Both the position numbers and the translations under genes were made by a program. Under the pieces are notes generated by a model, which had not been told where the DNA came from, made no database searches, and saw only the letters and a list, made by a program, of their open reading frames with translations. From Lindgomyces ingoldianus (taxonomy: Eukaryota > Ascomycota > Dothideomycetes > Pleosporales > Lindgomycetaceae): a stretch of DNA of 64,000 nucleotides. The stretch covers positions 1,649,672-1,713,671 of the forward strand of contig NW_022985163.1 of the NCBI RefSeq assembly GCF_010093535.1, read 5' to 3'. Position 1 is the first letter of the stretch, and every line of letters starts with the position of its first letter. Of the stretch, positions 1 through 64,000 are shown piece after piece.

Positions 1-934
1 GTAAGCACTAGCACTAGCAGTTATCTCTAGCCTAGCCTAAACCTCTATAAGCAAGAGAAGGCTACGTAGTTAACTATGCTAACCTAGTTATAATTATAAG
101 AGTAGAAACGCGTTAAAAGCTAAAGCTAAAACATATTCTTTTAATTATAGCTAATAATTAACTAATTTCTAGATAACTAATCTTAAATTTATATAAACCT
201 TTAGTTTTTAAAAAATAAATTTTACTAACTTAATTAAAGCTAAAAATTAGCTAGCTATTATAATAAGTAATTTAGTTATGTATAAGGTTTTTAGCTTAGC
301 GCCTATATACTTTTTTAAAAATGTAAAATAACCTATATTATATAGCTATAAAAAGTGTAATAAGTAAAAAAAATATAAAAAGAAATAATTTTACTATCTT
401 TATAGTATTACTAAAAATAAAGTAAGTTATTAGTAACACCTACTATACTTAATATATTTAAGTTTATAAAATATAAAGTTAAGTAAAATCTTTTTTTTAA
501 AACACACTAGTTAGTAATAATTTTTTTAAATAAACTTTAGTAACACTATTTATTATTACTTTATATATTTCTTGTATTCTTTTTTAAAATAATGTATACT
601 TAATATACCTATATTTTTATATTAATTTACATGTAGTTTACTCTAGTATATGTTATATAAAACATATTTAAATTATAGTTAGTTATGTTTATTCTACTTT
701 TTTTTTAGCTATATTAGTGTGTTAGAGATTAGTATTAGCTACGCTTAGTTACAGGCTGTAATTAGTTACATGCTATAGTTAAATATTATTATTATGTGTC
801 TATTACCTATCTAATACTAATTTGCTAAGCATTATGCTATAACTATTCTTTAACCTAAATAACCTACCTTAATGTACTAACTATTTCTCTAAGCAAGCTT
901 TGCTTTTACAGATTATTTATAAACTGTTGTAGTA
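1..934. repeat. AT-rich RIP-degraded sequence, unidentified
   Basis: Extremely AT-rich sequence with no open frame and no tRNA-like structure that I can see. Its composition matches the transposon blocks later in the window, so it is probably a RIP-mutated repeat relic. I could not align it by eye to any of the element families identified below. Confidence 0.5.
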
Positions 935-1540
935 TTTTAAACTTTATTTTGTTAAAGTTGTACATGTTATTATTTTAGATGCTATACTTAGCTTTAATAT
1001 TCTTTATAAAGTTAAACTAGCTTTAAATTACTATAAAAATTTTATAAAAAGCTTTTTTATAGTTATACTTACACTTAAACTTTACTTTAAGCTTTAAGTA
1101 ACACTTAATAAATATATTAAGCTAGTTTATACTAACATGGCCTATATTACGCTTAATATGTAAAGAATTAGCTATATTAGCTACAGCTGCTAGCTAGAGG
1201 GGAAATCCTTACACATTTAGCTTAAGTATGTACTAAATAATTACTTACTTTTTGTTATTATCTAGCTTTTATAAGTTAGCTATATAATTAGCTTAGAAAA
1301 GTTATCTAGTGTGTTAGTTACTTATTATCTTTTAAAAAACTTTATAGATAGCTGTAGTATGTTACTTAAAAAGTATTACATTTTATTTAAAAGCTTAAAG
1401 CATAAGCTGCATCTAATGTTCCTTTAACACATTTAAGTAGTGTTATTAGAAATGCATTAGTGTAAGAAAAGTAGTGTAGTAGGGTCTTAGTATAAGTAAG
1501 TAACTTAGGTGTGTAAGCAACTCGCCTATGAAGTACGTTA
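935..1540 (+). mobile_element. Right half of foldback element epsilon (truncated)
   Basis: This stretch follows, base for base with RIP-type differences, the centre and right arm of the complete epsilon element at 19317-20421. It ends in the same terminal inverted repeat (CTATGAAGTACGTTA here, CTGTGAAGTACGTTA there). The left arm is missing. Confidence 0.6.
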
Positions 1541-1835
1541 ACATAAATATATTATGTTAGGCTACTACATTTCTAAAATCTATGTCTGCATAAGATACCT
1601 AGGATGCACTATGCAAATGCTAGATTAACACCTATTAGAGACCTCTAGACTACATTATGTATAACTTTAGTATAAACTTTACTTTAAAAGATTTTTAAGC
1701 TTATGTAAAAATTATAAAAGCTATATGTAGGCAGATGTCTATAAAAGCATATTAGGTAGTTAGAAAGGTTAAGCGCGCGCATATACCTCTTTAATAAGTG
1801 TTTAACATTCTAAAGACTAAGCTAGGTAACTATAT

Positions 1836-2115
1836 TGTAACAATCCTCATGAATCGTTCCATCTCGGATGGCTCGGAAGGCCCCTGTATCGGCCCCGACC
1901 CCGACCTGGCCCTGACCCCTGCTGTTACCCCTATTCCCTCATGTATTTAGTTGCACCTCGCCCCTGTAGCTAGCTTAGTAGTTTTCTAATATCCTTTTGT
2001 ACAAGGCCTATAGGTGTTAATAGTATTCCTAGGTTTAGAGTCCCCACGCACTTCTATATGCCTCTAAGTGGACTCCCACTGCATTTAGACCTATTGTCTT
2101 GCCTGTGCTGTTACA
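1836..2115 (+). repeat. Left LTR of element delta
   Basis: 280-bp direct repeat of 2982-3261. Its outer (left) half is GC-normal, while its inner half carries many C-to-T and G-to-A changes relative to the partner LTR. Confidence 0.75.
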
Positions 2116-2981
2116 TTATATTAGAAAACTTCCTTTTACTAGTAACAGCCTTATTAATAATATTGCATTAATTATTTGTTTAACTATGTCTAACTCTAAG
2201 AAGCGTCTAATTTAGTTTAGGTTATAGTTCTTCTACACTGTTACATTAAATTATTTAGTTATTATAGACTAGATCTTATTAACCTCTAGTTAACTAAAGC
2301 CTTTAGGTTTAGAACTTTCTATCCCCTGTAATTAAGATTGCCTTTAGAAAAGTTGTAAAGAATGCGCTAAAGTAGAAACTTAAAGACTACTAATAACTTA
2401 TTAGAATTAGAGATAACTGCTAATGCCTAACTTTTAACCTCTAACTACTAACTACCACTCTGTTAACAGCTAAACCTGCGTCTGCAGGACCTAAAGCTAG
2501 ACCTACCTAATTTAAAGTTAACCTTTAGTAGTATATCTATGCTTAATTACAAGCACAGCTTAAGCAGCTAATCCACTAAAACACTGCTAGGCAACTACTA
2601 ACCCCTAACTACTAAATCACCCCTAATAATGCCTTAAATTATCCCTGCTACCCTAATAGCAGAGGACCTTTTATGCACCTCTAATAATACCTAAATGTCA
2701 CCTTACTAAACGCACGCCTAAGATTAATAACTGTACAGATAGCTAGGAACAAATAGCAAGTCTTAATTAGTAACAGGCTGGACATCTACAGATCACTATT
2801 AGAGCAGGCGCGCACGAATGGCGTTTAGTTTAGAGGACACTGCTGGCAGTGCGAAGGAATACTTGGTAAGGACACCTAGCTAAATTAGACTAGTTTTAGT
2901 TTAAGAATGCAGAGGACATAACAGCAATACTTTAAACTATAACTACTAATAGAGACTATTAGTCTACAGAGGGGGGGGTAG

Positions 2982-3261
2982 TGTAATAATCCTCATGAAT
3001 TGTTCTATCTTAGATAGCCTAGAAGGCCCCTGTATCAGCCCTAACCCCAACCTGGCCCTGACCTCTGCTGTTACCCCTATTCCTTCATGTATTTAGTCGC
3101 ACCTCGCCCCCGTAGCTAGCTCGGTAGTTTTCTGATATCCTTTCGTACAAGGCCTATAGGTGTCAATGGCATTCCCAGGTTCAGAGTCCCCACGCACTCC
3201 CATATGCCTCTGAGTGGATTCCCACCGCATTCGGACCCATTGTCTTGCCTGTGCCGTTACA
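2982..3261 (+). repeat. Right LTR of element delta
   Basis: 280-bp direct repeat of 1836-2115. Here the outer (right) half is GC-normal and the inner half is mutated, the mirror image of the left LTR. Confidence 0.75.
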
Positions 3262-3460
3262 AGCATGTTGCAGCTGGTCGCGCATAGGGCTAGTGCGCGA
3301 GGGACTCGGACCGGAAAAACAAAGCCGAGCAACACGAGCAGAGCAGACAAAAAGAGAAAGAAACATCGATCAATCAATACAATCAATCATCATCCCATAC
3401 ATCATATCCAAAACCCATCATTCATCTCAGGAAGCCCAGAAACAGTGCTTCAATCTGACA
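3262..3460 (-). mobile_element. Truncated solo LTR, family gamma (inverted)
   Basis: Reverse complement of the first ~200 bp of the gamma LTRs at 8048-8368 and 11045-11406. It ends exactly at the gamma terminus (AATCTGACA). The other end is missing where it abuts delta at 3261/3262. Short open frames predicted here are LTR shadows. Confidence 0.7.
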
Positions 3461-4099
3461 ATAATAGCTTTATAATATATAAAGTTTTTAACTTTCTTCT
3501 TAGCTTAGAGATTATAGCATAGAAAAAGAAGAAAGGCTAGACTAGACTATATAAGATTAAAAGTATTAAAGAAAAAGATGTTATTATTAAAATAAAATAG
3601 CCTACTAAAGCTCTAATATACACAGGTTAAACTGTACTATAAAGAAAAAGAAAAAGATAACCTTCTTATAATAAAAAACCTAGATAAACTAACCTCTATA
3701 TAAAAGAATTCTTTATAGAAGAGAAAAAAAGAACAACTTTATAAAAATGCTGTAAAGGCAGAACTAGAGCCTACTATAAACTAAGCCCCTTAGGATAGCA
3801 ATGCTGCACTAGTGCAAAGAGAAGATATAATTCATGCGGCAAGCGCCTCAGTCCCGACAAGAGCCCTGTCCGGTCCGTCTAAGCAGGAGTGGCAGGCAGT
3901 CACTAATGAGGCGCAATCGTGTTGAAAGAGATGGGATTGGAAGGCCTGTGGGTTGGAATTCATGCGGACACAACAGGATGACGCTGCACTGGTTAACTTG
4001 GTGGCTCCTACATTATGCATGTAGCACGCATCACCTTGCTGCTGCATGCAGGCGCCCTTCATCATCGAAAGGAAGCATGGGACCGGCCAGAGCGGAGTC

Positions 4100-4540
4100 T
4101 CTTTGGCGCCTCCCACATACTTTGAGTTGGTAAGAGCACTCACTGGCGACCCACTCTGCCAGTAGCCGTAGCACCTCGAGCAGGCAGTACGAGCCGTCGA
4201 TAGTCACAGTGCACCCTATCTTAAGCGGCTTTCACATCTCGAACTCGCCCAGAAAGGGCAGCTTGGTCCCCACGTCCCCGGGAGGGCAGCGGCGCAAGCC
4301 TAGCTGATTGTTTCCTGATCAGCGATCTCTCCAAAGAGCCCCCCGCGGCCCGCCGAACCCACCGCCCCAAGCCTGAGAGTGTGGCTGAGCTTGGAGACGT
4401 ACTCTGAGAGCTTTTGAGAACGCTGCCAAGCGGACATGTCGCCAATATCAGTAAGACGGAGCGATTCGATAGCGCCGGCGCGCCAGCGCTTAGAGATCAA
4501 ATCTGGGAACTTCTCTAATTCTGGGTCTTGAAACGGCACC
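4100..4540 (-). pseudogene. Coding-like remnant, family unknown
   Basis: On the minus strand a coding-looking stretch begins with ATG at 4539 (MPFQDPELEKFPDLISKRWR, followed by AGAIESLRLTDIGDMSAWQR and SQKLSEYVSKLSHTLRLG). In another frame further along it reads KLPFLGEFEM, then a TGA, then KPLKIGCTVTIDGSYCLLEV followed by LRLLAEWVASE. The pieces are in different frames and contain at least one stop, so this is either a gene with introns that I did not resolve or a decayed gene. I recognise no family. Confidence 0.3.
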
Positions 4541-4896
4541 TCCGGCCTGCTTTCGGTCTTGTGCCGGAAGGGTGGTCAAATTGTGGTTCGGGAACAATCC
4601 ATCCAGTGATTATGGAGGACTCATTCCGGAACCAAAATCACGGTTCACCGGATGCCGACCCTCAGTATCAGAGGCCCGCCTGATCGCGGTCATGTAGTCA
4701 CGTCTCATTGGGAGCGAGACCCGTCCCGCTGACTTCATTTCACTTGCTATCGCTGCCATCATTTGGGGTTGAAAATGGTATAGAAGCGAATGACTTGTTG
4801 GCCTAACGTACAGGTAGAACAAAGTGAAGCAATTAAGGCTAATATGTGTCTGGGCTTATACTGCACGTTCCACCGACCATTGCAGAGTGACCTGAC

Positions 4897-5252
4897 TCAT
4901 TCCAAGGTGGACATCGGCGTGGTGGTACGACTGTTTGGTTCCTCTGGCCAGACGGTCAGTGATGAACCTTCACTGTACAGCGAGACTTACGTTTAACGAA
5001 CTTATATCTGATGCCATAGTACTCCTCTGCCGGACCGGGACCGCTTGTGGCAAGGTTCTTAAGCCAGGTCTTGATGGAGGGCAATCCTAGGTTGACTGCC
5101 TTTTGACCGGAAGTCGATTGTGCCCAAAGGGCCATGGTCGAAGTCTGAAGGATCTTTTCTGGATTCGAGGTGACGAAGGTGGTTCGGTCCTCTTCTTTGT
5201 ACTCATTGCCCAGTTGGGCGATGAGATTTTGGCACTGTTGGATGTCCGACAT
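4897..5252 (-). CDS. Small two-exon hypothetical protein (102 aa)
   Basis: Exon 1 is 5252-4991 and exon 2 is 4943-4897, on the minus strand. The 47-bp intron starts GTAAGT, has a CTGAC branch-like site and ends CAG. Splicing changes the C terminus from FVKRKSRC to FVKQEPNSRTTTPMSTLE and gives a clean stop. The N terminus is MSDIQQCQNLIAQLGNEYKE. The protein is hydrophilic, with no signal peptide, membrane segment or motif that I recognise. The textbook intron signals and biased composition support a real gene. The antisense frame of similar length (5170-5592, +) has no such support. Confidence 0.45.
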
Positions 5253-5780
5253 GTTGGCAGGTTGTGCGGAGAAAGCAGGTCAAGCTTATGCTGAAAGCGG
5301 AGCTGGGAAATGTGAGAGGGAGATGCTGGAGTTTCTCGATCGATCTCGCGAGAGCCGGCTGGATTTAAAGTCACGGAGCCACCGTGTCTGCGATTCCATT
5401 AAGCGCCTAACACCTGAGGCCGCTGGCGCCGAAGACGAGCTACGCCGCAATCCTCCTAAGGGAGCTTCCTTTGCGGACCTATCAAGCTTTGATCGTCATG
5501 ATTTCATGAAAAAACGGCAAAATGTATCGTTGCTTCTTCCAAGTGTCCCATGCGACGGGCCGACACCGGATCCGAGAAGAGACTGCGGTTGAGATGCTTC
5601 CTCGGCAGGGCCTCAGGAACAGCGCTTAACCGTGCCGCAAGGAGGCTATGGATCCGACGAAAGGGTGTGTGTATGTGCCGCCTCCTTGTTTCAAGCAGCG
5701 TCACTCCAGAGAGTTTGTGTGGCGTCTGGCATGACGGTTTAACGCTGCGCTGGGCTCGGTAAATGATCTAATCGGATTGG
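5253..5780. other. Intergenic, no supported gene
   Basis: Normal GC content. Several overlapping short frames exist on both strands, but none shows domain-like sequence or splice signals. It probably holds the promoter of the 4897-5252 gene and the 3' end of the phosphatase gene. Confidence 0.4.
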
Positions 5781-6596
5781 CTAGAGGGTTTTCAGTGCTA
5801 GAGGCTCGTCTCCCGTGCACCCCTTCTCCTTCAGAAGGGCGGCTCGGTCATCCAGGAATGCCTGATACGGGGCCTTCGGAACGGTCTTCTCATCGTTCTC
5901 CCACACGTGATATCCGACTTGTTCCCAAACTTGCAGTTGCCGGGTGAGATTGGCACTGGGTTTGACTCTCTGTTTCGACTGGACAAATGCTAGGGCATCC
6001 TCTCGCCTTGCGCCGTACTTGCGCATGAGATAGGCAACGATGACGGTCGGAGAACGTGAGATGCCCAAGTCGCAGTGGACCAGGACGGCCTCGGACGGGG
6101 GGTCATTCGGCTTGACACTCGATTCCGGGGCGTGTCGGGTCGGTAAGGTGGTCGATGATCGTAGGGCCGGTGCAGCCATCTGGTCAATGAAGTCGCAGAT
6201 CTCACTCAGACGGACAAGAAGGTCCTGCGTCGATGAATCTCCACACTGAACCCAGAGGTGTCGACGCTCGGGAACACCCGCCTCCCGTGTGCTGCTATTC
6301 CACCATACCCACCGGGCATCAGTGAGTGAGACTATAGCGTTGATACGATTCTCTCGAAGCATCTCTCGGTGGTGGGAAGCCTCGACGTTTCCAAGGAGGA
6401 GGCCCGGGACAATCTCCCTCATCCGGGCGGCATGAGCCTTCTCCCACTTCTTGATCCTGTCCTCTTGCCTTTCAGCCTCTGCATCAGTCTCCCCTCCCCT
6501 GCCCCTCTCTTCGTCGTCTCTTTCGCCTGTTCCTTCAGCATTTTCTCCTTCCCTAAGGCGCTTGTTCTCCATGCTGGCGGGAATTCTGAGTGACAC
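5781..6596 (-). CDS. Dual-specificity protein phosphatase (DUSP, 271 aa)
   Basis: Single-exon gene for a cysteine-based phosphatase that would remove phosphate from Ser/Thr/Tyr residues, probably in the cytosol or nucleus. The signature HCDLGISRS is at residues 174-182, with nucleophile Cys175 and phosphate-binding Arg181. Asp120 (VQCGDSS) is the likely general acid. The fold start EIVPGLLLGNVEASHH (from residue 61) and the post-loop helix PTVIVAYLMRKYG are typical of DUSPs. Residues 10-58 are a highly charged Glu/Arg-rich extension, and a Pro/Ser-rich insert of about 25 residues separates the general acid from the P-loop. The start at 6596 keeps the whole charged extension; Met9 is an alternative. 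The substrate cannot be told from the sequence. Confidence 0.88.
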   Translation of the reverse strand: MSLRIPASMENKRLREGENAEGTGERDDEERGRGGETDAEAERQEDRIKKWEKAHAARMREIVPGLLLGNVEASHHREMLRENRINAIVSLTDARWVWWNSSTREAGVPERRHLWVQCGDSSTQDLLVRLSEICDFIDQMAAPALRSSTTLPTRHAPESSVKPNDPPSEAVLVHCDLGISRSPTVIVAYLMRKYGARREDALAFVQSKQRVKPSANLTRQLQVWEQVGYHVWENDEKTVPKAPYQAFLDDRAALLKEKGCTGDEPLALKTL

Positions 6597-7645
6597 GTTC
6601 GACTGTATCTTGTCGACTTAACCGCAAAGGTCCTCTGGGCAGCTTGTTGCGCGTACTTCGTGGATGAGAAGGGGGATGAAAGACCTTCCGTCGTCGCCTT
6701 AGGATGTGCGTTGTCGTGGTTTGGGAAGTGGGGTAGCCACCGGCCAAGGAAGCGAGTGCACGTGCGCTGCCTGCAACGCGAGGCCGAGGTCTAGCAATTC
6801 GGAGGGTAGGTGGCTGGTGAACAGAAATATAAATCCACAGACCGGTTTTGGTCTATGTAGCAAGTGGTCTCTCCGTGAGAGGACACGCTTCCGACTCATC
6901 GCACGAAGGCTAAGCGCTAGCTTGGCAGATTTCTTGTTTACGTGAGAAATTTACTTTGCAGGAACCAATAGGACGAAAGAGACCAGTGATTATATATATA
7001 TATATATATATATATCTGACCACGATCATGCGGTGACACATCCAGTTCCAGTTCCGTTTCATTTAACCTGATTCTGGATCTCAGAATTCAGAATCTCGGA
7101 TTTGCCATTCCCCAGCTCCAGGTGGTACGCCGGGAAGATCAGCTGGAGAGCTTCGCTCGCACAAATGGTTGAACAGCTCGGTACATCTCGGCTTGCCTCT
7201 CATCACTGGAATGATGAGATGATTGATGCCAAGCAATCGTTGCGGATGGAAATTCACTGGTGCGCTGCCTCGAATCCAAAATCACGTACGGTGATCGCAC
7301 ACGACATATTAGAGTTCGAATGGATCATTGCATGTATCCACCACTTGGAAACACGTATGGATTGGTCTTCGGAAGAAAGGAACATTAGCCCGAAAGACCA
7401 CAGGAAAGAACAAGACAAGAGAGACGGTTCCATCATTCCAATCTCACGCAAACATTGTCGCTGAACGGTCAGTACGATGGAAATCTCGACTAAACCCTTC
7501 GTCGGCTGAGGACGGTCTGCAGGTGAGAAATAGACAGCCTCTCGTTCAGTTCCTGCTGGTGTGATAGCCTTCTCTACAAAAAGCAGGAATTGTATGGCTC
7601 CCACTAGAGCCACGGGTCCGTGGCGCTTACCGTATTTCATCGCTT
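6597..7645. other. Intergenic region upstream of the phosphatase, no supported gene
   Basis: Normal GC. Short frames such as 7254-7640 (-) and 7102-7464 (+) overlap each other on opposite strands and show no recognisable domain. The phosphatase promoter should lie at its left side. A TA dinucleotide run is annotated separately. Confidence 0.4.
6991..7015. repeat. (TA)n microsatellite
   Basis: About 12 uninterrupted TA units between 6991 and 7015 in otherwise normal-GC intergenic DNA. Confidence 0.9.
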
Positions 7646-8003
7646 AACGCACGGCCCCTCGTAACGCACACACAACCAAAATCCATCAACTTTTCAATTA
7701 AGCTTATCTCCACTAATATGGACCCAATTGAGGCCGCGCTAGCGTCATTTGAATTGCTGAAGCTTGGAGAAAAACCTAATTATAGTGCGACAGCAAAAAA
7801 ATTTAGTTGTTGTCGCTCTACACTATTAAAGCGCCACTGCGGGGTGCAGGGCACCTATGCAGAGAAGCACAAAAATTAACAACTCCTTAACAACATATAA
7901 GAAAAGGAACTCTCTAAATACTTTAATAAGCTTTATGTAAAAAAACTGCTACCTATAAGGCTTATAATACATAATTTTGCCTTAGAAATAGCTAGAAAAT
8001 AGG
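7646..8003 (+). mobile_element. 5' end of a pogo/Fot1-like DNA transposon, interrupted
   Basis: An ATG at 7718 opens a frame reading MDPIEAALASFELLKLGEKP, then NYSATAKKFSCCRSTLLKRH and CGVQGTYAEKHKN. After a TAA it continues QLLNNI and, after a further stop, EKELSKYFNKLYVKKLLPIR and LIIHNFALEIARK. This is the N-terminal helix-turn-helix region of fungal pogo/Fot1-family transposases. The stops are at positions where the family usually has Gln (CAA to TAA), the RIP signature. Upstream, TAACGCACGGCCCCTCG near 7645 with a repeated CGTAACGCACAC resembles a terminal inverted repeat. Beta copy A is inserted at 8004 and the catalytic DDE part is not in the window. Confidence 0.75.
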
Positions 8004-8047
8004 TGTTACAATCCTTGCTTCGACAAAATGGTATTTTCGGAAGCACT

Positions 8048-8368
8048 TGTCAGATTGAAGCACTGTTTCTGGGCTTCCTGAGATGAATGATGGGTTTGGA
8101 TATGATGTATGGGATGATTGATTGATTGTGTTGATTGTGTTTATTTATCGATCCTTTTTCTGCTCTACTCGTGTTGCTCGGCTTTTTGTTCTGCCGATCC
8201 GAGTCCCTCGCGCACTAGCCCTATGCGCGACCAGCTTGCAACATGCTGCAAAATGCTGCAAAATGCAGCAATTTGCAGCAACATACTGTTCGAGCTTATT
8301 GCTCGTACTATGTAGCAGCTTTCGTCAAACGTTCCTCCTGTCTTGACAGTAGGTGCGCATATCTGACA
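8048..8368 (+). mobile_element. Solo LTR, family gamma (321 bp)
   Basis: Starts TGTCAGAT and ends ATCTGACA, and is flanked by the 5-bp target duplication GCACT (8043-8047 and 8369-8373). It lies inside the left LTR of beta copy A; the uninterrupted sequence is visible in copy B near 20500. It has normal GC and is barely RIP-mutated. It contains a short TGCTGCAAA array (about 8240-8285). Confidence 0.88.
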
Positions 8369-8373
8369 GCACT

Positions 8374-11044
8374 ACAGCCTATGTTGTTTTTAGCGGAAGG
8401 GGGAAGGACTTAGCTAGATCGGGTGTACAGTCCGTCCGGCAGAGTATAGGTAAGGCGGGAATAAAGAAGGCAGGTTGTAGTTTAACCTAGCAGCTATATA
8501 GGGAGCTAGTAAACTAATCTAGAAGAATAGGATAAGAAGTATATATAGTGCAAGATATACAAGGCAGTAATGTCCTTTTTATAAAGGTATTAATGCCTCT
8601 TAGTTTATTATGTGTGTAAAGACTAAACAGTAATTACAGCCTTCTAACTATAGTTATAATTAAGATTATATACATAAGGTTACATACAGTTGCATGTCTT
8701 TACATGCTTATACAAAGACTTGTTAGTGCGCAATCTGCTGCATGCCTATGCATGCAATTATATGTCTTTTTTTTTATTAGATAATGCATCTTTCTATGCA
8801 TTTATCTAAAAGCTAAAGCTATTCTTTATCTGTCCTGTTACATAATCTGTCTAAAATAGGTTTAAAGGTTTTCTATCCTTAGTTGTTTAAACTATAGGGC
8901 ACTGCTAACTAGTTACTTATAGTCTAATTATAAGTTGTAACACACAGCGTCTTTTTCTAGTTAGTGTTCTTACTATTATGTTTACACTATTCTAAGTGTT
9001 AGAATTTCTTTTTAATTAGTAAGTGCCTTTTTTTATAAGCTTCTTAGATATTTATCTGTTTTAACTATGCCTTATTAGCATTCTTATTCTTCTGCTGTTG
9101 CTTGCTGCCTTTACACTGTTACTTATCTAGATCCTCTGTACTATATAAAAATGCGCTCTTATAGTCCTTATTGTTTAAGCAGTTCTTTCTGCGTAATAAC
9201 TCTATTATTAGAAAAGTACATAAAGTGCTTAAAAAAAGAGAGTTATTATAACATGTTTATTTTAAACACAGCCTAGGATTATTTAAAGCAGGAACATAAA
9301 AAGCTTCTAAAGAAAATAAAGAATGTTTATTAGAAAAAGTAAAAAAAGTGTAAGGGTTTTTTAAATAAGCAGGCCTACTATACTACTTATTAGGCTTTTT
9401 AGGTGTTAGAGCTTTAGTTCTTAGATGCTTATTAAAAGTAAGCATAAAAGCAGCTTAATTTACTAGTAGATTAAAAGGCAAAATATCTAGAAAAAAAACC
9501 TCTCTTTGCTAAATAAGCTTAAAGTGCTTAAGGTAAAGGCTGCAGGTCTTCCTCCTCTGCAGCCTATATTAAAGGGTTGCGGACCTCCTACATTGCAGCT
9601 AGGTGATGCTGCTGTGGTTTTAACTAATGTTAATGTTTTCTAGTCTAGGGAGCTTTCTCTAGAGTAGTTTTATTTAAAAGGGACTCTAAGTATTTATAAA
9701 GAATTAAAGAGGCATTTAATAGACTTTTAATAAGCTTTTAAGTACTTTTACTAGTAAGCTATTTTTTTTACTTAATTAAGTACTTATTTCCTTAGTAGTC
9801 TAAGATTTATTTAACTTTATATTCTTTTTTTTCCTTCTTTTAACTAGTAGTTACTAGTAGGATGCTCTTAGGCGTAAGTTTAAGCTTAGAGACATAGAAC
9901 TAAAAATATATTTACATCTCTTTTAGTAGTTTAAGTTTATAAATGCCTAGGCGTGTCTATATAACCTAATAGAGTCTTATGCGTTTTTTAGTAAGCTTTC
10001 TAGATGGCCTAGAGGTCTTAATATTCTTTGTATCTAGGTATATATAGTTGTTTAGGTGTATTTCTAGCGCTAGTTGCTGTTTCTAGTTTGCTGATTTTTC
10101 TATAGCAAGTTATGCTATTAGTAGCTATTCTGCCTAATTATTCTGTTTGTTTAACACGTATTTGCGCAGGTATTTTTCTACTTTTGCGTTTTCCTGTTCT
10201 GTTTGTCTGTCTGTTTACAGGTAGTATGCTGTAGAGAGCTTATAATTAATCCCTAAATGCCTAACTGCTGCTGCCTAATACTTGCTTGTAAATAGTTTGT
10301 TACAGTTAGAGATAATAATCTCTAAGCAACTATAAGTAGCTAAGACATTCTTTTCTAGTTTAAATATAAATTCTTTAGCAGTTATGCTTTTTTCTAAGGG
10401 CTATAGATAAATAAACTTTATAGTTTTATTAATAACTTATGTAATTATATTACAGAGCCTTTCTATACTAGATTCTTGTAATAGTAGTAGTCTAGTAATA
10501 AAATCTATAGTTATTATAGTCTATAGTTAACTTAGCGCTGTATTTAGTTAAAGTAGTCTATAAGGTTTATGCTGTTACAGATTATTCTTATTATAAATAT
10601 TACATTCTTATAAGACTTTAGTACATAGATGCTTTAGTTAAGGCACTTTTTATAGTATTATATCTTTAATCTTTTTCTATAGTAATTCTATTCTAGGGTG
10701 TCTAAATATAGAAGCTTTATAATATTCTTTTATTAGGTTCTTCTATCCTTGTTTAATAATTATAAGAGAATATAGTAGTTTTTTTTAGTTTAGTCCTTTA
10801 TAGACTAGGCCTTCTAGAGTTTTTTTAAATATTATAAATTTTTTAAAATTTTCTTTGTTCTTTACAAAGTAGTTAGAACGTTAGCTAAGAGTGTCTGCTT
10901 ACTAGTTGCTGCTTCCTGCTACATGTTTAATAATAAAATTAAATTAGGCTAACTCTATAGCCTATTATATATGCATTAGCAAAAGTTTTTTATGTGTAAG
11001 GAAAGTAACAAAGTTTATGTAGTTAGTAAAAATTATAAATTACT
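8374..11044. repeat. Beta copy A, 3' LTR remainder and internal sequence
   Basis: Collinear with 20500-23300 of beta copy B, with RIP-type differences. The LTR end (GTAACA) is at about 8942. The rest is internal sequence with no open frame. Confidence 0.75.
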
Positions 11045-11406
11045 TGTTAGATTAAAGCACTGTTTCTAGGCTTCCTAAGATGAATGATGGGTTTGGATAT
11101 GATGTATGGGATGATGGTTTATTGTATTGATTTATCGATCCTTTTTTCTGCTCTACTTGTGTTGCTCGGCTTTTTGTTTTGCCGATCCGAGTCCCTCGCG
11201 CACTTGCCCTATGCGCGACCAGCTTGCAACATGCTGCAATTTGCTGCAAATTGCTGCAAAATGCTGCAACATGCTGCAAAATGCTGCAACATGCTGAAAA
11301 ATGCTGCAATTTGCTGCAACATGCTGTTCGAGCTTATTGCTCGTACTATGTAGCAGCTTTCGTCAAGCGTTCCTCTTGTCTTGACAGTAGGTGCGCATAT
11401 CTAACA
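11045..11406 (+). mobile_element. Solo LTR, family gamma (362 bp)
   Basis: Starts TGTTAGAT and ends ATCTAACA, with the target duplication TTACT at 11040-11044 and 11407-11411. It matches the 8048-8368 copy but carries an expanded internal array of TGCTGCAA-type units (about 11226-11320), which explains its extra ~40 bp. Short frames here are products of the array. Confidence 0.88.
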
Positions 11407-11574
11407 TTACTACATAAAACTTTAAAGTTTAACTTCTTAGTTTCTACATATATTAACTATAGCTTTTAATTCTTTATTAAAGATAGCGTATTTTTGTTTT
11501 AATAGTGTAAACTTTGCTAAGTAGTATACTATAAAGTGCTATTAGCTGTTTTCTTATTTCTAAAATAGTGCTGC

Positions 11575-11840
11575 TGTCCGTACGCAGCAGCAGCGTCGCG
11601 GCCTGGATACGAGCGATCACGCACGAGCAGGATCACGTATCTATGTCACATGATGCTCGTGCGCGAACCTCCGTGCGCGAACATCTAGATATCCCCCTTT
11701 TCCTCTGTACAGAGGAAAAATAAGAAGCAATTAACACTAGTTACCTAACACCCCTGTGCGATGTTTACACTGTGCAAACCTCTCTGTCTTGTACACATTT
11801 GCTAACACTAAGTGCTAGCTAGCAGAGAGTCTATTTAACA
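11575..11840 (+). repeat. Left LTR of alpha copy 1
   Basis: 266-bp LTR. Its first ~150 bp are GC-rich and scarcely mutated, with CG-containing tracts such as CGTCGCGGCC. The inner end shows RIP-type changes (for example ACTCTATTTAACA against ATTCAACA in the right LTR). Confidence 0.85.
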
Positions 11841-14800
11841 CTAATTAGTAGTTTAAATACTATAAAAAAGAAAGCTCTTCTTATACCTTTTTATTTAAAA
11901 GTTTATGTATAAAAAGAATCCTTTTTCTTACTACTTTAACTATAAATTAGTAAGAGTAAAGACAAAGTCTAATTTACATGCAAGTAGCTGTAAATCTTTA
12001 TTTAGTTACTTAAGTAAAAGCAAGAAACCTGTCTATATAATACTATTTAAAAGTATTATATAAATAGTAGTGCTTATTTAACACTAGAAGGTCTGTTTTA
12101 TCTTTTTACATAAGGCTGTTTAGAGGCAGTGTATAATAAGAAGTAAGACAGCGCGCAATAACACATAATTAACTACTATAAAGCAACAAGCAATGCTAGC
12201 TCTATCTATAACTAGCTAACATAATGTATTAATATATAACTAATATATACCTTTTATAGGCATCTTAGCAAAGACCCTAGCAAAGTAAATAAATATTAAA
12301 AATTAAGTAAATAAAATTAAACTATTAAATAACACACTTAAAAAGAAGCTTAATTTATATATAGCTAACTTAATTATAAAACTCTACATGTTAAGTGTAA
12401 TAAACATATATATGCTTAAGAACTTTTAAGATAACTTTATAAAGTAAAAGCTTATACACTTTAAAAATCTTAGCTAACTATTTTTATAAAAACTAATTAC
12501 TACTCTATAGAATAAAAGCATTAGCTTTAAAAAGGACATAATAAAAGCTACTACACTATATAGACTTATAAAAAAAAACATATGTTTACTATTTTACTAA
12601 AGCATTATATAAAACTATTACTACTATTGCTAGTTTTAATGTAATAGAGAATATCTTTATATAAATTACTTATAGACTTAATACTTTTTTTATAATTAGT
12701 ATAACTACTTTATAATAGCTTACTGTATAAGAGTATAACTAGGCAGCTACATGTTCCTGTAGCTACAGCTCTACATAAGATTCCCTAAAGCTTGTACTTA
12801 CTATATATAATTTAATTACTATACAATCTATACTAACTTCTACCTATATAAGATATTATAGTAGAGAACTTTATACCTAAAAAGGTTATATAATTCTAGA
12901 AGGCATAAAAAAAAAAGAATAACTACATAAAGCAACTATATAATATTTTAGCTAATAAGGCTATAGTATTTATTAAGCTCTACTAACACCTTACTATTTT
13001 TAAAGCATTATATATAAGCATCTTTCTTAATATTTTTAAAAAGCGCGTACATATGTTCTACCTTTATAATATTAGTCTAGAATAATTATAGAAGTTACTA
13101 TATAAGTAGCTTAGTAATTACTTTAATACTAACATAAACTATAACTAGTATTAGATAAATTAGATAATAATAAGCTTTATATAAAGTAAGTAAAAAAACT
13201 TTATAAAAACTTTATATAAAGCTTTTAAAGCTATAATTAATAAACTTACTTTTATATAAAAAGCTTTTAGTTTATAATTTTAAAGTAAGATACTACTTTA
13301 CACTACTATTATATAAGTATGCTAAAGGTAACTTAAACTTAAATAAGTAATGTTTTTAATTAAGCCTATATATAAAGCACTATATAGTAACCTCTATTTA
13401 GCACTTTAGGTTATAATTAATTAATAGAATAATACATTTATAAATAAATTCTAGAATATGTACTACACTAATAAGTAATATAGCTTACTATGTACATATA
13501 GCTATTAATAACATAAAAGAAGCTTAAAAAGATATAAAGAATTATTTAAACTATAGTTCTTTATATAATTAAAGTAATACTTTATTTATTATAAGAAAAA
13601 ATATTAGTTAATAAATTATCTTTATATAAATTAATTTTATATAAAATGCTAATATATCTTTTTATATAAAGAATTTTATAACAAGACACTAATATATAAA
13701 AAAGTAAATATGTATATTTAAAAGTTTAAAAGTAAACTAAAGTAAAAAAAAAAAAAGTTGCATAATAATAATAACTTAAATAAAAAAAAGGTAAAAAGAT
13801 TATTAACTACTTTACTAATACTACATTTCTTTACTGCATAACTACAGAAGACATCTACAGCCTAGAACCTAAAAGATACGCAGAATAGTTTATCCTTAAA
13901 AATTAATACTATATAGTATACTAAAGTAAACTATAGAATACTAGCGTAGTAAAAATCTCTACTATAAAGAAGTTATAACTTAAAGTATACTTATAAAAAT
14001 TTTTTTATATAAAAGTAGACTAGACACTAAAGAAGAAAAGTATTAGCTTTAAAAAATAAAAATTAATAAAATTAATTAGTACTATATAAATTACTAACTT
14101 AGTTAGTAACATAACATATTATATTTTAAACACTCTAACACTGTTCCTACTGTCTCTAGCAGACATAGACTAAATAAGTGTATACTTTAATAACATTTTA
14201 AATATTATTATATGTAAAGACAAAACTACTATTTTTATTATATAAAAATAAAGACACTTTTTTTTAATATTAGTAAGAAATATTTATGTTTTTTTTTACT
14301 AAATTAAAACTCTACTACCTCTACTACTAATTTAAACACCCTTATATAAAGAGACTTTAAAAGATGCTAACTAGCGCTAGCTATAACATTAATGCTGTAG
14401 TGCTAGAAAAGATTAAGAAGTTTTACTACCTCTACTAATTATATAACTAGGCCTTATAAAGATTTAAGTTTATAATTAAAAATTACACCTACTTTAACTA
14501 TAAAGTTATTATTAATATTATATAAATTAATAATAAAAATGTCTTATATGTTATTAATATAGACACATTATTTTAGGCTGCTACATTCCTAAAATCTATA
14601 TTTACACAAGATACTTAAAATACACTGTGTAAATACTAAATTAACACTTATTAAAAACCTTTAGACTATATTATATATAACTTTAGTATAAACTTTACTT
14701 TAAAAAATTTTTAAGCTTATGCAAAGATTATAAAAGCTACATGTAGGCAGATGCCTGTAAAAGCACATTAGGTAGTTAGAAAAGTTAAGTGTGTGTATAC

Positions 14801-17480
14801 ACCTTTTTAATAAGTGTTTAACATTCTAAAGACTAAGCTAGGTAACTATACAGATAATAAGGCTATTCTATAAATAGCAGTTAAGGCTCTAAACAACACA
14901 GCTAGCCTACACAGTCTAGTACCTACGCTGCTAGTTTTTAAGGCATACCTAAAAATTAACTTAAACTCTTTACTATTACTAAATATTATTATATAAGTAA
15001 GCGCTATATAAAAAGTAATAAAAATACTTTAAAAAAACTATATAAAAGTAAACATTAATTATATAATTAACACTTATAATAGCTTTATAATATATAAAGT
15101 TCTTAACTTCTCTCTTAGCTTAAAAATTATAGCATAAAAAGAAAAAAAAAGCTAGACTAGCCTATATAAAATTAAAAGCATTAAAAAAAGAAACATTATT
15201 ATTAAAAAAAAAATAGCCTACTAACGCTCTAATATACATAAGTTAAACTATACTATAAAGAAAAAAAAATAACTTACTTATAATAAATAACCTAAATAAA
15301 CTAATCTCTATATAAAAAAATTTTTTAAAAAAAAGAAAAAAAAAACAGCCCTATAAAAATATTATAAAGGTAGAACTAAAGCCTACTATAAACTAAGCTT
15401 TTTAGAATAGTAATGCTGCACTAGTGTAAAAAGAAAATATAGATACTAAAAAAAGTAAAAAGTAAAAAAAACCTGTATAAAGTCTAAACTAAGTATTTCT
15501 AACCTAAAAAAAAAAATATAATTAGGCTTTATTTATTAAGCTTTATATAAATAGTGTAATTACTATACTTAAAAAACTATTTAAGAAATTAAACTATATA
15601 AAAATAAACACTTTAATTACTAATAGCACTTTTAAAGTTATAGTGTATAACTTAAGAAAGCATAAAAGTTAGATTTTTAACCTTTACTTTATATAAAAAG
15701 TAAAAAGCAAAATAACTTAACTATATAAAAAATCCTGCCTAGTGTTTACTAGCTACTTAAATAAAAAAAAAGAAATTCTTACTTAGTTACTAACTATTTA
15801 AAAAATAAGCTAGAAACTACTTTTAGCTATAAAAGTAAGCTTAAAAGCTATGTATAAAATGCATTTTAAACTATATAATATTATATAAGTATACATCTAA
15901 TTAATAGATAAGCTTATACGCACACTATACATAAAGCTACTAAAGAAGATACGCTAGAGCTTTCTACTAAATATAATACTCTAGGTTGTATAACTCTTAT
16001 ATAAAGCTACTAAATTAGAACTATATTAGTTTAAAACATATTATAACTACTATAAAAAAAAAGCTATATATGCACATCTTTTTATATAACTTTTACTTTT
16101 TAATTACTAATAAAAGAGAGCACACTTTTAGTATTACTAGCTTATAAATAGATAATACTTTAAGCATTATAATAAAAAATTTTATATAAAAAAAAAAAAC
16201 TATAAAAAGTAAAGTTTTATATAAAAAGTAAAACTATTCTAGTAAAAAAGCAACTTATTAAGTTTAATAGGAAAAAAATTAAACTTACATATAACATAGT
16301 AGTTTTTACTTAAAAAAAATAAGTAAGCTACCTTTATATAATTAACCTAAAAAACAAAAATGCTGCATAATAATATATTAAGTAATATGTAAAAAAGGTA
16401 TACATTATATTTATATGTTAACTAAAAGTAGTATTTAACCTATTTATTACTACATAAACTATAGACCTTTTATATAATAATATTAACACACTTAACACAT
16501 AAATCTAATAGTAGATAGATAATAGTAAGCACAGTTTTACTTTTTTACTATTATAGCTTAATTATATAAAGCTATTTATCTTTATAAATAAATTATTTAC
16601 TAATAATAAAAACTTTAGCTTATAGCTAAAATTTTTAATTATATTAAGTAATAAAGACTATATAAAGTAAAGTAACTACTTTAAAATACTAAGTAACATT
16701 ATATACTAGAATTTTACTAAGTATAAAAGAGTAACTAGAAGTGTCTTTACTAGTAAACTATATAAAATAGTTAAAAAGTTTAATAATATAATTACTTTTA
16801 GTATAACTTTATAGTAAATTATATAAATGCTTAAACTACTACTAATTTTAGTAGTAACTTATATAAATTTAAAGTTTTTATATAATTACTTTATTAAGCT
16901 AGGCACTACTAGTAAAAAGTAACTTATAATTAACATTATATTACTTTATAAATTATATAAGAAAAAGAAAATTACTAAAATAAAGTAAATTAATAGTAAA
17001 AATAACTTAGTAGATATATATATAAAAAAAACACTAAACTAAGCTTTTTAATTATTAGTTCTAACTAACTGCCTCTCTGTCTAAATAGAAGCATTTATAG
17101 ACTAGCTAGATTCTGTGCGCAAAGATGCTTTAAACTAACTAGACTAATAACACTTTTATATAAGGCTTATTTTTTTTTATTTTTTTTATTTTTTTTTATA
17201 TTATACGCACTTATTTTTTTTATTATAAGGATCTGTTACTGTTAGCACTATATAAAAAGAAAAAAGAGCTAAAGAATTATATAGTAGAGCTTAGAAAGTA
17301 AAAAGTAAAAAAAAAAAAAGCTATTTATATAGCATAACTAGCTTATTCTAACACATAGCATTACTAAGGCAAGTCTTAATAAATAAAGTAAAGTAAAAGT
17401 AGAATATAATTAAATAGACCTATATAAATAAAAGAGAGGTAACATGTACAAAAGGTAACTTTTTAGATAAAAAGAAAAGT

Positions 17481-17752
17481 TGCTAGTGTCTGTACACAGC
17501 AGCAGCGTCGCAGCCTAAATACAAGCGATTACGCACAAGCAGGATCACGTATCTATGTTACATAATGCTTGTGCGCAAACCTCTGTGCATAAACATCTAG
17601 ATATCCCCCCTTTTTTTTATATAAAGAAAAAATAAGAAGTAATTAACACTAGTTACTTAACACCCCTGTGCAATGTTTACACTGTGTAAACCTCTCTGTC
17701 TTGTACGCATTTGCTGACACTAAGTGCTAGCTAGCAGAGAGTCTATTCAACA
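17481..17752 (+). repeat. Right LTR of alpha copy 1
   Basis: Same sequence as 11575-11840. Here the inner start is RIP-mutated (TGTCTGTACACAG) and only the outermost ~60 bp keep the unmutated state (TGTACGCATTTGCTGACAC and ATTCAACA). Confidence 0.85.
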
Positions 17753-17757
17753 GCTGC

Positions 17758-19316
17758 TTCTTCTGCTCTTAGAGAGGCATTAGTATGCACTTTTATTTCT
17801 AGTGTAGGGTTGTACATTCTAAGAATAGGGTAGCTTGTTATAGTCTGTTTTAGTTCTTAAAAAGCGTTTTTTTATTTCTGTTATTTATAAGAATTTCTAG
17901 GTAGATCTTTTTTGTAATATAGCATCTATAAAAGGTAGCGTAATCTTTAAATAGTCCTTAATTATTCTTTGTATGTACCTAGTAAGGCCTAGGAATTCTT
18001 TAATTTTTATAATAGTTTCTAGTGTTAGCTATTTAAGTACTTTATTTACCTTAGTAGAATCTATTTTTATTTCTTTTTTATTAATAATAAATCTAAGGTA
18101 ATTAGTTTTTTATACATTAAACTTATATATTTTTAGCTGTAGATAAAGTCGATATTCTCTAAGCTTATCTAGCACTAGTTGTACCTTTATTACATAGTCT
18201 AGTTTATCTCTTTTTATGTAGATAAGAATGTTGTCTAAATAGACTAGTACAAAGATATCAAGGTATAAGTTAAGTGCAGTGTTAATTACTCTTTAAAAGG
18301 TTGTAGAGGCGTTAGTTAGCCTAAATAGTATAATAAAAAGCTTATAAAGTGCTTTTAAAGTTCTAAAGGCTGTTATCTATTTATGTTCTTTTTTTATTCT
18401 TATTTTATTAAATCTGTCCTAGACGTTAAACTTTGTAAAGTGTGTAGTTCCCTTTAGTTAGTTTATAATATTTTAGATAATAGAGAGAGGGAACTAGTTT
18501 TTTATAGTGTTTTTATTTAGAGTCTAATAGTTCTAGCAGACTTTAACCTTTCTGTTCTTCTTTTTTACAAAGACTACTGCTAATGCTATAAGGCTGTTGC
18601 TTTCTTAGATATAGCCTCTTACTAGCATACAGTTTACATATTCTTGTAGTGCTTTCTTTTAAGCTGCTATAAAGGGGTGTAGCTTATGCGTTTTTAGCTA
18701 GAGATTTAGCTTAAGGTTAATTATATAGTTCTAAGGTTAATATAAGAGAAGTTCTTCTAGGTTGTCTAAAGTTATAAATATGTTCTTATAGCTCTTATAT
18801 TTTTATAGTAATCTCTTTTTAAGTTCTTCTATAATTTAGTGGATTCTTACCTAGTCTAAGTCTTTTTTTTTAAATTTTTTAAAAGAGATTTTTTCTAGCT
18901 TTTTTTATTATGTAGACAGCATATGCTTTTAGTTTTTAGTAAAGGAACTTCTAAAGTTTCCTTTTCTTTAGAAAGTAGCCTAATCCTTGCTTAGCCTATA
19001 AGTATGCTAGGCAACTATTATTATAGCATGCTAACTACGTTATCTATGCGTGCTTAGATTTAGGTTGTATTATTATTATCTTTTAGTTAATCTTAAAGTT
19101 ATGTTTATAAAGCTAGTTATATTCTAGTATAACTTAGTATTTTTCTCTAAGTAGTAGTATGTTTAAGGATAACTAGTTGTTAGTAGTTTTAGTTTTTATA
19201 GTTAGTTTTTTAGTCTTAAGCTAGGTTATGTATCTGTTTTTATGCTTAATTTATAGTAACTTCTTTTGTCTAAATTATTTGCAAGGGGTAACTCCTATAC
19301 TTGCATTAAAAGTTGT
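17758..19316 (-). repeat. Beta copy A internal piece with reverse transcriptase relic
   Basis: Collinear with 23465-25680 of copy B. It holds the minus-strand Gypsy reverse-transcriptase relic (YLDN box) near 18230. There are many stops and no functional gene. Confidence 0.75.
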
Positions 19317-20421
19317 TAACGTACTTCACAGGCAAGTTGCTTACACACCTAAGTTGCTTACTTTTACTAAGACCCTACTAAACTACTCTTTCTACACTAA
19401 TGCATTCCCTACAACACTACTTAGACGCGCTAAAAAAATGTTAGATACAGCTTACACTTTAAGCTTTTAAGTAAGACATAAAACTCTTAAAAAAATGTGC
19501 TATAGCTATATGTAAAGTCTTATAAAAAATAATAAATAACTATAGCGCTAGACAACCTTTATAATCTAATTCTACAGCTAAATTATAAAGGCTAGGTAAT
19601 AAAAAAAAGCAGGTGATTATTAAGACTATACTTAAGCTATATGCGCAAGGAATTTCCTCTTAGATAGCATTTATAGCTAATATAGCTAATTCTTTGCGCG
19701 CTAAGTGTAATCTAGGCTATGTTTACATAAACTAGCCTAGTATGTTTGTAAAGTGTTATTTAAAGCTTAAAGTAAAGTTTTAAGTGTAAGTATAGTTAAA
19801 AGATATTTAGCTAATTATAAACTCTATTTTGCTAAAGTTGTACATGTTATTATCCTAAATGCTATACTTAGCTTTAATATTTTTTATAAAGCTAAACCTG
19901 CTCTAAATTACTCTAGAACTTTTATAAAAAGCTTTTTTATAGTTATACTTATGCTTAAACATTACTTTAAGCTCTAAATAACGCTTTATAAACGTACTAG
20001 GCTAGTTTATGTAAACATAGCCTAGATTACGCTTAGCGCGTAAAGAATTAGCTATATTAGCTATAAATGCTATCTAAGAGGAAATTCCTTGCGCATATAG
20101 CTTAAGTATAGTCTTAATAATCACCTGCTTTTTTTTATTACCTAGCCTTTATAATTTAGCTGTAGAATTAGCTTATAAAGGTTGTCTAGCGCTATAGTTA
20201 TTTATTATTTTTTATAAAACTTTATATATAGCTATAGCATATTTTTTTAAGAGTTTTATGTCTTATTTAAAAGCTTAGAGTGTAAGCTGTATCTAACATT
20301 TTTTTTAGCGCGTCTAAGTAGTGTTGTAGGGAATGCATTAGTGTAGAAAGAGTAGTTTAGTAGAGTCTTAGCAAAAGTAAGCAACTTAGGTGTGTAAGCA
20401 ACTTGCCTGTGAAGTACGTTA
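19317..20421. mobile_element. Foldback element epsilon (TA-flanked, ~1.1 kb, Tc1/mariner-like MITE)
   Basis: A large imperfect palindrome with arms of roughly 480 bp. The left end TAACGTACTTCACAGG is the inverse of the right end CCTGTGAAGTACGTTA. The element is flanked by TA, and the empty site is visible in beta copy B (AACTTGTTATGTTACC at about 25678-25693), confirming a TA target duplication. No transposase frame is present. The TA target and inverted termini point to a Tc1/mariner-type non-autonomous element. The small frame 19228-19470 straddles its left edge and is not a gene. Confidence 0.82.
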
Positions 20422-20462
20422 TGTTACTTACTTTTACATAAAATGTAATATCTATAGTTTTG

Positions 20463-21067
20463 TGTTACAATCCTTACTCCGGCGAAATGGTATTTTCGGG
20501 AGTACGTCGGCCTATGGTGATGTGTTAGCGGAGAAGGGAGGACTTAGCTTGATCAGGTGTACAGTCCGTTGAGCAGAGTGTGGGATAGGAGAAGAGAGAG
20601 TAGGCAGGCTTGTGGTTTAACCTAGCAGCTGTATAGGGAGCTGGTAAACCTGATCTGTAGGGATAGGAATAGAGGTATATATAGTGCGAGATATATAAGG
20701 CAGTAGTGTCCTCTTTAGAAAGGTATCACAGCTTCTTAGTTTAGTTAGGTAAAGACTAATTAATAAACTAAACAGTAATCACAACCTTCTAACTGTAGTT
20801 GTAATTAAGACTATATACATAGGTTTGCATGCTTTGCATGCCTGCATGCTAGTTCTAAAACTACCTGCATAGCCTGCAAGCCTGCAAGCCTGTATGTCTT
20901 ATTAGATGATGCACTTAGCAAGGCTTTTCTCTAAAAGCTAGAGCTATTCCTTATCTGTCCTGTCACGTGATTTGCTTAGCGCAGGGCTAAGCGTCTTCTA
21001 TCTAACGTTGTTTAGGCTGTGTAGGACAGCTAGTTAGTTTATTACAGTCTAACTGTTAGCTATAACA
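20463..21067 (-). repeat. Left LTR of beta copy B
   Basis: 605 bp. The outer ~130 bp (from 20463) are unmutated (for example TACTCCGGCGAAATGG). The inner part is RIP-mutated relative to the right LTR. Confidence 0.85.
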
Positions 21068-24000
21068 CGCAGGCTTCCCTCCTAGTTAGCGTCCTTACTA
21101 TTACGTTTTTTCTGTTGTAAGCGTTAGGTTTTCTTTTTAGCTAGTGCGTTCCCTTCTTTAAAGGCTAATCCTATGTTAATCCTTCTTAACTATGCCTCGC
21201 CAGGCTTCTTGTTTGTCTGCTGTTGTCTGTCGCCTTTGTACTGTTACTTGTCTTAATCCTCTTTATTATACAAAGATGCGTCTGTGTAGTGCCTGTTACT
21301 TAAGTAGGTCCTCTTACGCAATGTCCTTATTATTAGATAAGTGTGTTAAGTGTGTGCAAAAGAGCAGCTACTGCAATGCCTTTATGTTAGATACAGCCTA
21401 GGATTAGTTAAAGTGTGAGCGTGAGAGGTTGTTAGCAGAGGCAGAGACAGCCTAAGAGGACAGGATGCGCAAAAAGAAAAAGTTAGTAAAACATCTTTAA
21501 TTAATTATTTTCTATAAAAAGAGGATTTAGAAGTAGTTAAAGGTACTAAAGAATTAAAAAGTAAAGTATCTAAAAGAAGACCTTTTATTACTAGATAAGC
21601 TTAAAGCGCTTAAGGCAGAAGCAGCTAGTCTTCCTTCTCCTTAACCTATGTTAAAGGGTTGCAGACCTCCTACATTACAGCTAGTTAATGCTGCTGTTGT
21701 TTTAACTAATAATAGTGTTTTCTAGCCTAGGGAGCTTTCTCTAGGGTAGTTTTGCTTAGAAGGGACTCTAGGTATTTGTAAAAGGCCTAAAGGGCGTTTA
21801 ACAGGCTTTTAATAGGTTTCTATGTGTTTTTACTAGTAGGCTATTTTTTTTATTTTACTAGGTACTTGTTTCTTTTCTAGTTTAAGATTCTTTCTACTTT
21901 ATATTCTTTCTCTTCTTCTTTCTATCTAGTAGTTGTAAGTAGAATAGTTTTAAGTGTAAGCTTAAGTTTAAAGACATAGAACTAAGAGTGTATCTGCATT
22001 TCTTTTAGTAGCTTAAGTTTACAAATGCTAGAGCGTGTTTATATAACTTAGTATAGTTCTATACGTTTTTCTGCTAACTTTCTTAAAAGTTGTAGTGTCT
22101 TAAGATTTTTTATGTCTAAGTATATATAATTATTTAAGTGTATTTCTAGCGCAGGTTTTTTTTTTATTTACTGCCTTTTCTATAGCTTTCTAAGCTAATT
22201 AGGCTTCTCTAGTAAGTTTCTAATATAATTCTAAAAGTTTTATTATGTAATCTATAGCTTTTAGGGGATTAGTTAATTACAAGCTATAGAGCTTATATTA
22301 TAAAGAGTAACTAAAATTAGCTTTATATAGGGTTTCCTTAGTTATAGCTAATTCTAAGGTATTAATAACAAATTACGCTATTAGCAGCTATTTTGCCTAA
22401 TCTATTTATTTATATAAGACGTATTTTTATAGAAATTTTTTAACTTTTATGTTTATTCTTTCTGTTTGTCTGTCTATTTGTAGGTAATAAGCAGTAGAGA
22501 GTTTATAATTAATTCTAAAGTGTTTAACTAAGGCTGCTTAGAATTTACTAGTAAATAATTTATTATAGTTAAAGATAATAATCTTAGGGCATTTATAAGT
22601 AGTAAAGACATTCTTTTCTAGTTTAAACATAAACTCTTTAGCTGTAATGCTTTTTTTTAATAGCTATAAGTAAATAAATTTAGTAGTTTTATTAATAACC
22701 TATGTAATTATATTACATAATCTTTTAGTACTAGGTTCTTGTAACAGTGGTAGTCTAGTAATAAAGTCTATAGTTATTATAGTCTATAGTTAACTTAGCG
22801 CTGTAATTGCTTAGAGCAATCTATAAGGTTTATAGCGTTAAAAGTTGTTTTTATTACAAGTGTTACACTCTTACAAGACTTTAGTACATAAGTGTTTTAG
22901 TTAAAGTATCTTTTAGAGTATAGCAGTTTTAATCTTTTTCTATAGTAATCTAATTCCTAGGTGTTTAAACATAGAGGCTTTATAGTATTCTTTTATTAAG
23001 TTTTTCTATCCTTATTTAACTATTATAAGGGAACATAGTAGTTCTTCTTAGTTAGGTCCTTTATAAACTAGTCCTTCTAGAGTTTCTCTAAAGATTATAA
23101 ACTTCTCTAAGTTTTCCTTATTTGCTTTAAAGTAGTCTACACGCCTGCTTAGAGCGTTAGCCTGCTAATTACTACTTCTTGCTATATGTTTAATAATAAA
23201 GTTAAACTAAGCAAGTTCTATTACCTATTATACATGCATTAGTAAGAGTTTCTTAGTAGTAAGGAAAGTAACAAGATTTATGTAATTAGTAAGGATTATA
23301 AATTGCTAGCTAAGGCCTTAAAGCTTAACTTTCTAATTTCTACATGCATTAACTATAGCTTTTAGTTCTTTGTTAGAGATAGTATATTTTTATTCTAGTA
23401 GCATAAACTTTACTAAGTAGTAGGCAACTAGATGCTATTAACTATTTTCTTATCTCTAAGAAAGTGCTGCTTCTTTAGCTCTTAAAAAAGCATTAGTGTG
23501 CACTTTTGTTTCTAGCGTAGGGTTGTACATTCTAAAAATAGGGTAGCTTGTTATTATCCTTTTTAGTTCCTAAAAGGCTTTATCTATCTCTAGTATCTAT
23601 TAGAACCTTTAGGTTGCCCTTTCCTTTAAAGTAGCATCTGTAAGGGGGAGTGCTATTTTTAAATAATCCTTAATTATTCTTTATATATAGCTAGTAAGGC
23701 CTAGAAATCCTTTAATTTCTATTACTATTATTAGTATTAGCTAATTAAGTACCTTACTTACTTTAGTAAAGTCTATTTTAATTTCTTCTTTATTAATAAT
23801 AAATTCTAGGTATTTAGTTTTTTATATGTTAAATTTACATTTTTCTAGTTATAGATAAAGTCTATATTATTAGAGTTAATTAAGTATAAGTTTTACTTTA
23901 GATATGTAGTCTGTTCTGTCTTTTTTAGTATATATTAGAACATTATCTAGATACATAAGTACAAATATATCTAGGTAGGGGTTAAGTGCAGTGTTAATAA

Positions 24001-27000
24001 CTTGTTAGAAGGTTGCTAGGGCGTTAGTTAGTCTAAATAGCATAATAAAAAGTTTATATAGTTCTCTAGGGGTTTAAAAGGCTGTTATCTATTTATGTTC
24101 TTTTTTAATTCTTATTTTATTAAATCTATCCTAGATATTAAACTTAGTAAAGTGTTTAGTTCCTTTAAGTTAGTTTATAATATCTTAGATAATTAGTAGG
24201 GGGTATTAATCTTTTATAGTATTATTATTTAGGGTTTAATAGTCTTAACATACCTGTACCTTACTATTCTTCTTTTTTATAAAGACTACTGCTAATGCTA
24301 CTAGGCTATTACTTTCTCTAATGTGTTCTTAAGCTAGCATCCTGTCTATGTATTCTTACAGGGCGTCTTTTTAGGCTTTTGTTAATAGCTGTAGTTTATG
24401 CGTTTTTAATTATAAGTTTAGCTTAAAATTAATAGCGTAGTCCTAGGGCTAATGTAGCAGCAGTTCTTCTAGGTCCTCTAGGGTTTTAAACATGTCTTTA
24501 TAATCTTAGTATTCTTTAGGTAGCTTAGTTGTTTCTTAGGTTATTTAGTAAATTCTAACCTAATTAAAGTCTTGTTCTTTCTTAAATTCTTTAAAAAAAA
24601 ATTTTCTAGTTCTTTTTTTATTAGGCAGACAGCCTAAGCTTCTAGTTTCTAGCAAGGGAACATTTTTAGTTTTTATAGGTTAGTTTTGTTAAAGTTCTTA
24701 TAAAATGCTAATTATACTGCTTCTTTATTATCCTAGTTAGATAAGGACATAGTCTACTAGTTAATTACTAAGTTATGCTTATAGAGCTAGTTATAACCTA
24801 ATATTGCCTAGTATTTACCTTCTAGTAGTAATATGTTAAAGGATATCTAGTCCTTTGTACCTTTAGCTTTAGTAATAAGTTTTTCTGTTTTAAGTTAGAT
24901 TTATCCTACTTTATATTCTATTAATAAGGCGTTAGCTAAAGATACTCTAAAAAGGTTTTTTTTTTTTTAAAAGAGTATGTTATTCTAGTTAACCTATCTT
25001 AAATTAATTACTATAAATGTGCATCTACTGTTAATTAGGGCAAGCCTCTCTTATTTCTAGCCTAGTTGTTTAAGGGTAATTTTAGTTATTAGGCTTTAGC
25101 CTAGTCCTTAGCCTACTGTAATAAGGACGCAGAGTTTATAGAGTGTTTCTTTATAATCTATTTTATTATTTTCTTTAACAGCTTTAGCTGCATCTTTGTA
25201 TTTTGCAGTTTAGTCTAGTTATATTTTATATTCTTAATGTCCTAGTATTATGCATTCTGTTACAGTGCATTAGGCGTTTTCTATCTTATAGTAATATAGC
25301 ATCTAGTTATTTTACTAATATGCCTTTTATTAGAAGTAATAGAACATGCACGTTGTTCTGTTATTGCATTCTGTCTATAGTTTTTGTTTATAGACTATAC
25401 AGTTCTTGCAATAGAGACAGTGTAGTGTTTTATAGGTAGACGTTATACCTGTTAATGTGTTAGTTTCTGTTACACTTTCCTGCGTTCTGTGTAGCCACTA
25501 GCTAGCTCTGTGCTTAGTTAGCTAGTGTTTAATGCAATACTTGTTACTGCATAGGTACTAGGTATAAAGACATTTCCTTAGGTTATTTTATACTAGTATT
25601 AGCTAAACCTGTGTCTATTTAGAGTATTCTTTAGTTCTAATAATTTGTAATAAGTAACTCTAGTAAGTACATTAGAACTTGTTATGTTACCTACTTTTAC
25701 AGAGAATGTAGTATTCTTTGTCCTGTTAGGTTTCTAAGTCTTTGCAGGTAATAGCTAATATAAGGGGAAGCGTGTTAGCTTGTTCTTAACATAGTTTAGG
25801 TGTTATTAGTAGCGTACACTACTAGTTAAGACCTTCTTCTTTATTAAGAATTTTCTTAAACATTTTCTATTATTCTTCTTTATTTATAACTATGTAATGT
25901 GTTTTAGCAATTTCTTTTAGTATATTGTAAGTTTTAACATTATTATTAATATATACTTTATACATTAATTTTTTGCAGTCCTTTAAATAATGTGTGTTGC
26001 TACATTTCTAGTAGTCTTTATAAGTAAATTAATATCTTAGCTCTTAAGCAGAGATTTCTGTTATTAGTTGTTCTAAAGAAAACTTTTCTTTCCCTTCTCT
26101 AATGTTTGCAATGTATGTTGCAGCTTAGGTATAGCCTTACTATTCTTTATAGGTGGCAGCTTGTTCTAGTGCCCTAAAGACTTTATTAGTGTCTTATACC
26201 TTAACTTTCTAGTATTCTATTAGGCACTCTTTAGATTTGTGATTGTCTCTGCATTACTAGTAGAGGCGTTTATCTAGCTAGTCTAGAATCTCCTGTTCTG
26301 TTAGGCCTTATTCTATATGCATTACTTTTATAGTTAATCTGCTATCTTTATTCTTTAGTTATTTAGAGTCTAGGCATTTCTAATAAAAGTAACCTACTTT
26401 TTTATAGTTAAAGCATGCTTTTTTTTAAGCTATTTCTTCTATTCTTTGTTTAGGGGTAGCCTTACACCTTTAGAGGTATTGCTTTTTTTTTTAGAGAAGC
26501 TACATGTATGTTTAGCGTAACTAAGGTCTATAGGTTTACTATTAATTTATAGAGTTTCCTTCTTTTTTTAGAACTAGTTAGGTTTTCTAGTTATCTAGCT
26601 TTTTTCTTTTTTACTACATTGTTTAGCATGTCTTTTATTATATGTAAGTGCTTTTTTAACGTAATCCTTAAAGCTCTTAGGCTTCCCTATATAAGTAAAT
26701 TTGTCTTTAATGTTGTCTAAAAGCCCTTTATAGAACATTTATCTTATAGCTTTCTTGTCTGTCTATCTGCAAATAGCTAGCAGTTCTCTAAAGTAAGCTG
26801 CATATTGTTATACAGAGCTGTTGCCCTGTTAGAGAGCGTTTATCTTATTAACTACTTATTTTTCTTTATTAACTAGCTTATAGATTATAGTTAGAGCTGC
26901 TTTAAATAAATTAATGTTATTAAAGATTTTCTATGTTTCTAGTAGTAAAGGTTTACTATTAGTTTTGTAGTTTATCTAGTTATTAGTGTGTAGTTAGAAC

Positions 27001-27444
27001 TAGATAGCAGGTAATCTTTCTAAGTGTAGGCCTATTTATAAAATTATTTCTTTGTCTGTTCTAAAAGCGCCTTTGTTATATTGCATGTAAAGGTAGCATC
27101 TAGTAAAGAAAGGTTTTAGATCCTTAGCAGAACTGTTAAATGCCTTAAAAAGGGCTAGGCGTAGAGTCTTTTTTAACTTAATACTAGTTTTTTTTAAGTA
27201 ATATTTCTAAGGTTAGCTACTTCTAGCTATAAGGCTTAAATCTAATAAATGTTTAAAGGTCCTTACTATGCTTAAAGCTAGAGGTGCTGTTTAAGCTGTT
27301 TAAGCTTGTTTTAGAGGTAAAGTATTTACTAATTCTGTGCTTCTTTAGTTGCTATAAGGGTCTAGCTAGTGCCAGCAGCTAAAGCGCCTGTTATGCTGAT
27401 ATCTAAGGTGGTAGTAGCTATACTTTACAGGTGGTGGTGATTAC

Positions 27445-28049
27445 TGTTATAATCCTTACTCTAGTAAAATAGTATTTTTAGGAGTACATTAGCCTATAGT
27501 AATGTGTTAGCAGAGAAGAGAGGACTTAGCTTAATTAGGTGTACAGTCTGTTAAGCAGAGTGTAGGATAGAAGAAAAGAGAGTAGGCAGGCTTGTAGTTT
27601 AACCTAGCAGCTGTATAAGAAGCTAGTAAACCTAATCTATAGGGATAAGAATAGAGGTATATATAGTGCAAGATATACAAGGCAGCAGTGTTCTTTTTAG
27701 AAAGGTATTACAGCTTTTTAGTTTAGTTAGGTAAAGACTAATTAATAAACTAAACAGTAATCACAACCTTCTAACTATAGTTGTGATTAAGACTATATAC
27801 ATAGGTTTGCATGCTTTGCATGCCTGCATGCTAGTTCTAAAACTACCTGCATAGCCTGCAAGCCTGCAAGCCTGTATGTCTTATTGGATGATGCACTCGG
27901 CAAGGCTTTTCTCTAAAAGCCGGAGCCATTCCTCATCCGTCCTGTCACGTGATTCGCTTAGCGCGGGGCTAAGTGTCTTCCATCCGACGTCGTTCGGGCT
28001 GTGTAGGACAGCCAGTTGGTTCATTACGGTCTGACTGTTGGCTGTAACA
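27445..28049 (-). repeat. Right LTR of beta copy B
   Basis: 605 bp. The inner part is RIP-mutated (TACTCTAGTAAAATAG). The outermost ~170 bp (from about 27880) are GC-normal, for example GCGCGGGGCTAAG and CATCCGACGTCG. Confidence 0.85.
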
Positions 28050-28054
28050 TTTTG

Positions 28055-29518
28055 TTACTCTTTTAGTTCTTTTCTTATTACTGCTAGAGCTAGAGGCAGT
28101 GTGTCTGCTTATTTGTTTAATAGAGTAGAGGTCTAAAGAGGTGTTTAGAGCTAATTAAAACTTTTTTTTTTTGCTAGTATTTTTCTAAAGAACTTTTGTT
28201 ATTCTTTTTTGTTTAGTATATTATAGTAGACTATAGCAATCCTTCTTATAACTTTATAAGTGTTATAGTTGTTATCTAGAATTACTTTATAAAGTCCTGT
28301 TCTATAAAAATTATAGTTATAAAATTCGTTACATTTTTAGCAGATTTTTTACTTAAATTATTATTTAAGCTTTTTTAGTAAGACGCTTATTCTTTCTTAT
28401 TAGATAAAGTACTGTTCTTTACTTTTTTTACATTTTTAACATAGTTAGCTACTTATGTTAGATTCTACTATCTCTTAAAGACTGTAGCTTGTTTAATAGC
28501 CCTAGAGATACTGTTTCTCTTTTAGACCTCTACCTTCTAGTAGTCTACTAAATAGTTAGAGGATTTATAATTAGCTCTACATCTGTAGCAAAGTTATTTA
28601 TTTAGCCTGTTATAGAGTTCCTCTATTATTAGGCCTCTATTAGCGTACATAGCTTTTATAGCTAACTTATTATCTTTATTTTTTAGTTTTTTAAAGTCTA
28701 GGCAGTTTTACTAAAAATAGCCTACTTTTTTATAGTAAAGGTATGCTTTCTTTTTAAGCTATTTTTTTTATTCCTTATTTAAAGGCAGCTTTACGCCTTT
28801 AAAGAAACTACTCTTTTTCTTAGAAAAGCTATGTGTATGTTTAGTATAGCTAAGATCTATAGGCTTACTATTAAACCTTAGAGTCTCTCTTTTCTTCTAG
28901 AACTATTTAAGTTTTAAAGTTATAACACCTACTTTTTTTTCTCTATGCTGCTTAGCATGTCTTTTATTATAAGTAAGTGCTTTTTTAATATATTTCTTAA
29001 AGCTTTTAAGTTTTCTAGTATAAGTAAATTTATTTTTAATTAGTTTTAAAAGCTTATTATAAAACATCTGTTTTATTACTTTCTAATCTGTCTATCTATA
29101 GATAGCTAGTTACTCTCTAAAGTAAGCTATATAGTGCTAGACAGTGCTTTTTTTATTATAAAAAGTTTATTTTCTTAACTACTTACTTTTCTTAATTAAC
29201 TAGCTTATAGATTATAGTTAGAGCTAATTTAAAAAAGTTAATGTCTTTAAAGATTTTTTATATTTCTAATAGTAAAAGTTCTTTATTTATGTAGTAGTTT
29301 ATCTAATTATCTGTGTAGGGTTAGAACTACATAGCAGGTAATTCTTCTAAGTGTAGGCCTATTTATAAAATTATTTTTTTATTTGTTTTAAAAGCGCCTT
29401 TATTATATTACATGTAGAGGTAGCACTTTATAAAAAAGAGTTTTAAGTTTTTAGCTAAGCTATTAAATGCCTTAAAAAAGGCTAAGCATAAAGTCTTTTT
29501 TAACTTAATACTAGTTTT
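28055..29518 (-). repeat. Beta copy A, last internal piece
   Basis: Collinear with about 25720-27190 of copy B, with RIP differences. It ends abruptly where epsilon-type sequence starts near 29519, so the second LTR of copy A is missing. Confidence 0.65.
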
Positions 29519-32500
29519 AGCTAAAATTGCTAATTTTTTACACACTAAGCATAATTTAAGCTATATTAGCATAAACTAGTTTAGTATGTTTATAAAGTAT
29601 TATTTTAAGCTTAAAGTAAAGTTTTAAGTGTAAGTATAGTTAATAAATATTTAGCTTATAATAAAGCTTATTTTACTAAAGTTATATATATTATTATTTT
29701 AAATACTATACTTAGCTTTAATATTTTTTATAAGGCTAAACTTACTTTAAATTACATTAAGACTCTTATAAAAAGCTTTTATATAGTTATACTACACTTA
29801 AATGTTACTTTAAGCTTTAGATAACACTTTCTAAACATACTAAGTGTTGAATAGACTCTCTGCTAGCTAGCACTTAGTGTTAGCAAATGCGTACAAGACA
29901 GAGAGGGTTGCACAGTGTAAACATTACATAAAAGTGTTAGGTAACTAGTGTTAATTACTTTTTATTTTTCCTTTATATAAAGAAAAAGGGGGATATCTAG
30001 ATATTTGCGCACAGAGGTTTACGCATAAGCATTATGTAACATAGATACGTGATTCTGCTTGTGCGTGATTGCTTGTATCTAGGCCGCAACACTGCTGCTG
30101 TGTACAGACACTAGCAACTTTTCTTTTTATCTAAAAAGTTACCTTTTATATGTGTTACTTTTTTTCTGTCTGTATAAGTCTATCTAATTACATTTTACCT
30201 TTACTTTACCTTATTTATTAAGACTTGCCTTAGTAATGCTATGTGTTAAAATAAGCTAGTTATGCTATATAAATAGCTTTTTTTTTCTTTATTCTTTACT
30301 TTTTAAGCTTTACTGTATAATCCCCTAGCTCTTTTCTCTTTTTATACAGTGCTAATAGTAACAGATCCTTATAATAAGAAAAATAAGTGTGTATAATATA
30401 AAAAAAATAAAAAATAAAAAAAAATAAAAAAATAGGTCTTATATATAGGTGTTATTAGTCTAGTTAGTCTAAGGCATCTTTACGCACAAGATCTAGCTAG
30501 TCTACAGATGCTTCTATCTAGATAGAGAGGTAGTTAGTTAAGACTAATAATTAAAAAGCTTAGTTTAGTGTTTTTTTTATATATATATTTACTAAGTTAT
30601 TTTTACTATTAATTTACTTTATTTTAGTAATTTTCTTTTTCTTATATAATTTATAAAGTAATATAATGTTAATTATAAGTTACTTTTTACTAGTAGTGCC
30701 TAGCTTAATAAGGTAATTATATAAAAACTTTAAATTTATATAAATTACTACTAAAATTAGTAGTAGTTTAAGTATTTATATAATTTACTATAAAGTTATA
30801 CTAAAAGTAATTATATTATTAAACTTTTTAACTATTTTATATAGTTTACTAGTAAGAACACTCTTAGTTACTCTTTTACACTTAGTAGAATTCTAGTGTA
30901 TAATGTTACCTAGTATTTTAAAGTAGTTACTTTACTTTATATAGTTTTTATTACTTAATATAATTAAAAATCTTAGCTATAAGCTAAAGTTTTTATTATT
31001 AGTAAATAATTTATTTATAAAAATAAACAGCTTTACATAATTAAGCTATAATAGTAAAAAAGTAAGACTACACTTACTATTATTTATCTACTATTAGATT
31101 TATGCATTAAGTATGTTAATGTTATTATATAAAAAGTCTATAGTTTGTGCAGTAATAAATAAGTTAAATGCTGCCTTTAGTTAACATATAGATATAATAT
31201 ATACCCTTTTTACATATTACTTAATATATTATTATGCAGCATCTTTATTTTTTAAGTTAATTATATAAAAGTAGCTTACTTATCTTTTTTAAGTAAAAAC
31301 TATTATGTTATATATAAGTTTAATCTTTTTACTATTAAACTTAATAAGCTGCTTTTTTACTAAAATAGTTTTACTTTTTATATAAAACTTTACTTTTTAT
31401 AGTTTTTTTTTTTTTTTATATAAAATTTTTTATTATAATGCTTAAAGTGTTGTCTATTTATAAGCTAGTAATACTAAAAGTGTGCTCTTCTTTATTAGTA
31501 ATTAAAAGGTAAGAGTTGTATAAAAAAATATACATGCGTAGCTTTTTTTTATAGTAGTTATAATATGTCTTAAACTAATACAGTTCTAATTTAGTAGCTT
31601 TATATAAAAGTTATATAATCTAGAGTATTATATTTAGTAGAAAGCTCTAGCGCATCTTCTTTAGTAGCTTTGTGTACAGCATGCGCATAAGCTTATTTAT
31701 TAATTAAATGTATACTTATATAATATTACATAGTTTAAAATGCATTTTGTATATAGCTTTTAGACTTACTTTTATAGCTAAAAGTAGTCTTTAGCTTATT
31801 TTTTAAATAGTTAGTAACTAGGTAAAGATTTCTTTTTTTTTTATTTAAGTAGCTAGTAAACACTAAGCAGAATTTCTTATATAGTTAAGTTATTTTGCCT
31901 TTTACTTTTTATATAAAGTAAAGGTTAAAAATCTAACTTTTATACTTTATTAAGTTATATGCTATAACCTTAAAAGTGCTATTAGTAATTAGAGTGTTTA
32001 TTTTTATATAGTCTAATTTTTTAAATAGTTTTCTAAGTATAGTAATTACACTATCTATATAAAGCTTAATAAATAAAGCCTAATTATTTTTTTTTTTAGG
32101 TTAGAAATACCTAGTCTAGACTTTATATAGGTTTTTTTTACTTTTTACTTCTTCTAGTATCTATATCTTTCTTTTACACTAGTGCAGCATTACTATTCTA
32201 AGGGGCTTAGTTTGTAGTAGGCTTTAGTTTTACTTTTATAATATTTTTATAAAGCTATCTTTTTTTTTTTTTCTTTAGAGGATCTTTTTATATAGGGATT
32301 AGTTTATCTAGGTTATTTATTATAAGTAAGTTATTTTTTTTTATAGTATAGTTTAACTTATATATATTAAAGCTTTAGTAAGCTATTTTTTTTTAATAAT
32401 AACATCTCTTTCTTTAATACTTTTAATCTTATATAGGCTAGTCTAGCTTTTTTTTTCTTTTTATGCTATAATCTTTAAGCTAAGAGAGAAGTTAAGAACT

Positions 32501-35500
32501 TTATATATTATAAAGCTATTATAAGTATTAATTATATAATTAATGTTTACTTTTATATAGTTTTTTTAAAGTATCTTTATTACTTTTTATATAGTGCTTA
32601 CTTATGTAATAATGTCTAGTAATAGTAGAGAGTCTAAGTTAATTCTTAAGTATGCTCTAAAAACTAGCAGTGTAAGTACTAGACTATATAAGCTAGCTAT
32701 GTTATTTAGAGCCTTAACTGCTATCTACAGAATAGCCTTATTATCTATACAGTTACCTAGCTTAGTCTTTAGGATGTTAAACACTTATTAAAAAGGTGTG
32801 TGTACATGCTTAACTTTTCTAACTGCTTAATGTGCTTTTATAGGCATCTGCTTACATATAGCTTCTATAATTTTTGCATAGGCTTAAAAATCTTTTAAAG
32901 CAAAGTTTATACTAAAGTTATGCATAATATAGTCTAAAAGTCTTTAATAAGTGTTAATCTAGCATTTATATAGTACATCCTAGGTATCTTGTGTAGACAT
33001 AGATTTTAGGAATGTAGCAGCCTAAAATAATATGTCTATATTAATAATATATAAGACATCTTTATTATTAATTTATATAACATTAATAATAACTTTATAG
33101 TTAAAGTAAGTGTTATTTTTAATTATAAACTTAAATCTTTATAAAGCCTAGTTATATAATTAGTAGAAGTAGTAGAACTTCTTAATCTCTTCTAGTACTA
33201 CAGCATTAATGTTGTAGCTAGCGCTAGTTAGCATCTTCTAGAGTCTCTTTATACAAGAGTGTCTAAATTAGTAGTAGAGGTAGTAAAGTTTTAATTTAGT
33301 AAAGAAAAACATAAATTCTTCTTTACTAATATTAAAAAAAAAGTGTTTTTATTTTTATATAATAAAAATAGTAGTTTTGTCTTTACATATAATAATATTT
33401 AAAATATTATTAAAGTACACACTTATTTAGTCTATGTCTACTAGAGATAGTAGGAACAGTGTTAGAGTCTCTAAAATGTAATATGTTATGTTACTAACTA
33501 GGTTAGTAATTTATATAGTACTAATTAATTTTATTAATTTTTATTTTTTAAAGCTAATACTTTTCTTTCTTAGTGTCTAGTCTACTTTTATATAAGGGAA
33601 TTCTTATAAGTATGCTTTAAATTATAACTTCTTTATAGTAGAGATTCTTACTATGCTAGTATTCTATAGTTTACCTTAGTATACTATATAGTATTAATCT
33701 TTAAGAATAAACTATTCTATGTATTTTTTAGGTTCTAGGCTATAGATGTTCTCTGCAGTTATATAGTAAAGAAATATAGCATTAGTAAGGTAGTTAATAA
33801 TTTTTTTACTTTTCTTTTTATCTAAGTTATTATTATTATATAACTTTTTTTTTTTTACTTTAGTTTGCTTTTAAACTTTTAAATGTATATATTTACCTTT
33901 TTATATGTTAGTGTCTTATTATAAAATCTTTTATATAAAAAAATATATTAGTGTTTTACATAGAATTAATTTATATAAAAATAATTTATTAACTAACATT
34001 TTTTTTTATAATAAATAAAGTATTACTTTAATTATGTAGAGAACTATAGTCTAAATAATCTTTTATATTCTCTTAAGCTTCTTCTATGTTATTAATAGCT
34101 ATGTGTACATAGTAAGCTATATTGCCTATTAGTATAGTATATGTTTTAGGATTTATTTATAAATGTATTATTTTATTAATTAATTATAACTTAAAGTGCT
34201 AAATAGAGGTTACTGTATAGTGCTTTATATATAAGCTTAATTAAGAACATTACTTATTTAAGTTTAAGTTACCCTTAGCATACTTATATAATAGCAGTGT
34301 AAAGCAGTATTTTGCTTTAAAATTATAGACTAAAAGCTTTTTATATAAAAGTAAATTTATTAATTATAGCTTTAAAAGCTTTATATAAAGTTTTTATAAA
34401 GTTTTTTTACTTACTTTATATAAAGCTTATTATTATCTAATTTATTTAATACTAGTTATAGTTTATGTTAGTATTAAAGTAATTACTAAGCTACTTATAT
34501 AGTAACTTCTATAATTATTCTAGACTAATATTATAAAGGTAGAACATGTGTGCACGCTCTTTAAAAATATTAAAAAAGATGCTTGTATATAATGCTTTAA
34601 AGATAGTAAAGTGTTAGTAAAGCTTAATAAATACTATAGCCTTATTAGCTAGAATATTATATAGTTACTTTATATAGTTATTTTTCTTTTTCTATGCCTT
34701 TTAGAATTATATAACCTTTTTAGGTGTAAAGTTCTCTACTGTAATATCTTATGTAGGTAGAAGTTAGTATAGATTATACAGTAATTAAATTATATATAGT
34801 AGGTACAAGCTTTAGAGAATCACATGCAGAGCTGTAGCTATAGGAATATGTAGCTGCCTAGTTATGCTCTTGTACAGTAAGCTATTACAAGGTAGTTATA
34901 CTAATTATAAAAGAAGTATTAGGTCTATAAGTAATTTATATAAAAACATTCTCTATTATATTAAGACTAGTAATAGTAGTAATAGTTTTATATAATGTTT
35001 TAGTAAGATAGTAAACATGTGTTCTTTTTTTATAAGTCTATATAGTGTAGTAGCCTTTATTATGTCTTTTTTAAAGCTAATGCTCTTATTCTATAAGGTA
35101 GTAATTAGTTTTTATAAAAATAGTTAGCTAAAATTTTTAAAGTGTATAAGCTTTTACTTTATAAAGTTATTTTAAAAGTTTTTAAGCATATATACATCTA
35201 TTATGCTTAACACGCAGAGTTTTATAATTAAGTTAGCTATGTATAAATTAAGCTTTTTTTTAAGTGTGTTATTTAATAGTTTAATTTTATTTACTTAATT
35301 TTTAATATTTATTTACTTTACTAGAGTCTTTACTAAGATGCCTATAAAAGGTATATATTAGTTATATGTTAATATGTTATGTTAGCTAGTTATAGATAGA
35401 GCTAGTGTTGCTTGTTGCTCTATAGTAGTTAATTATATGTTGTTGCGCGCTGTCTTACTTCTTGTTATACACTGCCTCTAAACAGCCTTATGCAAAAAAA

Positions 35501-36448
35501 TAAAACAGACCTTTTAGCGTTAAATAAGCACTACTATTTATATAATACTTTTAAATAGTATTATATAAACAAGTTTTTTACTTTTACTTAAGTAACTAAA
35601 TAGAGATTTATAGCTACTTATATATAAATTAAACTTTATTTTTACTCTTACTAATTTATAGTTAAAGTAGTAAAGAAAAGAATTCTTTTTATATATAAAC
35701 TTTTAAATAAAAAAGTATAAAAAGAGCTTTCTTTTTTATAGTATTTAAACTCCTAATTAGTGTTAAATAAACTCTCTACTAGCTAGCACTTAGTGTTAGC
35801 AAATGTGTATAAGATAGAGAGAGTTGCATAGTGTAAACATTGTATAGGGGTGTTAGGTAACTAGTGTTAATTACTTCTTGTTTTTCCTCTGTACAGAGGA
35901 AAAGGGGGATATCTAGATGTTCGCGCACAGAGGTTCGCGCACGAGCATCATGTGACATAGATACGTGATCCTGCTCGTGCGTGATCGCTTGTATCCAGGC
36001 CGCGACGCTGCTGCTGCGTACGGACACTAAGCTAGTTTATGCTAATATAGCTTAGATTATACTTAGTGTGTAAAGAATTAGCTATATTAGCTATAAATGC
36101 TATTTAAAAGAAAATTTTTTATATAGATAGCTTAAGTATAGTCTTAATAATTACCTTTTTTTATTATTACTTAGCCTTTATAAGTTAGCTATAAAATTAG
36201 CTTATAAAAGTTATTTAGTGCTATAGTTATTTATTATTTTTTAAAAAACTTTATACATAGCTATAGTATATTTTTTTAAAAGTTTTATATTTTATTTAAA
36301 AGCTTAAAGTGTAAGCTATATCTAACATTTTTTTAGTATATTTAAGTAGTGTTATTAGAAATGCATTAGTGTAAAAAAAGTAGTTTAGTAAGGTTTTAGC
36401 AAAAGTAAGCAACTTAGGTGTGTAAGTAACTTACCTGTGAAGTATGTT
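29519..36448. mobile_element. Truncated foldback element epsilon, split by alpha copy 2
   Basis: 29519-29844 and 36027-36448 together follow the 19317-20421 palindrome from inside its left arm to its right terminus (CCTGTGAAGTATGTT). Alpha copy 2 sits between them with the 5-bp duplication CTAAG (29840-29844 and 36027-36031). The left terminus is missing. Confidence 0.7.
29845..36026 (-). mobile_element. LTR retrotransposon alpha, copy 2 (inverted, 6.2 kb)
   Basis: Reverse complement of alpha copy 1 over its full length, bounded by LTRs (29845-~30115 and ~35761-36026) and the target duplication CTAAG. Like copy 1 it is extremely AT-rich and coding-dead. The frame at 32594-32791 and the LTR frame at 35779-36027 are chance openings. 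The inverted pair is separated by about 12 kb holding beta B and pieces of beta A. Confidence 0.88.
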
Positions 36449-37871
36449 GCAGCAAATTAGTTTGTACTAACTACAACTTGTAGTCCCCTCTGCTCCTCTA
36501 GTAATCGTATAATCGTACTAACAAACTGAGTCGTAGGGCGGTTGAAAACTCCGAGTCGAATCGTATTACTTCTGATTGGTTACGCTGCCGCTATCTCTGA
36601 AGACGTTGAATTTGCAGTTGTTCGGGGCGAGATGACAAGGACATTTTAGAACTTAGCTCTACTCCCTTCTTAGCTCTCGACTCCACTAGCTAGTCTTGTT
36701 AAGTAGCTGTAAATAATAAGGGAAAAGTACAAGTTTACTAAACAAGAAGATGCGCTACTTACCAAGCCGAAGGTGAAACAGAGTTCTACCTTGAACCGAG
36801 GTCAGCCGACGGTAGAGCATATCCTCTGGTATGATGAGTGGCGCCGCGTCGTTCTCGTAACCTTTGCAGTTAAGATGGGTCAAGCGTATGCCAGGTCAAT
36901 AGAGTTGGAGTGCGTGTTGTAGAAATTTAAGATTGGGTGGCTTGTTTGGCCGAGCGAGGCAATACAAGTTGTTCTTTAGCGTGGCCACATCCAATCAACA
37001 TCACTAGCCACAGCGCCTTCTAGTTAAGGTAAGGTGTGGTTTAGGTGACGAGTTGCTGAATCAACTAAAGAGATCTATCTCCTGAACCTTAACTAGTTCT
37101 CACAACAATTACCGCGGAACTTCGCGAGGTAGCTCCAATTTGAGGCTTGACGTACGGATATGTCTCCATTACAGGCTATTGAGAAGGATACTTGTATACA
37201 ACACCGCCTTGGAGTTTGGTGCGCCTTTGACCTCCTGAGAACACACGAGAAAACCGTAACTCAAGCTCCCTAAGTCATCACGTTTTTCGAAGTCATCGAG
37301 GCTGGAACATATATCAAGCAACACCCAAGGGCCAAATTAACCCCATAACGAAAGGATTGGTGTCCTCCTACCTCATCCTCATCCCCTGAGTAAACCCAAA
37401 TTAGAATGTTGATGGGTCGAACACTCAGAGGCGCCCCATTAAATCAAGCACAGCCACACCCTACATTAGACCCTTCCTTGAATAAAAGTACGTTACGGAC
37501 CAAAAGGCCGTGAAAATCAGTGGGCAAATTCCTCGAAAGAGGCTAGTCTTCTCACCAATACACATATTCAGCCAGCTGTTTGGCTTCGGAGGGCTGGTTG
37601 TGGTTCTACTGTGTGTGGATCTTGGGAATATCCAACTTGGCAAGATATCCCGCCGCGGACGCGACGTTCACGTGGAGCTCGTCCTCATTCCTCTTCATTT
37701 GCGAGCCGTTGCACTCTTTCCGATCTGCCATGTTGATATCACCGAAGAAGAGATCGTCTGCGCTGTTTGCACAATAGCGTTGCGGTCATCTCCAGGAAGA
37801 GTTATGTACCAGAGTCCGATTGTCAGACTGAGGGCAACTGGCCAGAGGCTGTATAAAATAATCTTCGAAAC
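36449..37871. other. Boundary of the AT-rich block; no supported gene
   Basis: GC content returns to normal within a few tens of bases after the epsilon terminus. The sequence to 37871 has only short, stop-ridden frames. The plus-strand frame 37510-38256 is largely the antisense of the ankyrin repeats. It may contain decayed coding sequence that I cannot identify. Confidence 0.45.
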
Positions 37872-39248
37872 CTACTTGGCCCCGAACAGGACAGCCCACG
37901 ACAGCGGCGTCCGACCAGGTTTGGCTTCTTTCGACTCGGCGTCGACTCTGCCTTTATCAAGGAGCAGGTTGACGATAGCCTCATGCCCGTTCTCAGAGGC
38001 CCATGACAACGGCGTCAGACCATGTTTGGTGTCTTTCGACTCAGTATCGACACTCCCTGTGTCAAGGAGGAGCTTGACGCTAGCCTCGTGCCCATTTTCG
38101 GCGGCCCACGACAACGGCGTCAGGCCATGTTTGGTGTCTTTTGAGTCGGCATCTACTTTGCTTGTGTCAAGAAGAAGCTTAACGACTGCCTCGTGCCCGT
38201 TCTCGGCGGCCCACGACAGCGGCGTTCGACCGTATTTGTCCCTGGCGTCGGCATGAACTTTGCTTGTATCGTGCAATAGTCTAACGACGGATTTGCGCCC
38301 GAACAGGGCGGCCCACGAGAGTGGCGTCCGACCATTGTTGTCCTCAGCATCGGCATTGACTCTGTCTATATCAAGGAGCAGTTTAACGATAGCCTCGTGT
38401 CCGTTCTCGGCGGCCCGCGAAAGCGGCGTCCGGCCATGTTTGGCGTCTCTTGAGTCGGCATCAACTTTCCCTGTGTCAAGAAGCAGCTTGACAACAGCCT
38501 CATGTCCGTTCTCAGCGGCCCACGACAACGGTGTTAGGCCATATTCTGTATCTTTCAACTCGGCATCGACACTGCCTATGTCAAGGAGCAGCTTAACAAT
38601 AGCCTCATGCCCGTTCTCAGCAGCCCACAACAACGGCGTCAGACCATATTCTGTATCTTTTGACTCGGCATTTACTTTGCCTGTGTTAAGCAGCGGCTTG
38701 ACGACAGCCTCGTACCTATTCAAGACTGCCCACCACAGGGCGTCCGACCATATTTTGTATCTTTCAAATTAGTATCAACTCTACCTGTGTCAAGCAGTAG
38801 CTTAACGACAATGTTATGCACATTCAGGGTAGCCCACCACAGAGGCGTCCGACCATATTTGATGTCTTTTGAGTCAGCATTGACTTTACCTGTTTCAAGC
38901 AGCAGCTTAACAACAGTCTTGCGCCCGTTCTCAGCGGCCCATGACAGCGGCGTCCGACCATGTTTAGTGTCTGTCGAGTCGGCATTGACTCTGCCTGTAT
39001 CAAGGAGCAGCTTGACGATAGCCTCATGCCCGTTCTCGGCAGCCCAGGATAGCGGTGTCCGACAGCTTTTCCTTAGATTCGGCATCAAATTGACGTGAAT
39101 CAAGGAGCAGCTTAACGACGGCCTCGTGCCTATTCAAAGTGGTACACCACAGAGGCGTCTGACCATATTCTGTATTTTCTGAATCGACATCCACTCTGCC
39201 TATATCAAGCAGTAGCTTGACGACAGCGCTATATCCATTCTCAGCGGC
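37872..39248 (-). pseudogene. Displaced 3' part of the NLR ankyrin array
   Basis: Continuation of the ankyrin array of the NLR gene after its in-frame stop. From 39248 to about 39080 the original frame goes on (NGYSAVVKLLLDIGRVD). A small indel between about 39058 and 39085 then shifts to the frame of 38720-39103, and a further single-base shift near 38722 leads to the frame of 37872-38723, which ends LSWAVLFGAK and a stop. About a dozen repeats of 33-35 residues are present, with the consensus TPLSWAAENGHEAIVKLLLD. The near-uniform units argue that this was recently one reading frame. A sequencing or assembly slip in a repetitive array is the main alternative. Confidence 0.7.
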
Positions 39249-39860
39249 TCACGACAACGGTGTCTGACCATTTTTGGTATCTTCGGAGTCGGCATCAACT
39301 TTGCCTGAATCAAGCAGCAGCTTAACGACAGCATTGCGCCCGTTTAAGGTGGCCCACCACAGCGGCGTCAGACCGTTTTTATCCTTAGCTTCGGCATCAA
39401 CTTTACGTGAATCCAGGAGCAGCTTAATGACGCCCTCGTGCCTGTTTAAAGTGGCCCACCACAGAGGCGTCCGACCGTGCTTAGTGTCTTTCGAGTCGGC
39501 ATCAACTTTGCCTGTGTCAAGAAGAAGCTTAACGATAACCTCGTGCCCGTTCTCGGCGGCCCATGAAAGCGGAGTCCGATCATATTTGGTGTCTTTTGAG
39601 TTGGCATTGACTCTCCCTGTATCAAGCAGCAGCTTGACGACAGTCTTGCGCCCGTTCTCAGCGGCCCACGACAGGGGCGTCCGACCATGTTGAGTGTCTT
39701 TCAAGTTAACATCAACTCTACCCGTATCAAGCAATAGCTTAACGATAGCCTCGTGCCCATTCTCGGCGGCCCACGACAGCGGCGTCCGACCGTAGTTATC
39801 ATTCGTGTCAGGGTCGACTCTACTCCTCTCGAGCAGCAACCTAACAACTGCCTCATGGCC
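37900..39860 (-). repeat. Tandem ankyrin-coding repeats (~105-bp unit)
   Basis: Roughly two dozen head-to-tail units coding for ankyrin repeats. Many are nearly identical at the DNA level (recurring GTTCTCGGCGGCCCACGA on the plus strand). Unit length is 99-105 bp, always a multiple of three except at the two frameshifts. Confidence 0.85.
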
Positions 39861-42331
39861 CTTCTTCGCAGCGGGGAACAATAGCTCCTTACTAATATTG
39901 TCCTCTAAATCAATTTGAGAATCTCCTTTGGCCAGTAGCTTAATCAACTCCTTTTGTCCACTAGAGAAGGCATAAGATAATGGTGTTCCTCCAATTTCAT
40001 CCTTTAGGCCCGCCCGGGCCCCCGCCTTAATTAGCAGCTTGACCGCAGCTATGTTCCCATTCCACACAGCATATGATAATGGCGTTCGACCATATGTATC
40101 GACTGAGTCGACTTCGGCCCCCTTCCCTAACAGTAGGTTGAGGAATAGGTTGAAGTTTAGCCCGGTATAGGCGCGTTTGATCAATAGCTTGACCACGGTG
40201 TCAAAGCCATTTCCTGCAGCCCATGATAGCGCTGATCGCTGGTATGTATCATCCCGAGAATCCAGGTCGATGCCATCCATCTTAAGCAGATGCTTCACTG
40301 CTGTGCTCAGTCCGAAATAGGATACAACCATAAGGGTGGTGAACCCCTGGGGGAGCTCAGTGTTTGTACTTGTCCAATAGATTCTGAACCAAGTCAGGCA
40401 ACGCTGTGAACTTACATCACAGATTCTCAATATTGATGGGGTAATTGCATCTTGTATCCCAATTTGCAACTCGCGGAGGTGAGCAGCCCAATGCTTAGCA
40501 GAGTAGTCAAGGAAGACATGGTCCTCAGTGTATTGGGATGGTGGTCCGTTTCTGTAAAGAGGATGCGTTTCAAATTCTGCGAGGAGTAGGTGCCAGATGC
40601 AGATCTCAGCAAGAATACGATGGGATTCTTGCGGTCTTAGTGAGTTTTTCCATTTGAGATTGCTGTGCACGTCTTTGGGAGAATTCACCATATCCTTCTG
40701 AACCAAGAATTCCTTCGCTGTTTGGTGAAGTAGGTAAATCCTCGAGTCAATGATTGTCACAAAGAGGCCACAGATGTCTCGTACATCCTCTCGGAAACGG
40801 TCTTCGGGTCTGAGATTGAGGTCATCATAGGACTGATGACTTTCTTGAAGAACTAACACCAAGGTCATCTCTCTCAGGGTCAGGGGCCGTGCTGCCGCCA
40901 CAACGATGTATAGTAATTTTTGGGCCCTTTCGGAATCGCGGCTCTTAGAGAGGATCTTGTCGTATGCCTCGTCAACTGTTTTGGGGAGCTGGGAAGTGGC
41001 CTCGAATATTCCAGTTTTGTCGATATCGATATCGCTCTCGATCAAGTCAAGCGTAAGATGTACCCATAAATACGTTCTGTTAGGAACACGCATAAGCTCT
41101 CGTAATAAGAGGTCTTGCTCGTCATATGTAAGCTTCAGTCGTGCTCCAATATCCTGGACTCTAGCTCTGATAAAAACATTGATCTCTCGGGAGATCTTTT
41201 CCATCTCAACACCGCTTTCTCCGCTCAAATGGATCACCGGCAGCCCTGGAATCTCTAGAGGCTGGAAACCACGGCGGATTACACCATAGGGTCGGCTCGT
41301 GAGGAGAAACTTCAAATTAAAGTCCCTCCTAGTGCCATAAAGTTGGCATAATTTTCGAGCGAGCTGAGACCTCCCCTGATCTTCGCATTCGTCAATTGCG
41401 TCGAGAAGACAGATGATTTCGCCGGCATTCTCATCCTCTACGGCGCTGATAAGTATGTCCCAAAGGCCATTAAATGAACTAGTGAAGGTTTCTCCGTCGA
41501 TGTCGAACTGATCGAGAATTGCATCAGAGAGTAGGATGCGTTTCTGCTTGAAAAGTTGGTGTAGGATACAGCAGAGAGCGCTAACCACATTTCTCTGGTC
41601 CTCAAAGTCGTCCTTGAAGAAGAAGTAACACACCGTTCTGGATTCTGTTGTCGGTAGAATAGAATCAACCAGGTATTTTGCCAAAACCGACTTTCCGCAT
41701 ACGGGATCTGCAGACACCCAAAGCATTCTCGATGACTTACTCTCCTGCCAGTCCCGGAAAAGCTTATGAGACACGAACCAGTCACATGTCCTGGGGACCC
41801 GACCAGGGTTTCGGTCTTTTCGATCTCGGTATGGTGATGCATTGAGGCACCTCAGAATCTCTATTTCCTTCTCCCTCCGGGCCCGGTCTTTCTGCGTGTC
41901 CCTAGTTCTGAGGTGGGCGGATGGTGATTGATCTTGCCGAGAATTAGTATGTAGTTTCAACTCGCTTTAGATCCCGGCGTGTGAAGTCAGCCAGATTTAA
42001 CAATCTAGATGAATTATCATGATTTGTGCTAACCGTACCAAAATTTCTTACCGAAATGCACAGGCCCATTGAATTTAGGCCTATGAAATTGGTTGCCTGG
42101 GCCTGTATTGTTGTTCTGAATGCCCCCTGGAGCGTTGAATTTGGGCCCGGGGTCGTAGCTGTTAAAGGATTCACTCCTGGAAGGCCGCCTCGAGGGTTCC
42201 GTCTTACCATGTAATTGCGGACTGTGTTGGGTAGATGCGCCATTTGCTTGTGGGTGCTCGCTTTCCGACAGGGAGGCAGCATTCTGGGACTGCTGCCGCG
42301 ACCGAGATTTCGCGTCTAGGGGTCTCTCCAT
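39249..42331 (-). CDS. NLR/STAND receptor: amyloid-like motif, NACHT, ankyrin repeats (987 aa to first stop)
   Basis: Probable intracellular immune or incompatibility receptor. Exon 1 is 42331-42052 and exon 2 is 41932-39249. The 119-bp intron starts GTAAGA, has a perfect TACTAAT branch site and ends AAG, and joins exon 1 in frame to exon 2. Residues 1-55 are a polar, Ser/Gln-rich leader. Residues 56-94 are the amyloid-like motif shared with the neighbouring effector. A linker and NACHT follow, with Walker A ADPVCGKSVLAKYL and Walker B ICLLDAIDECED, then a long helical region (LLHQTAKEFLVQKD) and about ten ankyrin repeats. The frame ends at a TGA (39251-39249) where the repeat consensus has Trp (TGG), so the protein is either truncated or the gene is a pseudogene (see 37872-39248). 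A reading from Met at 41960 alone would miss the motif. Confidence 0.82.
42052..42166 (-). other. Amyloid-like signalling motif in the NLR (N-terminal)
   Basis: 39 codons: FNSYD, four variable residues, FNAPGG, Q, NTG, GNQF, then F-G-V-FG. 25 of 39 positions are identical to the motif at the end of the SesA-like protein (43603-43719). The Gly/Asn/Gln-rich pattern with spaced hydrophobic residues is that of fungal sigma- or PP/RHIM-like amyloid motifs. Which class it belongs to is my inference. Confidence 0.65.
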
Positions 42332-43590
42332 TGTCTAACGTACGTTGGATTAATTGACAAAGTGCCGATTACGAAGTTGTGCTAATCAGAGTTGTGCTTG
42401 AATAAAGGAGGCCATCGGAATCTCGTCGTCTCTGCCGGGAGAAGGAAAAATGCGAGAAGATGTGAAGTTGCCAGTTAGGAACTATCAAGGACGGGGAAGG
42501 GATATTCTTCTGTTGCGAGAGTGTTGACACTCCTGCGAAGGCTGAAGCACCTTAGGCGTCAGATTTTAGGTGACGCTTGGAAAGCCAGCCACATTCTGCC
42601 CTGCAAGCTAAGACGAGATGTTTGAGCGCGGCACCCTCGGCAGGAACAGGTCGTAGAGTATAGATAACTGCTCTTCACCAATGATGCACTAACCGAGATG
42701 ATACGTTGTAGATCGACTCATGAAGTGACTTGATATCTTCTCTGCGCCTCTCGAGGCTTCGACGGACATGCCAGCTGATCCAGGGATGGATGGGGTCCGT
42801 TCGTAACACGAGATGTGACATATGCTTCACGCAATTTGAGCACTCTAATGTGGCATATCTTCGCCTATTTCGGGGCTGACCAATTCAGTGAGGCGATTCA
42901 GCCGCACCACAACTGTGGCCGTCGTCACATCTGACTTCAAGACCGCGATCGGTCCCATCAAGGACAGGAATTTGCAGAGCGATGGAAGAAAAAAGGAATC
43001 ACGGGGTCCAGAAACATCCTTCGTCGGGGTGAACAGCAGTGTAACGAGAAGGGAGTGCGAGGGTTGCATATTGGACTGATGATATCATGTGGGTTCCTCC
43101 TTGGCTCGCGACCTTGATGCTGCATTTGGAAACGATCCCATCAGGAGCAGTGGGGGCCAAATGGTCGGCTTGTTTCTGACGTTTCTCTTTGTTGGACTCT
43201 TCCGCAAAACTTGGTAACTTCCCCTTGTGGCTCACTGTAAACGCTCGGATGCCCTGGACCGGATAGGGTTAGGGCCTGTGCATTTTGGCTCGAGCTAGAC
43301 GGATGTGTCTGAATATATCTGAGTAGAGATTGATCGATATGGCTATGAACCAAATCAGGTATGTATGTAGTTTGCTACACTTCATCATAGTATAATTTAT
43401 TCACATAAGCCCAACACTGTCGAGGAAGTGACTGTTCTTGAACTATGGTACCAAACGCGCAATAATGCCTGCTTGCACTGCCCAGACATCACAGCCCAGC
43501 CAAAGAATGACATACCCTGTCAGGAATCCAGGCTTCGGTTCCTATCTGTTACCGTACCATGGGTAGTTTTCCAACAAAAAGTAGTCCTCA
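42332..43590. other. Gap between the NLR and effector genes
   Basis: 1.26 kb of normal-GC sequence with only short overlapping frames on both strands (for example 42845-43069 and 43141-43353), none convincing. It should hold the NLR promoter and the effector 3' UTR. Confidence 0.45.
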
Positions 43591-44241
43591 TCACGAAGTT
43601 CTGCCAAAAGTCACACTCCCACTGAAAATAGTCCTGGAGAATTGGTTGCCACTGCCTGTATTGATATCCTGAGTACCACCAGGGGCATTGAACTGGCGCG
43701 AATCGTCGTAGCTGTTAAAAGTGTTGCCCGAACCCTCTTTCGGCACGGACGGCTCCATCTTTAACAATTTATCGATCGCATCACGCAATCCCTTAACTTG
43801 ATTTTGCATTATTTCTTTAATTGTATCATTCTCGGCCAGCTCACATACGTCCTTCATCATCCACAACGTCAAGACCTCCGCCGTCTTTCCTTTGCCTTGC
43901 TGTTGCACGGCCGCTTTGTAACTCTCGAACCTCGAAGTCTCGGGTGCCTCAGCGACGTCCTTGAATATGCTCTCGGACAACGTTGCTTTTGTGTTGCAGG
44001 CCTCCAGTGAACTCATGGCACTCTGGGGGTCTTCGGCTGAGCCGCGTGCGTCTAGTTGAATTTTGGCAGTCTGGAGAGCCTCCTCGACAAGGAGCAGCCC
44101 TCTACCTGCTTCATGGAATGCCTCCCGTAGGCCCTTGTCATCTTTGACAATATTGTAATTTTTTGTAGTAGCCTTGAGAATGGCAATCGTGCTAGAAATC
44201 AAGTTGGTGACGTTGGTGCCTGCCATCCTTGTACAGAACAC
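43591..44241 (-). CDS. SesA-domain effector with C-terminal amyloid-like motif (211-216 aa)
   Basis: Single-exon gene. The N-terminal ~115 residues (NLISSTIAILKATTKNYNIV, KGLREAFHEAGRGLLLVEEA, LQTAKIQLD) match the helical SesA type, the N-terminal domain found on fungal NACHT and other NTPases and in stand-alone cell-death effectors. A charged helical stretch follows (to about residue 170), then the 39-residue motif at 175-213, ending FGRTS. The likely start is the Met at 44226 (MAGTNV); Met at 44241 is the in-frame upstream alternative. It lies 1.26 kb upstream of the NLR on the same strand and carries the same motif as the NLR's N terminus. This is the arrangement of known NLR/effector pairs, in which NLR oligomers template effector amyloid formation and cell death. 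Function is inferred from architecture. Confidence 0.8.
   Translation of the reverse strand: MFCTRMAGTNVTNLISSTIAILKATTKNYNIVKDDKGLREAFHEAGRGLLLVEEALQTAKIQLDARGSAEDPQSAMSSLEACNTKATLSESIFKDVAEAPETSRFESYKAAVQQQGKGKTAEVLTLWMMKDVCELAENDTIKEIMQNQVKGLRDAIDKLLKMEPSVPKEGSGNTFNSYDDSRQFNAPGGTQDINTGSGNQFSRTIFSGSVTFGRTS
43603..43719 (-). other. Amyloid-like signalling motif in the effector (C-terminal)
   Basis: 39 codons aligned without gaps to the NLR motif at 42052-42166: FNSYD, FNAPGG, Q, NTGSGNQF, F-G-V-FG. Even the first codons agree at the DNA level (TTTAACAGCTACGA). Only three residues follow before the stop, so the motif is the extreme C terminus. Confidence 0.68.
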
Positions 44242-45224
44242 GAGATCAGGGATATCGATATGGGTGAGAGGTATCAGATCTGCTGATGGAACTCGAGAAG
44301 GAATTTAAAAACCCCGTTCACAGTGCTTAAAATAAGATATCTGGAGGGAGCTGACCACCTCCTGCAGTCTCTTTGCACGTGCATTCTCGATTCTCATTTG
44401 CTGAGACTGCATGCGTGGCGTGTTTGGGGCCTTAAATTGTTGTTTGCTGCGTTACTACGCTTAAGAACTTGATTAGACTGTTTGCGCAAGGATCCTGCCT
44501 CCTGCATCAAAATCCTAGCAGTTGGTGAACTCGGCAATTCCCAACAAGGATATAAGCGAGTTGGCCAGACAAGCGAGTTGGCCATCCCACTACTTGTTAT
44601 AGATTACCTCTAGGGTATTCTAGCCCTTAGTCTAGATTGGGGGATATACTGGATGTAAGTCTAGTAGTCTAGGGACTTTGGCAGACTTCTTCAGCTTGGT
44701 AGGAATAATCAGCCAGCAGTTGATATCGGGTGCAGAATAGTATATATGCCTTAAAGTTGTGTTTTAGCACATATATATCCTTCCTTCCTTAAGGATTTAT
44801 CTATTAATACCATTCTATACCCCCTTCTGCGCCTTATACATACTGCATACAGTGCTCTTACAAAGGGAGTCTAAAATACTTATGGGGTGCTAAGAACATC
44901 AGTGCAAATGTTGCAAATCTGCTCATATTTGCTAATACGCGGATATACGCAATAGAGGGAAAGGCAAGCAAATGTTTAAATATATGGGAACCGCGGATAT
45001 CCATAGCGGTCGCAGCATTTTGTACACAAGTCGAAGTTCAGGCAGAGAGCTTAATCGCGGGTGGGAAGAACAATTGTCTTCAACTAGCTCTGGTGATACC
45101 AGTACTGCGCATGACCCACAATTCGTCAACAAGAGGTAAGAATGCAAGTGCGCAGCTACTGCAGAGTATTGACTTTGATCATAGTCAGTAGCACGACTAT
45201 GGTCGATTTTGTGTCTTTCTTCGA
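44242..45224. other. Intergenic, no supported gene
   Basis: Includes an AT-richer stretch (about 44590-44930). Short frames only; no domain-like sequence. It probably contains the effector promoter near 44242-44400. Confidence 0.4.
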
Positions 45225-45560
45225 ATGTATGCTTCCAAAAACTCAAATCCTTGCCAATTAACACGACATGAGGGACAGCCGGAGAGCCTTTCCCCAGAAC
45301 GTCGAGCGAATCCAGTCTTCCAAAAGAGGTACCAATTTAACTGGGATAAGCACGAGCGCTGTAGGCTTTTATCGGAAGAGCAATGCCTCCTGTGTCCTCA
45401 CAGGGTTTGGGGTTACGCTTTAAAGCAGAAACAGTGGGCACAGCTCCTTGTGGGCAGACTGGAGGAACCGGACGCAGGTGAATGCAAGGATTTCATTCGC
45501 AAGTCGGTCTTAGCGCACCAGGAAGGGAAAAAAATGCAAAACAAGGCTAGCTACTTCTGA
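45225..45560 (+). pseudogene. Relic of a fungal AAA-ATPase-type protein
   Basis: The frame contains RRANPVFQKRYQFNWDKHER, then LLSEEQCLLCPHRVWGYALK and QKQWAQLLVGRLEE. This resembles the conserved stretch (LLCP-RV-GY-LK-K-W-QL-V) just before the ATPase core of large fungal AAA proteins with a DUF7025-like N-terminal region. No Walker motifs follow, and the frame ends within ~110 residues. I therefore read it as a decayed fragment rather than a working gene. The family match is from memory of the pattern. Confidence 0.4.
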
Positions 45561-47263
45561 GCAATCGGAGACTTTGTCCCAGATAAAGGGAGAGGGTTGA
45601 TCATTACCCTCTATGGTAAATATATACCATTCCACGCTCACATCACGTTTTAATACTGACATTTCAAGGATACCCCTTGTTGGTAAAACCTTGACAGCGG
45701 AGAGTGTGACGTTGGTTGCGCCAAATCATTGCTTTCCATCGGTGTGTTAGATATAGGGATTGAAGGCGATAATGTTGAAGAGAACTTGCAGAAGGCCTTT
45801 GGTCTTGCTGGGAAATGGGAGGCTGTCTTGCTTTTTAATTGAAACAACCCAGTTCCATCTGTAGGTTTCCTTAACGATCACCCAAGTGACGAGCCGGATG
45901 GATTTCTCGAAGCCTGGGGTGAGGGAAAACGACCTCAAAAGAAACGCTTTAGTCTCAAGTAACATCCGTTGATCCAGACGCTTCAGCCAGATATGAACTT
46001 ATCTAACTTTAATAGTTCTCCTGCGAGTGCCTCTATCTGTCAGCTCCATAACGCACCATGCGATAGTTCGGACACTCTATCGGAGATAGGGATAGGTTGT
46101 GGAATTAAGTCAGTTACTTGTTTTGTGATTATCTGTCGCACATGCATTTTATCCGCCCATATTCTTCTAGTGTCCATGGTACTTGCAGCAATATCTAGTT
46201 TTGCTACGTGCATGAGGGGGAAACGAAGTATTTATTTCTCGAACGCGAAGGATGGAATACAGAAGATTTCAGCTAGGATTGGAATCTGAAGCATCGAGGA
46301 GGCAGTAAAAAGCAATCTGTATGACAATCATTCGCAAAAAAAAGAGTACAGGGGATTCTGGCAAGAGAGGATAACCTCTCCCCAAATTTACGCTTACAAA
46401 CACTTGTCAATTGACTTCCACCTTTTCCTCCATTGCTCAGGCTCGTCTGGACGGTAGGCGAGCGACGATTCTCTGAATGATATCAGAATCTGTCGGAGAT
46501 ACTGGAGTCTCAGTGCCGAACGCCAAATTGGTAGCTCCCCGTGGCGTCGTACACGTATTATCTCTCGAAGTCGTCACGTCCTCTAACTAGTCGCTACAAA
46601 CAGCAATAGCCGTAGATTCGGCGTCGATTTCAAACTCAGCTCTTCCTGTCCTAGTTACCACTATTTCGCTTCCTTGACTGTTCTCTCATCGACTTCCATT
46701 GTTATATAAGGAATCGGGTGAACAGTGTCCACTGAATAGAAAGTAGAGCCCTCGGGCTCACCATGAACAAATGCCACGGTAACCACATGACGCAGCCCTG
46801 CCGTGGGCCCAAGATTTGTCTTTTCCGCGGCGACGGCATTTAGGGCACAGGGGCGGCTGCCTGAAAGTGGCTTCTTTCCCTACTTGACTTAGTTGATTGC
46901 ATACTTAGGTTAGAAAGCTTCCTATATAGGTTTAACGCGTCCTAAATAGGCATAGCTCTTCTCTCTGACTATACACTTGACTTGCTCATTGACAAGTCTG
47001 CTAGTTTTGCAACTGAGCGAGATTCAGCGCATGGATCTTTCTGTGGACGCTCTTCACCGTGGAAATGCTTCAACATGTTATCACGTCACAAGGAAGATGG
47101 CCAAGGGGAAGCCTACCTATTAAAAAACTTGCTAGAAGCAAAGAGAAGGTTATGGCGATACAAACTCCAGTCCGTTTCCATCCCACAATCACGCCAAAAA
47201 GCTGTAAATTCTCAAAGAAACTGTCTCCCAAATTTCAACTACGCATCCCTTTTCTCTTACAGT
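45561..47263. other. Intergenic, no supported gene
   Basis: 1.7 kb with short frames on both strands (for example 45969-46289 +, 46982-47347 +) that show no domain-like sequence. The last part overlaps the 3' end of the XRCC2-like gene. It may contain further relics of the accessory region. Confidence 0.4.
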
Positions 47264-48367
47264 TTACCCATCATCCTGCTCAACCCACACACCATCCCCA
47301 CCAACTTCGGCTTTAAACACGAAGCCGTCCCCATCCCTAACTCCTAGCTTAACCCTCCAACACTCAAATCGCCCTTGACTAACCACCTCCCACCGCTGCA
47401 GACGCTCCATCTCAGCCTCTTCTACACTAATCGCCGGGGCAAACTTATTAACATCAACCCTCCTCACCGCAAGCCGTGTGCTCGTCGTCCCAGACGGCCA
47501 GGACATTGGAAATGGCGTGCGGAAAGGATGGATCATCGTTATTGAGTGCGAAGACAATATAACGGCACAGGACAGCATGTGCGACAGCTTCTCCAAACCC
47601 GCGGTAAATTTGGAAGATTCAGACGCAACTTTCGCTATCGGGTTCGCAGACATCGTCTTCGACTCGGGTATAACTGTCTCAGCATCCGCCCTCATCGTCC
47701 AGTAAAACGCATCAACGCCCTCAATAATAATAGCATGAATTCTCCGACCTATAGACTGGTGCTTGGATCCTTCTCCGTCAAAAAGATACTCCGGAAGAGT
47801 CTCAAGCATTTCCATTAGCGAATCCCAGCTTTGTGGTCGGAAGATGTGGACGTGGGTTAAGGCTCTCTTTACGCATTGCTTCACCTCATTCTTAACAACC
47901 CCAACCCCACCTTGCCGATTCCCATCGGTAACCTCTTCAGCTTCCCGGAATTTGGAACATATGAGCGAAATACAAACCTGCGCCAGCCGTGAAACTGAGA
48001 AGTGGGAAAGCGGGTCTAGGAGCACGATCGCAGCGTTCTTACCCCCCAACTGCGCTGAAGAGAGGGTTGGAGGGAGAATAGCAAGAGCAGTGATTAGATA
48101 GATGAGCGATGTTTTCCCTGAACCTGAGGGGTGGTGGGATGGTGGTGGGGAAATGAGCTCGATGATTGGTCCAGGGCATTTCGGGGCGGAAATTTTTGGC
48201 ACGGGAGAGTTCTGTGCTGGCGGCGGAGGAGGGCCTAGGTTTGGGGGAAACGGATTGGGTTGGCGGGATTGTGTTAACTGGGGTTGTTGTTGTGCTGGGA
48301 GGGAGGCTGGTGCTAGTGGATGTTCGGGTAGCAGAGCATCGAGTTCCGGGATCCCAAAATACGACAT
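47264..48367 (-). CDS. XRCC2-like RecA/Rad51-family recombination protein (367 aa)
   Basis: Single-exon gene with the layout of fungal XRCC2-type Rad51 paralogues, which assist Rad51 in homologous recombination repair in the nucleus. The N terminus MSYFGIPELDALLPEHPLA resembles the family start and is followed by a Pro/Gln-rich insert (residues ~25-60). Walker A is HPSGSGKTSLIYL (about residues 79-91). IHAIIIEGVDAFYW (around residue 210) is the Walker-B-like strand, and ILSSHSITMIHPF matches the region after it. It is transcribed divergently from Som1, with 219 bp between start codons. Confidence 0.8.
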   Translation of the reverse strand: MSYFGIPELDALLPEHPLAPASLPAQQQPQLTQSRQPNPFPPNLGPPPPPAQNSPVPKISAPKCPGPIIELISPPPSHHPSGSGKTSLIYLITALAILPPTLSSAQLGGKNAAIVLLDPLSHFSVSRLAQVCISLICSKFREAEEVTDGNRQGGVGVVKNEVKQCVKRALTHVHIFRPQSWDSLMEMLETLPEYLFDGEGSKHQSIGRRIHAIIIEGVDAFYWTMRADAETVIPESKTMSANPIAKVASESSKFTAGLEKLSHMLSCAVILSSHSITMIHPFRTPFPMSWPSGTTSTRLAVRRVDVNKFAPAISVEEAEMERLQRWEVVSQGRFECWRVKLGVRDGDGFVFKAEVGGDGVWVEQDDG

Positions 48368-48586
48368 CGTCGTTCCTAAAGTACTTAGATATCGTAAAGA
48401 GCTCAGTAACTATCATATCGTCGGCTCAAAAGTTGCGATAGAGTTTTGCTGGTGGGTAAAATACCTCGCCCAAACCCTCAACCGTCACCTCCCCCAGCAA
48501 CCTTTCTCCCAATCTCTGCGCACACATCTCTTCAACCCACTTCACCCCCTCTCACCGCTTCCACAACAGCCACTCTTTAATACCTA
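48368..48586. promoter_or_regulatory. Divergent intergenic promoter region (XRCC2-like / Som1)
   Basis: 219 bp separate two opposed start codons, so both promoters must lie here or extend into the neighbouring gene. The Som1 side is pyrimidine-rich (many CCC/CTC tracts), a common feature upstream of fungal start codons. I cannot identify a specific factor site. Confidence 0.5.
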
Positions 48587-49042
48587 ATGGCGCCCCCTCT
48601 CCAGCCCATCCCCCTCTCCGCCCTCGAAACAGAAATATCCCGTCTCGCCAACGGCAAACCGCGCAAACCCGCAGCGGCAATCTCCAATGTACGCGACTGC
48701 CCGCTGAAAGAAATGGTGCAATACAAATGCAACATATACCCGCCGAAGCCGAGCGAAGGGGCGGAAGGGGGAAAGAAGAAACAGAATAAGGCGGAACCGA
48801 CGATTATCTGTGAGCCTGTTGTGCGGTTGTTCCGGCAGTAAGTTTGATTTATATATGTTTGGAAGTTGGGGTTGTGGATGGAAGGGCTTGGCGCGCGTGG
48901 GGGAAAAGTTAGAGGGGTAAATTGGGATTAGATTTGAGAAATTCTAGGGGATTTATGGCTGATGATTTGTGGTAGGTGTGAAGGGATGACGGTGGAAACG
49001 ACGGCTTGGGAGGCGTGGAAGGATAGACAGGGTCGGAAGTGA
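48587..49042 (+). CDS. SOM1: Som1, mitochondrial inner membrane protease accessory protein (105 aa)
   Basis: Exons 48587-48837 and 48976-49042. The intron (138 bp) starts GTAAGT and ends TAG, and splicing restores the family's C-terminal pattern CEPVVRLFRQCEGMTVETTA. Som1 is a small intermembrane-space subunit of the Imp1/Imp2 inner membrane peptidase complex and helps process some substrates. Conserved elements seen are LANGKPRKPA, DCPLKEMVQYKCN, ICEPVVRLFR and the C-terminal CEGMTVETTAWEAW. A middle Lys/Gly-rich stretch (EGAEGGKKKQNK) is variable in the family. Without splicing the frame stops two codons after the donor site and loses the second Cys-containing segment. Confidence 0.85.
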
Positions 49043-49632
49043 GGGGGCGAAGGGATAGTCAAAGTAGACAAAAGCTTCGACTGGCACTACGACATCAAAT
49101 GCTCAGCACGACAGCAGCGAAACGGTGTATAGGAGAGTGTGTTGTATGCCATATAGTGTGGTGAAGGAGACTCGGACATGGAGGGGCAGGTGGATATTTC
49201 AAGGCTAGTCGGTGTATAACTACTGCTACTCCTCACCTCACAAAGAACATGACAGAGGGGTAGTTCAGGACAGAAATTTTGGGCTCTGTTAGCCTGTTCA
49301 CTAATTCACTCCAGAGGGGGGTTGAAAAATACCCCCTACCGTAGTTGCATTCTATGTTATGTAATAACGTGCTGTAGGGCCTGGTGATTTATCAACGAAT
49401 CCATTTCTGCAATATCATCTGCAGAGTAGAAGATCAGATTGATTCTTTTCGGCTCCACGGCTCTGCTAGTGGCCAAAAGTGCAAGTGTAACTTGGAGTAA
49501 CACTGATCCCCGCGCCGTGCTATGCCATCCAGTTCCGAGGTATACATGCAGTCTCGCCACCCAAAACGCCGTACCTGGGAATCGTAGAAGGTACAATTGT
49601 GGAAGTTAGCCACCTGCCACCAGCCATCTCAC
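49043..49632. other. Intergenic between Som1 and TAF8 3' ends
   Basis: Convergent gene ends (Som1 on +, TAF8 on -). The only frame, 49357-49596 (-), lacks any recognisable domain. Nothing else seen. Confidence 0.45.
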
Positions 49633-50667
49633 CTAAAACCCTGATTTGACTTCTCTAGCGGCCTTCCTCCAATACCGTTGATCATAATTCGCATGCACCC
49701 CTTCTTCCAAATTAACCTCGTTCCTCGGCCTCGGCCTCATCTCCAGCCCAATACAATCTTCATCCTCATCCTCGCGATATGCTGCATCGCGCTTTTCTTC
49801 CTCTTCCAGGAGGCTCTTCATGGCATCCTGCCACAGCGCATCGCTCTTCTTCCGCGTTGTCGCCCGCCTCTGTTCTGTCGCCGACTTCTTCTGCAACCCC
49901 GCCTTCTGCGCCGCCATGAGTTTCCGTAGCGACTGCTCCGCCTGAATCCCCTCCTCTGTTGCCTTCTCTCGAATCTTCCTAGGATCATTTTCCCTTTCGG
50001 TGAACACTGGTGTGGCTTTCCACGTATGTTTACTCGGGAAAGGGGGGAAATGCTTGGGGATCCATTTCCGGGTTTCCTTCTCTGCCTTCCCACTCAACTC
50101 GGGTCCTATCAAGCCTTCGAGATCCGGGGGCGGCGGCTCGGCGGGCTCTGGCGGGGCGAATCCGGGTTGCAGGAATGGCGGGGGGAGTTCGCCGGAGTCG
50201 AGGTGTAAGGCGAGGGTGGAGGAGCGGGTGATGTCGAGGGAGGTGAGGGCGTAGATCCAGTCGTGGGGGATGGTGGAAGTGCGACGGGCGCTAGCCATGG
50301 ACTTCCGCACGCGCGCGAGGAAGTCGGTCATGAAGTTATCGACGAGGCCATACATCCTTTCCATAGCCTCTGGTCGCGCGGAATCAAATCCTACGGCCTT
50401 GAGCTCGATGGCGATTCCGCGCTTGAGTTGCTGGGTGAAGAAGTCTTTGTGCTGGCCGGTGGTGTCGCATTCGGCGTTGAGAGTCTCAACAATGTTCTGC
50501 GTTGGTTGGAGGTGCTGGAGCCTGTGTACGACCCTGCGCTTCTTTGCGTGCAGCCCACAGGAGGGGTCGGCGTCTCCCGCGTGCGCTCTCTTCAGGCCCG
50601 CGATGGATGTTGCGCCGGCCCCGCTGGGTGCATGGCGTATGCCCGCCATGTTGACGCCGTTACTCAC
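49633..50667 (-). CDS. TAF8: TFIID subunit TAF8 (344 aa)
   Basis: Single exon. A bromodomain-associated histone-fold region lies at about residues 70-150 (FFTQQLKRGIAIELKAVGFD followed by SARPEAMERMYGLVDNFMTD). The TAF8 C-terminal signature KWIPKHFPPFPSKHTWKATP is at about residues 207-226, followed by a Glu/Lys/Arg-rich helical tail. In TFIID, TAF8 pairs with TAF10 through its histone fold and stabilises TAF2/TAF6. The basic Ser/Gly-rich N terminus contains KKRRVVHRL, a possible nuclear localisation signal. Met at 50649 is an alternative start. It is divergent from COX9, with about 440 bp between start codons. Confidence 0.82.
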   Translation of the reverse strand: MSNGVNMAGIRHAPSGAGATSIAGLKRAHAGDADPSCGLHAKKRRVVHRLQHLQPTQNIVETLNAECDTTGQHKDFFTQQLKRGIAIELKAVGFDSARPEAMERMYGLVDNFMTDFLARVRKSMASARRTSTIPHDWIYALTSLDITRSSTLALHLDSGELPPPFLQPGFAPPEPAEPPPPDLEGLIGPELSGKAEKETRKWIPKHFPPFPSKHTWKATPVFTERENDPRKIREKATEEGIQAEQSLRKLMAAQKAGLQKKSATEQRRATTRKKSDALWQDAMKSLLEEEEKRDAAYREDEDEDCIGLEMRPRPRNEVNLEEGVHANYDQRYWRKAAREVKSGF

Positions 50668-50962
50668 GATGGCGCGAGGTGTGTCCTGTCGTTCGAGTCT
50701 TCGGGTGGTGTGGAAGTCGTCGGTGCGAGCGTTCGAGGAGAGAGAGGTAAGAGTGTTGAGCAGAAGGTAGTCCGAGGAGGTGCGACTCTAGTGGGTTTGC
50801 GCGAACAATACTACAGGTGGGTATTAGGTGAATAAGAGCCTTCACCGCGATGGTGTCTTTCATCTGGAGCTCCCATTGCGGCTCACAGTCGGAAAGAACG
50901 CACGTCCTACCATCAGCTTGGCACATTGCGGAAGTTGCCGGGGTTCACACCACCAGCCAGAG

Positions 50963-50976
50963 CCCCCCCCCCCCCC
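50963..50976 (+). repeat. Poly-C run (14 nt)
   Basis: 14 consecutive C residues in the TAF8/COX9 divergent intergenic region, 127 bp upstream of the COX9 start. A likely slippage site in replication or sequencing. Confidence 0.85.
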
Positions 50977-51103
50977 AGCAATCGCTCACATCAGCTCTTC
51001 ACTTTCACATCCCGCATCCACTTACCACCACTACCACCTCCACCACCCGCGCTCCCACCCCACAACACTCTCCACTCACGAATACCGAATACTGAAACAC
51101 ACA

Positions 51104-51519
51104 ATGGCCGTTAAACCAATTGTGGGCGTACGTGCTGCAATTGCGCTTCTTGAAAGAAAGGGATTGAGTCGGCATGCTGATTAGAGGATTGCAGATGCTC
51201 CGACGAGCCGCCGTGCTTGACATCTCCGTTGCTCTCGGTACGATCTCCCTTCTTCAGCCCTTCGGCTCAAGTTGCAGCTTCTAGGGGCCTTTTTATGTCG
51301 TTGGGCCGAGTGAATGAGCTTTGTTGACAGTGTGCATCTAGGCCTCGGCACAGCGGCCGGCTACGGCTTCTGGTATGGTACGTGAACACTCAACCCTTCG
51401 CCATCCATCGCACAACTTCAATCTCACGAGTCTAAGGCTATCACGTCCCCTCCGTGCGCCACCGTGATGCCTTCTACCAAAAGATTGAGGACGAGCGGGC
51501 CGCTGCTCTTGGCAGATAA
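51104..51519 (+). CDS. COX9: Cytochrome c oxidase subunit VIIa (Cox9-type, 61 aa), four exons
   Basis: Exons 51104-51127, 51195-51237, 51342-51377 and 51437-51519. Three introns start GTACGT, GTACGA and GTACGT and end CAG, TAG and AAG. The spliced product MAVKPIVGMLRRAAVLDISV, then ALGLGTAAGYGFWYGYHVPS and VRHRDAFYQKIEDERAAALG, is a complete subunit VIIa. It has a short N-terminal matrix segment, one membrane helix (VLDISVALGLGTAAGYGFWY) and a charged intermembrane tail. It belongs to complex IV in the mitochondrial inner membrane and is needed for its assembly in yeast. The gene is fragmented into pieces of 24-83 bp, so no ORF search finds it. The pyrimidine/CA-rich 5' leader is typical of expressed fungal genes. 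Confidence 0.9.
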
Positions 51520-51663
51520 ACCTCTCTCCGCTCGCCCATCAAGATCTCTTTTGTGCTGAGGTGGAATGGACTTATAGAAGCAGGATCATGTGAGAAAGGG
51601 GAATTGTATCATAGGCGGCGAAGAAGGAGCGGATTTTTGGGCTCCGAGCAAGCTAGAGCAGAT

Positions 51664-52141
51664 GAATCAAATCAAGTCAATCAAAGTCAACCAATCAACC
51701 AAGTCAACCAAGTTAATCAAGTCAGTCAAGTCGATCAAGTCGATCAAGTCAATCAAGTTGATCAAGTCAAGTCAATCAAGTCAATCAAGTCAATCGAGTC
51801 AATCGAGCCAATCAAGTCAATCAAGTCAATCAAGTCAATCAAGTCAATCAAGTCAATCAAGTCAATTAAGTCAATCAAGTCAATCAAGTCAATCAAGTCA
51901 ATCAAGTCAATCAAGTCGATCAAGTCAATCAAGTCGATCAAGTCAATCAAGTCAATCAAGTTGGTCAAGTCAATCAAGTTGGTCAAGTCAATCAAGTCGA
52001 TCAAGTCAATCAAGTCAATCAAGTTGGTCAAGTCAATCAAGTCTATCAAGTCTATCAAGTCTATCAAGTCTATCAAGTCTATCAAGTCTATCAAGTCTAT
52101 CAAGTCGAGCCAACCAAGCCAGCCAAGCCAACCAAGCCAAT
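51664..52141. repeat. 9-bp minisatellite (TCAATCAAG)n, ~53 units
   Basis: About 480 bp of head-to-tail TCAATCAAG units with clustered variants: TCGATCAAG, TTGGTCAAG, and a block of seven TCTATCAAG near the right end. Because the unit is nine bases without stops, both strands stay open in several frames and give artificial Ser/Gln, Ile/Lys/Ser or Asp/Leu/Ile repeat proteins. It starts ~145 bp after the COX9 stop, so it may lie in or beyond the COX9 3' UTR. Confidence 0.92.
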
Positions 52142-52340
52142 TGAGCATCGGGAAGTCGGATTGCATTTCGATTCATGTCCGCCGTCACTTTTCTTCGTGA
52201 AGTCGTCTTGCTCTCGTCTGGAGCTGGCGGTCCCAAACAGGATTTCCGAATCTGCCTTCCATTGATGCGCCTCATGCCATCAGTATCATAACCCCAAGAC
52301 CCACAGCACCATGCAATGCACCTACGGCAGTATCCAGACC
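52142..52340. other. Intergenic between minisatellite and AP-3 mu end
   Basis: About 200 bp of unique sequence with no gene seen. It is the presumed 3' flank of both COX9 (+) and the AP-3 mu gene (-). Confidence 0.4.
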
Positions 52341-52483
52341 TCACAAGCGTTCTAACGTCGACTCTCCACTCCCAAGCCTTCTAACGTCCTCCCTACTCCC
52401 AAGCCTTCTAACATCGACTCTCCACTCACAAGCCTTCTAACGTCGACTCTCCACTCACAAGCCTTCTAACATCGACTCTCCAC
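52341..52483. repeat. ~29-bp tandem repeat made from the AP-3 mu stop-codon end
   Basis: Five units of about 29 bp (CTTCTAACRTCGACTCTCCA plus linker). Reading on the minus strand, the first unit is the last 18 coding bases of the AP-3 mu gene (Val-Glu-Ser-Arg-Cys-stop). Three of the other four repeat that segment closely; the unit near 52385 is more divergent. Confidence 0.85.
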
Positions 52484-54332
52484 GCCCTTCCTACTGACAC
52501 ACAGATACTTGACACCCTTATACGGCGTCACGCCCGCGCCTAGCCCTTTGCTCTTCTTCTGATCTACCATCAAACTCTCCACCCGAATCCCACTCGCCAG
52601 CCAGCCCTTGACCGAAAAGCTCACCGTCGCGCATGACGGCATCAGAACCTTGTTCTGTCTCACCCTCCTTGCATCAGCCTCTGGTCCCTCCTTTTTGGGT
52701 GGCGAAACTTCCGGCGCTTGATACGAAGACGCAGTATCATCATCATAGTCATACGGATTGGACAGTTCCCCAGCACCACCACTACCCCCACCATCCCCAT
52801 CCTCGTCCACGCCCGCACTAACCACAGTACCCCGCATCGAAGCAACAGCCCCCAGCCCCGTCCCCCGGTCACCGGCCATTAACATACCAACCTCCCTCGC
52901 ACTAATCCTCCACTCAATACACCGATCGCCAGCCGTATAACCCGCATCCCCAGGCCCCTTCGTAACCCTCAATTCCGCGACATTCCTCACACCCACCGGC
53001 AGCGGAACATGCACGACCAACTCCTCGATACTCGGCGACGCCGTCGTGCCCTGCGATCCGAATCCCGCACTGCCACCTATCCCTCTACCTAACCCCCCTG
53101 TCCGCGGGAACGAGGAGCCTGTCGCGGATGGCAGCGGGGAAGGTGCTTTTGCTTTCCCCATAAACCGCGGGTTTAGCGTTAATCTGACTTCGAAGTCCGC
53201 GCCCGTGGGGCCGAGAGATGGGATCACGGTTGCCGTTGCAGGGACATTGAGTCTCGGACCTGCAGCCCCTTTCGTGGCTGTGGAGAACGCATCCAGAGCC
53301 GAGGATCCGAGGAGATCGACTTCGTAGCCTGCGAGCACAAAGCGGCCATCTGGTGGTACGAATGATAATTCACCGGGCCGCTCTTTCCATCTGTTTAATC
53401 TAACGCAGGGGTGGAAAACTGGGAGCGCAACTGTGTTGGCGATGCCGCCGGGACAGCTTAGATGTAGGAGGAGGTCAGGGACTCCGGATACTTTTGCCGT
53501 GAAGGCGATGGTGCCGTGTGAGAGGGCGGAGAGGGGTCGGCCGGAGGGGGAAAGCGTTATGTGTAGCGTTTCGACGATATCGACGTAGAGTTCGTTGCTC
53601 GTGTGGCGGACGTTTGCGCGGCGCCAAGGGACAGGGGATGCGTTGTTGAGGTTTGCAATTGGGCGGGGGAGGGAGGGGCGTGATGAGAGGGAGAAGGTGG
53701 TGTTTGAGGGATTGAGGGGGGAGGGCGTTGTGCTGTATTCAGGTCAGCTGCGCCTTCACTGAACCCGACTCAGTCAAGGTCTAGGCGTTGAAGGAGGAGT
53801 ATCAGTGGAAATAAGATGTACCTAGGCAGCCCCACACCTCCCAGTATACTCTTCATGAAACTCGGCGCCTCAACAACATCCCTCAGAGCATTCGGTTCCG
53901 TGCAATTTATGACCCCTCCATCCACCATCTCACTCAGCAACTGCGCAACCACATCGTAATTACCCTCAATCTTACTCGCTAGCAGGGGCGAGCCGAGGAA
54001 GTCTTCCAGCGCATCAGCAACCCGGTGGAGGAATTCCAGAACCTGAAGTGGCTCCGTGTCGGTCGAGCATGGGGAGAGATAGAGCAGCCGATCCTGAATT
54101 ATCGAGTAGAGAAGTGTCGGCGGGGTTGTGTTTGGGAGATATATTAGCGACGGCTGTGGAGAAGGGTGCTGGAGATAGAGTGGGAGGATGGTGCTGCCAG
54201 GCGGCGGTCGGCCGGTATAGGTGTGTTCGAGGAGTGGTATGCTGCAATCTAGTGTTAGTTCCACCCAGCTGTGAAAAGCGTGTAGACTTACTTGTGCTCG
54301 TCAAAGATATATAGCGCTTCTACTACGCTCAT
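52466..54332 (-). CDS. APM3: AP-3 adaptor complex mu subunit (Apm3, 575 aa), three exons
   Basis: Exons 54332-54292, 54241-53822 and 53732-52466, with introns of 50 and 89 bp (GTAAGT..CAG, GTACAT..CAG). The start MSVVEALYIFDEHNIPLLEH and TYTGRPPPGSTILPLYL form the longin-type N domain (about residues 1-150, including VLEFLHRVADALEDFLGSPL). A Pro/Ser/Asn-rich linker follows, then the mu-homology domain from about residue 200 (NVRHTSNELYVDIVETLHIT) to the C-terminal GWLASGIRVESLMVDQKKSK and YLCVSRKGVESRC. Mu3 binds tyrosine-based sorting signals for Golgi/endosome to vacuole traffic. The loop GLGRGIGGSAGFGSQG and the Asp/Gly tract are low-complexity inserts in the mu domain. An ORF starting at 53338 alone would lose the first half. 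Confidence 0.88.
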
Positions 54333-54595
54333 ACTGTCTAAAATGTCACCTCAAATTCGTATGAAGGCCCGAATTGGAGAGCCTGGTGAGGTGAGTTTAG
54401 CGGGGATCGGAGCTCTGAATGTCGGGGGGGATGCGATCTTACAGGGGGGGGGGGGGGGGGGGGGCCCTTGCCCCCCTTGCCTCGGCGGATTTTCCTCCGA
54501 CCTTCAACCACAAGAGCAGCCGCAACTCAGCTTGCAACTTCAATCAGCTGTACCGTGACGTTTTTAGGGGCGCAAAGGACGAGTGCAAAAGAGCC
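54333..54595. promoter_or_regulatory. Divergent promoter region (AP-3 mu / DUF4536)
   Basis: 263 bp between the two opposed start codons. It includes a 21-nt G run. No specific factor sites identified. Confidence 0.5.
54444..54464 (+). repeat. Poly-G run (21 nt)
   Basis: 21 consecutive G residues, followed directly by CCC, between the divergent AP-3 mu and DUF4536 genes. It is long for a homopolymer of G and could form quadruplex structure or reflect uncertain base calling. Confidence 0.85.
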
Positions 54596-54968
54596 ATGGC
54601 CAGGGATCAGATATTTCAGGGTCCACCGGCCGTACCGACCATTAAAGAAGCGCTGAAAGAAGACAAAGCAGAATACGACGATTGCACTCCGTGTCGTGTG
54701 ATGGGTGAGTGCTCTCCAGAACTTAGCAGGGCTTTCTCCAACAGTCTTCATTTGAACGAAGGAGCTGATCCATGTTACTGCCTCAGGCGGCGCTGCGTTC
54801 GTCGGCCTCGGCACATACACTTATTTCTCCGGACACTCGCAACTCAAGTTGCAGGAAGCAGCTATACTGAAGAGCAACAGCATGTTTAAAATGGGGTCCA
54901 GGAGGGCTGGCATCACGGGCATGGCGGCTACGCTGGTGGGAATTGGCATCTATCGGTGGCTTGCATAG
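54596..54968 (+). CDS. DUF4536 (DMAC1/Dmo2-like) small membrane protein (96 aa)
   Basis: Exons 54596-54704 and 54787-54968. The 82-bp intron starts GTGAGT and ends CAG. The product begins MARDQIFQGPPAVPTIKEAL and carries the family core DDCTPCRVMGGAAFVGLGTY, where a CxxC pair precedes a Gly-rich membrane helix. A second hydrophobic helix is at the C terminus (RAGITGMAATLVGIGIYRWL). DUF4536 proteins include human DMAC1, needed for assembly of the distal membrane arm of complex I, and yeast Dmo2. A mitochondrial membrane role is therefore likely but inferred. The start is chosen for its GCCATGG context and family length. Confidence 0.75.
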
Positions 54969-55586
54969 ACAAGCAGGCCAACCCAATTGCCTGGTGCAGG
55001 CAATGAAGAGGGAGGGGCGTTTCGACTGCTTGGCGTATGTGACAAAAAATAGCCCGTTGGCTTTGGGCAGCGCGGATACGATAGCAAAAGCGTTCCAGCG
55101 CTAATCTTCAGTTTTACTGCGTCTTATCACCTACCGCGGAGTATGGCGGGGGAAGTTGGCATGGAAATTCGCGTCCTGTTGTCTCTCTCCTTTATTCTAT
55201 GAAGCGGTTTAACGGGTAGATTCTACCCAAGCCATGTTCCGCGTTATATGGTATTATGCGGTAGCACTCGGAGAGGGGTGTACGATCAATGTAATATCAC
55301 GTGGCAGAGAAACAACTCAGATCAAAATACTCTCTATTCCAGTCACCAAGCAGTGCACCGAGAGATGCTAATACAAGTCTACAGTAGTAAAGCCCCGACT
55401 GATGCATTGGACCGTGTATGGTATCTTCCTCCTCGAAGAAATGAACTCCTGTTTATGCACCCCGTAAACATGCTGGCTCCGTCAAATGCTGAAGAATGTC
55501 CGCCCGATTCCCTAGAATGCACTGTCGCTCGCTCTGTCGTGTGAAAAGCCGTATCAGGACCGTCGTTTCTGTAGAGCAACCATGTG
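54969..55586. other. Intergenic, no supported gene
   Basis: Convergent ends of the DUF4536 gene (+) and the DUF4588 gene (-). The frames at 55248-55544 (+) and 55379-55624 (-) are antisense to one another and show no domain. Confidence 0.4.
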
Positions 55587-56357
55587 TCACAGCATGCGCC
55601 CCCGCTTTCCTCCACCATTCCCATCGCGTCGATCGCTGAAGTTGTCGATATTGAAAAATTCGCTCATCAACTTTCGCTTCTGGCCCGCGCCGTTTCCCAA
55701 GGAGAGTAGATTTGAGGCTGCTGACCGCTGGAGATTGCGCGATGACGAGCGAATTGAGGTGCGGCGTGGGGTGGCGAAAGCGCGACGGGCGGCCGCAGAC
55801 AAGTCGGGACCAGCAGAGTCGTTGGCGCCATTGGCAGGGTGGACATGCGGTGACGAGAATTGGAATATGGCCGGAGGCGCCATGTCGACATCAGTTGCGG
55901 GGGGTTCGGTGTGTATGGGCGGGGGTGCAGAGTCTGAACGCTGGGGAGCCTCCACATGCGGCGGCTCCGATGTGTGGACGTCCTCTAGGCTGGAGTTTCG
56001 ACCCAATACCGGGGAGGAGCTGCGGGCGCGTTTCTCTTCTGCAACGTCCTCATCGCTGTCGCTGGTGGCCGGACCGGTAAAAACTTTGTCCTGACGCTCC
56101 GTGACCCACTGCCGTATCCGCCAGCCCTCACCATCACCCACACCCAAGTTCTCCTTATCAAGAAAGCCAAGCAGGTCATCCAGCGCTTGCTGATATCCCT
56201 CAGCATGCGTGTTTTCCGAATCCGCCACCGCTGCCTTGTAGAGGTTGGTTACGGCTAAAGCGGCCATTCGGAATGTCTGCGATAGGTCTGGGGGCGGGGT
56301 TGGCTTCGGTTTGGTCGCTCGCGGGAGCGACGTGTTGAGGCTTCGCATTGAGTCCAT
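55587..56357 (-). CDS. DUF4588 / HAPSTR1-like protein (256 aa)
   Basis: Single exon. The N-terminal half has a short helical core (FRMAALAVTNLYKAAVADSE, then GYQQALDDLLGFLDKENLGV and GWRIRQWVTERQD) that I associate with the DUF4588 family, which in animals includes C16orf72/HAPSTR1, a nuclear stress-response regulator. The rest (about residues 95-220) is Ser/Pro/Asp-rich and disordered. The C terminus carries basic patches (GQKRKLMSEFF, GGGKRGRML) that could act in nuclear import. Family assignment is from memory of the core; function in fungi is not established. Confidence 0.6.
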   Translation of the reverse strand: MDSMRSLNTSLPRATKPKPTPPPDLSQTFRMAALAVTNLYKAAVADSENTHAEGYQQALDDLLGFLDKENLGVGDGEGWRIRQWVTERQDKVFTGPATSDSDEDVAEEKRARSSSPVLGRNSSLEDVHTSEPPHVEAPQRSDSAPPPIHTEPPATDVDMAPPAIFQFSSPHVHPANGANDSAGPDLSAAARRAFATPRRTSIRSSSRNLQRSAASNLLSLGNGAGQKRKLMSEFFNIDNFSDRRDGNGGGKRGRML

Positions 56358-57185
56358 GTTGGTATAGGGTGCAGAAAGGATGGTAGAAGGTGTGTCTATA
56401 GCATGTCAATGTCTCTGTTGTGGTACTGCATTCTGGCCCGGAAACAGGGCGCTCCGTACCTGGAATGGGCCCTGCACAGGGAAAAGAGCGTGACAGCAGT
56501 GGTGTTTCTGATGCTGGCAAAAAAAAGAAAAAAAGAAAAGAAAGACTGTTGGGTGCTCTAGTATGTGTGGTTATTTTCACGAAAGGTGCAGGGGTGGAGT
56601 GCAAGTGCACAGGTGGGGTGTGTGGTGTAGAGTGTTGGCTCGATCGGGGCCGCTTAATCCTTAAAATCGGGCATGTGCCCCCATGTCAATCACCATCATC
56701 GCCTCACGTGGAACATGACAAGGGTAGCTTAGGAGAGAGACATGAATCCTATTAGCCTTCTACCTAATCCTAAGCAATGGTTTTTACAGCAAAGCCGACT
56801 CTAATTACGTTCCAATTGATGGGGCAGCATGCTATATGGCACGTGCACCGCCACCCGAGAGCCACACTTCGACTCCTACTTGCTCGTTCCCAGCCAAGTG
56901 CTCCCCACCCCTCCTCTTTGACTACACCTCCTTCACCACGCTCACCACGCTCACCACACTTTCTAAGCCTTACAAGCAGTGGCGGAGTGGTGGACCGTCC
57001 CTCCTCCGTTTGTCCTCCCTGACAGATCTTGGTTTGCTTGATCTACTACTACTGCTCATTTCTGTCTGAGAGGGTCGGAACTGCCAGTTGATGGTACACC
57101 AAGCCCCGCTCCATGGCTGATTTTACGATAATTGGGAATCCTTAAATTACGCTCTCTCCATGAGATGCACACTCGGCTGTCTATC
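56358..57185. other. Divergent intergenic region (DUF4588 / F-box)
   Basis: 828 bp between opposed start codons. It contains an A-rich run (about 56519-56540) and CACC/CTCACCACG pyrimidine tracts near 56930-56960. No convincing gene; 56200-56610 (-) and 56420-56755 (+) overlap in antisense. Probably the two promoters and 5' UTRs. Confidence 0.45.
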
Positions 57186-58514
57186 ATGGCCTCCTTCATC
57201 GAGCGGCTCCCTGCAGAGCTCCTGGACCTCATCACCGCCAATCTGGAAGCTACACCATATGGCTCCTTCCGTCTCGCATCACGGCTGCTGTATTTAACCA
57301 CGCTCCCCGAATTTCGGCGCAGATTCTTCTCAACGATCAAATCTTCACTGAACTCATCGTCCTTGACCATGCTAGTAGAACTATCGCAATCGCATCTAGC
57401 AGGAACCGTAAAAGAACTGTGCATCCAACCGCGCCGCCGCCCAAAACTTCCACTTGCTAAAACGCGCGAAAAGCCTTTCTTTAGGGGGAAATCCGAGTTT
57501 CTAAAGGCGCAAGAGATCGCCAAGGCGAGCAAAGAAAACGCAGAGCGTGAGCTCTTTGATGATTTCATGAATGGTACATCGCTCGAATTAAGAGTCGCAC
57601 CACTTTCCACCGCTCTCCACGGGTTTTTTAACTTGACCCTCATTCGATTCTACCTGATCGATTCGCTTGCAGTCCAGGGCCAAATGTTCAAGAAGTCCTC
57701 CTGCATAGAATTCCAGTCGCGCTGTTTTCGATTGATCCTTGATGCAATCCTCACTAGCGGCGTCAAATTAGAAGAGTTTAGCATGGCTGAAATTGATTTC
57801 ATGAGGGACAGCTGCGCAATTGTCCCTCACCACGCTTTCAAGCTACCGACCCCTTATCTTGTTACGTTGAGCGACGCCTTCCACCGCCTTCAGTCTCTCA
57901 ATCTGTGTATCAGCGCTACATACAATGGGACTGCTCGCCTCCCTGGGTGGGAGGACGGTATATCTCAGTTTATATCAGCCGCGTCGGAGTTGGAAAGCCT
58001 ATCCTTACACCTTGATGGACCGGGGGCCTATTCACGTTTCACCCTGCCAATCATGGATTCTCTCGCTCGCTCGACCATCCTTCCAAAGCTGAAGACATTC
58101 CAGATTCAGGGGAGCATGTTCCATGAGCATGACTTGGCTAGATTTGTCCTACAACACAGTGCAACATTATCTGACGTCTCTCTTGCATACTCCAGGCTTC
58201 AGAACGGGTCATGGAAGTCTCTCTTGACGACGTTTCGAGAGTCACTAAATCTACAACGCTTTAGCCTTATTTTCCCAATGCAAGGGGATGACCGACTTAC
58301 GTTTCCGGACTTTGACAACATGTGGTGTCTTTACGTTGATACTACAGACCAAGAGGAGGATCGCACAATGTATGATGCGTTGACAATGGCCATCGAGCAC
58401 CATGAAATTGGATTTGAGCAAGACCCGGAATGTGAAGCCCATTACGACAGTGACAAGGATCCACCCGATGCACCCTGGCCAACCCATCATCAAATAGAAT
58501 CGGAATCTGAGTGA
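57186..58514 (+). CDS. F-box protein (442 aa)
   Basis: Single exon. The start MASFIERLPAELLDLITANL followed by YGSFRLASRLLYLTTLPEFR is an F-box (residues ~4-45), the Skp1-binding module of SCF ubiquitin ligases. The rest has spaced hydrophobic stretches (VTLSDAFHRLQSLNLCISAT, LESLSLHLDGPG, LSDVSLAYSRLQNG) suggestive of a leucine-rich-repeat-like fold seen in many fungal F-box proteins. The C terminus is acidic (DSDKDPPDAPWP). Met at 57186 starts directly at the F-box; an upstream in-frame Met (57132) would add 18 residues. The substrate is unknown. The long minus-strand frame 57056-57643 is its antisense shadow. Confidence 0.82.
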   Translation: MASFIERLPAELLDLITANLEATPYGSFRLASRLLYLTTLPEFRRRFFSTIKSSLNSSSLTMLVELSQSHLAGTVKELCIQPRRRPKLPLAKTREKPFFRGKSEFLKAQEIAKASKENAERELFDDFMNGTSLELRVAPLSTALHGFFNLTLIRFYLIDSLAVQGQMFKKSSCIEFQSRCFRLILDAILTSGVKLEEFSMAEIDFMRDSCAIVPHHAFKLPTPYLVTLSDAFHRLQSLNLCISATYNGTARLPGWEDGISQFISAASELESLSLHLDGPGAYSRFTLPIMDSLARSTILPKLKTFQIQGSMFHEHDLARFVLQHSATLSDVSLAYSRLQNGSWKSLLTTFRESLNLQRFSLIFPMQGDDRLTFPDFDNMWCLYVDTTDQEEDRTMYDALTMAIEHHEIGFEQDPECEAHYDSDKDPPDAPWPTHHQIESESE

Positions 58515-58946
58515 TTGGAACCCCCAAGACTGTCTTTGAGACCGGAGAGAGAGAGAGTTGGTTGGGTGCATTCTTCTACGCCGAGCCTCAACATCGGGCG
58601 CTGATATGCTTGCTGGCATCCAGAAGAGCACTAGGGACAGGTTATGCTAGCCGAGACCCAACCAGGCGGTCCACTACAGCATGTTATCACGTACGTAGAA
58701 CATGATTAGAGCAAATTGAAATCTGTTAGATCAGATACCAAATTCAAGGAGAGCGTCAAAAGCAAGGAAAATATCTGTCCTGAATTTCCCACTCTTGTCT
58801 TTTTCCACGTTGGGTGATATGAAGCAGATATAAAGGATTATTGGCGTGTGAGCTTTGTTGGCGGTCGCACGAATCTGCGCTGTTCCTGTGGATATCAATT
58901 CCCAATGTGCCTTAGGTCCATTGCTCGCACTTAGTATAAATGACAT
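58515..58946. other. Intergenic between convergent F-box and membrane-protein genes
   Basis: No supported gene. A minus-strand frame starts immediately after the membrane-protein stop (58946-58731), so it is more likely 3' UTR than a second gene. Confidence 0.4.
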
Positions 58947-59492
58947 TCACGCCCTCGCACCATCAATCTCAGTGATCTTTCGGTCCCCGTCTACCTCGAC
59001 GACTACCCTCTGAGGTGATACGTGTGCCTCGTATGGCGGCAAACCCGCAGACGTCGCATCCAAGTCCTCCAATTCCCATAGCTGAGCTTTCGCACCCACA
59101 GCTTTCGCCCCCGCAACTCTCGCCTTCTCTGTCATCCTCCTCTCTTGTCGTCTCCAAATGAGAATCGACAAAACCAGCAAACAGATGAAGAAGGCTATCA
59201 CGCCCAGCACAATGCCGACGATCATGGGAATCTCATTCTTCGATCTGTCTTTTGGAATATTTGAATCAAAAGTCCGTTGTGCCGGCGATGTTGTTGATGT
59301 TGAGGTCGATCCTTCGGTATCCCGGACGGCCGTAGAAGCGATTGAGGTCCCGAGTCCCTGCGTCCGGAATCAGCAATATCCCCGATTCATCGGTGCACAA
59401 CCTACCTGCGCGCGGCAAAATAGTGCTAGAAAAATGACTGACGACGCTGGTGGTATAACCACACCGGGGGAAGAAAGTGTGTATAGCGACAT
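58947..59492 (-). CDS. Single-pass membrane protein with short Ser/Thr-rich ectodomain (165 aa)
   Basis: Exons 59492-59406 and 59357-58947. The 48-bp intron starts GTAGGT, contains GCTGAT and ends CAG. Exon 1 encodes MSLYTLSSPGVVIPPASSVI then FLALFCRAQ, a possible signal sequence. Exon 2 begins with a Ser/Thr-rich stretch (STSTSTTSPAQ), then one transmembrane helix (residues ~74-97, MIVGIVLGVIAFFICLLVLS), a basic stop-transfer segment (RRQERR) and an acidic cytosolic tail with a PPYE motif. The layout resembles small Mid2/Wsc-like cell-surface proteins, but I recognise no family and there is no cysteine-rich domain. Using only the frame from 59225 would lose the signal sequence and ectodomain. 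Confidence 0.6.
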
Positions 59493-62362
59493 TACGAATA
59501 TGGTCTGAAATCGTCCGATCTCGGGAGTGAGTGATCCTCTTCAGTACCTCATCCTCCGTAAGGCTCTTCTATTTCTACCATTTCATCCGCACCTACTGCG
59601 CGTTCCGCAATATTTGGAGGACTATTAAGTGTTCGATCACTGTTTCAACATCTCATACCTCCTGATAATGGTGGCCAGAGCTTCGAGGCACGAAAGTTGC
59701 TACGCCGGACGTCTGATCCCTCCATTCTGATTGGGCTATCCCCATCTCTGGAACTGTAACGCTTTGACGTAACTCACCTCTTTCCCAACCCTCGGTTCAA
59801 ACCTGTCAGATATTGACATTACTAACATATCTCGGTTTCCTCAGGCACCTCTGCGACTTGACGCACAGCATAGTCACGCGCATGGGATTTGCAGGGAAGA
59901 TTTAAATCGTTCAGCCTCTTGCTCGAATCATCGAGATACGATCTTCAGTTATGAACTACCCCTGCCGTGTCCTACGGAAAGCGGTGAATACGAGAGGAGC
60001 AATTGACTGAAGCGCAACCGTTTGATGTAAGTCGCAATCGCGTTTCTCGTTAATTGATTGGCTGCGCATCCCATTTAACCGCTCCTATTATATTTCACAC
60101 TTCATAGCATAACATTTTACGTTTCTTTACAGTTCACAAGCCAAAATGCCTTCTCTTTGGTTTTCACGACGTTCTTTCACCTCGGTCATCCTCGCAAACT
60201 CGTCGAAGGATGTTCGTTCATGCCTAACTAAAACGGACAAGAGCACTACTGACTCGCGGGCACTCACGCTACATCACCTCTACAGCATGCTAGTATATCA
60301 CATGGTATGCAAATGGGGGTATAGTTTACCCAGTAGATCTCTTGTTAGAATGAAATAGAAGGCTAACGTACTGTGTAGATTTCTCTCTTAGATTACCCTC
60401 TCGTTGTGTTCCACACTAGATGACAAGATACAATATATCCTAGAGTCCTAATTCAAATCACAGGGGCTCCGCAGGTTAGACAGCTTCCATACTTAGAGAA
60501 ATATACTCCCTGGCCAGCACAATTGGGACTGTTTCAGCGAACGTTGTACTGTTTCGCTCCATGGTGAAACGTTTTTCTACCATCCCTGGGCGCTCGTCTC
60601 CTTACCATTCAGCCATAATTGCGCAAGCGGATTCCAAATTTGGGTATGAAGTTCTGACTGATGAGGATATGTTCCTGGATTTGGTTTCGACTGAGGTGGT
60701 GAAATTCGACGGGGCTATTGTGAGAATTTGCTACCATGGGGGTCGTAGTGTTCTTTCAATGCTGTTGTTATAAGGAGTAAGATTTTGACTATGTTTAGGT
60801 CCATCCGCTTCTTTATCTCCTACAACTGTTGCTGTTTTTATACCTCCTACCTCCTCGTCTACATATAATGCTATCCGACCACGAGTAGCTCTGACTCACT
60901 GGTGACGATACTTCTCGCTTACAGTCGAGTCTATGGATGGAGGGAAAGTCTACAAGTCTGTCAAATAACAGGAACCCCAACTCGTAGACCCAGGTGAAAA
61001 GCAGACGATCTAAACTCACCTCCACTATAGGTACCAAAGATGCTAGAGATGCCAGAATCATCCGAATTCAATACTGGTATATCCCCTGGGGCCATTGCAG
61101 TACACCATCCCATCAAATGGCAAGCGCATCCTCTAACAACTTCTCCTAAAGCACTCCGTGCCTGTGCTACGAGTAACTACGAAGCTACAGCCAACGCTAA
61201 CGTCATCATCACCCGGGAATCTACTGACGCCGGCAGAATTTTGTCAAGATCCCTTCTGGCAACAATTTCTCCCTCTGATTCCCCATGACCTGAGCCCTGG
61301 ACAGCATCTGGGCTCCCGCCCAATCCAAATACCTCATCCTTTGGACGTGCACTCACAAGGAAAATAGCTGTTATATCATGACCTCCTACCCTCCGACTTT
61401 AGAGTCTTCTCCATCGTTGAGAGATTCCTTAACGGGTGGCGTGATGGACGCTACCATCGTGCTCGGCGAATAGTTAAATACGTTCTACTAAAACAGCAAG
61501 ATCCATCTAAACGAGCTCATCGAAGAATCTAAAGCGACGTTCCCCTCTGGCCCCTGAGCTGCGGTCAAATTATATTAGCAGTAGAGCGATTTCCAAGAGA
61601 GAAGACCTGTCAGTTTTCAAGGGTAGCACGGCTGCCAGCAAGTGGTACTTGTTTATTGATAATTATACGAATGGAATGAGGTATTTGCATTTTTAACACG
61701 ATGGGTGTTGCAGGTGGGACGTGGACGTTGGTGAGGAAACGTTCGCCACCGAAGGGTAGGCATGGTAATACTGGTTAGATTACGGCGGAGGAGGAGGTTT
61801 TGGAGGAGTGAGTGAGTGTGATGGTTGGTGGCCAGACCTGGTTGGTACGGTGCGCTGAAGCTGCAGTCGTCGTGCTCGACCTGCTCAGTCTAACAATCTC
61901 ACATGGTGCACAAGAGAAGTAATTTAAGACAAAAATTGATGTCCTGTTAAATCTCCTCTCAAATTCTAGCAGGAGGGTTAACAAGTTAAGTCTATTTAGT
62001 CATATTCTCTGATAAGTGATAACATGTTGCAGATATCGTATTGTCATCACTATCCTCACTAGTGCAAGCTTGAATTCCGTCTTTCACTCAATATGATGGG
62101 CAGAAACTATTCGGAACCGTTGATATACGTTGGCGTAGCGGTTTCACTGCAGCTACCCGTCACACCACGTCATAGCTGTCACCGTAGTGACACCGGAATC
62201 TGCTGGAAGTCGATTGTAAAAGCCAGCTCGTTTGCATTTTCAATGAGACCTACCTTCACTAAGCGGCTCATACCCATCGTCGCCTCCACCGTCAACAGCC
62301 CACCCTCCTTCACCTGCACTTGATTGCCCCACCTTCCCATCGACCTTCTCACCTCAACCAGG
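59493..62362. other. 2.9-kb region with no convincing gene
   Basis: Normal GC but densely stopped on all frames. The longest frames (60146-60358 +, 60561-60773 +, 60813-61061 -) are 70-82 codons, with no signal peptide, domain or clear splice sites extending them. The plus-strand frame at 60561 (MVKRFSTIPG, YEVLTDEDMFLDLVSTEVVK) is the most protein-like and could be an exon or a relic. The right edge should include the promoter of the RBR ligase. Confidence 0.4.
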
Positions 62363-63655
62363 ATGGATGTCGCAACGATGGACCCCGAGACTGCTAAACT
62401 AGCAATTGAGCTACAGCTCACCGATGTCGATGAGCTCCTCGAGGGCCTTTTCGATACGCTCCCAGGCCAACGAGCGGGCTTAGAATTAATGAGGGGAGAT
62501 ATGCAGCGCCAGCTGTCTCTCCTCGAAGGCCAAGTTCTCGCGCTCCACTTGCTAAAGACAGAGCACGACAACCGCGTGGAATTCGCAAGGCTCATGCAAG
62601 AAGAGAAGCAGGCCATTCGCGACCATGAGATGGCGATGCATCTTGCTGGCCTGAATCCTGGGGACAAGCTCAGCCAGGACTATCAGGAGAAACTCCGTGA
62701 CGAGAAGGAGTGTGTGGGTGATGATGAGTGGACGAAAGTCAAGATGAAGTTTCCAGCTGTTGACATACGTACGCAATGCAGCGCTTGCTTGGAGCATGTG
62801 CCGAACAAGCTCACTATCAAGCTTGAGTGCAAACCGGAGGCTCATGTTTACTGTCACGAGTGTTTACTCAACTTGTTCAAGAGTGCACTGAAAGACAACG
62901 ACCTATTTCCCCCACGGTGTTGCAGGGTTCCGATCCCGCTCGATACATGTCGGGCCATACTTCCGAAAGCGATGATCAAGGACTTTGATCTCAAGGTCGA
63001 GGAGATGGCTACGCCGAACCCGACCTACTGTCACAACCCCGACTGCGCAAAGTTCCTCCTGAGCCGGGATATTCGAGCCAAAGTCGGCACATGCCCGTTC
63101 TGCAAGAGCAAGACTTGCGTTGAATGCAAAGCGAAAGATCATGACCGTGGGCTATGTGAGGAAGATCCCCATGTCCAACTACTCATGGATGCCGCGAAGC
63201 GAAGCAAGTGGCAGCAATGCTTGCGTTGCAATAACATGGTTGAGCTGGCTGTGGGATGTTTCCACATGACGTAAGTCTTCTCCCTCGCCTCATTATGCCT
63301 TTACGTAGGCTCACTTGGGGTTAGTTGCCGGTGCTCCCACCAGTTTTGCTACTTGTGCGGCGTCCAGTGGAAGGAATGTCGGTGTCCACAATGGGATGAG
63401 AACTATCTCGTTCGCCCCCACCCGACTGTCGCTCACACCGCGGCTGTTCGAAGCGTTGGAGTTCTCGTTACCGCCAATAACGCTATTCAAGCCCAGGGCA
63501 ACGCCCAGAGTCACGGAAACTGCGTCGACCATGACTGGTCCCGTACTTATGGTGAAATCTGCCAAGTCTGTGATGCCCAATATCTTCCCTGGATCATGAA
63601 GTGCGATACCTGCGGGTTCAGGAGCTGCTGGCGCTGCATTCGGAATAGATCCTAG
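62363..63655 (+). CDS. RBR-type (RING-IBR-RING) E3 ubiquitin ligase (412 aa), two exons
   Basis: Exons 62363-63270 and 63325-63655. The 54-bp intron starts GTAAGT and ends TAG, and splicing joins GCFHMT to CRCSHQFCYLCGVQWKECRC. RBR ligases take ubiquitin from an E2 onto a RING2 cysteine and then onto a substrate. A helical N-terminal region (residues 1-130) contains ELQLTDVDELLEGLFDTL. RING1 is at about residues 139-187 (CSACLEHVPN to PRCC), IBR at about 222-266 (YCHNPDCAKF, CPFCKSKTCVECKAKDHDRG) and RING2 at 286-320. The catalytic cysteine is probably Cys299 in GCFHMTC. The C-terminal tail holds one more zinc-like cluster (CQVCDAQYLPWIMKCDTCGF). The substrate is unknown; such genes are numerous in some fungi. 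Confidence 0.87.
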
Positions 63656-64000
63656 ATGTCTTTCAATGCAAGGTGCCAATATGGGTGAAAAGGACAGAAT
63701 GACGGCGTTTTGGGAAAGTAACGGCGAACATGACTGAAAGGCTGCTAGAAATCTGGAGGAACAGATAAGTAACATGGAATGGCGAGGGGTATGTGGAGTA
63801 GCTCACTTATAACATGGGAGTAGTGAATCCACATTATCATGCAGCCATATCCTGAGAGGACTTCATCACAACGGGTTGAATACCACCGGAACGGGGTCCG
63901 CCTGCTGAAACTTTTGCCAGAATGAAGAAAAGCGTTAGCAGGATGTTAACCTCTATCCCCAATTTCGCCCCTGATATGTTCCACGTTAAATGGCCAAATG
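63656..64000. other. Downstream of the RBR gene, no gene seen
   Basis: 345 bp to the window edge. The minus-strand frame 63311-63775 is mostly antisense of the RBR second exon. Confidence 0.4.

Follow-up and report, generated by a model that had tools for sequence, protein, structure and literature searches.

A probable ses/sigma-type effector-receptor pair with a likely impaired receptor in the pleosporalean fungus Lindgomyces ingoldianus

Two neighbouring genes in a 64,000-nucleotide stretch of Lindgomyces ingoldianus DNA (the window) share a Gly/Asn/Gln-rich motif that closes one protein and opens the other, which raises the question of whether they form an amyloid signalling pair of effector and receptor, how new such a pair would be, and whether both partners are in working order. 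The original prediction saw here a candidate for an undescribed allorecognition or immunity module of a SesA effector and a NACHT-ankyrin NLR, to be judged by amyloid-profile searches, motif conservation and homologous pairs elsewhere. We conclude with good confidence that the genes are a ses/sigma-type effector-receptor pair whose receptor is probably impaired or decaying in this strain. They lie on the same strand, 1259 bp apart (Table 1).

Table 1. Features of the effector-receptor locus and its flank (window positions)
Feature	Position	Strand	Details
SesA-sigma effector gene	43591..44226	-	single exon, 211 aa, intact; start and stop checked
Sigma motif, effector C terminus	43603..43719	-	PF17106 (NACHT_sigma), 1.2e-10, 41.8 bits, residues 170-208
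Sigma-NACHT-ankyrin receptor model	39249..42331	-	987 aa, two exons, ends at TGA; lengths checked
Receptor exon 1	42331-42052	-	ATG 42331; carries sigma motif
Receptor intron (predicted)	42051-41933	-	119 nt
Receptor exon 2	41932-39249	-	ends at TGA
Sigma motif, receptor N terminus	42052..42166	-	PF17106, 3.5e-14, 53.1 bits; last codon completed by exon 2
P-loop	41688..41711	-	sequence ADPVCGKS, with Val at a position that is Gly in relatives
Ankyrin repeat array	37872..39793	-	interrupted: TGA 39251-39249, frame changes at ~39030-39080 and ~38740-38770; both ORFs match Ank families over the cut-off
AT-rich, RIP-like block	8000..36500	.	GC 0.266, composite RIP index +1.17; receptor's 3' side

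A Pfam scan placed a SesA domain (PF17107) at residues 10-130 of the effector, above the family cut-off (124.5 bits, 3.3e-36), and the sigma motif at its C terminus likewise exceeded the Pfam cut-off of 27.6 bits for PF17106. With the receptor copy also above that cut-off, the predicted layout of effector and NLR joined by an amyloid-type motif is well supported. The same family assignment rules out an undescribed motif, which Pfam already names NACHT_sigma. No HET-s motif family was found in either protein in a scan to E 10 with the Pfam families, a negative that does not extend to divergent HRAM subfamilies. In the excerpts of Daskalov et al. (PMC3321046) used here, sigma motif A is given as GxGxQFNxx and motif B as GGTQNINT; read by eye, rather than by computation, both window copies show the order A-B-A, the first A being degenerate.

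The two copies sit where the original prediction had placed them and align without gaps, with 25 of 39 residues identical. Shuffling the residues 20,000 times gave at most 11 matches, and the next-best site in the six-frame window reached 10. At the DNA level the copies agree at 83 of 117 positions; of the 39 codons, 17 are unchanged, 8 show synonymous differences and 14 encode another residue. Since 8 of the 25 conserved codons differ synonymously, there is no support for the motif as a whole having been duplicated or converted recently. A motif so short and so rich in Gly, Asn and Gln could owe its likeness to chance or to low-complexity convergence of unrelated neighbours, but this explanation is at odds with the shuffles, with both copies passing a curated family cut-off and with conservation across species, where all 59 aligned effectors have Gly193 and Phe207; we regard it as extremely improbable.

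For the SesA model, entries of the executioner MLKL rank 4, 5, 6, 8, 9 and 13 among the 50 matches listed. No HET-s HeLo structure is among those 50, which excludes nothing, and searching PDB sequences with the alignment of SesA proteins returned weak, unrelated-looking matches, the best being a designed helical repeat (E 0.0018).

The receptor has a NACHT-type NTPase core followed by repeats, as expected of a STAND/NLR protein: NPHP3_N scored 132.2 bits and Ank families exceeded their cut-offs, whereas the NACHT Pfam model itself stayed below its own (13.5 vs 26.7). The motif does stand N-terminally, as proposed, but it reaches the NACHT frame only through the predicted intron. The exon 1 frame closes shortly past the motif; the intron begins with GTAAG at 42051, ends with AAG at 41933, carries TACTAAT near its end and connects the motif to the NACHT frame. 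This junction is supported by relatives in which it is continuous: the window receptor reads HFDQSPS, P0109 HFNQSLS and P0113 NFNQPS. The public protein for the locus, P0117 ("ankyrin, partial [Lindgomyces ingoldianus]"), lacks the sigma motif because it begins after it. According to the excerpts of Daskalov et al. (PMC3321046), the 5' intron of het-eN was likewise overlooked.

The original prediction had the receptor span to 37872, and ankyrin units indeed reach that position; what it missed is that the array is interrupted, so that the model stops at a TGA and there is no single open gene. The units at 38959 and 38854 lie in a different frame, and later units return to the first one. In the P-loop, the Lys and Ser are kept, whereas a Val replaces the Gly found in 118 of the 119 relatives that show the pattern (among 120 listed); the lone Val belongs to P0117, the window locus itself. 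Because the array is cut short and the P-loop is substituted, the receptor of the assembled strain is probably impaired or decaying, beside an intact effector.

An assembly error in the array is possible, and the P-loop change is independent of the array. The same pair could be fully functional, with the array breaks being assembly errors or spliced out and the P-loop Val tolerated. In keeping with this, the array consists of similar repeats that are hard to assemble (mean identity of 65% in amino acids and 73% in DNA over 16 of the 18 units caught by the pattern, the first and last omitted), the P-loop retains its Lys and Ser, and conservation is otherwise good in the NACHT body, with 87% identity to P0110 over 64% of the searched region. 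However, it would have to accommodate three separate array interruptions, an independent P-loop change unique among the 119 listed relatives and the annotation of P0117 as partial, and we hold it possible but doubtful. Alternatively, the receptor may be kept as a shorter protein that senses and signals with its NACHT and the first part of the array up to the TGA. The open 987-aa model retains sigma motif, NACHT and several ankyrin repeats, and the listed relatives include proteins of comparable or smaller size (e.g., P0112, 964 aa; P0183, 846 aa; P0176, 774 aa), but the P-loop Val and the further repeats remaining in broken frames make this an unlikely account. Impairment or decay remains our preferred reading of the receptor.

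Just beyond the receptor, close to 37000, lies the abrupt end of a long AT-rich block whose dinucleotide composition is RIP-like. The data do not support RIP as the origin of the damage to the receptor: the composite index is -0.43 to -0.68 over both genes, against +1.17 in the block. On the other side of the pair, seven ORFs scanned at 47-63 kb look ordinary where they match Pfam. A low-complexity repeat at 51520-52200 on the plus strand, reading SIKSIK or SSQSSQ in overlapping frames, is probably no gene.

The search for effector relatives recovered 107 proteins, the window's own included, of which 101 have both domains, five SesA only and one sigma only. On the receptor side, the best 120 of 1400 matches were listed. 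A profile of effector tails, built from proteins of at least 180 aa with the window's own and six others excluded, was searched against the N-terminal 250 residues of these 120 NLRs; the window NLR matched it (4.4e-16), as did six others of the best 120 (P0183, P0109, P0112, P0176, P0113 and P0171; 8.1e-16 to 3.3e-5). Among the remaining 114, three scored E 0.35-0.75 and the others gave no match. Restricting a homologue search to NLR residues 50-100 yielded no candidate, and the count of sigma-NLRs therefore rests on the best 120 of 1400. Precomputed tags assign PF17106 to three of the 120 listed relatives, and by hand count 35 carry PF01048 and nine PF06985, so the NACHT-ankyrin core occurs with various N termini.

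Homologous pairs do exist elsewhere. Judged by locus tags that follow one another and by contigs of the same length, SesA-sigma and related NACHT-ankyrin NLR genes are adjacent in Monosporascus ibericus (P0013 and P0113; DL764_008236/008235) and in Monosporascus sp. 5C6A (P0029 and P0176; DL771_005705/005706). With these pairs and the invariant motif residues, two of the tests named by the original prediction came out in favour of the module. The Monosporascus receptor motifs are weaker with the effector-tail profile (23.4 and 31.9 bits vs 51.8 in the window), that of M. ibericus being shortened. Grouping of motifs by locus gave a mixed picture: of the seven NLRs compared, that of the window is nearest to the window SesA motif, but six other effectors of the 107 are closer to the window NLR motif and the window SesA ranks 7th. 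Motif similarity does not resolve the two Monosporascus pairs.

An unusual Arg occurs in both window partners. The effector has it at residue 198, where the other 58 of the 59 aligned effectors (59 of the 107 found) have Gly; by text pattern across all 107, there are 90 Gly, one Arg (the window effector), one Asp and 15 sequences that do not fit. The corresponding residue of the window NLR is also Arg; in the four of six other sigma-NLRs that fit the pattern it is Asn, Gly, Gly and Glu. A further reading is that the pair has moved to a private sigma channel: having exchanged a Gly that is near-invariant in effectors for Arg, the two partners would seed each other and not other sigma proteins, and the receptor, its P-loop altered and its array shortened, would act as a retuned switch (constitutive, dominant or decoy), retained next to an intact effector, and not be a dead gene. 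We consider this combined reading quite improbable, and against its strong, pair-specific form stand the greater variability of the aligned place in NLRs and an overall similarity that does not single out the pair. The common Arg nonetheless offers a natural variant for testing private specificity in amyloid signalling pairs.

Searches of the 68 Mb genome found at least three sigma, 21 SesA and 65 NACHT-stretch matches. Among those listed, two of the sigma matches are the window pair and the third lies at C2:2318568 on another SesA protein. A NACHT paralogue, 78% identical, is found at C8:1388694 in a locus that includes masked stretches, and no SesA is among the matches listed within 700 kb of it. 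A database protein from outside the window, P0115, is a second receptor-like protein of L. ingoldianus; its contig differs in length from C8 of the window genome (1744002 vs 1727526), which suggests that it comes from another assembly of the species, comparable at this locus.

Further SesA-NLR neighbours are present in the genome. The cluster L004 (G000:C2:2314000-2323900; ORFs 811-2457 -, 3624-4265 +, 4536-5189 -) comprises two SesA proteins, the first with a sigma motif (29.8 bits), and a NACHT NLR with a related GDQI motif in a putative first exon. Its NLR scores 64 against the second SesA tail (reached by 0 of 5000 shuffles) and 46 against the sigma tail (5 of 5000), and the two SesA tails score 64 against each other (0 of 5000). 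The motifs of this NLR and of the second SesA have no Pfam match, which may point to a divergent family of amyloid motifs. L007 and L008 (G000:C20 and C4; ORFs 1264-1920 - and 3-1115 -) hold SesA genes that are nearly identical although they lie on separate contigs. Each gene is followed by a same-strand ORF matching the NACHT query, the SesA tails read GSGDSV...GSGDIYV, and the two loci possibly represent a duplicated effector-receptor pair. At L009 (G000:C28; ORFs 1285-1914 - and 1-882 -), a SesA with a Gly/Asn-rich tail stands beside an ORF that by eye looks NB-ARC-like.

The published model of oligomerisation, sigma templating and release of a membrane-active SesA most likely describes, by analogy, how the window pair works. 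As in HET-S/NWD2, ligand binding by the ankyrin array would oligomerise the NACHT receptor; the clustered N-terminal sigma motifs would fold into cross-beta structure and serve as a template for the SesA sigma tail; and the freed SesA helical bundle, a putative HeLo/MLKL-like executioner, would damage membranes and cause cell death. The pair may serve in allorecognition or immunity. A hint of fibril formation by sigma is given in the excerpts of PMC3321046, where it is quoted as an unpublished result.

The claim that an ankyrin sensor with a SesA effector makes the module undescribed does not survive comparison with the literature. In the excerpted text of Daskalov et al. 2012 (PMC3321046), the s locus of N. 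haematococca holds sesA, sesB and het-eN with a sigma motif common to all three, and het-eN is described as a NACHT protein "displaying ankyrin repeats"; this description rules out a new effector/sensor combination, and sigma/Het-eN, which the original prediction had set up as a contrast, is the same arrangement. Excerpts of PMC4986451 name NACHT-ANK among the receptors with such motifs, and those of PMC9815663 report sigma in 71 NLR N termini, mostly at positions 50-99, a range into which the window receptor motif falls. No paper on this Lindgomyces locus was found in the open-access literature searched, which is weak evidence. The pair adds a dothideomycete case to sigma signalling, whose mechanism has already been proposed in print, and the combination of an intact cell-death effector with a receptor that is probably decaying would exemplify the birth and death of such modules.

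As far as the excerpted sources describe them, the closest counterpart is the s locus of Nectria haematococca, where a SesA with C-terminal sigma also stands beside a NACHT-ankyrin receptor with N-terminal sigma, and where a receptor 5' intron hides the motif from annotation, as it does here. The window pair differs in having no third sigma protein (sesB) detected alongside, in its interrupted receptor and in the Arg within both motifs. A Ses_B profile search gave no match, the controls giving none either, and some published loci lack sesA or sesB (excerpts of PMC3321046). HET-S/NWD2 of Podospora anserina shares adjacent genes and an amyloid motif common to the effector C terminus and the receptor N terminus, but there a HET-s motif (two copies in the effector), a HeLo effector and a WD40 receptor take the place of sigma, SesA and ankyrin (excerpts of PMC4518210 and PMC5485727). 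HELLP/SBP/PNT1 of Chaetomium globosum is likewise an effector-receptor cluster joined by an amyloid motif and has a HeLo-like effector; it uses the PP motif with HeLo-like and lipase effectors, whereas the window pair uses sigma (excerpts of PMC5485727).
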